From Allacma fusca (Eukaryota > Arthropoda > Collembola > Symphypleona > Sminthuridae): a DNA stretch of 64,000 nucleotides. Every line of letters starts with the position of its first letter. Position 1 is the first letter of the stretch. Positions 1-64,000 of the stretch are shown here, in pieces. The notes under the pieces were generated by a model. It did not search any database. It was not told the origin of the DNA and saw only the letters and a program-made list of their open reading frames with translations. The translations under genes were made by a program, and so were the position numbers. The stretch lies in NCBI GenBank assembly GCA_947179485.1, contig OX359247.1:32960801-33024800 (forward strand), read 5' to 3'.

Positions 1-2043
1 TCCTGGACAAAATTTGCTTCAAACCTGGAGATTCAAATATTTTATGAATCACTCCCCCATGTGGCCTGGAGGGAAATTATTATATTTATAGCAGTTCTAT
101 AGCAGTGCAAAATGAGTGACGAAAAAATGTACCGATGTGTTATAATAATAGTACCAGATTGTAGCAAATTTGCGATTAGATTTTCTAAAATTAGTTTCAA
201 TAACCCGGTTCAATTTTCACGGTCAGAAAGAACCAAAGTCGGAAAGCTTACATAACAGTTGTTTATTTTAACACATTTGTTGCCAGAATATCTACTGACG
301 GCCATTTGTAACAACTTTTATGGGCTATCCTGGGAGATGCTCACCAGGGCACGAGAGGGCTGTTGAGGATGAAAACAGAGGTCAAGAGTGAGGATTTATA
401 GTTTCATAAGAAAATGTGAGAAAGATGCACAAAGGAAGGAAAGGATCTCAGGTTTTTGCCACGACACAGGGAGACAATAAAATAATGTCTTCAAATTTGC
501 AACAATTGGAGTTTTGCGAAAAGTTTTTATAATTTAGTTTCATTATTTTATTGCCTCACTGTGTCGTGGTAAACTTCAAGTACATTACGGACTATCATGG
601 CCCTCTTTATTCCATCGCATTAAGTTATCATGATCCTAGTGTGTGTTTCGTTGTGGTGGTCGTTTCGGGCAGTAAGGTTTAGGTTAGTTGGTTTGGAAAG
701 GAACAATATGTCTGGTATAATTAATTTGTACCTCGATACATAGCTATTACAGCTTACATTACTTGCACCAAGTATTTTTCTTACAATTAGTGCAATACTT
801 TCACAACTTCCATATACTGCACCACATATAATCTCCAAGTAAAATCCAATGTATCATGTAATAAACTACCCATTTCTTCTTAAAATTGTTTAAGTAAGGA
901 ACGTAAGGTTGTAGGGAAATAATATAATATAATAATCTTGACAATAATCATTTTCATTTTTCGTAATTTAATTAACCACCCATATCATAATGTGACTGTT
1001 AGGGGACCTCCTGTTAGGGGAAATGAAAGAAATTTGAAGTAGTACTTAATGCAGGGCACATATTATACTCCCACAGTTCAGTCACGTTCAGTTGTCTGTT
1101 ACTTTTGAAGGAGACGAACCCCTTCGAAATATATAGGGGTGCAGTTAAGAGAAAGTTCCATATTGTTAAATAAAAATTAATTAGTACAGACACCCCTGTA
1201 AAAATGTCGACACTAGTAATACTAATACATAAGATTTATACGCATGTACGATCTATAACTTTCGAAATAAAATTGAGTTGTGTTCATTTCTTAAAATTGT
1301 ATAGTAGGGATGTAAAGAAATAATAGTAATTCAGGCAACGGTAGTGAGAAAAACTTAATATTTTTTTTCGCAGTATGTACTTCTTTTAATTCCTGAACTC
1401 TGATCTTTGAACACATAAAAAGTGTTAATTTAAATTGTTTTAATTTTTCGTGATTTGATGCACATTATGCCGTATGTTCTTTTAGAGGTACTATATGGTT
1501 TTCCAATAACTGTTTCTTATATTTTCCTACTAAAATTTTGTATAGAGTAATAACTCGTAGGTCAGGAACAAAGCAGAGCTGACAGAAGGGAGACTAACAT
1601 TTAGGGAACAACAGTTATTTTTCGTGGGAATCAATTTTGAGGTGAAATAATAATAGTGGTGGCCTTCCAAATCTCAGAAACTACACTTGAGAGAGTGTAA
1701 ATAATAAACCAGATGGCTAAATTAAAATTTGAACTTTCCAATTTGTTGTTAGTTATCTTTGTAAAGAAATTTATGAACAATTAGTTTCGAAAGGTGTGGA
1801 GAATGGCCATATTTTATATCATATATCATGTCCGTTAATTAATTGTCCAGCCACCCTTGAAACAGTTACCGTATTACTTTTAGCTTTAGTGTATGGCCTC
1901 ATTCTCGATTCAAGTCCATTAGTTTTATATACCAGTGTATAAATCTGCCGTTCCGCGCCAGCTAGGTCCCGTTTTTTTACCCAAAAACACATTGTAATCT
2001 TGATTCATTTATATTTATTTTTCAGTAGAAATTTTCGACTAAA
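1..2043. other. AT-rich stretch without a recognised gene
   Basis: No conserved coding segment was found here apart from the hairpin repeat described separately. The last 30 bases before the 2044 gene hold a pyrimidine-rich tract ending in TTTTTCAG, so that gene probably has a 5' untranslated exon somewhere in this stretch. Confidence 0.5.
459..569. repeat. small hairpin repeat (MITE-like)
   Basis: Two 29-base arms, 459-487 and 541-569, are inverted copies matching at 27 of 29 positions. Each arm begins CCACGACACAG at its outer end, and a 53-base loop lies between them. Size and symmetry fit a miniature inverted-repeat element or a solo foldback. No coding sequence is inside and no clear target duplication was seen, so the family is not assigned. 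Confidence 0.7.
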
Positions 2044-3050
2044 ATGGAATTCACCACGATTACCGGTCTCCAACCCTGGCAGCTTTTGCGAAATTTACAA
2101 CTGGGACCATCCAGCTGTGAAGATTGTACCCTAAAATGCGATGCAACCATATCTCCAAACGGTGTTTTGAGGAAGTGGTTTGAAATACCTATCCACTCTT
2201 GTTTGTTTCGTGAACAACGTTGGCTTCATGAGGTATGTTACTTAATTGTATCTTGAAAATCGTGTAGACTGACAAATATACGCCAAACATCCAGGCCAAG
2301 TGTGTAAATTTGTAAAAAGTAAACAAATTAATGAAAGACATTAGATTGAATGGTAAAAAGGCCCATTCGTCTTTTGAAGGCTATAGGGCGGGGTACAAAT
2401 TGATTTTATAAGTTGATCTAAGGTGGTCACTAACAAGATTCTATTTCCTCGATACAACATTTAGTCATCGATTTATCTGTATATTTATATTCAAGGACAA
2501 CACGAATTTACCAGGGGAAATGTTCATAGACTTACATCGATGGACTTTGAAAGAGATCGCTCCAATTGTAGATATATTGTATTCGCCACGTGAACCGACG
2601 GTAAATCTCAATCCAAGATCGAAACAAGCATTTGAAGCTATACAGTCTTATTTGAGCGAGAAAGGATTAGACATCGTTATCCCGGAGATGGACACCGTGT
2701 CAACACCTCCCTTACAACGGCAGCCACTCGAAAAGTTTAAATGCTTAGAAGTTCAACAGGCAGATAGACAGAGCTTCCATTACATTATATCTACTGGTGA
2801 ATTAATCCGTAAGTTCTATGATGCCAAAGGGTTAAAAATAACATCTTGCTTGATGGAAATTTCATTGATGTGGTTGTATATATGCATGATTATTTGTTGT
2901 TGTTCTTATTATGTCTGTGTACTGGACGTTACACCATGCTGTAAACATTGTACATTCAGTGGTTTGAATGAAGAACTCCAGGAGCATATGAGGGCTACAC
3001 ATGGGGGAACAGTGGATTTGAGTGTATTTTCGACTCTTATCGTAGAATGA
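2044..3050 (+). CDS. unrecognised protein with C-terminal zinc-finger-like motif
   Basis: I do not recognise this gene. Two exons, 2044-2232 and 2496-3050, join in phase 0 across an intron with GTATGT at its start and TTCAAG at its end, giving a 247-residue protein. The start ATG lies 18 bases after a good acceptor (TTTTTCAG), which implies a 5' untranslated exon upstream. The N-terminal exon contains CEDC and another cysteine pair. Near the C terminus is a C-x2-C-x11-H-x4-H pattern (CKHC to ATH), close to a C2H2 finger but one residue short in the usual spacing. A hydrophobic Cys-rich stretch just before it could be an unspliced small intron, because a GTAAGT donor-like site lies near 2811. 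There is no signal peptide. Confidence 0.55.
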
Positions 3051-3464
3051 AATAATATTCAAGTTTACTCGTTTATTTCTTTGTCTCAGTTTGGTTCAAT
3101 TTCGAATTTCTATTTCAGATTTGTTTTTTGTTCAATTTGTGTTGATGTATTTCAGGAATTATAATTTATAACTACATATGCAAGAATGTAATTTTTTTGA
3201 TAATCGATAGAACTAGCAATGTATAAAACAGCTTCCAAAACAGTAGCTTCCAAGGTGGTAGGATTTGTTATTAAAGCATTGAGTGTCCATAAGCATAATC
3301 ATTTTAAACTATCTTTGGTTAGTTCAAGATAATATATAATCAGACGAGCATAAACAGCCATCGGCTTCGCCAATGGGGAATAAAAGAAAGGCGATGAGCT
3401 TCGGCCTAAAGCTAAAAATACTAATCATTATTTAATATAATATTTTTAATCTTTATTAAGCTTC

Positions 3465-3650
3465 GTGCGAAATTCAAAAAGTTTATGACACGGCCAAATA
3501 ATTATTGTTTCAAGGATTTTTTGTGCTTTTTTAGTAATACGCTCTTTTACTTTTTGTACTAATTTTTAAATTAGATGTAGCTTTCTTATTGGCTCGTAGA
3601 TTTGGCACGAAAATTCAAAAAGTTTATCACATGACCAAATTATTGTATAA
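3465..3650. repeat. pair of diverged direct repeats
   Basis: A segment of about 45 bases at 3465-3510, containing TTCAAAAAGTTTAT, recurs at 3605-3650 with a few substitutions. It looks like a local duplication in noncoding sequence. No gene or element boundary is visible around it. Confidence 0.45.
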
Positions 3651-4189
3651 AGGATAGTTCAGATAATTGTAAATTAAAATAAGGAATAGAGGTAAAACTA
3701 GTCAAAGATTACTACAACTGTACTAAGAATTTATTCCGAGAATAAGTGTGATGTAGAGTCGTAAAAATCGGATACAGAATTCGACACCAGGTATGCTGAA
3801 GATTAGAATCCGAATGACCTTAAGACCACTATACTACAGCTACATTAGTTAGCGTTATTGCGAACATTTTAATTTAAAAAGAATTTAATTTGTGGATTTA
3901 AGTGAATAACTAAAGTAAATATTTTCGTTAAAACAAATATGGCCAGTAGACGGCGCTAATATATATTTATAGGGATTGTTGGCCAACTTTAGTCTTAATA
4001 TTATTTATTATAAATAGGCTATTTTTTGGTCAGATAATTTAACCCAAAACAAAAGGGATGCGTCACCGTAAACCAAACTTACTTTCAGTCAGTTTTAAAC
4101 ATTACAGTAATGGTTTTTTCCCCCGAATTGACCCCAGGTCATTGTCTACCATAACTGTTGTCGCTGGGACATGTACCGGTCCCATATCA

Positions 4190-5085
4190 CAAGTTGGCAG
4201 AGCTATGCAAAATACTTGCTCTAAGATTATAAAATACAAAATAACATACTTAAAGTAAAATATAGAAAATACAAAGTAAAATACCTCGGGTTATATTACT
4301 AAAATACAAATAAAAATACAATATGGTCGGTAATTTAAAATACTCATTACAAAATACTGTATTTTAAATACAATACTTTTCTTAAAATATCCCAATAATG
4401 CTCAATATTTTCAGTTTCTGGGACTCAAGCAGCTTTAAAAAGCAACATTTTAAAACAATTAGATAACTAATCACCTCAAGGACTGCATATAAGACTTGTG
4501 TAGTAACAAGTGATTCAACGTTTGTTGAATTGGTTACTCCATTAATTATAATTACATTGACTAACCATAATCAGTTATTTTGATTGTTTCTTAAGTAATG
4601 TAGATTATTATTAGGATGGTATTTTTAGCATCCGAGTTAGTATCCGAACATTAAATTGAGTTTCTTCGGCAGATCTTAAATATCGTTGTAAGCATGTGCG
4701 CTTAGTCTATTTTCCCTATTTAGTGGCGATATTTAATATTGAATATCGAGAACTTGAACATGTTTGATGTATCTAGTAAAAAGGATTCATCCCTACGTGT
4801 TACTGCATTGCTAAAATGGAATTCTCACCGATATTGAACATCATGCAAACTACAAACAGTGTCAAAGTTGTAATCATGGTGGTGAAAAGTATTTTGAGCC
4901 AAATGCTTTATTCGAAATACATTTTCCATACCCCTGAAAGTAAGGAAATACAAAATCTTTTGTACTTAGAGGCCCTTAAAATACTAAGTACAAAATACCT
5001 GCCCACTGCTTGCTAACTTTAAAATACAAAATACTTTATGGTTTGCAAATATGTATTTGAAAATACTGTATTTATGTATACTCCC
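4190..5085. repeat. paired AAAATAC arrays, possible hAT-type element
   Basis: Clustered copies of AAAATAC or ACAAAATAC occupy about 4205-4390, and the same word or its complement recurs at 4970-5080, with unique sequence between. The left cluster starts at CAGAGCTATG, which resembles the CAGAGCTG terminus of the element at 48610. The right end lacks a matching terminus and no target duplication was found, so this may be a decayed or composite non-autonomous hAT. The open frames inside look fortuitous. Confidence 0.4.
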
Positions 5086-5258
5086 CGGGCACATTCCTTT
5101 ATGTGCTTTGACTTTGAAATTGACCGCACCTGAAGCCGATATCCCAAATTCTATTCGGATATGCCGGTGAGACTGGAATGAATCCCTACACCGAGGTTTA
5201 CACCTGAGCATTTGGCGAGTGGAAATGTTTAAGTTTGTTGACACCGAGGGAGAACATA

Positions 5259-5627
5259 TCGTCGCTGAAGAGGCAAAATGGACTAAATGCAATTTCGACT
5301 TTTTCCTTAAAGGCAAAACGGAATAGTTGCAAGCTTTCCTGAAAGCAAAATGGTCTACATGCCTTTTTCCTTAAAGGCAAAACGGAATAGTTGCTAGCTT
5401 TCCTGAAAGCAAAATGAACTACAAGCAGTTTTCACTAAAAGCAAAATGGTCTACATGCGTGTATACTTTCATAATGGCAATTCTGCTTTAATACGAAATT
5501 GTAAGTAGACCATATTGCTTTTAAACCTTGATGCATCTATTCCATTTTGCATTTAGTAAAACTGCATGTAGACCATTTTGATTTTAATCGAAAATGCATG
5601 TATTCCATTTTGCCTCTTCAGCGACGA
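5259..5627. mobile_element. 369-bp MITE with TA target duplication
   Basis: The ends are inverted repeats starting TCGTCGCTGAAGAGGC on both strands and agreeing over about 25 bases. Both sides are flanked by TA (5257-5258 and 5628-5629), the target duplication of Tc1/mariner-type elements. Inside the left half, a block containing GGCAAAACGGAATAGTTGC is directly repeated about 60 bases apart, and related GCAAAATG words are scattered through the rest. There is no transposase, so this is a non-autonomous element; its autonomous partner is not in the window. Confidence 0.75.
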
Positions 5628-7966
5628 TACATTTTTTCAGTGTATTCATTAATGCTGTTGTACATATGAGTCCAGTCAGTCTAGTTGAAATTTTCCCACC
5701 CCGGGTATTTTAGGCTAGCAGGCCTAGCAGCCAAAAATTCAGGATGGTTACTAGGCAAGGTTTTGGAAAAGTTAAGTGTAAGTTAATGACTGCTCCGGCA
5801 GGGGTCAGCAATCCTTATTATTGTGATCGATTTCCTAGTCCAAAAGGCCTGGTTTTGGCCGCTTAGAAATGCATTACTAGAGTTATTGTATGCCGATTTG
5901 TACCAAATAAAATGCTTTTGTGCTTAAAATCAAATCCCGAATCTAATTCTGGTAACTAATGTTTCACTGTGCATCATGATGCCCGCTTCGAATGCCTGGG
6001 GCGTACCACCTCCCTTCATCTCGGGACGTCAATGGGGCTCAATCCTGCCAGCAGTTGCTCAGGTCTGGTTACAGCTGAATATCGTTGAAGATGAATAAGC
6101 TGTGAATACTGTTATTAACCGTTTAACCGAATTTATTTTGAGCAAAAACCGTATTTCGAAAAACCGAAAACAAATTCCCAAAAACGTATGACTAGCAAAT
6201 GAAAACTATATTTTTAGGTTTTCCAAGTCTGGTAAAAACGTCATTTTCTAATGACGCAATCTGTCCGCCGGTGTATATGTACATACATGGCGTGTTACAT
6301 TCTTTTTCTTCTCCCTCGTCCACATCAGGGGGACTCAATTTTTGCGGTTACAGGGGATGTGAACCAAACTCAGAAATTTTTACGGATTTTTAATTCAGCA
6401 GTTGTTCATGACAGCAAAGTTTCTTGCAAGTATGTTTTGCCACTAGTGTGTCATTGGTAAGAAATTTTATGGACTTTCTATGGCGCTGTCTGACATGTCT
6501 TTCCTTTGAGCATTGTGGTTATTACCCGGAATAGACAGCGAGGTTCAGAAACTCTATCTTCAGGAAGAAAGCTGTGGAAAAGAGAGTTTCTGAATTTTTC
6601 TATTTTTGGTGTGTTTCTTAATAAAAATATTTCAGAACGCCTTGTATGACCAAGACTCATTGCCACAATTTGCCCACAAGATAGCTACACCAGCAAATCC
6701 ATGAACATTTATACAATTTAGCGTTAAAAAATGTATTGAAACGTTTTGCGTATAGAAATTAATAGTAATTGACTTTTACTCAGCCTGAGTAATAATGTTT
6801 TTGTAGGTTAACTACAATCTATTGAGGATTTTTCCAATACCTCAAACCTCAACTATCAGATGTAGTATTCAAATGTATTTTACCGATTCAGTACATTCAA
6901 AATACAAATCATGGTAGTAAAGCTACCGATTCCATTAAAAATGTTAAACTAATTAAAGTAATTACTCGCAAGGTTGCATAAATGTGTAAACTGAAGAGCA
7001 GAAAAATAGTATTACACTAATTGCAAAAACTTTGCAAAAGTGTTTTATATTTTAACCGAGGACTCTAATTTGCATAAAAAAATTTATTGAACTAAAAATC
7101 ATTCATTGATTCTTTCAGGAGAAAGAAAAGATATAAAATATTGTATTGCCATACTAATGTTAGATGTGCATAAGAATAATTATCTGCATACTTTATTTAT
7201 ATCTTCAAAATATACTCTTTTAGATTTTTCGAGAAAAGATGTGGAACTTTTCTGTGTTGTGCCATTTGGATTTACTCTGTCTCGGTTTTATATCTATAAT
7301 GGTAGTGAGATAATTATTATTGTATCCGCTTCCTCCGACCTTCGACTTTAGAATTTTACCAATCAGTGGCGCCTGTGGTTTGATTTATTATTAATTAAAT
7401 AAAATTAATTTTGAAAACAATGAGCTTCAACTAAAGATATTTCAGATCAAAGGTCCTCATACATGAAGCTCAGCTAGTTTTACTGATTGTATTTTATTTC
7501 ACTTTTGCTGTAATATCCCCCAAGAGACTCACAATCACAATCTGTTCCGTTTCCCCAATTTTAGAAATTGCTGCTTATACACAAACTATGTAGCACAAGT
7601 TATGCTGTAAAGAGATTGAAGTTAGTGTACTTTTACGCAATTATAATACTGTACAGTACACAATCTATAAGAAAGGCATTTATGAATGGTTATAATGAGC
7701 GTCTCGATTACCAACAAATACAGCTAATTTCAAGCTGAGCCTAGTCAGTTTTGTTGTCTCTGTGGACCATTGACATTGGTATAATTACAAAACAGTATTT
7801 TATTCGAATTAGTATTTACAAATGGAAAATAAAGAATACACAATGCTCATCGTCATAAAATACATTTTAGGCAATTTAATGCCGATAATTTCATGTAACT
7901 TATTTTTAGGATTACGGCGAAAGCAAAAACAATTACTGCAGTGTAAGTACAATCAAGTAAAAAAAA
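5628..7966. other. no recognised gene
   Basis: AT-rich sequence in which the open frames are short and low-complexity and match no family I know. Nothing beyond scattered simple words could be supported here. Confidence 0.5.
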
Positions 7967-9800
7967 CTAAAGCAAACAATTTGACAAAACGGTATGAGCA
8001 CTTCTTTTAGGCGCAAACTGTTTTTTGCTAGTTTGATTTAATTTCGATTTGGACTTCTGCTTGCTCATGACATAAGGTAACTCATGACCCTCTTCGTCAA
8101 GACCCACAGCGTGTAAATAGAGTTGGGTGGGAAGCCCTATAGCTCCAGCGGCAACTATACAATTGATGTTATTCACCAGAATATTCTCCTCGATCGGTGT
8201 GATAATATACAGCAACTTATTTTCTTTATCAATTGAGCGAACAATACCGTAGCCATAAAAATTATTTGAGAATCTTGACGCTTTGTCTATTTTTCGAGCA
8301 TCACTAGGTGGTAGCCTCATTTCAGGACTCTGGAGTTGACATAATGCAACCAAGTTGCCGTTTATAATACGAAGAATGGAATCGTACGATAAATCTGAAG
8401 TCATTGTAGCCAACCCGACTGATGAAAAGGGGACACTAGAAATTAGAATGGATACGTTCAAATAAACGCTGACTTGGTAAGTCGTTAATATGTTAGTATT
8501 ACTGAAACATTTAGTAATGATGAGAAGTAATATTGCTTACACCCTGGGAACAACTGCAGTGATGTTATTATCATCCGTCTGATTGGTTGCATGAGCGAAA
8601 TATTTTATCAGTACCTGATCCCTCAAATCTTTCGCACTAGTGCTCCAAACCTTACTGCGAACATGTTCCAGGAGATCACAGAAGACGGAATTGATAGAGA
8701 TAAACTGGTAAGCTTTCAAACTGTTCGCATTTATTCTGTGTCTGTCCGATCTCAGATTATTATTTACATAATTTCGTACAGCATCTTCCTTCAACAGCCA
8801 AGGGAAAGTCCGTTTATCTTCGCCCTGAACTCCATCCAAGCCTATCTGAATCACAACGTTTGGATTCGACAGGCAGATTGTTAAGTTAGCTAACAACACA
8901 CCGAGTCCTGGAACCGCGAAAAGTAGTAAGCAAGTCATTAATACATACAGGTATACTGACAACTATATGCCGGTAAATTCTATAAATAAAAATTGTAAAA
9001 TAGCACGGACCTCTAGAAAACCCCATTGTATTGACAACCCAAGGAACGTTCTTATAAGACTCATCAGAATTCAGAAACTGAAAAATCTCCTCCGTACATC
9101 TTAGATAGGTTTGTACACAGTCAGAAACATTGAGGCTTCCAATAAATTTCGATCTGCAATAATACAAGCCATGAAGTCATACAGAAACAAAAAAAACATC
9201 TCTGCCTAACGTTCCGTCGTATCAACAAATTCCTCAACAAACTTCAAAAACAACTTACAAAATTGGTGTGGTTAAATGTGAAAGATTAGGTCCATTGACA
9301 TGATCGGTTATCCTAAGTACAGAGATGACGCCTGGTGGAGTGAATTCAGCTTGTCCTGGGTCCAGATCAATATACACAACGAATGGATCTTGATCATCCG
9401 AACTAGCAGCAGCCGCATTGTCCAGGAGCTTGTTTATAATCCATTTATTAAACGTGGACTTCCCCACACGATTTCCGCCAAAAACAACCACTCTGGCTTC
9501 TGAAACTGAAGATCAACATTACATTAAAAACAAACTTTTGACTTTCAATAAATACATTTCATCCCCTCTTCCCTTCAAGTGTTTCAAGACGACAGACAAA
9601 TACCCTAAAATATATGTAATCCCCATATTGTACATAAATGTTATACAAAAATAAAACATTATTCGTTTACCATTAGCTCTGTGCAATTCCGATAGATCTG
9701 GTGACACCTCAACATTCTGAGAGTTTTCAGGTGTTTCATAAAGCCGGCTGAAAATGGACTCCCACACGTTAGGAATTTTAACTTCGGATTCTGTTTCCAT
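7967..9800 (-). CDS. NOL9: polynucleotide 5'-hydroxyl kinase NOL9/GRC3-like
   Basis: NOL9/Grc3 phosphorylates 5'-OH RNA ends and acts in the nucleolus during removal of ITS2 from pre-rRNA. Five exons on the minus strand (9800-9671, 9499-9259, 9153-9011, 8907-8541, 8435-7967) join in consistent phase to give 406 residues. The P-loop GGNRVGKST is at about residues 51-59. The Walker B-like VVYIDLDPGQ with EFTPPG follows, then VNTMGFSRGLGV, and a C-terminal domain with YGYGIVRSID and LLYIITP typical of the family. The protein is much shorter than human NOL9 (about 700 residues): the P-loop starts only some 50 residues from the ATG, so the usual N-terminal extension is missing. An unseen upstream exon could supply it, but the ATG at 9800 is good and in frame. 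Confidence 0.88.
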
Positions 9801-10760
9801 TTTGATATTACTAATATTTTTTGTTAACCATACAGTACCGCCTCAACAGCAGTAACAATGTTATTGTCAATCAACGGATTTAGACAAAATATAAGTACTT
9901 CAATTCAGGATTCAGGCCCTTCGATTGTTCACAGATCCGAAACTTACGTTTGAAGAACAAAATATCAAGTCCTTTAAAATTGAAGACAGTCAGGGAATTA
10001 TTACATTACCAACAGAATTGGAGGAGACCGTATGACACAAACCCAAGCACATGGTCCCATTAAATATTTAGAACTTAAAATGTGGGTAGTACCTTACATA
10101 CACAGTACACATTCAAAGTATATATGTAAGTAATTATACATTACTGCCTAATTGAATTGTAAGATAAGGAGTAAACACTGCAGAACCAAAATTGATAGTA
10201 TCCTGAAATTGAAAGCAAAAAAAGATGCACGGACGGACCACCTTCTTAAAACTACCACACAGCTCGACCGCTCCGTCACACACACAGCACCCATAGAGTA
10301 ACAAGAGGTAGCATTGCCTTTTCCCTTATTATTTCCAGTCAGTACACCATCCAACTTGTTGGCTGTGGATGTTTAAACGCGGCAAGTCCGAAAGCCATGC
10401 ACACTCAATAAACATATATCAGTTCCGTTTCAGTGTCTTCGTCTTTAGTTAGCTTTTTGGTAGCAGCAGCAAGTAAAAAAATTGTGAGCCGATATCCAAT
10501 TTTAGTGAAATGAATGTAGCAAACACGTTGGTTAGATAGTAGTATACCGACGGATTAAGATAATCTTTAGCAGATTCATTTAGACTATTTATATTTTAGT
10601 AATGTATGTCAAATATATGATGTAACTCCAAAAGTAATGCACATTGAACCAATGCAATAACTCATGCGAACCCTCGTGCTAACGCTGGCCCCGAATTTTT
10701 TAATTTTGTTAGGCAGGTATTACAAATTTTGATCTACATTTGTTAAAAAAAGCATCTCTA
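9801..10760. other. no recognised gene; NOL9 upstream region
   Basis: Region upstream of the NOL9 start codon. No conserved exon was recognised. It ends at the TA flanking the foldback element that begins at 10761. Confidence 0.45.
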
Positions 10761-11719
10761 CGCGATAATTTAAGGCTTCGCGTAGGGTGTCGTCAGCTAC
10801 CGCCGTCAAAGTATGATGAATTTTGAGTTTTTTTTCGAAATTTCAGAATTTATTTCGAAAAAACAATCCGAAAAACCATTACGATTTACATAAGCAATAT
10901 TCACAAAAAATTTCAATGAAATGGATTCAGTAGTTTTGGAGATAGCAGTCATTTGACTTGAAGTTCAAAATTTCAGATTTTTTTCCGATAAAACTACCTG
11001 GCTGATTTCAACCATATAGGCAATAAACATTACTAATTACATAAGCAATACTCACATAAAAAATCATTGAAATACATTCAATAGTTTTGGAGATAATCGT
11101 CATTTGACATGATGATCAATCTGGCATAATTTTCGGGTTTTTAGGGTGGCGTCAGCCCCTAGTAAAATAGCCTTGTCCGTACGTCCGTACGTCCGAAATT
11201 CCTTCCGCACGATTACTCAAAAACTACTGGTCCGATTTCATTGAAATTGTTTTTGGATATTACTTGTGTCAAAAGTAAGGCTGAGTTCGTATTTGGTTGA
11301 AATCGGCTGGGGAGTTTTTGAGAAAAAAGTTCTTGAAATTTTGAACGTCAAGTCAAATAACGATTATCTCCAAAACTGTTGAATGTATTTCAACGATCTT
11401 TTTTGTGAGTATTGCTTATGTAAATAGTAATGTTTATTGACTATGTAATTGAAATCGGCCCGGTAGTTTTATCGGAAAAAAATCGGAAATTTCGAACTTC
11501 AAGTCAAGATAAATGTCAGTTATCTCTAAAACTACTGAATCGATTTCAATGAAATTTTTTGTGAATATTGCTTATGCAAATAGTTATTGATTATGTGGTT
11601 GAAATCGGCCCGGTACTTTTTTCGAAAAAAATCTGAAATTTCAAAAAAAAAACTCAAAATTCGTCATACTTTGACGGCGGTAGCTGACGCTACCCTACGC
11701 GAAGCCTCAAATTATCGTG
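10761..11719. mobile_element. 959-bp foldback element with TA target duplication
   Basis: Nearly the whole segment is a large imperfect inverted repeat. The outer ends start CGCGATAATTT on the left and CACGATAATTT (complement) on the right, followed on both sides by GGCTTCGCGTAGGGT and a GACGGCGGTAGCTGACG block. TA flanks both ends (10759-10760 and 11720-11721). Each arm of about 450 bases holds two related units of roughly 120 bases that share TTTTGGAGATA and a CATTTGAC block. The centre, near 11170-11200, contains a tandem TCCGTACG. No transposase frame is present, so this is a non-autonomous foldback/MITE of Tc1/mariner-type targeting. Confidence 0.75.
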
Positions 11720-13209
11720 TAGTGATTATTTTTACTAGTAAAAAAACTGCAATAACTTTCGACTGCAATGAGCTACCCTGCTTATTTTAAAGGAATCCAG
11801 CTACTTTTCAAAAATAATTGGATAATTTTGAAATCCTAGTTACAATTTGGGCGTAATATTCAATTATATACAGAAGTTTTTATTTGACCAGTACATTCAC
11901 AATCTGGACGTTAAATCCAGAGCAGGAGCCCCGTCGTGAAGTAGCCTCTTTATACTTATTATGTACATATCTAATAATCTCCTTGTGGAACTTCTACACA
12001 CGATTATCTAATAAAAGCTAAAAGAAACGAGATAAAATGGTATAATACCCCTACTCTTCTGATGCTATTCATAATTTATTAAATTATCCCGAAAATATTG
12101 AATACAAGAAGAGCAATTTCTCATCAGTTGTCAGATTGGCCGTGAAGTACCAAAATTTGCTCCTTGCATTTTCGAATTAAAGCAAAATGCTGTACACACA
12201 ATTTCATATACATATTCAAAATAGGAGGGAAGGTACATTAAATTAAAAGTAAATTGGGTGAGATGTAATTTACCCTGAAATCAAATGGCACTAATAATAG
12301 CTTCACAGTTTTAGCATGAACGTTGTGTATCTTTTCTTTTTAAATCGAATTTACTTCTACTTGACTTTGCCTCCACAGCGTTAATACGTTCTACTTTGTT
12401 TTTCAAGAATGTATTACTAGACTATTTTAAGGCTGATTTTAAGGCATGTACCTTTTTAGAATTTAGTAAACTTTATCGGTTACATTGGTTGTAATTTTGT
12501 CAAATATCGGGTAACTAAGAGGTACAATTGTACATGCAGCGAGCGAGACCTCAGACTCACGATCTCGACTCCTTAGGTCTGATCATAAGTCTCTGTGGAA
12601 ATGTACACTATGCAGTATGCACAGTACACATAGGAATACTCTACATACGAATACGCTGTCTTATTCAGCACTATTCAGCAGCACTGTTGCATATACAACT
12701 TAAAATATCTCTATTACAACTGCATACATGTACAGAGAGACTAAAATTAAATAATGTCTCCACGACGAAAAATTGAAGCAAGTAAATCTTTTACAGCATA
12801 TAGTTTATTATCAATGTAGTTACTGGATGCACTGGAAAGGAAACAGTCACCAACTTATTCTCAATAAATTCCCTATAATAAGACACGCACAGACTGACAG
12901 ACAGCAGTTCATAAATAGTGTGAGTTCAATAGTTTTTAAACTTGATGGTGATCAGTTAAGTTCCTTATGTGAAGAATTCAAAAAGTTCGTCTAGGTAATT
13001 ATTTCTTTTAACATTCTTGAATGAATTCTTAATTATTTCCTTGTAATCCTAAATCCCTGTGACATACGCGATAAGAAAGGTGGTGCTGAAGTGCCCACCC
13101 CAGGATATTTTAATATAATTAGTAGCAGCGAAGGAAATGTATAGGGTTTAGGGTTGGACGAAATACTTTAGAAAAAATATTTTTTGACTTGCAGATAAGA
13201 TTAATAAAT
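11720..13209. other. no recognised gene; SAAL1 upstream region
   Basis: AT-rich spacer. A pyrimidine tract ending in CTTGCAG at 13194 is a likely splice acceptor 15 bases before the SAAL1 start codon, so an untranslated SAAL1 exon is expected in this stretch. I could not place it. Confidence 0.4.
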
Positions 13210-15856
13210 ATGCGAAACTTCCGAGGCCCAATCCAGCGGTACCCTGGTATGCCCCAAGATTCATCGGATGAGGAGGACGAAGACGACGACGTGTTCTACG
13301 TTCAACCGGTTTATCTTCCGGACGACTTCTCTGAGGACTCGGATGAATTGATGGATGACGATGACAGAGTTCACTTCAACTTGGTCTTCAACGGACAAGG
13401 AGAGTTACTTGACTCGGATGGACCTCATCCGGAAGAAGCGGACGACTCGAGTGAAAATTCGGAGGAAGATCAGTTCGTATTTGACGATGAAGGAAGCGAA
13501 GGTGATAATGATACTGTTTCCCTGTCGCCGCACAACGATGATGGAGCCCACTTTGAAGGTACCACGGATGATGAGTGTAATGTGGAAGAAAGCATTGTGA
13601 CCTTTGAGGTGAGTGAAGCAGTGTACCTAACGGAGGGAGGAGCTGGAACCCCAGAGATTAAATCTGCAAGTCTTCCGAATGGTGACAGAAGCGAAAGCAC
13701 TGTTGATTCTGCAGTTCCGGATATAGTTTCAGATGCCCGGATGATTTACAAGGAAGTAAATGGTGGTTCAGGGGAGGAAAACTTTGACCAAAATATTTCC
13801 ATCATTGAGATTGTTGAGAACGTGGCGGAAAATGAATCCCTCTCGAGCATTGAACATTGGAGGAATGGATCGCCATCACATATTCAAGAGGAATCTCCGA
13901 TTGACACGACTGCTGAAGCTGCGCCGGAGGAAGATCCCAACTCGGACGATTCTTTCGAAAAAGTTCCATCAGTGATACGGGAATCTGTGAGATCTGGACA
14001 GCACTCAGAAGCTGAAGAGATTGATGAGGAAGAGCAGTTCTGTAATCCGATGGCGTCTTTTGATGATGAACACAACGAGGATATTCTGAGGGGTGATCGC
14101 ATAGGCTCAACTACTTATTCAGAAAGACATGTGCTAAAATTATTAATTCATTGGATCAAGGTATATTGCACAAGACAAATAGTATTGTGCCAGAGATTTT
14201 CTGGTTAAATTTTTTTTCAAAAACCTACACATAATTATCTTCATACATGTAATTGGCTAAAGAATGAGTTGCAACAGTATTAACTATTTGATGTATTGTT
14301 CCAGAAACTGCAGGAATTTGGTTCTAGTAGATCAGACCCAATTGCCTCAGGGGAAGTTACTCAGGACGGCTCTTTAGACTCTGAAACGGAAGAGTCAATG
14401 TCGTTGTTGTGGGACATGAGTGCAGAGACGGATGTAATGCACTTCTTAATGAGTCATAACGTCCTTGCTTTGATTAGAGACAACTTAGACTCCCCCCACT
14501 GCCCTATCCGACTGAAGGAAATAGCATTGGGTATTCTAGCCAATCTCCTATCGTGTCCGAGTATTTTAGAAGACTTCCCGGAAAAAGATGAACATCTTCA
14601 TCTGGTAGAAAGAATAGTTGTTGACGGTGTTGCTTCTACTGAGGTTCCTCTGCTTACTCAAGTTTTTGCTGTTTTGAGAAGAGTAGTTTGTTACATACGG
14701 AACGCTAAGCCCTTGGACCGGTGGATGGCTTTATTCCTGCATCAGGATTTTATTACAGCTGCTAATTTTTTATTGGCTAGCTCTACCAATGGTACATTGC
14801 ATTTTGTTTGTAGTCAGCTATTCATGTCGGTATAAATACTGGGTGGATGTTCTAATGGTTACTATTTTTACAGTAATTCTTCTTGGAGATGTTATAGTAA
14901 CATTTTTCACCTTAATGGAAGTTCTCAGCCTTCCGCATGGATCTGAGGAACTGACTGACGAGGAAAGAATTAAGTCCGAGTCTTGCCTCAGTCACAGCTT
15001 TAAACCATTCTGCACTAGTGATTTTGTCCCGTCGCTATGTGAAGGACTAAATGAACTGCTCAAGGATACCCGTACATCTGATCCTAATAATTCTACTTTC
15101 CCCCGACAAAGGCCAACAGACTCGGCTCAGCAGGCCAGGAGCGCTGGTGGCACAGGAACCCGTCCAGATTTTAATGATGACATAGTTATTCCCTTGGGAC
15201 ACGTACAAAATGCTGTTTTGAATGGCATTGCTTCTTTAAGTTACTTGCAAAAGTTTGAATCTGGAAAAGACGTACTAAGTTAGTATTTTTACTTTATTTA
15301 TGCAGAATATAAACCTAAAGCTAGCGAATATTAGAAATGTAGTTGTTTTTGTTGTATTGACATGAACACTTTTGCAATTCTTCCAGAGCGCTACAGCACA
15401 CAAATACAGCAAGTTTTGGTAGCACTGTTCGGTAAATTCGAATTATACACAGAGCTGGTAAATGATCCTGAGGTCCTGGACTACTACGCAATCACCATTG
15501 AGTTACTCAGTTTGGTTCATACACAAAGTGACCAACTGGACTCCAGTGCACTTTTAATTCCTGCTTCTACAGCGATCTCCTTAATTGACCAGGAAAAGAA
15601 GAGAAAAAATGAAACTCATGTGGTAACCGTGGGGAAAGAGGATGGTTCTGTGGAAATTGAACTCCAGTCTTCGCAAGTATCTCCTTTTAGCCTTGTTTTC
15701 TATAATTATTTAATGGCTATGGAGGAGAAGTTTGGAAAGCAAGCAGTACAAGCTAGTATGTTTTCAAGCCGAAAACTGAAGTATAAAGAATTCTACGAAA
15801 CTATTCACTCAGTAGCGGATAAGGTTCACGAGAGAAAGCCTACTGGTGAAATGTAA
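13210..15856 (+). CDS. SAAL1: SAAL1-like armadillo-type protein
   Basis: SAAL1 (serum amyloid A-like 1) is a conserved helical-repeat protein linked in vertebrates to cell proliferation; its molecular role is poorly defined. Likely exons are 13210-14160, 14305-14791, 14874-15278 and 15387-15856, giving about 770 residues. Family landmarks are GDRIGSTTYSERH (compare the GDCIGSTVYSKHW box as I recall it from the human protein), LLWDMSAETDV, and RLKEIALGILANLLSCP. The first exon encodes an Asp/Glu-rich tract of about 290 residues, so the protein is longer than the human one (about 470). The second intron is uncertain. The site used here gives an 82-nt intron that keeps frame; a stronger-looking donor at 14830 would leave only 44 nt and run into a stop. 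The gene converges on COX17 about 0.7 kb downstream. Confidence 0.85.
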
Positions 15857-16583
15857 TAATGTTGTCTTCCCAGTCATCTCTAAAAGAAATATGAACATTG
15901 TTGCAAATGTTATATATCTACATGTATGACTTCATGTATTCATATTACCGGTATTTTCTTGTATAGTTATAATAATATTTCTATGCATTTTCTCTACATA
16001 ATTCTGTGTTTTATTTTTATACTGCTGGCGTCATACTATTTCTGAAGGTCCAGTTCACATCTAAAGGCAATTTAGTTATTTATTCATTTTTACGCAAGAG
16101 GATACAAGAAATAAAACACCCATGTCTTCAATAGAATTTCCAACTTCAGATATTCAATATAGAGTGAAGAAGAAACCACTTGCTAGTTATATGATTGGAC
16201 TAGTAAACTTCAATTTATTTTTAATACTTAAAGTTTGTCTTCCAGAGTTAAAACAATAAGGCAGAACTTATAGAAGGAATTGGTCGATACCATACAAGAT
16301 TAATTTTTCATCGGCAAATATCAAAAAGAACCACTTGCTCTCCACCCGTGCACTTTTTATTTAGCCGATGATGAATTCATGTAAGTACTGTATCAAACAT
16401 AGTGTTCAGGTGTCATACCACGAACGAGGTTCATATCATATATAGGTATAAATACCTTATACGAACGCCCGATACAATGTACTTGATCATGTACTTACTA
16501 ATGCAATAAAAGCAGTTCATTTTCATTTTTTAAAACTATAGAGACTAATTATTGCGGAACAATTTATAATTTCATTATTTCTA

Positions 16584-17034
16584 CTAAATATTAAACCCCA
16601 TGTCTCGCATGCATTTCCGATGGGCTTCTATCAAATCTTGACAATTTTCCTCCCCTTTCTCGACAATGCTAGAATTCAAAATAATCAAAATTACCAATGC
16701 ATAAATTTACTCAAAGATAAGGTCGTGGTTCTAAATTACATATATGACTCCCTAGCAATTCAATATCTAAAATTACCATTGGTCTCTGACTCGTTTGGTC
16801 TCAGGACAAGCACAGCAAGCTTTACATTTAGGTTTCTTCTCTCCGTCCCCAGTTGATTGGGTCGTTTCTGCAACCGCGGCTGGTTGTTCCGGCATCTTAG
16901 TAGCTTCTGTAAAAAATTAATATTAGCATTATTAATTTAATAATAATTACAAAATAATAAAAACGAAATCATGTCGCGACCGAGACTCCTCTGTAGCGAT
17001 TATGTTTCAAAAACTTCAACTTACGAGCACCCAT
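16584..17034 (-). CDS. COX17: cytochrome c oxidase copper chaperone COX17
   Basis: COX17 binds Cu(I) in the mitochondrial intermembrane space and passes it to SCO1 and COX11 for cytochrome oxidase assembly. Three exons on the minus strand (17034-17025, 16906-16777, 16668-16584) give 74 residues. The second exon alone begins with an in-frame ATG aligning with the start of other COX17 proteins (67 residues). The first coding exon is only 10 nt and adds seven residues by joining in phase 1. The copper-binding [10 protein letters not shown] is intact. The twin C-x9-C helices are present: [11 protein letters not shown] across the last intron, then [15 protein letters not shown]. All expected cysteines are in place. 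The gene is too short and too interrupted to show as one open frame. Confidence 0.93.
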
Positions 17035-17478
17035 GATGAACAATAGAGAACTGGAATACTTCCCAAAAAATTAATAGGAAGAAATTACACTGCACTGGTA
17101 CGTAATTAAAATGATTTTGTAGCAATTACTAATTTACTAGAACACCTTAAATTTTTTAAAATTAATAGTTCCGGAGTTAGCAATTGGTAACGACAACTGA
17201 ACACACAAATTAGACTTGGGACACTTCAGGTGAATATTGAATATGAAGACTCTTTTTAGTAGCTCCACTGAAAATATCTTACTTCATCTAAATATGAGAG
17301 TACCAGAAGAGAAGAGCTGTGATCGTGTGATGTGATCTGACTACATTAATACTTCGGTGTGTTGTGTTGTAAGTTGTAATGCTTATACACACGGTCTATA
17401 GAACAGCACATCTAAAACCTCAAAGTTGTAGCTGATTTCGTCAGAAGTTCAAACTTTACCTTTTACCGCTCGTTTGAG

Positions 17479-18803
17479 CATACGGCAAAGGTGCTAAACT
17501 GATTTTGCCTATCCTACATCCTACCTATACATTTAGTTTATGAGGGACCTTCCTTCTCTCCTATTTGTGCAATTGTAGGGCCTATAGCCTATATCCTTCC
17601 CTACAAGTTACAAGTAGGCATTTGCGGCTGCCTACATTTCTGCCTATATAGGGATACGGAAAATGTTATCCCCTTCCTACATGTGACCCTATACTGCAGA
17701 ATTAAATTATAGGTCATCCCTCATATGAAACAATTAATCAGCAAACACTCGCAATTGTTTGTTACAATGTATCATATATTTAAAGAAACTGATTTTGAGT
17801 ACTTCTTCAAAATTAATGTTACTCATGCATTATGTGAAACCTCGTATTGATCGGGCCTATTGCACGTTACTGTAAGCCATCGTGCAATCACATGTACGTT
17901 ATGTATGGATGTTATTTTAAATGGGAAATCTCACATGTACCTGCAGTAGCCTGATATTCCAACGTTTAAAAATCGTTATGGTTTGCATTGAGATAAGACT
18001 TCCATAATGTGACAACAGTTATGTACATATATACATCCTACATATTTGCCTTCATACAAGCGTGTTCTCGTGCTGCCTACCAGGATAGACCAGTCTTAGA
18101 CTGATGCTGAAGGACTGACTGCAACATTGAGTGACTGACTGATGACTGACTGAGACTGCGACTGATAAATCTAACTACAGCTTAAGACTTTGACTGACTT
18201 AGACTTATTTCTGGTTCAGCGGGACTGACTGAGACTGAGACGAACGCTTAAACCAATGTAGAAATCAAGAAAATCATAGAGCATACGTACTGTATCTAGC
18301 GGAGTATTGAAAATATTGGAGATTTTAGTAGTATTTTACAAAAGAAGATTCCAGGTCATCAATCGTATTAAAATGCAGCACACCAAAATTACAAAAAATA
18401 GGTATTTTTGAAACTTTCACGCTGCCCTCTGTGTCTTATTTCATTGGCTCTGATAATGACTGGGACTGACTGGGACTTATTTCATTGACTCTGATAATGA
18501 CTGGGACTGACTGGGACTCTTAGGAAACGGCAAACAGACTTATGGACTGACTGACTGATCAGAAACTTAAGACTGATTTAGACTTGGACTGAAAAAGGTA
18601 GAGACTGGTGGATCCTGCGTGCCTACATATTTGCCTATATGACCGCGTGTATGCAGGCGTGCATTTCCTATTTATAGGCATTTTTTCTGCAAAAACCAGT
18701 GCACCCTATTTTTCCTATAATTTTTTCTGAAAATAGCTCGCACCCTACAAATAGGCCTACAAGTAGGCCTACATGTAGGATAGGCTAGCATCTTTGGCAT
18801 ACG
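17479..18803. mobile_element. CCTACA-word inverted-repeat element (host of a nested insertion)
   Basis: Outer ends are imperfect inverted repeats: CATACGGCAAAGGTGCTA on the left, and the complement of the right end reads CGTATGCCAAAGATGCTA. Both are followed by GCCTATCCTACAT. Inside each end are many copies of CCTACA, CCTATA or TAGG-type words (17510-17700 and 18610-18785). No target duplication could be identified, so exact ends are approximate. The middle is split by the element at 18081-18617. No transposase is present. Confidence 0.6.
18081..18617. mobile_element. nested GACTGA-word element, hAT-like
   Basis: The left end reads CAGGATAGACCAGTCT and the complement of the right end reads CAGGATCCACCAGTCT, 14 of 16 matching. 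Flanking sequences CTGCCTAC and GTGCCTAC agree at 7 of 8 positions if one extra base is allowed at the right end, which suggests an 8-bp hAT-type duplication. Sub-terminal sequence is packed with GACTGA, ACTGACTG and their variants. A block of about 45 bases around 18430-18520 containing ATTTCATTG is tandemly duplicated. It lies inside the CCTACA-word element, so it is the younger of the two. Confidence 0.6.
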
Positions 18804-19834
18804 GGATATCCCCAAGACCCCAGCTCCAATGCAACTCGTCTTACAATTTCATTTCATGTAGAGTCATGGGGTAACGTGGTACATGTATGGACTAGTTGTA
18901 GGCTGGATGCAGTAATAAAGTTATCTAATACAAGGGAAGTAAAATATATTTCCGTTGACCTAATATATGATTTCTAATTAATTTCTGGAACTTTTTGTGT
19001 AATCGAATGAGATGGTACTTCTGAAACTAGTCTGTCACTATGACTGTCTGTATATATTTGGCTGTTTGTTTTAGACTATGTGATGGGATGATACCTGCAT
19101 ATTAGAGTACACGCCACACGGACATACTGTAGACTTGATTAAATTTTCGTCACTAAAATACTTGGGAATCTCTAAATTAAATTAGTGATAGGAATTAAAC
19201 ATTGGGAAAATAAATACATCCTAGCCCCAGCCTCAGGATATTTAATGTTTACGATCGGGACTGGAGAACGTGTTGAGAATCGGGGCTCGTGCATAAAAAC
19301 GGAATAAATTGTTTTGAGTGTTTAACATAAATATCAGCTAAATGTCATGCTACTCCAAGCCTCAAGCGCCAGCACAATACTTTGAAAACAGTTTTCAATT
19401 GAATAGTGGTATGGTATGTGTCTGTACAGAACAGACAATCATAACTTCTGACTCGTTAGTTTAGGAAATCTAGTGTTTCAGTGCTTAAGATAATTAGGGT
19501 GTGGCGATGGACAGCTGAAGACAAATATGAATAATTAAAATTTTTGTTGATTAATTGACAAAAAATTGAGTAACTTCAATGACAATATGGTACAATGGTA
19601 CTGAACATTTATTGAATCTTTAATTGATAATTATTAAAAAACATCAACTTTATAGAAGTAAATTCGGGTTTCAAATGATAAAAGAGCGCTGGAAATGAAA
19701 TAAAATCGGAAGTCAAAAAAATTACTTAAGTTGGTATCTAATAATCGTAAGTTACAAATATTTATATGGTTAAGTGTTAGCCTATGTTCCTAACAATGTT
19801 TAAAAAACTAAGGAATCCACGATCAAAATTGGGC
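18804..19834. other. no recognised gene; SSRP1 downstream region
   Basis: Spacer between the nested elements and the SSRP1 stop codon. An AATAAA on the minus strand near 19606-19612 could serve as the SSRP1 polyadenylation signal. Nothing else was identified. Confidence 0.4.
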
Positions 19835-22800
19835 TTAGTCACTATCAGAAGCTTTTTCAGAAGAACTCTCTTCATCTGAGATGAACTCCTTGCTTTTAAA
19901 ACTACCCCCTGCTCCTTGGGATTTGGTTGGTGTGGTGGCAGCTATTGCGACAGCAGATTTCTTGTCCTTTAAGGGCTTACCCTTCTTTCTGGGCTTGGAT
20001 TTTCCACCGCCGTCGGAGTCCGAACCGGCTGCCGGCGGAACGTAGTTCTTCATCGCTTTTTCATATTCTTCCTTGGACTTTTTGTACTTGTCTTCCCATT
20101 CCTAACAATGACAGATAAATGAGTTGACACTTTACATGTAGCAAGCCTAACTTAAAAAACTGGTATTATTTTTGTTCAAGGTTCTTACAGTTTTATCTTT
20201 CAAATCTCTCCACAATTCCCCAGCTTTTTTGCCAAACTCAGTGATAGAGATGTCGGGATATTTTTTCTTAAGAGATTCACGATTCTCGTTCATCCAAATG
20301 AAAAAAGCAGATTGGGGACGTTTGGGTGCATTTTTATCTTTTGGCTTCTTCGTCCTCTTCTTCTTACGGGTACCCGGTTCCCGCTGTGGAGACAAGTAAG
20401 AAATGCATTGCATGAAGTATGTTACATAGTAAACAGTTGACAGTAACTCAATAAAAATATTTCAGAGACTTACAACAGTCTTTGCCTTCTTTACTTTCTC
20501 CTTCTTCTTTTTTTTGCGACGCTCTGCTTCCGATCCACTTGCACCAGAGTCATCATCATCAGAACTTGAAGATGCATTACTGTCGAATCTGCATGACAAA
20601 TTACAATTTACAGGTGAAAAAAACATTCTGAATAGTAATGTTCACCAAAGAGAGATGCAATCATTTGGATGTAGAAATTCTTTAGTAGACTAAAATTAAG
20701 ATTTCGTACTCTTCAGCGACGTCGCTCTTTTCTCCAGCAGCATCAGGATTGAAGTCTTCATCTTCCTCGGACCCTTCATCACTCAAATCATCACTCATCC
20801 TTTCCTGAGCTTCAGCTTTGACTCTCGCCAAGTAAGCATCTGGCTCATCCTCGGCGTCACTGTTTCCAAAATCTTGGTCGTACGAGGGTTTGTCCTAGAA
20901 TTTACAGTAAAACAGTATTTGAATAATTAAAAGCCTGCAACACGTTTCTTAACTTAATTACTGTTAAAAATTAAATATTCTAATACCATTTTGCCACGGT
21001 TCTTAACCCGAAGACTTTTGGAGGTGATGAAATCAAAAAGTTTTGGATACTCTTCCTTTTCAATGCTACTAAATGTATGAACTACGCCGGATTTCGTTTC
21101 AATTTCAAAGTCAAAGGATCTGATAGTAATACAACAAATGTACAAGTGTTAATATATCTGATTTTTGTACCTCAATTTAACGAATTTAATATTTCATTAA
21201 CCACAAGACTAATTTACTAACCTTGTGCTTCCGCCGCTTCTGGCAAAATTGACACTACTGATTTCTTCAAATCGAATATGAAGTGGTGGTTTGTGAACGA
21301 AAATGAAACCCCGCTCCAGTGGGTACATGTATCCTGCTGCTGCCTTGTAAGAACAACTCACTGCTGGTGTACCCGAGACCCTGTAATGAATTACACATAG
21401 AAGTTAAAAATTTACAAAATCAACAACTGAATGTACGTATTATACATGTATTATATAAAAACGAATTTAAATTTAAAAGAATGAGATACCATACCCTAAA
21501 AAATTCCCCGGCTGTGTTAATTTACGGTTAACCATGACCTTCATAATTTTACTTATGACTTCAAACATAGGACCATTTAGTTCTCTGGATAATTTGCCAT
21601 CATATCTTTGCTTTATTTCTTCACTGCAAGAGGTTAAAACAAACAATTCCGGAATTTCAAATCCGTTGATTAAGTATAGAGTTGATTATAAGAAGTAAAG
21701 CTTTTTCACTTACTCAGTTAACGGCAATTCAATAGAAACATCTTCGTCATCTTGGCTGAACAGAAACGTCAAATAGTGATACCGAGTCTGACCCTGTTTG
21801 ATAGGTGGATCGAGACTAACGACATAATATGTTTGTCTCCCATCCTTGTGTGGAAGCAAGAACAACCGAAGTACTGTTGACATCGGAATTTTGTAATCGA
21901 AAGTTTTTCCGTGAAGTTGGAAGAAAGTCTGGAACATTTTTATGTCGTAACGACCTCTGCAAAGCGCAAAAACAATTATTGATTAAATGAATGCCTTACA
22001 CATTCATACAATTTACCCTGTAACTTTTTCTCCTGCAGTTAAATAAGCAATCTCACCTCGGAGTCAAACACTGAACTTCCCGGAAGATAGCAATAGCATC
22101 TCCAGTAGCGCTGATGATACTAGCCTTGCCCATAACTTGGCTCTTAAACGCATCCACAGGATCATCACCAGCCAGTTCACTGGAGGGGATGTGGAACCGT
22201 AACTCCATCAAAGAAACTGGAGCGTCATCATTCTATGGAGTCATCAAAAATTAGTTATTCAAGTTCAACATTTCATTGATCCGAAGCAACTCGACACGTC
22301 CGGCGGCCACATCATATCAAAGCAGTAAGTACGTCCAGCTTATTTACCTGATGAAATTCCAAAGTAACTTCATTCTTCCCCGTGGTACACTGAGAAACAT
22401 AACTAAGAGGTACTTCAAAATCCATATTGTTAGAGACCTCAAAACTGAGGACATTCCCCGAAAATTTAGCCGTTCCCCAATTCCATCCCTTCAAACAAAG
22501 TTCCTTTTCAAGCATGGGGTTGTCATATCTAGACGTGAAGAACTTCGCCACTTTATCCTTATCACCTTCCTTGAACCCACTAAATCTATACAAATTGCCT
22601 CCCTTGGAGAATATCCGAATGCCCCATGACCCAGCGAATCTTTGCCAAGTCACAACGTCTATATCGGATGCCGAAACCTGTTCCACTTTCCCAGTCTTCG
22701 AATTTTTGAAGACAATGTGGGAGTCAGTGAATTTCAGCCGACCGGAAGCCTGCGTCAAAGTGAGTACCAAATCTTTCAGAATCATTACATTACACGAATT

Positions 22801-23099
22801 TAATTACCATCTATAAATAATAACAAATAATTCCCACATACTATCTTCCAAAGCATAAATAATCTCACTCCTACAAAGCTCCCTATCCCTTAATCATACA
22901 CATCCAATCCAACTATTGACGTTACTAACAACCACTTGCATTTACAATATAACTTTTTCCTCAAAACATCTCGAAATTATCCGTGTCAGCTTTCTCGTAT
23001 AAAGAGACAGCCCATGGTAATTATTATACTTTAAACAATTGAATTTACCATTGCTCCCCGCTGTTCCAGTCCCATGTCTGAAAATTCTAAAAAATCCAT
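19835..23099 (-). CDS. SSRP1: FACT complex subunit SSRP1
   Basis: SSRP1 pairs with SPT16 to form FACT, the histone chaperone that removes and restores H2A-H2B during transcription and replication. Eleven exons on the minus strand (23099-23049, 22749-22348, 22232-22057, 21956-21714, 21623-21495, 21380-21222, 21119-20987, 20894-20710, 20588-20474, 20383-20189, 20101-19835) join in frame to 684 residues. N-terminal PH-like domains contain VKNSKTGK-type and [16 protein letters not shown] motifs. The middle domain has [12 protein letters not shown] and [14 protein letters not shown]. Then come an acidic Asp/Glu/Ser tract, a Lys-rich stretch, and an HMG box at about 548-617 ([20 protein letters not shown]). 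The serine/acidic tail ends in [15 protein letters not shown], as in the family. The first exon is short (17 codons). The Met is chosen because it aligns with the family start. Confidence 0.95.
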
Positions 23100-24802
23100 C
23101 GCGTCTCCTCACACGCACGTCCCCGTAATCTGCAACGCATACAATTTTTGTCAATCTCACATTGTCGTATTACACACAATTTAAGCAACTTCTGATTCAA
23201 ACTTACATACACAAGTAAACATTTACATACAAAAACGTTTCGAACCAAGATGGAAAAATACAGTTCATAAAGTATGCACACAAGTAATTAAAATTCCCGA
23301 TTCCCAACCATATACGAAATTCATATACTACATACATATTACAATCACTTACCAATTTGTACTCCCAAGAAAGAGCTATTAATATTCCGAACTTCGAACA
23401 GCTATATACGTAAGACAGTTTTTGGCTAGTAATCATGAAATAATGCCGGGTGTACACTTCGGATGTGAACAAATACAAAAACAAATGTCACACTATCAGG
23501 ATCCGAATATCCGAAGCCCAAAAAATTGAATCGACAACGGAATAGACCGCCGCTACGTTCACTACGTTCCTCTCTAACTCCGGAATAATCCTCAAAAGTG
23601 AAATGTACCGCGGAAGCAACGTGCTGCTTCTGACAGTGGAATGACTGATCCCTTTATTCAGTCTCTGCTGCCAGTAATGCTCCATTACAGAGGCTGGCTT
23701 TTCCTCTACTTTGCCCGCCTAGAGCAACGAGGGGAATTCGAATGTGCTCTTCAGCGGTTTTTCGAAGTTTGTCCTGCATTTAAAAGTACAGCATGTACAT
23801 AAGAGGTTCAAGCAATGGTTGCCAGTTGGCCTCTCTCAACGGAACTGTATGTACCTCGCCTAGTACACTCACTCCTTGAAATTACTTGATTCGGCTAGAC
23901 TTTTGCAGATTTTGGGTTGAGCAATAACATTAGTCAGATTTGGTGGTTTAATGTTGTTAGCAATAATCATATTTATTGACGATTTCCCCTAATTTGCTTC
24001 TAGACCAGATCTAAGGAAAATAATTATTGCTGTAGATGCGATTGAAAATCAGAGGTAAAATACCGTCGTTGAAGAATACGAAGCTGATTTTATTCACGAC
24101 ATCTTTAGATTTTAGCATTGAGTTAACACGAACATTTTTGGTATTAACATTTGAGAAGCAAAATTTGCGCCTGTTTAGTTATGTCGGAATTTATTGGTTT
24201 TGAATACATGGTTACGGGACAGCGTAGTATTTTCCAGGGTTTCAGACTGTTTATTCAGGATAAAATTATGAAATGCGGGATTAAAATTTGTAAAAAGTAG
24301 TGACAGGATGACGTGTGTCAAGCTTGAAATTTTTCTATTGACTGGAGACAGCCTTAAAGCCTTAATGGCGACGCGTCACCACAAATAAAAGTCGGAATGA
24401 AGGATTGTTTATTGCAATAACAACTTATTTAAAACGAACCCGAGGCAGAATTAAATTCTTTTCAGTCGTATTATTTTAATAATATAGACTGGTATTTATA
24501 TTTTAAATAGTCAATTTGACTAAATCTGAGCGTGAGACAGATACATGTACATTTTAATGCAGCATGGAATTGATGGAATTAGACAGTTGTCAGTTGAAGC
24601 TTCCGTCCGTCGGGACACGGGGCGTAGGAAGCACCTCACATTTGCTCACATTTTCGGCGAAAACCCAGGATTATGAAACCAATAACACCGGTACATTACC
24701 TTTAAATTATTAAAAGGTCTGCTCCCAATGGCATCCTGAGGTTGTAGGACTGATCAGGAAAGAACTTTTTATTCGAACCTATACCTGAAAAATCGATAAA
24801 GG
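23100..24802. other. spacer between divergent genes
   Basis: Lies between the start codons of SSRP1 (minus) and the Cys-rich gene (plus), so it should hold both promoters. No TATA box or conserved exon could be supported. The open frames on the minus strand are AT-rich and match nothing I know. Confidence 0.4.
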
Positions 24803-27800
24803 ATGGGGAAACAGACGTAAGTTGCTGTTTGTTAATGTTTTGTTGCATATTGAGAACCGATACTTGACATGAGCATAACTATATGATACTCGCTGCGAAT
24901 TACATGAGTTCTAATATAAAAATTTGCTACAAAAAGTTCTGACACACCCGGCGAAGACGGCTCCGACAGTGAAGGAACACAGGAATTTCAGGCTGATGAT
25001 GGTTTGGCAGATGCTACAACTGACAAGGGTAACACAGCCGAGGTAAGTCAAGCACGTGAAGACGCCTGCCACGACCCTTGTGCGCCTCAATGTATCGGAA
25101 TGCCTGAGCGAGGGGTAACAAATTCAAGGAGCTGCGTTGACTATAATCCAAGATTGTGCTGTCATGTAACACAATCTATGATGAGATCACGTATGAACGA
25201 GAGACGGGATAAGCTGGCGAATGATCTTAAGTCGACGAAAAATAATGATTGCTGCTGCCGACCACCTACGGCTCCTAAAAATAAACCCTGTCCTAAAAAG
25301 CCCGATTGCTGTGCTAAACGAAAGAATAAAAAACATAAAACTGGTATGGCAGAGCAAACGAATGGAACTTACAATTATGATTGCGGCGGGGAAGACGGCG
25401 AATCGGTTTATCAACCAGCTACCAACACAGCACTATGCGTTCAACCTCCAGCATTAGTCACCGTACCAGATATGCAAGCTCAGCCTGCTTGTAATTCTTC
25501 AAGCATGTGGGAGTACTACTATAATATGGGATACACTAGTGGTTACAATGAAAGCAACAAGCGGAATCAGGATTATGTCAGTTGTACGAATGCTTATTCC
25601 TACGAGTACGGGTATAATACAGGTATGCAAAGACTGCCAACAAGTTTGGAAGGAGATTCTACCATACGCAAAATTATTTAATAATAATTGATGAATTCCT
25701 GAAAAATAGGCTGGAACAGTAGCAACGCAAAAAATCAGGAGTACGTGGCAGATAGCAACGACTGGTACTATGAAGCAGGGTATAACGGGGGATTTAACGA
25801 CAGCAACGACGCAAACGCTGCATATACAAATGAAACTAACGATTACTACTATGAAATTGGGTACGTATTTCTCTTATCGTTTTAAAGTTAGATTTCATCT
25901 TAATGCCATTAAACTAACTTTCTGCAGATAAGCAATTTATTTCAATTATGGTGGTTGCATGAAATGTTTATATACGCATACATCAGATACAACTGTGGAT
26001 GGAACCACAGTAACAAAGAGAACGATGAGTACATTAAGGAAAGTAATGATTACTACCATGAAGTTGGCTATAATTTGGGAGTGAATGATGCAAATGCAGC
26101 AAACGATTGTTACGTTGAAGAAGTCAGTCGTTATTACTACGAAGTGGGATATAACGATGGGTTTGATAACTGCTGCTGCCAAAAGAAATGCTGTACTCCA
26201 CCCTGCTGTCCACAGTGTTGTGCTCCACCTTGCTGTCCAAAGTGTTGTGCTCCAGCCTGCTGCCCACCATGTTGTACTCCGCCTGGCTGCCCACAATGTT
26301 GTACTCCGCCTGGCTGCCCACAATGTTGTGCTCCACCTTGCTGCCCACAATGCTGTGCTCCACCTTGCTGCCCACAATGCTGTGCTCCACCTTGCTGCCC
26401 ACAATGTTGTACTCCACCATGTTGTTGTAATCCTTGTTGTAATCCTTGTTGTAATCCTTGTTGTAATCCTTGTTGTAATCCTTGTTGTAATCCTTGTTGT
26501 AATCCTCGTTGTAACTCCACAAATAAGGACCAAAGCAAAGGGGAAAAAACTGCTGTCACCTGCGAAGATAATTACAACAATAATGCTTCGAAAGACTCCG
26601 AATCAGATGCAGATGGCGATAAAAATAAACGTGGCAACGAGGAATGCTGCAATGATAAAATTTGTATTCCAATCTGTTGTGGTGGTAGTAACCGAGCTTA
26701 TATTCGAATCATCGGTGGCTGCAAAAAAGATAAGTCTGAAAAAAAGGACAAGACAGAGAAAGAAAAGTGTGAGAGTAGTTCTGATTGTGAGTCAAGTGAC
26801 TCATGTGACTCGGATTCAGATGATGATAGCTGCTGTTGTTGCCAATCATGTTGCCCACCGTGTTGTCAACCATGCTGCTCACCGTGTTGTCAACAATGTT
26901 GCGCACCTTGCCAACCATGTTGTTCACCCTGTAGTCAACCATGTTGCAAAAATAAAAAAGGTAAAGACTCGAAAAATAAGGACATCAAATGGAACATACG
27001 AGAATGTGGCACCAATCCAGTAAAGAATTGTGCTTCGAATTGTTGTCAAACCTGTTGCTCTGGTTGGTGTATGCCAAGTTGTACAAAAAGCCATTATACA
27101 ACAGGAGATGATGCGGAAACAGCAGGAGAGGATAACGATTGTGGCCCTCCACCACAACAAAGTAAAAGTCGGAGCCAAAGTCCGTCAAAAGGTCATGCCA
27201 AAGATAAAGACAACAAAGGGAAACAATGCTTCATTCCTTTGAATTTCTTTGGAAACCTTGGTGGTGGAAATTGTTGTCTCGGCCAATTCGGTCTACAGTC
27301 CACACGAACTATAAACAGGACAGTAAAATGCATTAATCCTCCTGCTTCCGGCTCTGGCGTCTCTGCGAAACAAAAGGAGATAGAAAAAGCAGCAGCCCAA
27401 AAGCATCAAAAGCTGAAAGTTAAAGTAAACGAAATTGAAGCCAAACTCGCCAAAGTGAATAAAGACATACATTCCTACGAGCTCGAAATGATTGAAGCCG
27501 AACGACAACTATCATGTGCTAAACGAAAGATGGGCAAGGGCATGAGAGAACTCTGCTGTGAGATTAAGTATTTACTCGGAAAGCAACAGATGGAAGAAGC
27601 CCAGCGAAGAAAATGTAAAAAATACGATGAGAACGACGACGAGTGCAGCAGTGATGATGAAGGTAAGCATAAGAAGGTAAAATTGCCAGAAACAAACGAT
27701 CGAATAGATGAAGCCCGAGACGAAATTGAGAAGGCCGAGAAAAGGTACAGAAATGCTTGCAAAAAGCACCGGGAGAACTGCACCAAGAAATCCGAATTGG

Positions 27801-27898
27801 AAGAGGAGCTTGCTAAAATCCGACCAAAGATCCCAACTGTCGTTTGCGCTGAGTATATTTACCAGTGTGGTAGACGATTTAAAGTCATCGTTGATTAA
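24803..27898 (+). CDS. Cys/Pro-rich repeat protein with Tyr-Asn-Gly repeats and coiled coil
   Basis: I do not recognise an orthologue. Exons are tentatively 24803-24816, 24937-25622, 25710-25860 and 25987-27898 (about 920 residues). The first exon is 14 nt with a consensus GTAAGT donor, but its acceptor is weak. Order: an acidic N terminus without signal peptide; a Lys/Cys region; five full and one partial 27-residue repeats (about 198-345) with YYYEVGYNxGxNxSN and a trailing SND; a Cys block (about 345-461) of 9-residue CCPQCCAPP units then seven CCNP units; an acidic/Ser stretch; a second Cys cluster (about 565-605); and a Lys/Glu coiled coil (about 743-905). CNPC-type repeats recall sperm outer-dense-fibre proteins, so a disulfide-linked structural protein is plausible but inferred. 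AATAAA follows near 27984. Confidence 0.7.
25514..26169 (+). repeat. 27-residue tandem protein repeats across three exons
   Basis: Five complete 27-residue units and a partial sixth run in register through three exons of the Cys-rich gene. The shared pattern is aromatic-Y-Y/H-E-x-G-Y-N-x-G-x-N-x-S/A-N, then a charged stretch, Y, and N-D. Both introns fall within the GYN part of a unit but at different codon positions. The units are diverged at DNA level, so the duplication is older than the Cys block next to it. Confidence 0.8.
26170..26517 (+). repeat. 27-bp and 12-bp coding tandem repeats (Cys-Pro)
   Basis: About eight copies of a 27-bp unit encoding CCPQCCAPP or close variants are followed by seven copies of a 12-bp unit (TGTTGTAATCCT) encoding CCNP. 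Adjacent copies are nearly identical at DNA level, which points to recent slippage or unequal exchange. The array also keeps long reading frames open on the antisense strand; these are by-products. Confidence 0.85.
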
Positions 27899-28495
27899 AA
27901 AAATTTACTCTTTAATTACCTGAAACAGTTGTGTTACTCTCCTGAATTCACATGTCTCTGGCGAGATCTCTTTCCTACAAACACAATAAAATAAAACTAA
28001 TAAACTATTTCCTGTACGCTACTTTCATAATTTTCTTAAAATTATAGCTATAGATAGATAGACAACCCTTTAGTTCGATTTTCCAATGCTGGAGTTTATA
28101 TACATAGATCGTATTTAAGAAAACACGGACCCACAATCTACAATCAGTAAACTTGAAGCAAAGCTTAATAAAGTGATTCAGGAAGGGACTACTCCAAGCT
28201 AGACTAGTGAGTGTTCGAGGGATGCCTGTTCAGTGCTTTCCATGGTTTTATTGTTAGCATGCACAAAAGGCTTTAGCCGTTTCACATTCATACAGTACAC
28301 ACCTCTGCCAGCACCAGCTGTTCGAGGTAAAGCGGCAACCCTACGTGTGTTTATAGCCAATGTGTATGTAATGTCAGATATTTTGAATACTATTTTGAAA
28401 ACCTCTGAACGTCTGAACTAACAGTAGTAATTTAACGACCGAAATCGCTCTGCGGTACCTGTTGCTTTACTCACCTGACCTGGAAGAGTGGCAGA

Positions 28496-31400
28496 ATGAC
28501 CTCGATACTTGGAGAAGTGTTGAAGGCTAAAGGTTAGTGAATCATGGATCGTATCTGTAGGAAGAAAGTACTGTCATTTATTTTGAGATTTAAAAAAAAA
28601 ATTACCGGTTGCTGTTAATGAATGAGAAAATGTTAAAATTTTTTAAAATAGTAATATTACTTTTTCTTAACTTTATTATTGCAGCCAGCACTTCTTTGGA
28701 TGAGTTCCAAGACACCATAAACAAAGTTGAAGGGAAGATGGTGACAATGAAGACAGAGTTGGTGGAATCCATGCATTCTTGTTTCGCACTGTCGGAAGCA
28801 GATATTGACAGAATTACATCCTGGTCGATGGAAGTGAATAGCATTAGGGATCAGGCCAACAATCTTCTGAATTCATTTGAAAATGAGGTGGTTATTTCGG
28901 AAATATGTATTCATTGACTCAGCATGATTTATTTAGGATTAGTAAATAGTCAATAATTTCATGAAATTAATAAGAGTGTCACGATGAATGTTCACAGCGT
29001 GAAACATTTGCGTCCACGTCGAATGAGATTGAAGATGTGGATGAGCAGCTCCAACGGTGTGCAAAGGGTTTGGAAGTACTCCGAACGATTGTCAGCATTG
29101 TAGATGACTATGAGCAGGCAGATGAAAATACTAATGAGTTGGAGGTGAGATTTACCAATCAAATACGGTAGTGTTTAAAATAAATTAAAGGGGTGTCATT
29201 ACAAGGGTTATGATTCTTTTTTTTTCCTGAAGGCTTCTGTCAAGCTCAGTAGAGCAGTTTATAAGCTGAAATATCTAATGGCGGAATTTCCATCCCCGGA
29301 GGATCTTAAGTGGCTGGATCAATTGACGAAGACTTTGAAGAAGCAAATCAGTGATGTCATTGTTAGGGTTCAGAAAGACTGGAACGATAAATTTCAGTTC
29401 AAGCGGAATCAACTTGTTATAGACCATTATGGATGTAATGTGGTGACAGCGGTGGAAACTTTGAAAAATTTAGATAGCTTAGAGAAGGTTTGGAACCGTT
29501 TTGTTAACCAATTATGGTCGGAGATTTTGTCAAAGGTCTGCTGCCCTGAGTATCAAGTGAGGATTAAATGGCCAGTCAATTCAGAACGGCCTAGCTTGAT
29601 TATCAATGGACTAACTATGAGTCCAGACTGTGATGAAGTGCCGGAGAGGGATGTGAGTGTTGCGTCCACCGTTCGCTTACCTAAAGGTCCTGAAATGAGT
29701 ACTATGTGCATCGACAGGGATAGTACTCAAGCGAGTACTGCTTCTCAGGGGAAATCTCGTTGCTATATTCTGGTTGAAAAACTTGAAACTCGTTTGAAAA
29801 AAGTTTCACAAGTCTTCGACAATATTGTGAATATTTTGGAGATATTCGCTATATTGTTTAAAGAGCAGGTGGGTTTCGTTCTTGTACTTACTACTTACAT
29901 GCATACAGTTGTCGTGCTATTTATGCCTGCATACACAGTTTAACGCGCTATATAATAGCGTAATTTAACTGATTTTCTTTTAAATATATACTCAGCCATC
30001 ACTAATGACAAGTATGGCAAGTGAACTGGGACCCCGGTTGTGTACTTCTTTATCGTCGAAGTGTCTGAAATTTCTGATTTTGCACAACTCCGATGGAAAT
30101 TTTGATACAGTTCGTCAGGATATTGAAGACCTAACCCAGTTTTTAGAGAAGTTAGATAAGTTGGGTGAGCGTTGTTGTCTTACTTTTTAAAACTCATTGT
30201 ACATGCTGGCCGAATAATGACAACGATTTTTTCCAGGCTTTAAAATTCCACAAGGACCTGAATACGCAGCACTGCTGGAGTTTGCACACAATTTTGAAAC
30301 ACTTTTCTATGAACAACTCCGCCAGGATATTTGTACTAAAAGCAGGAACTACATCAGGGCAGATGTCCACAAAACTGTAAGATATACGCCACCAATTCCC
30401 AGTCCCACGATGCTTTCTCATCCCCGAGATTTAATCAAATCTCCTTTCACTTTGCAACAATCCATGGAAATAAGGTATTAATGGTCTTTTACACGAAGTA
30501 CGTATTCTTTAACTTCAAAGCATGAATATATACTTATTTCAAATATTTTTTTATCATCTAGTGCATCAATTTATGAAATGGTGAAGATGCTACAATATCA
30601 TCTAGCTGCATATCCGGAAGATGACATTTTACCCGATCACGCATTCAATATTTACTTGGCAATTGTGTCTATCCCAAAAAATGAGTCAGATTCGTCAGAT
30701 TTAGTTCCCCTACAAGCAGGTAAGCTGATGTAATAGATTGAAAATCAATCCTTCGGTATACATAAAATATACACTTAAAACTTACTTTATTTATTAATGT
30801 TTGCTATATGTACTTACATATTTTCAACAGCCATCATCCACAATAATTGCTGGTACTTGTCACATTACGCCATGAGTTTTAAGGTCTGTGAGCATCACGT
30901 GCCTTTACTGCGGACCAAAGCTGATCAGGCTATATCGTTTCTTTTGCGGAGCATCCGTAGTAAATTGAACGGCATGATTAGTAATGCTATGAATGGGTTG
31001 GATGCAAAAGTCGATTCTAAAATTGGTATGAATTTGATAAATGTTCTCAAAGTACTTACCTATATAATTATACATCACATACTTAAATTAGAGTAATATA
31101 AAAAGTTTTTTTAATTTTCAGATTGCTCTTTGGACTTCCTTCTAATCTCTGAAGAACTCATTAGGTTAGATTTAATATTCAAAGGTGTTCTTCCTACTTA
31201 CGCTTGGAAAACTTCATTAGCTCTTCTTGTGGATCATACTGTGAATGAAATGGTTAGCAAAGTTTTGCAATGGGATGATATTTCTGCTAATACTGCGACC
31301 GAATTAGCAGCTGCCTTCATTAAATTTGCTGTGGAGACTTCGCATTTATTTAAGGTGATACTGCGTTAAATTAGGAAATAATATTTTTAAGAATCAACTA

Positions 31401-31774
31401 TTACAAGACGTATTAATAACGCTTCCTTGTTTTCATTTGTTTTACTCAGGGGGATGCAACTGCTGTTCGGGAAATTGACGCTCTTACTTCTAAGGCTGTG
31501 AAAAAATGGCAGCGTTTCCGACTGCTCACTTTTGTTTTAACAGCTTCGATGTCGGAGATCAAGGATAAGTACGTTATTTCACTTTCTCATTTTTTCTGTG
31601 CTACAACGTTATAGTTCTTAGAAGATGTGATATTTGTAATCACAAAATTGCAGGTGGGTTCAAGGTCACGGTCCACTTGCAATTGAATTTGCTGCTGAGG
31701 AAGTGCGTAAATTAGTTCGAGCTCTTTTTCAAAATACTGATCGCCGAGCTGCCTTTTTAGCTTCAATTAAGTAA
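28496..31774 (+). CDS. ZW10: kinetochore/tethering protein ZW10
   Basis: ZW10 is part of the ROD-Zwilch-ZW10 kinetochore complex that recruits dynein and checkpoint proteins, and of the NRZ tether for Golgi-to-ER vesicles. Eleven exons (28496-28532, 28685-28887, 28998-29144, 29233-29868, 29996-30164, 30237-30474, 30562-30719, 30831-31025, 31122-31354, 31450-31568, 31654-31774) join in frame to 751 residues, close to the human 779. The N terminus starts MTSILGEVL, like other ZW10 proteins, and leads into a helical coiled-coil region. The middle contains [14 protein letters not shown], matching the family HHNNCMYIAHH box as I recall it. The C terminus has [12 protein letters not shown] and [19 protein letters not shown]. 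The first coding exon is only 37 nt. No damage is seen. Confidence 0.93.
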
Positions 31775-32247
31775 AACGACACGTTCCTTTACAACATACC
31801 AATTATTATTACGAGAAAGTATCACCCCCTTACCTTCTGTTTATATGTACTCAGTAGTTAAAAATGAATTTATTTTTAAAAACTATTTAGCATTGTGCCG
31901 ACAATTTTTTGTACTCGTAAGTATATTGGTCATATATTGGTCTTCTGCGAGTTTGTAAATTTCTTGCATATTTGTGAAAGTACGGGTGAAATCGTGAAAT
32001 GCCATAAAGAATTTATAAGGTTACTATAGGCAATAAATTCCTCATGTTATTAAATTACTTTATTGTCACACCACTTGTCAGTATAATATTTCTCCTTGCA
32101 TTTATGATTTCTAGTGAGTCAACATTACTTTATATTATACTGTTCATGGGTCAGTTGCAGGAATACGTTGTGTCCGTTTTAATTATCGTGGGTCCCTACA
32201 CGAAAAGACTAACAATTATTTTTAAAATTAAATTAGTTACAGGTTCA

Positions 32248-33027
32248 CTATCTAAAAATATTGTTTGAGAAGGAATTTGCGTTAGCATTTGCATTCGAAA
32301 ACGAGGACTGAAAAAGTGGATTTGAAACCGAAGAAGCTACTGCATTGGCCATAGAGTTGCTAAAACCACCTCGACCTCCACTAGTTGCCATTGCATTACT
32401 CTGACTAAAACCTGATTTAAATGGTCCGATTCCAGCGTCCATAGAGGAACTTCCTGCGTTTGAAAATGATGCTCCCTGTGGATTGTAAAGATTTGATAGA
32501 AACAAACCTTGATTTACAATCTTGCAATTGGATAATTTTTAGATTATATACCTAAAAGTATTATTCTGTCACACTCTGAGTCGAATAAGGAGTTCATTAA
32601 AATTACATAAAAATTTGAAGCCTTACATCAGGTCCAATCCGGAAGCTGTTGGCTTGAGAAAAAGAGCTCGACATGCCTGGGAAATTCATGCTCTCTGCCA
32701 TTGCAAATGACCCGGAAATGCTGCCGTCTGGATTTCTTTCCATTTCAAATAATGGCTTGTTAACCTGAAACCACAATACATTTTGTATTCCAAAGCTAGC
32801 TTCATTGCTGTTGTAAAAATTTGAATGGCTAACTTTCACTATTTTATTTAATAACATTTCTAACACCCCATAAACTTAAAGTAAGCACAAAAATATTTTA
32901 CTGAGCCTCTTTTCAATGGACCGCGATGGTGATTTGGAGCTGCGGAAACCTGCTTTTCGTAGTTTGTAAAAATTACAATAAAGCTTATCATAAAGCTTAG
33001 AAAGTTCTTCACTTTCAGTAAAGCCAT
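32248..33027 (-). CDS. small secreted Ser/Asn/Ala-rich protein
   Basis: Unrecognised. Three phase-0 exons on the minus strand (33027-32902, 32764-32627, 32475-32248) give 163 residues. The first exon encodes a clear signal peptide: MALLKVKN, then a hydrophobic stretch, ending near VSAAPNHH. A dibasic site (GPLKRGS) follows before the first intron. The mature part is rich in Ser, Asn, Ala, Phe and Gly with a loose FSNAxAN or SFSN pattern (for example SFSNANANANSFSN at the C terminus), and has no cysteine pairs. Composition resembles secreted silk-, cuticle- or matrix-type proteins, but no family match is claimed. All three introns have good borders, which supports a real gene despite its low complexity. 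Confidence 0.72.
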
Positions 33028-36000
33028 TTTATACTTGGTTGAAATATTTTAAAAATTCAATAATAAAAAGACGGCGGTATTGGTTCGTCAGGCGTCGATT
33101 GTCACAAATGTCTGCTGAAATGTCACAGGGACCTACTGGTCTGGACCATGACTTAAGGAGTGGTTGGCATCTCATATCTGACCTTTATGCATAATCTTAT
33201 AGATACTTGAATTTGGTTCTATTTGGTAATTATTATAAATAAACGCAAAATAGCATCTGCATGGTGAATCCCCTTGGAAGACTTTAGATTCCATTGTCGC
33301 CCTTGTGTATGCTTGTAATTGCATTTGAGCTGGTACATGCAGACAGACATTATGCATGTTATTGTATACGCCTGAGAATTTGGCACAAGACGTATGTAAC
33401 CTCATGTAGAAGTTGATATACTCAACATTATAATTTCTTATTATGGCACTTCTGATGTACAGTAAATGGTGAGAAAATGACAATGAGTGAAGCGAACCAT
33501 TTTAAAAGCATAGGATTCCGGCTTTTTGTTTATTGTGTTTTGCATTTGATAGAAAATTTGTCTCTCACATTTATCCCGATTGTACTGATATTTGAGACTG
33601 CAGGGAATATGTTTGACAGTGCACAAACTGTGTAATCGTCAATTTTTCCCTCAAAGTTAAAGCGTTTCACTTCACGAATTTCCGCATTTCATATTTCGTT
33701 GCACTATACTGCATATATTCGTCATTTTAAGGTATGCATGCAACAAAAGCATTCATGGAAGGACTGATGCATTTACAAGATAGTGATAAGATACAAGAAT
33801 TGTGCATAATTGTAAGTTTGGAGGCTTCCTTATACCCCCTTACCCTCTCTACTACATGTCATATACATACATACTGGGATAAATGAGATGAGAGCAGAGT
33901 ATATAGTAGATATCACATTTCTTTACTACAAATTGTAAGTACCCTCATTTTGGGGAATTCGTACAATCATGTCTTGCTCAAACTCCAATTTCCAGTTGCA
34001 GTGACAGAATATTAAATGTAGTCAGAAGCAAAGTAAGTATATCACATACCTGTATTTATTGTTTAAACTCTTACATGGATGTGCACTGTGCAGCAGTTAC
34101 TGCAAGTGAGTTAAACTTTGCGTATATACATACACATGCATGTATGTACATACGCTCACGATGATGGGATTTCTACACACATTCATTATTAATTATATAT
34201 ATATAATTACCTATATATCTTTATTACCAAATTAATGCATGCAGGATATTTTCTGTGCAAAATAGTTTGTTTTTTTATATCAAAAATCATTTGAGTCATA
34301 GGTGTAATCCAGTACGTATGTATGTAGGTATGTATAGTATGTACGTCTTTTGGTGAAAAACGTTGATTCGCGAATATCATCAAGTGTCATTTGAGACTTG
34401 AGAGTGTAGGCGAATGTAGTATTATGTACATAGATACATAAACCATGTAAATATAATAATAATAAGAAACTTGAACGTAACGATGAGCAGCGAAATATAA
34501 TGCTTGCTTGTACTCGTACTGTAGTATCCTAGATATAGATAGAGATTATATACACACATTCTAATCGTGAATAATAGAAATGAGCGTAAACACTGGTTTC
34601 AGGAGGCTATATAATTAAGCATGGCTTTAAGGATCTGAGGTACTTTTAAACCAACACATTGAATGCTGATGTATTACTAATCTAACGTGACATCATTCAC
34701 CATGCCATGATCCGGATGCCCACATTTGGACAAGCACCGAGCTAGAAGTTTAGAACAATCTTCCCCAAGTTTTTGATTCAGTCATCATTTTCCTCTGAGG
34801 AGGATTCTCAACACATCATTCAAGAGAGGGTTGATTCTGTGTGGACAAAAAAGTGACCCAGTAATAGTATCTTTAGTGATCTTATACTCTTTAAAAATAA
34901 CACTCCTGAAAGCACGTACAGTACTGTATATGTGTATTTATGTATGAGCACAGCATGACATTACACTGGGGAAATGGACGAGAACACTATAAAAAATGAT
35001 CACATTCCAACATATAATATTTCACAGCTTTTTTATGCCTCATGTCATGACAGTAATTTCGCAGACACAACTTGAGCTAACGAATTTTATGCAAAGAAAC
35101 GACGACTACATGCAGACATTTTATGTATCTTCAATTGACGGAGATTGAAAGGAGCTTCAAGCGACTGTATGCAACTAACCATTTGGAATACAGATCTAGT
35201 TCAGTTAATCATTTCAATATGAAAAACTATGTATTTACAGATGGGTTTTGACATGTAGCGTAAAAAGTGAAGCACTTCCAGCCCTAAAGTGGTACTTATA
35301 TACGCTCATGTAAAAAAGTAAACACACATTTGTACTCACATTAGAACAGCTTTGGATGAATATTATAGCCTTTTATGTTTTTGATAGGAATGACAAAACT
35401 CAGTCAATGTCCCACTGGAATGGTACATTGATGCTAAGGCATTACGATGGAGTACTTCAGCAATAAAATTTGGAAAGTTTTTAATCTTTTTAACTGCAGG
35501 AATTTTTCTTGATCCCCTGTGAACAAGAAGATGCTGAAATTGCTAAATGACAGAACCACTGTGTACTCATCAAGTTGTAGGAAATTGAGTGTCTGTACGC
35601 CTTGATGTTACAGTACGACAATAATTAAAAAATCAGTGACACATTGTACTAATTTTTCAATATTGCAGAATATAGAGCATATTACTTCCTTTTCTCTCAT
35701 TATTTGATGTCAGCACAACACACAGACGTAATAACTGCTCGGGAAGGCTGACATAACACACAATAACATGTGCTTTCTTTGGCAGAACGAAGGGAATCGC
35801 CAACTATTATCGCACCCTACCCCATTTTGACCGCTCAGGTTATTGACAGCGTCATTAATTCTAACCACATCACCTTTTACAGCAGATATTTCAAGGACCC
35901 ACATTTTCCCATTTTTGTCATAAATACTATACAACTACATATGCCGATTTCTCATGTACTTGTAGGGATTATTTTGCAAACCGTATATGTGTAACGTTTA

Positions 36001-38564
36001 CACACTCCATCATTGCTGCTAATTGTGGGTATTATTACTTTCGTATCATATTGATCACTATCAGGATTCTAGTTTCCCAAGTGCGCTTATAATTATAGGA
36101 TATCCAAATGAAATCAAATTAGATGCTTCTTGTCTTCGCGAATACACAAAATAAGTACAGGATTCTAATCAGGGCTGTGGGCTTGAGGGAGTCAGACTGG
36201 AAAAATGTGAAACACTTTCCTTCTGAGATACATTCTAGGCTATTATGGTAATGATTTGTACATCTCATTATCCTTACTTGCACAAATGCATTTTGCATGA
36301 CAGACATTCGTTCTTTACACGAAATCAATTGTGAGAGGTGCAACGACAAAAGGAAATCATAGACCATATCAAATTAGGATGTGACGATACGAACATTGCC
36401 AGCTTTATTAGAAAAATAGCACAAAAGATTGGGAGACAGCACAATACACAGTACGATGGGTTTAGAGCCCTTACCTAAATGTTCGCACGTTTCGTCCCGA
36501 ACCAAAAAGAAGCCGACAAAGTTAAAATGAATCACTGAGGTGCTTTCAATAAATTAAAATAATGTTATTCAAAGGCACTCCATCCAGCGAGGCGAAATTT
36601 GAGAAACTTGTGGATTTTGTTTCGTATTCAACTGACTTTGTAGTACATGTTAGATACAAATTGTCAAATTATTGTATGAATCTTCTTAGCCACATAAACC
36701 TCCTCACGACTTCTTGACGCATTTCCTCAAGCACAATTTTCAAAATGATTGATGTGGTATTGCCATGTATGCAAATCCCTCCACTGTTATTTCAGACGTG
36801 TAGACTATCGTTACATATACATACGAACGCAATAGGAATGTACGTATCTGTAACCATAAGTTGTAGGTTCACAGTGCCAGAATATTAGATGTAAAATGTA
36901 ATTATTGTTTGTAAAGTACGTTTACAATATTGCAATGTATATAAATATGTGCCCGTTCTTTTTCGCATACTCTGACCAAAGTGAAAGGTGTGTAAAACTG
37001 ATTCGACGTCGATAATAAAATGCTTACACTCATATACATACTTTCAAGTTACGGTCATGTCTTTCTAGAATAGTCATACCTACTTATTTTACCTCAGTAC
37101 AAAAGCTCTACATAATGTGATTGGCTAATAAAGATGAATACAATGCGTTATTTTCAACGACAATCCTTCATTCATAAATAATGATGGCTCATCTAAAGTA
37201 ATGGTCCCCCCAACTTCAATAGTATCTAATTGTGGGAAGAGGTATGAGCAGTTTGTCAGTTTATTTTTCTCCAAGAATAACGCTCTTTTTTATCTGCCTT
37301 TTTCCAGTGTAGTGTTGTATGTACTATGTATAATATAGTCACTTATGTATCCTTAGCAAGGGCAACGCTGGCAACGCCAGCCTGTCAAAATGCTTGGATA
37401 AATTAGAGATCGGCACGTCCAGATTCCTGTCTCCAATTTTAACATCTACCCTCACATTTCTTCTTCTCAGGCAGGAATTATTATTATTTACAATACACGA
37501 TCCTAACAATAGTCCCAGTCAAAAACTAGACTATGAGATGAATAACTGTATTTTGTTAATCCATTTATAAGGGAAGGCTCGTCTGATGTGCGCACTTAAG
37601 TATACTGCGAGCTCCATTGTATTTAAGAATGTACCACAAGTCCTGATTGTTTATTCCTAAAAATGTATTGTAATTTTAAAATATTTACACAATTCAACAA
37701 TTAGCTGTGCAGGGAAGTTCAAATAAATGTACAATTAAAATTTATGCTTATTTGTTCTATGAAAGTCATACAATCATCATGTGAAGGACAAGTAGACAAG
37801 TACTTCTCTGCCTCTAAATAGTAATTATTTAAGACCGGAGATAATGATTGAAAAGTATACTACCTTACTGTTCCTGTTAGTTAGTAATGTGCACGTTTTG
37901 AAACAGTAAATAATGCAAGAATACACTGAGCATGCTTTTTGTTCTTGGAAAGCTAACCGCATCTTTTGCTCTTCAACTGTCGATAAATACTTTGACGATT
38001 ATAGCAAGAATCGTAGCCGAGCAAGGGCGATGGTATTTGCCGAGCTCTGTCCCTCATAGATGTATAAGTACCTTCGATAAGCAAGACATTCCCTCAAGAT
38101 CCCTCCTCACTCACATACATACGCGTACATACGTCCGTGCTGTGCTATGCTTGCGTGTGTGGAATTCTCTGCACCCATCTCTTTCCCATCAGTCGAGACT
38201 CAACCAGCACAGTGCGTATACGTTGTGAACCTCATCTCTCACATACTTTCACTCCATAGTATTTACTAACAACAAGGGTCATCCCTTTGAGAAACTGACG
38301 TCAATCGTTCAAACGGTATTGTTACATTTTGTTTTTATCCCCGCTTATCTCTTTTTCCAGTAGATTTCCCACAGGAGTGCATTGTTACCATAATAATCAT
38401 TAATTATAACAAAATTGAATCCCTTTTTGTGCCATCTGAGGATCTGTCTACATACACCCAATTATGTAATCATTGTACACTCTCCCTATTATCAAACATT
38501 ATTAATCTCTGACACTGTGAATTTACCCTTTTTCAATTCAGATATAATCACATCCAGTCTCATC
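33028..38564. other. 5.5-kb gene-poor region upstream of CRIP1
   Basis: No conserved exon was recognised on either strand. The sequence is AT-rich with many ACATAC/GTATGTA words (for example 34120-34150 and 34310-34345). It separates the secreted-protein gene, which reads leftward, from the LIM gene, which reads rightward, so it probably contains both promoters and perhaps enhancers or untranslated CRIP1 exons. None of these could be placed. Confidence 0.45.
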
Positions 38565-41500
38565 ATGCCGAATTGCCCCAAATGCGAAAAACCCGTCTAT
38601 TTCGGTGAGTGACCTCAAGATATTTCTACAAGTACTGTCTCTCCTTTTTGCTGACAACTGAATAATAGCAAATCGTTCAATCTAGTATTGAAACCTATTA
38701 ATTTCATACTCTCAAATTTGAATGAGTATATAGATAACTGAGACTGTCAGATTATCATCTTTGAATGCTATTGTATGGATATACTATTTTATCTCTGAGG
38801 GAATAGCTGTCAAGTACATAGGTGGCGATTGAAGCTTGGAGTTTACTATGTACATACATACGTACGTACGTGTGCATACAGCTCAACTTATAATGTTACA
38901 ATCCAGGGAAAGATAAAGTTAGGTGGTACAAAGAGGAAAAATTCCATGGGCCAAGATTATTGTGTCCCTACAAATTTTTCTCACATCAGAATTTAAATAA
39001 AAGAGTGAGTTTTTATTTCTCCTTGGGCCCTTTTTTGAGAAGAATGTTTCTCAAGAGAAAGAGTGATGTCACTTTTGAAAAGGTACTTTATATGTTATAA
39101 GACTTGCGATAAACTATTATGTCATTAAAGCAGATGGTGGTGATGTTGTGCATTCCTTTGGAAGTAATTAATTTTTTTCCTCTCTTCCTTCCTTACCTGT
39201 TTCAAAATCTTGGGCTTGAAGTAGATACATAGAAATGTAGTGGACTAAAATGCATGCTGAAATACTGGCAGGTAGAGCAAAGAGTTCCTTTCATATTTGG
39301 TTTCAAAACATATTCACACAGCGTGGGAGTCCTTTGGAAGTAGCTGGCTTGGCTTGAAGTGAAGTTGTATTCTACGTATGTATATCTTTGATTTATTCAA
39401 TTGTGCCTGCTCATTTTCTGGAACTTTTCCTATAGAGAGCTCACACATACATACATACATAGATGTATGCTCAACATCATCGATTTTTTCCTTCAAGGTC
39501 ACAGCCCAACTTTGGGTTAGTAGAATCAAAACCTACTTCTCAGGCTGGCTGTATACTGTTCCACTCCTTTCTACCCATCAACAGCAGCTGCTTACTCTCA
39601 CAAGTTCCCATGTCTTAACTGACTATTACATATATACGAGTAATACATTTATATAATTATATGTAGGTAGTTTGGGATGTAGGTTCAGTAAAAGCATGAC
39701 TACTTAAATCCTGCCACTCCAGCCGAAGTCTAAGCACCAAATAATTTGGTTGTCACTGTATTTGTAATTCTTATTTTTAATCTCCCCTCATTATGCTCCT
39801 ATGTGTATGCAAGTGTAATGTATGCACATGTGTCCTCCGAAAACTGCAATTACTTGTCCTCAACCTAATCTCCTTAAAAGGCAAGCGGATTTTTCCTGTT
39901 TATAATGCCTGTGTAACAACAGCGCATAGTATATAGCCAGCTGAGTTGAAATTATCCCTCTCGATCAGCTCCATGCACTCAGAGGAATTATTATTATACT
40001 AATTTCCCTGAGAATTTCCGTTTTGAAACAAAGCCCATCCAGTCACTGTCATTAAGAAGGGTCCATTTACTTTTGATTAACTGACTTCCAAGTTTATGAA
40101 AGTTAATAATGTACTTATCCTATTAAAATTAATGACCAGGTGTAAGTACATAAGCAGTATAATGTGTACTGTACGGAATTAATTTTGAGGAGCCTCTCTA
40201 TACAGACTGACTGAGTCTGTCTGGCTGCTTTTCTATTTGATTACAAATGGATTGCTTCCTGTTAGTCACGCGTTGGGGACGAGTGAACAAACTCGAAATA
40301 CGGCTTGTCAATAATTTAATCTCACATTTCACTTTAGAAATTCCGCTAAACTTAATCATTTGTGATGCTTGTTTGTGTCAATTTTTACCGATCTTCCAAA
40401 GTCGTAAACATGATGAACAGTCAGCGATTAGCTGTGTCGCTGTGGGTTATTATATGAACCGGAACAATACTTGATTGCTTTACTTATTTACCAACTACAG
40501 TACATCTACAGTATATGCTCACTTCAAAAGTAAACTGATATTTTAGGAGGCTTGAGCTATTGGAGGTAAATGGAGTTATAACTGCTCTTTGTAACTGCAA
40601 ATCACTATCAGGTCTGATTGCAAATAATGTACCTAGTCATGTTGTCTCGACCGGAGGAATTACATGTTCTGGAATGATTGGTCAGTCGGGTGTGTTGTTT
40701 TTCTTCTATGGGGATGTGTGTGTGTGTGCTTCATATGATCAATCATGATTGTGGAAGGTACATACATACTTATCGAGAGGTTAATTATTTTTGGGGGCTA
40801 CGAGCTAGACACGAAAAGACTAGGAAGATTAGTTCATTCATGTTGAGCAAACATGATCAAATCCCTGTTTGGGTGAGGGCTAGGCTACTTTTTCGTGTGA
40901 ATCGATTTGGTAATCTATCATGCTCGTACAAGTTATAAAACAAGCACATATATTTTTATTAACATTTTACATACTGATTGTGAGTGAGATATGTATGGTG
41001 TGGGTAGTAATAAGGAAGATGAGAAATTGATGCTCTCTCGCATAACTTTTTCCGCTCATTTGATTATTGCAAAAGCTATACAACTATGTACAGGGACTCA
41101 CACTTAAAAATGCGTTTTTATCAGCTCGTGTGTTTTTTTTGCTACTTTAGCTTGCGTAAATCATATACTTGTGATTTACAAGGTGTATCAAATCAAGGTT
41201 TTACTTGTAGTTAACTGTAACACTGACAGTTCAATGTAAGGCTGATTACTGATTTTTGTTGGGAAAGTCTTGCTTATTTGACAGCCCATGTGCGTGTGAA
41301 GTCAAATGAATTTATTTTGAAGCCAGGAGTTTGATTTTGAATATGATAGTCAGATTAGATTAGATTCGAGAGAGGAATTTAGCCATTATTGAATGTATAT
41401 AGCACTCTCTGGCTCTGGCAGATTTACATGTGGTATGAAATTCTATTTCAAGTCTGCACACACACACACACACACACACACATTCAACAACGTTATTATT

Positions 41501-43667
41501 ATTTATATGCCTGTAATAGGAATTGTGTAAGGGAAACTTTATTTGCTTATGAATCGGCCCTTATTTGTCAGTTGTCACTGGGAGAGACTACACATTATGT
41601 TGCTAAATAGTAACAATAAAATCATGCGGAGTACATCCATTTAAATAAGACTTAACCTTGTGAACCAAACTCATCCGAGGTTGGACAATATCTTACATGT
41701 TGATGTTGAAGGCTATATAGATGACACAATGGATGTAATATATTTTTCCTGACTTGCTTTGATAATAATATTTCAGCTGAGCGTAAATCATCTCTCGGGA
41801 AGGATTGGCACTCGGCCTGTCTCCGATGCGAACGCTGCAACAAGACGTTGACCCCCGGAGGTCACGCTGAGCATGAGGGTAAACCCTACTGCCATAAGCC
41901 ATGCTATGCTACACTTTTCGGCCCGGCTGGTAAGTCCTTTTATGGCTATTCTCATTTATTATTTTGGTAACTCCACCAACATCATATATTTCCATTTTCA
42001 TCTCCTTGAGAAAGCCCTATACTCCTCTCTCTCTCTCTCTCTCTCTCTATCAATCTCTCTGTCTCTGACAGTCTCTCTATAAAGATGCCCTCATCGTACG
42101 GACACTTTACTGACCAAATTCGTCCAACCCAATTGTCATTACGGGATAGTAAGCATAAATGCGTAGCTTTTAGTTGAGACTCTCACATGGACATGCGAGG
42201 CTCTCTGGGCTATAATTAAAATGATGGCAAACTTTTTATTACTCTAGATACACACATGCCCTTTTAATGTTGCTGGCTCCTTCCTCTCGGATACCCATCC
42301 TGTTTTCATTGCTCGTTCTTCACTAAACTACATTAGACTAGTTATTATTCAGGTTTTGTTCATCAGCCTTCTTGTTTGCATTTCCCCAAAAATGTACATA
42401 ATTTTCGTGCTCATTAACATTTTTCTGCACTGGTGACTCTCAAACTGTATTCATACCTCAGGTCCAATGTCTCCGTTCTGAGTTTCCGAGGGTGAGAGGG
42501 ATGCAGATAATGTAAATAGATACATACCGTTGAGATTATGTTACCTTGACTGGGCCGGCGTTGACAGACTTATCAGGTTAAATATTTGCCATATCAAGTT
42601 GAAGGTTGTTTCTCAACCGTATACCGAGAAATTAGCTTTAGGTTTATGTCTTAATAGAGATACGATAGTAGATACCTGGTATCCCCCCTTTGGTACTGTA
42701 TTACATTGCATGAAGCGTGATGAGGAATTGTCTGAATTCTAAACCAGCGGACAGAGTTGCACTTAGGTACATATGTATGTAGATACATGGCTCAAATATA
42801 TGCTGTACAAGTTTCAAAAATAGTCTAATTGTAAGCAAATATCTGTGGCTTCAGCCGTTAACTGCGTGTTAAGTTGACTGTAATACAATTTACTGACTGA
42901 GTACCTTCTATTGATGTCATTTCAACGGGATATTTGTCATGTGTATTTAACCTGTGCAACCCAATGTGCAAGCATGGGCTGGGAGTTCCGTTGACTTTGA
43001 ATCAGCCATGGTCTGCTATGGGTCAATTTCCTCGATACATTAACCTTCCATTGTGATATGGCTTTACAATTAAGCATAAAATATATAAGCTCTGAGTATA
43101 CGAAATTCATGGGTTTATGCAAATGAGTAACCTCAGTTCTAGGGAAATTTCTTGGGCGTATTTTAGGATCAACAAAAAATTATGGGTTGAGATAGAGGAT
43201 TGAGTATATTCCTGCTTTCAAATCCGGTTAAATATTCAAATTGAGTGTACAAAGTATTAACATTGCAAAACCTTCCAACTCGTATTCTTTCTGGGACTTG
43301 GAATGTCAGCTGAGAGTAATTGCTATGGAAAAGTTACGTTGGCTAGAGTTAATGTATAATTGATGTCGGCATAATGGGGGATTAAATTATTGGCATTTGG
43401 ACGTATATTTAACTGTATGGGGCAAAACGGTCATTAATAGCAGCATTGTTTTTATAGGAGTGAGTGCCTTTAATTATGTATATATGATAATTATGCGTTT
43501 TGGAGAGAGAAGAGTCTGAAAGGAATTTTCAATAAAATGCCATTTTAAGTAATAATGTGTTTTTTTTATTTTTTTTTTAAATCCAAGGATATGGTCGGGG
43601 CGGTGCGGCAGAGAGCTTCATCTACAACAATTCACCTGCTTCAGCAGCAGCCACATCCACCAACTGA
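38565..43667 (+). CDS. CRIP1: CRIP1-type single LIM domain protein
   Basis: Three exons (38565-38604, 41777-41929, 43588-43667) join in phase 1 to a 90-residue protein. It is one LIM domain followed by a Gly-rich tail, matching the cysteine-rich intestinal protein (CRIP1) family. LIM ligands are in order: C4, C7, H25, C28, C31, C34, then the second finger with C51. Family signatures [19 protein letters not shown] and GYGRGGAES are intact. The tail ends in an Ala/Ser/Thr run. LIM domains bind proteins; the exact partner of CRIP1 is not established. The introns are 3.2 kb and 1.7 kb, far longer than in neighbouring genes. The second contains a CT-rich run; the first ends shortly after a CA microsatellite. 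Confidence 0.93.
41457..41482. repeat. (CA)n microsatellite
   Basis: A pure CA dinucleotide run of 13 units lies in the first intron of the CRIP1-type gene, about 300 bases before its second exon. Confidence 0.95.
42025..42078. repeat. (CT)n microsatellite
   Basis: A CT dinucleotide run of about 12 units is followed by interrupted CTCTCT blocks. It lies in the second intron of the CRIP1-type gene. Confidence 0.9.
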
Positions 43668-44545
43668 GTACAGCATTCATCCCTCCCTGCTGTCTCTCTT
43701 CTGACATTCTGAGTTTGTTCGAGTTGAGTGATTGACTGACACAAGGTCGGCCCGTGCACATGTTAAACAAGATGATTAACAAGCTACAGATAGAGTATAT
43801 CCTTACACTTTTACATGCATATAAATGTGTCACAGTGGTAGTTAAGATGAACCAATTAATTATAAATACTTAACCCTTCTTACATGTAAATTTATAGCAA
43901 ACCCGTCGGTTTATTGTTCTTAACTTAAAAATTCTGTTCGAAGTCATTCCGTGAATATATATTGTTGCAATGGACTGTAAAAATACTGCACTCGATGAAC
44001 TGCAATTCCAATGTAAGCAATCCAGAAGGCAATATTCAAAGCCTGTCATTTATGGGTTTATTTAAATGATCGCGATCTTATGGGAAAGGTCGGTTTAAAC
44101 TTTCCAGAATATTAATTCCATTTTAAGACACTTGATGCTGGGATAGGACACTCCTTGTTAGCTGTGACTTAAGAGATAATATGATATACATAGATACGTA
44201 CATACGTGCGTTAAATAAATTGTAGTACACACATCTTTTCTCAGACGTGCCAAGGTAATATTAAATGTATTTTGTGTTCTATCAACAACTATATGGTACA
44301 TACGTATGTATAGGTACAGGGTTGAGTAATACAATGCAATTACCCAAACAATCTTCCTAATGTGTAAATGGATAGGGACTTAGATTCGAAATATCAATTG
44401 AAGACTATAACTAAAACGTGTTGCCTAAAAATGTAACCTAATATATAGAATCCTGCTTATATTGAAATCATCTATCGACTGTATTTAATAGCAAGAAGTA
44501 ATTAGATATACAGTATTTTCTCTTGGAGCTGGGAGCAATTTCCGG

Positions 44546-44630
44546 AGCAGTTGTAATAATATCACGAGTAAAATTGACAATTATTTTGAATTAAATTGTG
44601 TTATGGAGGAGTCATCGCAAGCGTAATAAC
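44546..44630. repeat. dispersed repeat copy A
   Basis: A segment of about 85 bases, with GAATTAAATTGTGTTA in its core, has a diverged second copy in the same orientation at 63920-64000. Order and spacing of the flanking words (GCAGT, TAATAAT, CACG) are kept. It may be part of an ancient interspersed element; its family is unknown. Confidence 0.5.
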
Positions 44631-45038
44631 GTTAAATATTATATGGTATTTTAATTTCTGTCCTGTATAATGCAGTGATTCTATATTGTAATCTATTTTG
44701 AGACACATTCAGCTGATTTTCAAAATTTCAGAATCGCTCCAAAAGTATTTTTACAGTTATGCTGAAACAGACCTTGGCGATGGAAAAGATAATCATCCGA
44801 TTGATTTAATTTGTATATATGTAGAATCCTTATTTTATGTGAGAAATATATTGTTGTTGTGACTTATTGGAAATGTATAGCATTTAAAGTTTCTATGAAT
44901 TTATTTCTCTGTTAGATATAAAGAATGGGCTATGATTCTCATATGAAAACCATCATTAATTTATGATAGCAATTGACTTCTTTCCTTTTTTCAAATATTT
45001 TGTTTTTTGTGTATTAATGTGTAGAAGTATAATAATAA

Positions 45039-45341
45039 CTAATGAATAAATGTTTGGGTGAACAATGACCACCACAAAATGTTTAGATTTGGTGTAAAAA
45101 GATGCAACCCCGGAACTGCATTTTGACGGAAGTTTACTAACGCAAAACCAACAAATGTGTCTACTTTTTGCAAATCTTTTTCTTCTTCCTTTACGACAAA
45201 ACCTACAAGTATTTGGGAGTGTACCATGAGTTTAGCATGATGCGAGTCACATATAATTACTACACTGTACACTTTAGTGGTAAGAGCAAGTGATAAAAAG
45301 AGTAAACAGTTCACCAGAAGTTCCATTAAAAGTACGTTCAC
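45039..45341 (-). CDS. doubtful small open frame with hydrophobic N terminus
   Basis: A 100-codon open frame begins with a hydrophobic, signal-like segment (MNVLLMELLVNCLLF), but the rest has no pattern I recognise, and no splice structure or homologous family was seen. It lies about 300 bases past the acid phosphatase stop on the same strand, so it could equally be that gene's 3' untranslated region. Reported only as a possibility. Confidence 0.15.
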   Translation of the reverse strand: MNVLLMELLVNCLLFLSLALTTKVYSVVIICDSHHAKLMVHSQILVGFVVKEEEKDLQKVDTFVGFALVNFRQNAVPGLHLFTPNLNILWWSLFTQTFIH

Positions 45342-45636
45342 ATGTAGTTACATACAGATCTCATTTTTTTAATTCTATTATTTTTGTAGCAGAAAGATTC
45401 CCGACTCAAATATGGAGCAATAATAAAGTAATAGTTTCAGTACTGCATATTTAGAACGTATCTATTACGAATGTTGCGGAAAATCGACATCCAAAAATAA
45501 TAATTCACTTAAACGTTTTACAAAACTACGATACCATGACACTGACACTGAATATACTTTTCACATGTTTGCTGATTTAGCCTTAAATAAAATACTAGCA
45601 TACAAAGAATGCAGGTTTTCCAAGAAACAGGAATTC

Positions 45637-47406
45637 TTAGTTAAACGATGCATTGCATTCTGTTTCGTAATCAATGTTGACCAGTCTTGATGTGATTTTG
45701 ATGAGATTCCCTAAAGTACACGGGACGCCGCAAGAGGGGGAGTTCACCATATCCAGAGTTTGTGTTGTACTGTTTCTATACCAGAACTTTAACAAGAACA
45801 TGCCATCTTGTGAAATACTTTGTAAACAGTTCAATGTAAACAATCTACTCATAAGTGTTCAAAATTATTAATTTGCAGCTGGTAACAATACCTCAATCAC
45901 TGGTTCATCATACTCGGGAAGCTCGTGTAATTCCATGAGTATGGCGGATGCAAACGGTGGTATTCGACTGTTAAGAATGGGAAGAATATCAAACGCGTTC
46001 ATAACATTGACTATTGTGCTGTCATGTGCGCTAAAAAATACAACTTTTTTGTCAAGAGTTCCGTTCAAATGTCCGGCATAATTTTCCAGGATCCATTGAA
46101 CCATAGGTCCGGCATTCAATCGTTGAACCTGCAATCCGTCTATGTGCACTGCTAGCTGCAAAAAGTAAGGATACGACAGAAATATCTCCTTGTGCAAAAT
46201 CGGTTTCATCCAGTCCTCCAATGGTTTACCAGCATATGCCTGAATTTCGAACAATTGGGGAATAAATTCATTTTTATCACGTCTAACGCCATCCTCAGTC
46301 TTATAAAAAAATTGGAAAATTTAGATGAGTATGTTATTTACCAAGCAATGAATTACTTCCTGTATCTTTTCAAACACTTCGTAAATCTTTAAGCTATTTT
46401 GAGGGTGATCGAACAATGCAGTTTCTCCTGACTGTCGAAAAATATACTCCAGAATTTCCGGCTCGTCCTGGAAGTGGCGCTTCACGAAGAAAGTTCTGAA
46501 AGGAACTGTTGTAAGTAACGCCCTTACTGGGCAGTTGGAATTCAAAGAAAAAAACTGTAACATAAATAATGAAATATTATAAATATAATTATGCAACATA
46601 ATTAAATATTGATTGCGTTCCAATCAATGACCTGCTATCTCTTTACCCTTGAAGTTGTATTTTGCAAGACTCATTTTCAAGATTTTCAAAAACCACGTCT
46701 ATCATAAAATAGTTTTGACCAACTACAACTAGCCAATAATGTAATGTACTTGACGAAAGTGTTTATTAAAATATAATATGTATTTTACGTTATCGTCCTC
46801 CGTTGGAATGACTCGAATGGGTATCGGTTCATACGGAGAATGTTCAGCTTGATAATTTGACCTAAGGGCAGCATCGCTGTAATCCTGGAACAATCCTTGC
46901 AAGCAACTGGAAGCTGTCTTTATGCAACGGTCAACCTGAGAACTGTACATTGAAATCTCACCCATTTTGTACGAAGGACTCATGAAACCGTCGTACCGTC
47001 TCCGCAAGAACTGTCCCAATTCGAATGCATGCTTCTTTCCAAGCTGGAGTCATAGTAGGTCCAACATAATGATTATTAAGTTTGTTAAAGAGCAGTAATA
47101 AAATACACACACATGGGTAAATAAAGAAGTCCTTATTCTAAGGCTCACACATTGGTCAGATTCTCCAATCCTTCAGGGAAGACTTTGGTATTATTAACGT
47201 AGTTTCCATAAACATATCTAGGGTTTCTATCTCCATGCCTGAAAATCTATGGACAGTAAATTTATTATAGTTAAGAATTAAGATGTGAGGTAAAAAGGAC
47301 TCAAAATTATGATTACCACTTGAGAAAATTTCAGCGTGCTTCTATTTGATGGATGTGCCAATAATAAAGTACCTTGAAAGAAGATGACAAAAATTGTAAG
47401 ATTCAT
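45637..47406 (-). CDS. secreted/lysosomal histidine acid phosphatase
   Basis: Belongs to the prostatic/lysosomal acid phosphatase branch of the histidine phosphatase superfamily, which hydrolyses phosphomonoesters through a phosphohistidine. Six phase-0 exons on the minus strand (47406-47317, 47246-47151, 47043-46789, 46554-46342, 46299-45892, 45786-45637) give 403 residues. A signal peptide (MNLTIFVIFFQGTLLLA) starts exon 1. The catalytic RHGDRNP is at about residues 33-39 with the nucleophile H34, and the second catalytic pair HD is at about 310-311 in FFSAHDST. QVDRC and the C-terminal SCGVPC cysteines also fit the family. N-glycosylation sites such as NNT and NLT are present. It is probably luminal in the lysosome or secreted. 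No transmembrane tail was seen, so it resembles the secreted form. Confidence 0.9.
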
Positions 47407-48609
47407 TGTAACCTACAACTACAAATAATACTCTTACTGACGTTATTGTGCGGAAAGGAAATGTGTGAAGTTCAATTCAGTAGTGTAGGTTAAATGATTC
47501 CAGAAGTTGAATATTCTGTCATTACATTTTATCTAAAACTTTAATTGTCAGCTCTTTATGCCAAATTATCTCAATGCTAGCGCGTGGGGAAAATAGTCCA
47601 TTTGATATTTGTAGGTTTTAATGATGTCGAAGACATAATACTAGTCAAGTGCTACCTGCATTGTTCTGCGTGCTTATGTCATATGTAATTGCAAGATTAT
47701 TTATTCGGAAAAGATAATTTCTCCAGAAAAGTTAGAAATCTATTATTGAAGATATTTGACCTCGTTTTGAGTAGGCGGTTTTGTGACGATTAATTACTAC
47801 AACAATAATTCGGCCAGACTGTAATGTGTAATAATTAATAATTAGTAATTGCTCAGGGGATTAACAGGCATTTGGTTATCTTCTTCATCTTAATTTTAGT
47901 TCATTGCTTGCTCTATTGAAAACTATAAACCTAGAGCAAAGTTAGGATTTTTAGCTAAAGGTCAAATTTGAGGAGTTTTAAAATATTTCCCCTATTTTTC
48001 CGGGGACCTATAACATTTGGGCATGTCAGAAAGCCGTGTAATCTCCACAGTGTTGCTACGATTTTTGTTTTGAATTTTGATTAGAAAACAGTTAATATAA
48101 AAATTTGCAACTTGCCTTCTTTTGCTGGCATCATTATTTCGAACATTTTCGAGCAAGTAAAGTGAAATAAATTTTGACAGAGAAAACAAATAATTTGCTG
48201 GAAAATAGGGATATTGAATGTTTTTTATTCTTATTTTTTATTTCAGTTCATAGGAAGAGCATTTGGGGCACAAACTCTTGTTGAAATTATCTGCTATATA
48301 GCCACCCATTATAGCAAGATTACCTTCAAAATACGGCCTGAAGTCGTCTAATTGATTTGCATTGATAATAATTTTTTTTCGACCAAATCCAAAAATTCCC
48401 ATTTCTTATGGGAATTAACATGGAAAATTCCAGCTAAGACAGGGGGAGGGGAATCCCTACAAATCATGTTGGAACATTTAAATTTGGTGACCTCTAGTGG
48501 GTGAACCTGGTTGAACTGGCATGAACTTTAGTGCGGGTTTGGACATTGGGTCTGACTGAGTAATTACTAATAGCTCACAACATTTTATGCCTATGTCAAT
48601 CTACATAAC
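47407..48609. other. no recognised gene; acid phosphatase upstream region
   Basis: AT-rich region upstream of the acid phosphatase start codon. No conserved exon was found. It ends with the 8-base target copy TACATAAC that borders the element at 48610. Confidence 0.4.
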
Positions 48610-49976
48610 CAGAGCTGCGTTCAAGTCAAGTTATTTTAAACAACTTGACTTGAACTTGACTTGAACTTGACTTGAACTTGACTTGAACTTTAAAAATTGT
48701 CTAAACAAGGTATCCGTACTTGTACTTGATGAATCAAGTTTTTCAAGCAACTTGAGTATTCAAGTACATGCTTTTCAAGTACATTTTATAGAACTTGAAC
48801 TTGATGATAACTTGACGTTCAAGTTGCATACATAACTGAACGTGAACTTGAACTTGATTGTTCAAGTTTTTTTTTTGTGCATGAATAAACAATGCTTGAA
48901 ATTTTGTTCGCAATTGTTATAGCTGATGATGGTTAGGCCATAATTATGATAAACTAAACGGCATGCGGATGATTTTCTTTACTTTAAAAGTGCTAGAAAG
49001 TTTAAAATATTTGATCAAATAATTGCAGATTTTGTGTTCTAATTTACTAATGTCCACAATTTAGAGGGTAGCAATCGTATTATTGGCCTGTTCACATTAG
49101 TGTTGCACTAATCTGGTGAGTGTAACCAGCAGTTATATTCATGAATATTTGTCGTCGTTAATGTTGCCTAACCAATATTGATTTATAAGATTGTTTGCTG
49201 TTCATCTGATGCTTAATATTAGCAGAACTTATTCTTACAGGCAGGTGTGGATTATTAAAATAATTTTTACCATGGCCCAACCGTCAAAATAGTTTGAGTT
49301 TTTACACATGTAATGTGAGGGCCTTAGTCAACATTTTTTTACCCTGGCCCTAAATGTTTTAACCTGGCCAGGGTGGGCCACCCCGTAAATCCAGCCCTGC
49401 TTAAAGGGAATAATAAATTGCTCTTAAACTTCTTCTTAGCTTCAGAACAGGTGAAGAGAACAATAACTTCATTTTTATAATGGAACAAGATGCTCGACTA
49501 TCAAGAACATCCTCATAAAATAATAAGTCAGAACTTTTAATTATTCAAAGTATGTAAACAGGACACCAGAATTATTCTCGATGTGGACCACTGGGCATCG
49601 CGGAGGAGAATTTTTATGTCGGTGGAATAAAAACAAACACAAAGATGTCATTATTATAATGATTGACGCCCAATATTATTTTTAGTTGGATGCAGGAGAT
49701 AAGCTTGATTTCAGTAACAAAAACTCAAGTTATACTCAAGTTTTATTCAAGTACTTCCATTCAGTGTACTTGAACTTGACTTGATTTTGAAATCAAGTAA
49801 TAAATTATTAACTTGGACTTGATCGAACTTGAACTTGAAAATTCAAGTTAAAATTATAAGTTCACTTGAACTTGATGTTCAAGTTTCAAGTTACAAAATT
49901 GTCTGCACTTGACTTGACTTGAACTTGATACGCACTTGAACTATTCAAGTTGTACTTGAACTTGAACGCAGCTCTG
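48610..49976. mobile_element. non-autonomous hAT element with ACTTGA arrays
   Basis: Ends are inverted repeats CAGAGCTGCGTTCAAGT, conforming to the hAT rule Y-A-R-N-G at the first five bases. Identical 8-bp duplications TACATAAC lie at 48602-48609 and 49977-49984. About 230 bases inside each end consist mostly of ACTTGA, CAAGTT and close variants in both orientations, while the 850-base core is unique and AT-rich without a transposase frame. It is 1367 bp long. The perfect duplication suggests a fairly recent insertion mobilised by a transposase encoded elsewhere. Confidence 0.85.
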
Positions 49977-50010
49977 TACATAACGCGAGGCTTGCTGGTT
50001 AGGTCACTTG

Positions 50011-50654
50011 TATAGCTCCTTATTGAGTGATTACCTTGCGGAACCGTACTCGAACTCGTACTCGAAATCGAAGCATCGAGTATGGACTCCAATCCAAGGT
50101 ACTCGTACTCGCCACATATACGAGTACTCAGGAAAATACTTGAAATAAGCGACCGAGTTCCAGTTCAGAACCCGAACTTGTTTCATACTCGCGAGTACGG
50201 AACTGTAAATACCGAAATCCCGTACTCGTACTCGTGCCGTGACTCGAGTCTTCATACTCGAGTATTTAATAATAACAAGACCACAATTGAACAGTAATTT
50301 TTTTTAGATTCATTTAATTTCTCACAAATAATTCCCTCAAAATTTTAAATTGAACATGCAGTGCCTTCGTCTCTTTACTGGAAATTCAAAAGTTTGCAAC
50401 ACTTGTGTGCACGTGTACGCGTACTCGTATATTGAGCATGTGGTACTCGAACTCGAACTCGATAACCCTTATGAGTATTTTTATCGGACTCGTACTCGTT
50501 TGATACTCGTACTCGTAAGTATGTGAAAAATCGTTACCCGTACTCGAAACCCATTTCAAGTATCGAGTATTCACAAAAATTTGACCGTACTCGACTCGAA
50601 CTCGTACTCGTACTCGATACTCGCCGGTATACTCAAACTCGATAAGGAGCTATA
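50011..50654. mobile_element. non-autonomous element with ACTCG arrays, 8-bp duplication
   Basis: Ends are inverted repeats TATAGCTCCTTATTGAGT on the left and TATAGCTCCTTATCGAGT (complement) on the right, 17 of 18 matching. Identical 8-bp duplications GTCACTTG lie at 50003-50010 and 50655-50662. Both sides are filled with ACTCG, GTACTCG and CGAACTCG words around a short AT-rich core (644 bp in total). The 8-bp duplication and layout suggest hAT, although the first five bases fit its rule less well. A P-type element also makes 8-bp duplications and cannot be excluded. Confidence 0.75.
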
Positions 50655-50662
50655 GTCACTTG

Positions 50663-52666
50663 TATCAATGCATTACGGTTCGTTCATTTTATGGAAGTAG
50701 TATTCATTCTGCTATTTATTCTGCTAAATGCCGATACATTAGAAATGACAAAAATTGTCAAATAAAAAAATGTAAACTACAATTTACTTTTATGACTTCA
50801 CTTTTTGTTTGGTTCCTTTTAAAAAAGGGTTACATAATAAAATAAACGGGTGCATCTATAGAATAAAAACATGTACTCATGCTACACAAGCTCAATACAT
50901 TCATAGTACTGCAGAGCTATCTGTATTAGCAATATGGCTAATGAAAGAATAGGGAGACCCATGGTTATAATATAAAGATGTGTAATTATGTATATCATTT
51001 TGATACCTATAGGTATGTATTCGTGTGCACACACAATTTTTTGGTACATACTGTGAAAATAGCAAGAGAGATTTTTCTCAGCTGTGAATTTTTAGTTTTA
51101 TTTTATTTGCAATTGCATCGGAATAGTTATCAGTATGTATCTACATATTTGCATGTTGATTCGCTCCTTTGCAGTAGATCCGATATGTATAACCATGTTT
51201 GAATGATAGCAAATCCTATATTTAATACAGTACTCTCGGTATGAAGGGAATCATTTGTCAGAGCATTATCTCATTAAGTAAACAAAAATTTTTTATTTCC
51301 AGATCAGATGACAAGTACTTAGTACACAAGTAATTACTGAAAATAATATGTGTTAATAAATATAAGTTTAACATTTAAGAATTTAGTGACTCATTCGACT
51401 TGGAATGATTAAATATATTAAATATGCATATATAATGCGAATATTCATGGACTGGTTCTGTCCGAGCATGATTACCAGCATTTCAACATAAATCCACACA
51501 CCGATCATCATCCTCATGTTTTGCAAACTCCAAATAATGGCTTCAAATTCTAGAAGCGGTTTAATTTTCAGTACAATAATATCTTACTATTCGAGACCCC
51601 CTTTAAATAACTTTTACTCTTTATAAAGAGTCAACAGTATTTGGTCACATGTTTCCTTTCTGTAAATTCCCTGTCCATAACTGTTAAAAGTTTGACATGT
51701 ACTGACGCCGAGATTTTTGCTAGCGGATATTACACATACATAGACAAAGTTATGCTTAACTGGTACGTAAGTGGGTGACAATTACATCGGCGGTGATAAC
51801 TGTTGGGTACAAGGGGCAAAAATTAAGCAATGCAACATCGAAGCTGATTAACTTTATTAGCGAACAAACCCAAACATTTTATTTTGGACATGTTGGGAAT
51901 GAAAGCACTGTTGCATTTAACAACCTTCAACCTGCATTTCTGCACTCTCAAACTGTTAAAAAATAGAAGTGACTTGTTGAGTATTAACATTCGAGAATAA
52001 AATATTACGTCAAATGATTTATCAAAGAATTCCAACATATCCTATAATCAACAAAAAAATGCATAGCAATGTTTTTGTCGACATACTATCTCATCTAACT
52101 GCGAATAATGCCTTGAAATACGTATAGAAGGCGTGTGAGTTTTACCACAATACAATCTAACTGTAGCAGACTCAAGTGATTTTGTATAATTATTTGGGAT
52201 GGTTTCCGTTTACCACAATATTCAAAATCAATTTTTTTTCTTTTCGGGGTGCTATCGAAACCAAATTGCACTACTATTATCAGACTTTGAAATGATGATC
52301 AGCGTAGTTATATGTACATACGTACAGAAAAACTGATCTGAATGGTCGATGAATTAAAGGTGTCCGAATCATCGTGGGATTGAGCAACCTGTACAAGTTA
52401 CACCCATCAACTTGGCTAAGTAATTGTACGAAGTTGGCTAAAGCATACAGCTAGTTTAACTCAATCCAATTTGTCGTTTACTTCCTTACCCATGGTAATT
52501 TCCAGCTAAATAATTGTGAATCTTTGATAAACTGTTAAACACTCCTGTTGTTGGGGCCACTAACCTTTTGAGGTAATAAATTCATTTCAGTTTATCTCTG
52601 AGCATTAGACTTATATATAACTGAACCACAATAACTTAAATTCTTTCTTGTAAATAGCATTTATGC
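50663..52666. other. no recognised gene
   Basis: AT-rich sequence. A 63-codon frame at 51775-51966 has a plausible amino-acid composition but no start context, splice sites or family that I could support. Confidence 0.4.
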
Positions 52667-52758
52667 TTACATTAAGGTTACATTGAGTTTAGCGACAACT
52701 CCTTGAAATTTAGAATCAATCGAATTTTTCACCTTTACAATTTCAGTAACCACACCTA

Positions 52759-54052
52759 CAGGGGCGAGGCAACTTCCTTGGACGGGGACGGCTTGCACCT
52801 TAACTTTTAGCGCGCTTTATTTACAGTTACATAATTTTGTAATTATGTTGATAATAGTACTAGCAATAAGTGTACTGAATATCAACATGCTACTCCCACC
52901 GATGCCTCCACAAATAGCTCCGGAAGTTGAAGGTATCAGATTAGACGTTTCCGGGAAAGGTTTGACCCCGTGTCAGGTCGAACATGAATTTAAAAATCAA
53001 AACATTAGTGTCTCCAATCGAACAGTGTTCAGGGTAGTTAATTCAGTGGGGAAAAGACGGTTGGCTCAAACACTGGGACTTCCACGACCAAAAAACAACT
53101 ACCCTAGAAAAGTCCGAAATTCGGTATTATTACGGGAAGTGGATATATTGACCTCTAAGGTTAATCCTTTGTCCCAAAGAGCAATTGTCAGGAAACTACA
53201 CGTTTCTCAGAGGACTGTGAATCGGATTATTCACCAGGATCTGAAAGCGAAGACTAAAATAAGACCAGAGTTCACAAGCTGATCGACAAACATAAACGGA
53301 ATAGGCAGACCAACTCCCGGAAGCTGTACAAGGAGCACCTGTCAGGGGAAAAATCGGATTTTGTGGTAAATCTTGACGAAACATACTTCTTTCTCAGTGA
53401 CTGCAATGCCGATCGCCGAATTTATTTTCTAAGGCAGGTACGGTCACTGAGACACCCGTGATCCAGAGGAAGGAGAGGTTCGACTCGAAGATCATGGTCG
53501 TAGGAGCGATAACTGGAAGGGGAGTACTGCCTTTAATTAAAGTTGCTCCAAACGTTAAAGTCAGTGCTGCCTACTATGTTGACCGCGTTTTGAGGCCCTT
53601 ACTCAAAAAGGAAGTGCCACCAATTTATGGAGAGGACACATCAAAGGTCTTCGTACGTAACGACGCGGCAAGCTCCTGCACGGCCGGAATTACCCGGGCA
53701 TATTCAGAAGACCTCCACTGGAAAACTGGTATAACCTTAATTTAGAATAAGGAAATACCAGTAAGGTCACAGGACACCAGCCCTCTGAACTTTTTTTGGA
53801 TTCGTCGCTTTAATACAGACCCTTGGAAAAACAAAAGTATCTTCCATGTCGGGACCTTGGAAACATTTAATCCGATACCTTCAACTTCCGGAGCTATTTG
53901 TGAAGGCATCGGTTGGAGTAGCACGTTGATATTCAGTACACTTATTGCTAGTACTATTATCAACATAATTACAAAATTATGTAACTGTAAATAAAGCGCG
54001 CTAAAAGTTAAGGTGCAATCCGTCCCCGTCCAAGGAAGTTGCCTCGGCCCTG
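52759..54052 (+). mobile_element. dead Tc1/mariner-type element with 194-bp inverted repeats
   Basis: The 1294-bp element is bounded by TA on both sides (52757-52758 and 54053-54054). Its inverted repeats begin CAGGG-CGAGGCAACTTCC and extend 194 bases each (52759-52952 and 53859-54052) with few mismatches. The first transposase codons lie inside the left repeat, so the right repeat carries an antisense copy of them. The internal transposase is truncated, and the right half of a normal 1.6-2 kb element is missing between the coding remnant and the right repeat. The insertion sits in a coding exon of the minus-strand gene around it. Confidence 0.85.
52845..53745 (+). pseudogene. Tc1/mariner transposase remnant
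   Basis: Two reading-frame changes separate three blocks. The first (52845-53280) holds paired helix-turn-helix DNA-binding regions, with LSQRAIVRKLHVSQRTVNRI as the clearer one. The second carries the first catalytic aspartate in VVNLDETYF. The third (about 53458-53745) carries the second aspartate in VFVRNDAASSC, as in the DD(E/D) family. The segment that should hold the third acidic residue is absent, replaced by sequence leading straight into the right inverted repeat. The copy therefore cannot encode an active enzyme. The subfamily cannot be fixed without that third residue. Confidence 0.75.
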
Positions 54053-54332
54053 TAATTGGACGATATCCAGTAAAATGTGAAACATATGCACCAAATTCGT
54101 TGGGTAATTCTGATAATTTTTAAAATAATTTTCAACCTTCCGTATCTTATGCAACTTTATTGACTTAAAAGTAATTGATTGACCCGGTTTTGAAAATGTT
54201 GCCCTGAATTTACCGCATTGTTGTGCATCATCATTTCTATCTGCATTGATAGCAGTTCCTACAATACCATGTGGTAGAAATTTCACTTGAATTTGGTATA
54301 TGCTGGGACTCACTATATTAGCTTCCTTATAT

Positions 54333-55460
54333 ACAGATGTAGGTTGTTAATGCTGGACAAATTAGAGATTTATTCGTGGATTGAGTTTCAACCTTAATTT
54401 CATTCTACAAAATACCAACGACACACACACAAGCACACTCTACGCTCATCTCTCATTCTTATATAATTATGTATTACATCGACAAGATTAATTCGTGTGA
54501 AGCAGAGTAACCAACAGAATTCGCGAGTAACATTCTTTCAACAATACTCACTCCATACATGGTAGATCTCTCATACATAATTACACATGCAATTTCCAAC
54601 ACCTTGATTTCCAGAGGAAGACAAATGAAAATCTGAATTTTTTAATTAGTATGTGGATTCCACGAATTTAGCCATAAATGAAGTCGAAAAACTCCTTGAA
54701 CAAAATTTTCAAAATATTACACACAAATAAGCTATTATTTAATACTATTGAATTGGTCTTCTACAATTAACTCTTTGGTTTATTGATTTTGATTACCACA
54801 TATCACGACCTTTCCGCCTTTTTTAATACAAACTTGCTAAATGTAATTAATTTTTTCAACTTGTAATTTTTAGCATGAATGTAGTAAATTACTTATTGTT
54901 AGTCCAGGATTCTGGTCTATCACTTATTTGCAAATTTTAATGTTGCTGGAATTCATATTTTAAATCATTTCTATCAAATAAATAATTCTCATATACAAAT
55001 TGTGGAGCCAAAGATAGATACCCATAATTTAAAACTCCGTAACATAGGGTTTCGGTGTTCATAAAATAAAATGTAGTTTATTTACACTAAATCACATAGC
55101 CACTCGTATGTAAAACTGGTATAAGCATGTAATTACGTATCAGCTGATATTAAAATCATACGGAACAAAATGTCCGAAATCAGAATTTAAAAGGTAGTAG
55201 CTTTAAAAAACGTTTCAGAATATTATGCATGAAGCAAGTTCATTTTGTTTGTTGTTTTTTTATTGGAAATAATTTTCAAAATATTTGATAATTGTATATA
55301 TTCAAGATGTTTTAAATTTGGAATGCGTAACAAATAAACAGAATCCTGTAATACAGTTAAACAATCTCCCATTGTTTTAAGGCAATTAAGATTTTTAAGT
55401 ACGAAACAGTTCCAGTATGATAGTGAGGTTAGGTTGACATTTTAAGTATTTTCTTTTTAG
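54333..55460. other. spacer with possible undetected exons
   Basis: Lies between the split minus-strand gene and the first recognisable exon of the NB-ARC gene. Upstream exons of both genes may fall here. An open segment after a TTAATTAG acceptor near 54648 has a protein-like composition, but no donor was found for it. Confidence 0.35.
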
Positions 55461-55764
55461 AGAAAACAATCAGAATTCCCCGTTAAATAAAACACAAACG
55501 GAAAACGATATCAGTGTTGAGAGGAGGCAAAATGCAGAGGTAAGGTTTTTAAAACTTCATAAATTATAGAATTGTTGCTAACGCAGAAAATTGAGTAAAC
55601 TTATTAAACTTAAGTAATATATAACAATTTAGGCACCCCTGTCTTCTACTACCTCAGTTCCAATCTCTTTCGCCGGAAACATTGGCAAGGTCATAGCTCC
55701 AGCGGTGTTTAATGGTGGTATTAATACCTTGAATGTTCAAACCATACTTGCAGTTTTGACGCAA

Positions 55765-55990
55765 AGTTCAAATTCAGTTCAATTCACTTTAAAATAATTG
55801 GCGTGCCGTTCAGTTACGTTCAATTCACCGTGCCTAAAGATTGTAAGAGTTCAGTTCAATTCACTACGTACATTTCAGTCCTTAAGTTCAGTTCAGTTTA
55901 TCCTTGCCCGTAGTCGTTCACAGTTCAATTCAATTCATTGTACATGTTTCGGTCGTTAAGTTCAGTTCATTACCGTGTGAATTAGTTAAA
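55765..55990. repeat. left sub-terminal TTCAGT array of the hAT element
   Basis: Repeated TTCAGTTCAATTCA and shorter TTCAGT or TTCAATTC words occur about every 12-25 bases. Such sub-terminal motif clusters are transposase-binding sites in studied hAT elements such as Ac; the same role is inferred here. Confidence 0.7.
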
Positions 55991-56720
55991 GGCATTCATT
56001 GTATATTTTAATAGCGCTTACTTTAATTATGACAGTTGACTTTGAATTTACATGCACATACAGTATTTTTGTAAATTATCAGTCTTTGAACTAAAAAGTA
56101 AATGCAAACTTGAGTTTCGTCATATTTGATTTAAATTTGCATTCAACACACGTATCATTTTTGTATTACTATAAATAGGAGAAGTCTCTATACCGAATTA
56201 ATTTTTCAGTAGCAGGAAAACTTCAATTCGTACATTTAACTTTAAGAAAATTACCATTGTTTTTCTCCGTAGTATGAATTAGTCTAATGTTGCTGTTTCT
56301 GTTTATTATTATAAAATTTTTTTGAACTCCAACAACTAGAAATTACCAACGTTAGGTGCTCGGTAAAAATAAATATTACTATTAATTTTCAGAAATTTTC
56401 GTAGTTCGTAAGCCTGTATTCACATACTACGGTAACAATTTTGTTGCTTAAATATCCGTTGATTCCATCTTCAATCAATTTTGAAAATTATTCATATTTA
56501 TGTCGGAATTGAGAACGCCTAAATACTTGCAAAATTTTATTTTATTGTTCGTTAAATAACAACAGTTTAAATTTAAAGGAATCATTACTTATTTAACTGT
56601 AATGGTTCGGGGAGCACAAATAGCATAATAAAATTAGAAGCAAGAGCACTTATGAGAAACAAAATAATTTTTCATACTAGTATTCACCAACTGTTGATAA
56701 AAGGTCTGACTAAAGGTGTC

Positions 56721-56754
56721 CAAGTTTTCAAAATTCCGGAATTTTGAAAACTTG
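56721..56754. repeat. perfect 34-bp palindrome centred on TCCGGA
   Basis: A perfect self-complementary sequence with core AAAATTCCGGAATTTT lies about 50 bases past the transposase stop codon. Related palindromes recur at 57298-57317 (perfect, 20 bp), 57992-58007 (perfect, 16 bp), and near 58690, 59050 and 59701-59722 (imperfect). All are within the hAT element. Confidence 0.85.
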
Positions 56755-56802
56755 CAATTAAACATTTATTAAAAATAGCCGAAAACATATAAACGATAGG
56801 TT

Positions 56803-59695
56803 TTATAGTGTAACCTGTTTAGATTTGATCTCCTGAGCCCATTCCTTGTACAAAATGCACTCTTGCTGTCGCATGACCGTCATTCTTGATCTGACATATC
56901 TGGCAAGTGCCGAAAGTTCTGAAAAAAGTCTTTCAACACTTGCAGAAGTTGCAGGAATAGCCAGGTACAGCTTTGCCAGCCGAGCCAAATTAGGAAATTG
57001 TTTCTGGTGAGTCCTCCAAAAATCCAAGGGATCAGTAGCTGCCGAAATTTTCATTTCCAAATAGGTGTCTAATTCGGTTTTGGGCAACTTATTTCCATCA
57101 GCACTTGGTTGCTGCAGCTGTCGTTCCATTTTTTCAAAAATAGACAGATTGTGAATTTCCGTTTCCACAACCGGAGAAATCTGAAGCGTTTGTGGAATAG
57201 GAAGACGAAGCTGCTTGGTATTTGGGGATTCCAAGAACATTACTCCGGGAAAGAGCTTGCCCTGTAATAAATGACATGACTTAAAAAGAATCTGTACACA
57301 AAATTCCGGAATTTTGTTTGTACAAAACTTTGAACACACTGACGTCAGCCTACCTTGTAATTTGAAAATATTCAGCTTTTGCCGTTGATCACAAAGACAT
57401 GCTAGAATGTATGCGGGATTATTCATGAGTGGCGTAAATTTTACTTCCATTTGCTTCAAAAGTTGACATCGTAGATTGTCAAAATACTTCAGATTTATCA
57501 TATTCTGCAAATCTGAAGGAAAACAATTGCCGTGACAAGAAATGGGCTTTAATAATATCAAAGGCAATAGCTGATATAAATCCTACCTATAAACGCTTGA
57601 TAAACCTGCGGTATAATAAGTGACGAAGTAACGCCATCTGATTGAAGAACATCAGTCATAACACACATGGGCTTGATAACGCTAATTAATTCCTGCATTT
57701 GTTGTTTATGCTCCAAAGTGAGTAGTCCCGGATGTCGTTTCTTCTCATATGCATATTTTGCTTCGGTCATGGCTTTGTAAAGAAGGTGCTGCACTGCTTC
57801 GAAAATCGGGTCCTGCAATGTATAAAAATGGTTTAGTTTTTTATCCGAAAAAGCTCCAAAATTCGAATTTTTAGGAAATAAATAATGTGGTTGTTTGTTA
57901 GTAAGAATGGAATTTTTATGCTGATAGTAAACATTAATTGTATTTCAAATACGCAATTGAATATGTTACTTTGCTAGTATTCAACTATTTTAAAAATCCG
58001 GATTTTTGAAATAATTTTGTATCTACAACAAACCTCAATTAATCGGGAGAGAACATCATATATATAATTCCAGCGAGTTTCGGCATGTTTAACAAGTCCT
58101 TTACCTCCAGATTTTCTCAGTCTTGCTAGCCACAGTGACGAATTTCGAAAGAATTTGACAATCTTGTTCACAAATGCGATGAGTTGCGCACCTTTCCCCA
58201 TCAACTTAGCTACCTTTTTTCTCGATTTACAACCAACTTCCTTACCTGCCATTTCATTTTTCAAGGCATTTGTTACAACAAGCTGTAATGTATGGGCAAT
58301 GCAGGGAATGCGCTCCTTTTCTGGATCGACGTGGTGCAACACATCGTTTAATAACTTAGCCGACTCGTCGACACCATCAATTTCCCAGTTTATTTCTGAA
58401 TCGTAACCACCTTCAATGTCGGAAACTTCATCATTTGAATCATGGTTTGATTCCTCGTAACTATCCGAATCGACGTCGCTACTGATGTCTTCAATTGTTT
58501 CAAATTCCTGCCGAGCCGAAGAAGGTTGATTTCTGGTTGCAATTTCTGTATCCCAGCTTTCTTCGGACAACTTTTTGAACTCTTTCATGGCACTAATTAC
58601 ATTTGCCCCATTATCAGTCACAATGTATTTAATCTGTAAATCGACGATTGAAGCGAGTTATACTTTCAAGATATGCAATGTACACAAAAAACCGGATTTT
58701 TGAAACGTTGGATAATAAAGCTATTATAAATCCCATAATGCAAAGGTAAATTTTTGGCATACCTTGTGCCGTATTTTGTAATCCTGCAATGCTTTGGAAA
58801 TTAAATCGCAAATGTGAGTGCCTTCATGTTTCTCGTTTACTTCCAAAATTGAAATGGTTTTTCGCCTTAGGTTGAAATCCTTGTCAAGATAAAACAATTT
58901 GATCGCCAATACTCCATCTTTCCTGTGCGATGTCCAGAGATCAAAAGAAATCGTTGCTTCTTCAATGTCATTCAGTTCTGTCCTTAACTTTGGGACGATC
59001 TGTAAACCAACAATCAAAAAAAAGTTCAAAGACAGGAATTTTAACACAAATCCTGAATTTTGTTAACCAACCTCAGCTTGAACTAGTTTCGATAGCTTCG
59101 AAAGCATTGACTGTCGAGATTTCACCGTCAGAGGTGGATCCGCTATACGAATAATTTCTTTGAATTCATTTGTGTTCAGAACTTGAAACGAAGCTCGATT
59201 GCTTGCTAGAAAAGTCAGAATAGCTGAATCAAACCGTTTTTGTTTATGATCATCCCGGGATAGTTTCTTCACATTCGGTTTAGAAAATTTCAGGATCGAT
59301 GGTTGATTTTCGCTACGGTTAACGTCTGTTTTTACTGCTAGAAACACATCGTTGTGCTGGTTTTGCAAATGCCTCATGAGATTAGAGACTGATCCTTCAC
59401 TATAACTTCGTTCAGGTTTTTCATTGCATAGTTTGCATCTCACGACCACATTTTTTGACAGCTTTTCATTTTGTATTTTGTGCCCCACATAATTAAAGTA
59501 TTCACGAATATTACAAGGTAATTTAAAATTGTCTTTAACTTTTAGATCTGAGATAAGATTGTCCTTTTCTTTGTTGTTGTTTCCCCCCTTATTGCCTTGA
59601 GTTTTTAAATTGAAAACAGAAAACACATTTTGCTTTTCGGATTGTGATGCGGATTGTTCATTCACTGGTTTGTTTTTAATCCCATTTGCACTCAT
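56803..59695 (-). CDS. hAT-family transposase
   Basis: Five exons on the minus strand (59695-59072, 58999-58763, 58633-58034, 57812-57587, 57512-56803) join in frame to 798 residues. An N-terminal BED-type zinc finger has C87, C90, H109 and H114 (CKLC to HLQNQH). The central RNase H-like domain shows SFDLWTSHRKDG, VTDNGANVISAMKEF and CIAHTLQL, with an acidic insert between the last two. The C-terminal dimerisation region contains DPLDFWRTHQKQFPNLARLAK and SASVERLFS. The frame is open throughout the last exon, even across an internal stretch that looks like a 92-nt intron; splicing that stretch would break the frame, so it is read as coding. The enzyme would cut and paste this element and possibly related non-autonomous ones. 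No damage was seen. Confidence 0.88.
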
Positions 59696-59984
59696 TTTGA
59701 GACAAAACTCCGGAATTTTGTCTGCTCACACAATATTTAACACTAATTTTATTTAACGAATATTCTGGGGGTGATATGTGATCCATCCGACGTTACCAAA
59801 CCTTTAGTCGTCTTTAGCAAAAATTTCCCACTTACAAAATTCTGATTGACAAAGAATTTCTGCTAGCAGCGTGCTAGCTTTTAAAATTACAATTTGCGGA
59901 AGGTCTGGTCAAACAATTAATTGTAAGTGATAGATGGCATTTGTATTGCGTTCACGAATGTGCAAGTTTATATTCAAACTGTGA

Positions 59985-60180
59985 CCATTTAGTTCAATTC
60001 AGTTCAGTTCGGGTTACATGAACGTACGGCGAACGTTCGTTCGCATTCATAATAGACCTTCTTGAGTTCAGTTCAAATTTATTCAATGAAAATTTTGGAG
60101 TTTGCTAGTTCGTTCAAGTTCGTTCAATGAGAATGAAAATACGGGCTAGTTCAGTTCAGTTCACGCCTTTGCGAACTGAA
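59985..60180. repeat. right sub-terminal TTCAGT array of the hAT element
   Basis: Clustered GTTCAGTTCAG and CGTTCGTTC-type words mirror the left array. They run up to the terminal inverted repeat beside the NB-ARC coding segment. Confidence 0.7.
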
Positions 60181-61659
60181 CGACTGCAAGCATGGTTCAA
60201 ACAATTTTAACACCTGTCCCACGTCAGGACCGCATTGAATTCAATGTTCACGAAAGCATTCCTTCGTTTTTTGGAAGAGAAGCATTCATCACGAAGATGC
60301 ATGAGTACCTCTGGAGGACTGAAACGAAATATAATGAAGAACGCTCCATACGATCCCAAACCATAGTCATTTGTGGGCTAGGGGGCGTCGGAAAAACTCA
60401 AGTGGTCAGAAAATACATTCAAAAGTACAAGTCATCCTACGGACATGTGCTATGGATCAACGCTGAAAACTATACCGTAGCAACAAACAACTTTTTTCAA
60501 TTAGCTAGACAAATACCACTGGATATAATCCAAACTGGGGGACAAAAATCCAACGAGATGATCATGGAAGAAATTTATGATTTTGTGTGCAGCAAATTTG
60601 CACTGATCATTTTTGACAACGTAGAATCATTCATGACCGATGGTGGGAATAATGGCCTATATCGGTTGCTTCCAAAAGCTGTCAAAACCGGATGGAAAGT
60701 TCCCGCAATAATAGTTACAACAAGATATCGGGTCTGGGATGATTTTCAAACTGAAGAACTAGCCGTCTTTAATTTGAGTGAAAGCTTGTCATTTCTTTCT
60801 TGGCTGGAGTTCAGTGATTGTGAAGACAGTCTTGATTTGCTTGATGAGGTGGTAGAAATCTGCCAGGGTTTGCCACTCGTTTTGCAGCAAGCAGTAACAT
60901 TCATTAGAAACAAGCGAAAACATCGCGTCGGTCTTGGTGCACAACTGTACACACTACAGGACTTTATAATTGACGTTGCCAATAAAAGGAAAAAATGTAT
61001 AAAGACCAGACCAAACTGAGAACATTTAAACGTGTTTGCGCTATTTGAAATGACGTTTGCACAAATTGGATCTATGAAACACGGAGAGTTGTCCCTTCAA
61101 TGGGACAACATTACGTCCAATGCTTGGACGTAATGGCGGTACTTAACCCGGACAATATACAAACAGTGCTTATTAAGACAATTTTCAGTCATGCGGAAGC
61201 TAAGCTGGCAAAAGTTCTGAATTTATTACATACATACAATTTAATACGCATATGTGGTGATTATTCCCAAATGCACCGTATGATCCAGGCCGCCAAAATG
61301 GAGTCAAGTATTTTGAAGGGTTCAAAATTATCTTATACAAACAAAAACTTTGAACAAATCGTGGATTCGGTTCAGGCATTTATTCAAAAGTTAAGCACGA
61401 ATACTAATGACGTACATGAAATTCTACACAACGTTATACGAATTCACGACCTAGGTCCTACGATTTGCACACAACAATTCGTGAGATTTCAAACCATTCT
61501 TGCAAACAAATTGCACGATGTAGGAAGCTATAGCAATGAGGTACATATTCGCAGAACTGCCTTAAGAACGGCTGAAATTCAGTGGGGAGTCGACAGTTCC
61601 GTCGTCATTGACGTTAGGGAGAACCTCAGTGCGGCTCTACGAGATTAAGGAAGCTATGA

Positions 61660-62650
61660 TGAAGCGAAGCATCTGATTATTGATATACTCCAAACGCGAA
61701 CGCAGTTGAGTGGTTCTGAAGATGTGTACACACTTAATACTACCAACAACTTAGCTCTAATTTTGATTAAGGAAGGAAAATTTGAAGAGGCAAGAACACT
61801 ACCACAAAGTTTTGCAAATGTTCAACCAAATATTAGGTCCCAATCATCGCTGCACTATTGGTACCAAACATAATTTAGCCTTAGTTTTGTATCAGCAAGG
61901 AAATTTTGAAGATGCGTGGGAACTTTTCAACGACGTTCTGCAATTCCACAATCAAATATTAGGTCCTAATCATTCCGAAACTCTTAGTACCAAAAATAAT
62001 TTAGCCTTAGTTTTGTGTAAACAAGGAAATTTTGAAGATGCACAAGAACATTTCAATGATATTCTGCAAATGCAAAATCAAACATTAGGTCCCAATCATC
62101 CCGACACACTTAATACTAAAAATAATTTAGCCTTAGTTTTGCATAACCAAAAAAAATTCGAAGAGGCGCGAGAACTATTCATCGAAGTTCTGCAAATTTA
62201 CAACGAAGTATTAGGTCACAATCATCCCGAAGCACTCAGAACTAAAAATAATTTAGCCTTAGTTTTGCATCAACAAGGAAAATTTGAAGAGGCGCTAGAA
62301 CTTTTCAACGACGTTCTGCAAATGCACTACAAAATATTAGGTCCCAATCATCCCGACACACTTAATACTAAAAATAATTTAGCCTCAGTTTTGTGTCAGC
62401 ATGGAAAATTTGAAGAGGCGGGAGAACTTTACAACGACGTTCTGCAAATGTGGAATCAAACATTGGGTCCCAAATCATCCCGACACACTTAATACAAAAA
62501 ATAATTTAGCCTTAGTTTTGTATAACCAAGGATTTGATGAGGCGCGAGAACTTTTAAAGGACGTTCTGTAAATACGAAATCAAATATTAGGTCCCAATCA
62601 TCCCGACGTACTTACAATTAGAACTAAAAATTAATTAGCCCCAGTTTTGG
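61660..62650 (+). repeat. 126-bp tandem TPR-coding repeats
   Basis: Seven or eight consecutive 126-bp units encode 42-residue kinesin-light-chain-type TPR motifs with the pattern LGPNHPDTLNTKNNLALVL and GKFEEARELFNDVLQ. Neighbouring units are highly alike at DNA level, so they have been homogenised recently. The last two units carry stops and a one-base shift, in keeping with a pseudogene. Confidence 0.85.
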
Positions 62651-62690
62651 ATAACCAGGGAGAATTCGGAGGGGGGCAAAGCTGAATATA

Positions 62691-64000
62691 CTGTATACTT
62701 ATTGTTAGTTTGGTCCTTTTATTAAGCTGTCGGACATAATATGGAAGTGCAGGTTTGTATTGGATTTTAATTTCACACGATAGGCTGATGGTTTTTATAT
62801 TTTAATTATTATGTTCGAATTTGTGGATATAATACTACAAGTTCCTTGATTTTATATTTATGTCTGACCATAGTATAGTCATCAAGTTAAACCGCAGCTG
62901 TTCTCAAGCTCAAAATAATGCAATTTTAGTGACAATTGTTTGGACTAGCCACTCTTCTTTTCGCTGCGAGATTATTTGCACTTGGTAATGTTATAAGAGG
63001 GTCAGAGGTTGTAATTTTTGCTCACAAGCAATCTATTTTCACTGCTACCAAAAATGCTATTATGCATTTTTGTATCGTAAGTTAGGAAGTATGTTTAAAA
63101 GAATGTCCAGAAATATTTTGCTTTTCAAAAGAACAGATTTAATAATCATATAAGGTGTAACGGCTTGTTTATAGCCGACGATTTTTTTTCCTTCACATTT
63201 TCATCGAATTGTTGCGTTTACACAAATGGCGCGTGTTTGTACTCGCATTCATGAAAATGGTTTTCTGCAGTTATTTCGACAAACGTTGAACGTTTCGTTT
63301 AAACTTTGGGAATTGAAAATGGAATAAAACTATGGAACTACAAAATAAATATAATTTAATTACAGTTGTGTGCCAAATTAACTAGAATTGATTAATTAAA
63401 CCAGTAAATATTGAACGCCGCCATTATTAATACATTCTTGTAATTTAAATAGGGCCTATGTTCCTGATGCAAGCTCCAGCAAAGGAATTGGTCTGATTGT
63501 GAGTAATTGAACATATATGTGTCTGCAGAGCAGGGTGTTTCTTATCTTTTTTCTCCCCCTGAACATGGACAAATATTTTATGCTCTTATATTGTAATAAA
63601 TTGTATTTCAAAATTTTCAGAATTTCTTCTATCCTCCTAGCTCAAAAACTCTCCTCATAACGCTAAAGAAACACGAGCAAAGTGAGGGCTTCTGGAACAA
63701 CTGAAATTTTGAAAGGTTTGGATTTTTCAACGCAGTGCGAAAAAGAATCAGCACTGTTTTGATTATTTGTTCTCCTGAGGTAAACACGCTGTTATGTTTA
63801 AAATACTCTTAGTTCAAGTTTTTAATTATTTTTGGCAAAATTAACTTTAGCAAGCTTAGTTGAAACTACGTTCGATTGATTTTACTGCAATCAGTTTCTG
63901 CAATCTGATCAAGTTTCAGAAGCAGTAATAATACCACGCATAAAATTTCCAATTTTGAATTAAATTGTGTTACGAACGAGTTCGTGCAAACATAATGGCG
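62691..64000. other. no recognised gene; end of window
   Basis: AT-rich sequence downstream of the TPR repeats. It contains the second copy of the dispersed repeat at 63920-64000, which may continue past the window edge. Nothing else could be supported. Confidence 0.4.
63920..64000. repeat. dispersed repeat copy B
   Basis: Diverged copy of the segment at 44546-44630, sharing the core GAATTAAATTGTGTTA and the preceding TAATAAT and CACG words in the same order. It is cut by the end of the window. Confidence 0.5.

What the first reader, a model, noticed from the sequence alone, without database searches (positions are those of the whole stretch)
48610..60194. A shared 'one word per family' architecture in 8-bp-duplication transposons
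Three elements with exact 8-bp target duplications (48610-49976, 50011-50654, 55743-60194) and one with a near match (18081-18617) share a layout: short inverted termini, then a few hundred bases at each end filled with one short word. The words are ACTTGA, ACTCG, TTCAGT and GACTGA. The AAAATAC (4190-5085) and CCTACA (17479-18803) elements look alike. In known hAT elements sub-terminal words bind transposase. The inference is that related transposases have diverged in the word they read, so each array could label which non-autonomous family a given transposase moves.
Basis: partly seen in the sequence, partly recalled or inferred. Interest (0 to 1): 0.78.

Follow-up and report, generated by a model that had tools for sequence, protein, structure and literature searches.

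The report
Jumping genes with family-specific address words

Summary
Elements at 48610-49976, 50011-50654 and 55743-60194 have exact 8-bp duplications; 18081-18617 has 7/8 plus an empty site in a paralogous copy. The CCTACA element is really 17486-18796, with exact duplication GCATACGG. One-word arrays fill both ends and are rare inside. 55743-60194 is a hAT transposon (BED finger, hAT dimerisation domain). Elsewhere in the genome, 27 of 39 sampled hAT families showed a 3' array beyond all 96 null windows; two arrays proved to be neighbours', leaving 25. Word similarity follows transposase relatedness (Mantel r=0.44 first run, 0.44-0.51 corrected, p=0.0001) while adjacent DNA does not (p=0.53 or 0.09). 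Between the autonomous TTCAGT element and its short derivatives, words mismatch at 4 of 116 positions, spacers at 118 of 479. Two families have identical 12-nt tips but unrelated words. Not shown: binding, or which transposase moves the ACTTGA, ACTCG, GACTGA, CCTACA and AAAATAC elements. Family-specific subterminal repeats are known for hATs (Ac, Hermes, Herves); the many-family comparison within one genome is the added part.

The parts
48610..49976 (.). Non-autonomous hAT-type element, ACTTGA family; tips CAGAGCTGCGTTCAAGT, duplication TACATAAC
48610..48879 (.). Left ACTTGA array (22 copies, both strands)
49707..49976 (.). Right ACTTGA array (23 copies, both strands)
50011..50654 (.). Non-autonomous element, ACTCG family; tips TATAGCTCCTTAT, duplication GTCACTTG; two further genomic copies 100% identical
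55743..60194 (-). hAT element with transposase gene, TTCAGT family; tips CATACTTGCAGT/CATGCTTGCAGT, duplication GTTCAAAC
59063..59725 (-). Transposase open frame with BED zinc finger (PF02892, E 2.7e-7)
56803..57582 (-). Transposase open frame with hAT dimerisation region (PF05699, E 3.3e-15; Hermes in PDB E 1.2e-4)
55743..56049 (.). Array end of the TTCAGT element shared with its short derivatives (AGTTCA/TTCAGT words)
59867..60194 (.). Other array end of the TTCAGT element shared with its short derivatives
18081..18617 (.). Non-autonomous element, GACTGA family, duplication 7/8, nested in the CCTACA element; empty site in a paralog
17486..18796 (.). CCTACA/CCTATA element (corrected ends), tips CAAAGRTGCTA, exact duplication GCATACGG at 17478-17485 and 18797-18804
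4198..5073 (.). AAAATAC element, left tip CAGAGCTATGCAAAATAC, right tip not found in this copy

Best explanation
These are hAT-superfamily DNA transposons and their non-autonomous derivatives. Each family fills the inner side of both ends with many copies of one 5-7 bp word. The word is most likely the docking site for the N-terminal BED finger(s) of that family's transposase: many copies in either orientation gather the transposase oligomer at the two ends, and the short tips are then cut. Because the word carries much of the identity, it is kept by selection while spacers drift, and it changes stepwise as the transposase diverges; a short element keeping tips plus word stays mobile, one that loses the word does not. 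Shown here: arrays, target duplications, hAT domains, word conservation over spacers, clade-word correlation with a flank control. Inferred: binding by BED, cooperativity, word as main specificity determinant.
For: Arrays at both ends and rare inside. 27 of 39 hAT families beyond all 96 null windows, 25 after two arrays were traced to neighbouring elements. Complete autonomous elements with the same word at both ends: L091+L032 (CGGATA 14 and 15, one inside), L094+L016 (CCTTC(A)), window TTCAGT. Word versus spacer mismatches, autonomous TTCAGT versus consensus of 18 derivatives: 3/68 versus 60/222 and 1/48 versus 58/257; none of 281 and 302 circular shifts as low. The same direction in all 11 directed comparisons, drawn from six pairs of the L032 clade, and in all four ACTTGA end comparisons of the window copy with L069 and L070. 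Mantel 0.436, p 0.0001, n=27; flank control p 0.53 or 0.089 against array p 0.0001, n=21. L030 and L033: identical 12-nt tips, word cosine 0.00. From the literature: Hermes BED binds subterminal AAGT and Herves transposase binds C(G/A)ATTCAT.
Against: 12 of 39 families show no array over the threshold in the DNA fetched, 14 after the two corrections (some ends may lie beyond the fetched 0.45-1.15 kb, untested). An earlier, uncleaned null of 101 windows reached -14.9 in a coding tandem repeat and -10.5 in the window's own AAAATAC element; only 12 of 39 families exceed -14.9, one of them L078, whose array is a neighbour's. L101 of the L032 clade has no array at the expected place. Sister families with unlike words: L087/L081 69% identical, cosine 0.05; L013/L030 68%, 0.02. 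L027's word, one letter from that of its sister L034, is itself below the threshold (-6.57). The left array of L094+L016 is weak (16 of 300 shuffles). TIR tips follow the clade at least as well as words (r 0.585 versus 0.443). Tree forks mostly weak (14 of 26 open). [quoted passage not shown]
Confidence: 0.8

Rival explanations
1. The arrays are neutral by-products: slippage and gene conversion spread short tandem units near element ends, and relatives share words only by descent.
For: Some arrays are partly tandem (11-bp units at 48642-48690; 29-bp units in L015).
Against: Words show about 2- to 11-fold lower mismatch rates than the spacers between them (about 4- to 11-fold in the TTCAGT family); DNA between gene and array carries no significant clade signal; words occur on both strands and at both ends.
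Confidence: 0.08
2. The words are host or element regulatory sites (transcription-factor or silencing sites) rather than transposase sites.
For: One of the two ends of an autonomous element must flank its promoter (inference, no call); regulatory use cannot be excluded here.
Against: Short derivatives keep the words at both ends; the word changes with the transposase clade inside one host genome, which a shared host factor would not predict.
Confidence: 0.07
3. Terminal inverted repeats carry the specificity and words only raise affinity generally.
For: TIR similarity correlates with clade at r 0.585, n=20.
Against: Identical 12-nt tips with unrelated words exist (L030/L033), and 6 of the 20 tips compared begin CAGNGATG.
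Confidence: 0.15
4. The TTCAGT element is a P element (8-bp palindrome-like targets, CATG tips).
For: Duplications lean to GTTTAAAC over the 20 distinct elements counted; P elements as THAP transposons with 8-bp duplications are recalled.
Against: BED finger and hAT dimerisation domain; no THAP row in the Pfam scans of its open frames; Hermes is the PDB match.
Confidence: 0.01

Closest known systems
maize Ac/Ds (hAT)
   Same: 8-bp duplications, short TIRs, multiple subterminal AAACGG hexamers bound cooperatively by the transposase and thought to give specificity; heterogeneous Ds elements share tips and repeats (PMC3260210, abstract and passages)
   Different: one family with one word; here many families with different words in one genome
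Herves of Anopheles (hAT)
   Same: transposase binds a repeated subterminal motif C(G/A)ATTCAT at both ends; the abstract states that the bound regions differ between hATs, ensuring specificity (PMC3143072, abstract, passages and Discussion)
   Different: a single element with several motif copies; no test along a transposase phylogeny in what I read
Hermes of Musca (hAT)
   Same: BED domains bind subterminal AAGT repeats; closest solved structure to the window transposase (paper PMC10368747, passages only)
   Different: 4-bp motif, arrangement asymmetric between the two ends in the passages seen
Galileo (P superfamily)
   Same: several transposase binding sites in long ends (PMC3688188, listing and abstract start only)
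   Different: THAP domain, other superfamily

Membership tests
hAT superfamily (TTCAGT element 55743-60194) | 8-bp target duplication | tested here: met
   GTTCAAAC both sides; among 29 family loci scanned 21 gave an end pair, 18 of 21 with 8/8 and 3 with 7/8
hAT superfamily (TTCAGT element 55743-60194) | C-terminal hAT dimerisation region | tested here: met
   PF05699 E 3.3e-15
hAT superfamily (TTCAGT element 55743-60194) | N-terminal BED zinc finger | tested here: met
   PF02892 E 2.7e-7
hAT superfamily (TTCAGT element 55743-60194) | DDE catalytic residues in an interrupted RNase-H fold | not tested
   exons were read apart; no structure made
hAT superfamily (ACTTGA, ACTCG, GACTGA, CCTACA elements) | 8-bp duplication and short inverted tips | tested here: met
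   (GACTGA 7/8)
hAT superfamily (ACTTGA, ACTCG, GACTGA, CCTACA elements) | moved by, or derived from, a hAT transposase | tested here: inconclusive
   no owner found; best word matches weak (L089 0.45 for ACTTGA, L026 0.22 for ACTCG, L089 0.23 for GACTGA, L010 0.35 for CCTACA)
AAAATAC element as hAT | 8-bp duplication | tested here: not met
   none at this copy, right tip not found
P superfamily (TTCAGT element) | THAP domain | tested here: not met
   no THAP row in the Pfam scans of its open frames

The most novel reading that the evidence does not exclude
One genome holds a radiating recognition code: some two dozen or more hAT transposase families each read a private subterminal word, words step by one or two letters along the transposase tree (CGGATA to CGGATCG to CGGTTCG; AGTTCA to AATTCA), and the word rather than the terminal inverted repeat decides which non-autonomous elements a transposase mobilises, so the families are mutually orthogonal.
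Probability: 0.4. Interest if true: 0.72.

Novelty: new member of a known kind. Interest (0 to 1): 0.5.

Why it matters
hAT transposases with their own subterminal motifs are known one element at a time. A genome with about 25 array-bearing families among 39 sampled, and conservation of words over spacers, gives a natural data set in which BED-finger specificity can be read against its target across graded divergence, and a way to assign orphan non-autonomous elements to transposases by word as well as by tip. It may also supply orthogonal transposon tools.

Tried and rejected
Long ACTTGA copies as autonomous elements: L069 and L070 (3.5 and 2.6 kb with flanks) showed no hAT-like open frame of 70 aa or more that I could recognise by eye. 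The ACTTGA array beside hAT L018 was not that element's: it is a separate element (ACTTGA-2, 1281 bp, duplication CATATAGC). Exact ACTCG tips: the 100 sites listed of 377 all lie on contig C1; most pair 600-830 bp apart, one pair is 1351 bp and one about 18.5 kb; no pair has the length of an autonomous element. Exact ACTTGA tips: 100 of 812 sites listed, all on C1. Coordinates of listed ACTTGA, ACTCG and GACTGA copies against the 150 PF05699 sites gave three pairs within 8 kb. Two involve full-length short copies; the third is the window's own ACTCG element, 6.9 kb from the window's TTCAGT transposase domain. None was read as an owner. P-element reading of the TTCAGT element rejected on domains.

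Corrections: L023's first word (AATCGAA) lay largely past its element end and was recut; its own region scores only -4.78. L078's array begins at a neighbour's tip and was dropped. Both versions of the Mantel test are given. The null leaves out the window's element and tandem-repeat stretches (4190-5700, 17000-19000, 26000-28000, 48000-51000, 55000 on), and its windows are 900 bp against up to 1150 bp of hAT 3' DNA; the uncleaned null is. An earlier count said 17 of 20 exact duplications; the right count is 18 of 21 rows.

Literature: (8 searches of the open PMC library; 20 of 23 papers listed, 12 of 80, none found) listed no paper that, by title and abstract start, tests words against a hAT transposase tree; subscription papers are not held. 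PMC2872659 (passages) concerns TTAA-type coral elements and was set aside.

Full report
What was checked. Three have exact 8-bp duplications, the fourth 7 of 8. Genome copies fix the ends: the GACTGA element is 18081-18617 and is nested in the CCTACA element, and a copy of the latter on C10 shows the empty site with a 7-bp overlap. The CCTACA element is 17486-18796 with exact duplication GCATACGG. The AAAATAC copy begins at 4198, the stretch shared with other copies ends at 5073, and no duplication was found.

More than chance. In the outer 270 bp of each end (268 for GACTGA) the commonest 6-mer is the same on both sides for the ACTTGA, ACTCG (as CGAGTA), TTCAGT (as AGTTCA), GACTGA and AAAATAC (as AAATAC) elements, and 0 of 300 dinucleotide-preserving shuffles reach those counts; the CCTACA element has related commonest words (CCTATA left, CCTACA right; 0 and 2 of 300). 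ACTTGA occurs 22 and 23 times in the ends and not at all in the 827-bp middle.

What carries the transposase. Of the six, the one in which I found a transposase is 55743-60194: BED finger (59063-59725) and hAT dimerisation region (56803-57582), minus strand; nearest solved structures are Hermes. Four copies were listed, all on contig C10, one of them split by an insert. Its two ends, at 71-91% identity, also occur in many short elements, 890-941 bp long in the 19 rows measured, on several contigs.

Words under selection. The window element was aligned with the consensus of 18 distinct short elements. At one end (55743 on) words mismatch at 3 of 68 positions and spacers at 60 of 222; at the other 1 of 48 and 58 of 257. 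Sliding the word mask round the sequence never gave so low a value (0 of 281, 0 of 302). Swapping the reference gives the same picture (6/80 versus 57/210; 2/52 versus 57/253; 0 of 292 and 0 of 304 shifts). In the L032 clade all 11 directed comparisons, drawn from six pairs, point the same way (0 shifts as low in nine, 4 of 263 and 1 of 225 in the other two), but those alignments are only 58-71% identical and word matching itself helps align them. Four ACTTGA end comparisons between the window copy and L069 or L070 agree: words 0/105, 1/93, 0/129, 2/124; spacers 17/117, 8/117, 6/114, 7/112; shifts as low 0, 11, 6 and 3 of 233.

Other hAT families. PF05699 gave 150 scored sites of 860 candidates. 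I took 30 loci from the top, 20 more chosen to look distinct, nine ends of the L032 clade and five more ends of relatives. 59 loci with both domain and 3' DNA form 39 families at 88% domain identity. 27 of 39 have an array beyond the most extreme of 96 null windows; in two of these (L023, L078) the array later proved to belong wholly or largely to a neighbouring element, leaving 25. The null leaves out the window's own arrays and tandem repeats; an uncleaned null of 101 windows reached -14.9 in a coding tandem repeat, a value exceeded by 12 of 39 families (L078 among them). This is a chosen sample, not a census. Five further ends (L101, L102, L103, L105, L110) were left out of the count because no domain was fetched for them; L102, L103 and L105 have strong arrays, L101 and L110 do not. 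Two complete autonomous elements other than the window's were recovered with duplication and the same word at both ends: C9 (CGGATA, 3339 bp, duplication ATTGTACT, 16 of 16 tip bases) and C8 (CCTTC(A), 4206 bp, duplication CTTCCGCT); the left array of the latter is weak. For four others (L012, L024, L086, L087) the 5' end was not recovered.

Words and relatedness. In the L032 clade, transposases 47-100% identical to L032 over the matched parts of a 351-aa exon carry CGGATA, CGGATCG, TCGGAT or CGGTTCG. Over 27 families, domain identity and word-profile similarity correlate (Mantel r 0.436, p 0.0001; without the L032 clade 0.176, p 0.0073). With L023 recut: 0.473, and 0.274 (p 0.0006) without the L032 clade. 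With L078 also dropped: 0.509 (n=26); with L098 dropped too: 0.437 (n=25) and, without the L032 clade, 0.344 (p 0.0002, n=20). The DNA between gene and array, as control, gives r -0.011 (p 0.53) or 0.16 (p 0.089) where arrays give 0.38 or 0.436 (21 of 26 families with enough flank). The tree shows the same groups but most forks are weak. Unlike words between close relatives exist (L087/L081, L013/L030), so words also switch.

Tips versus words. Twelve-letter tips correlate with clade too (r 0.585, n=20), yet L030 and L033 have identical tips CAGAGATGCGCA and wholly different words. Those tips alone therefore cannot tell these two families apart.

Matching orphans to owners. Word profiles assign the TTCAGT short elements to L034 (0.93) and a nested 1748-bp element, taken as non-autonomous (C10:21717592-21719339, duplication ATTTCCAT), to L026 (0.87), in both cases with like tips. 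For the window's ACTTGA, ACTCG, GACTGA, CCTACA and AAAATAC elements the best scores are 0.45, 0.22, 0.23, 0.35 and 0.13: no owner claimed. ACTTGA-2 shares the word and general tip form with ACTTGA but differs in tip letters.

Comparison with what is known. Subterminal transposase-binding repeats are established for Ac (AAACGG; PMC3260210), Hermes (AAGT by BED; PMC10368747) and Herves (C(G/A)ATTCAT; PMC3143072), and the Herves abstract already says that the differing bound regions ensure specificity (passages, abstracts and one Discussion read). So the kind is known. A test of words against spacers or against a transposase tree did not show among the papers listed by my eight library searches.

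Limits. No binding or movement was measured. The transposase comparison rests on a domain of about 60-90 residues. 3' ends were read for 0.45-1.15 kb only, so families without arrays may be misses. That the nested 1748-bp element codes for nothing was not checked frame by frame. The host is unidentified.

Noticed in passing
55743-60194 and C10: All four listed copies of the autonomous TTCAGT element lie on one contig (C10), while its short derivatives lie on several contigs; local hopping or a young invasion could explain it.
   Followed up: partly
60192-60194: The last three bases of the TTCAGT element are ATG, in frame with the open frame of an NB-ARC gene that begins beside the insertion.
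   Followed up: no
L106, L108, L109: The words of this clade (GAATCGA / GATTCAATTCA) contain the core of the Herves binding motif C(G/A)ATTCAT; whether the transposases are related to Herves was not tested.
   Followed up: no
52817-53994: Long inverted repeat (14 of 14 tip bases at two nested places) with nearby open frames; the one scanned (52707-53282) has no Pfam match; probably another DNA transposon.
   Followed up: no
26187-26514: Cysteine-rich open frame 25913-27898 with 27-bp and 12-bp tandem repeats, which gives a word cluster unrelated to transposons.
   Followed up: no
50011-50654: Copies of the ACTCG element at C10:4462982 and C1:8139680 are 100% identical to it, pointing to recent movement although no transposase was found.
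   Followed up: partly
34044-34342: A cluster of ACATAC/GTATGT words without detected tips or duplication.
   Followed up: partly
L031 2474-3237: TTTGAG array of about 32-bp spacing starting directly at the 3' end of a CGAACTC-family hAT copy.
   Followed up: no
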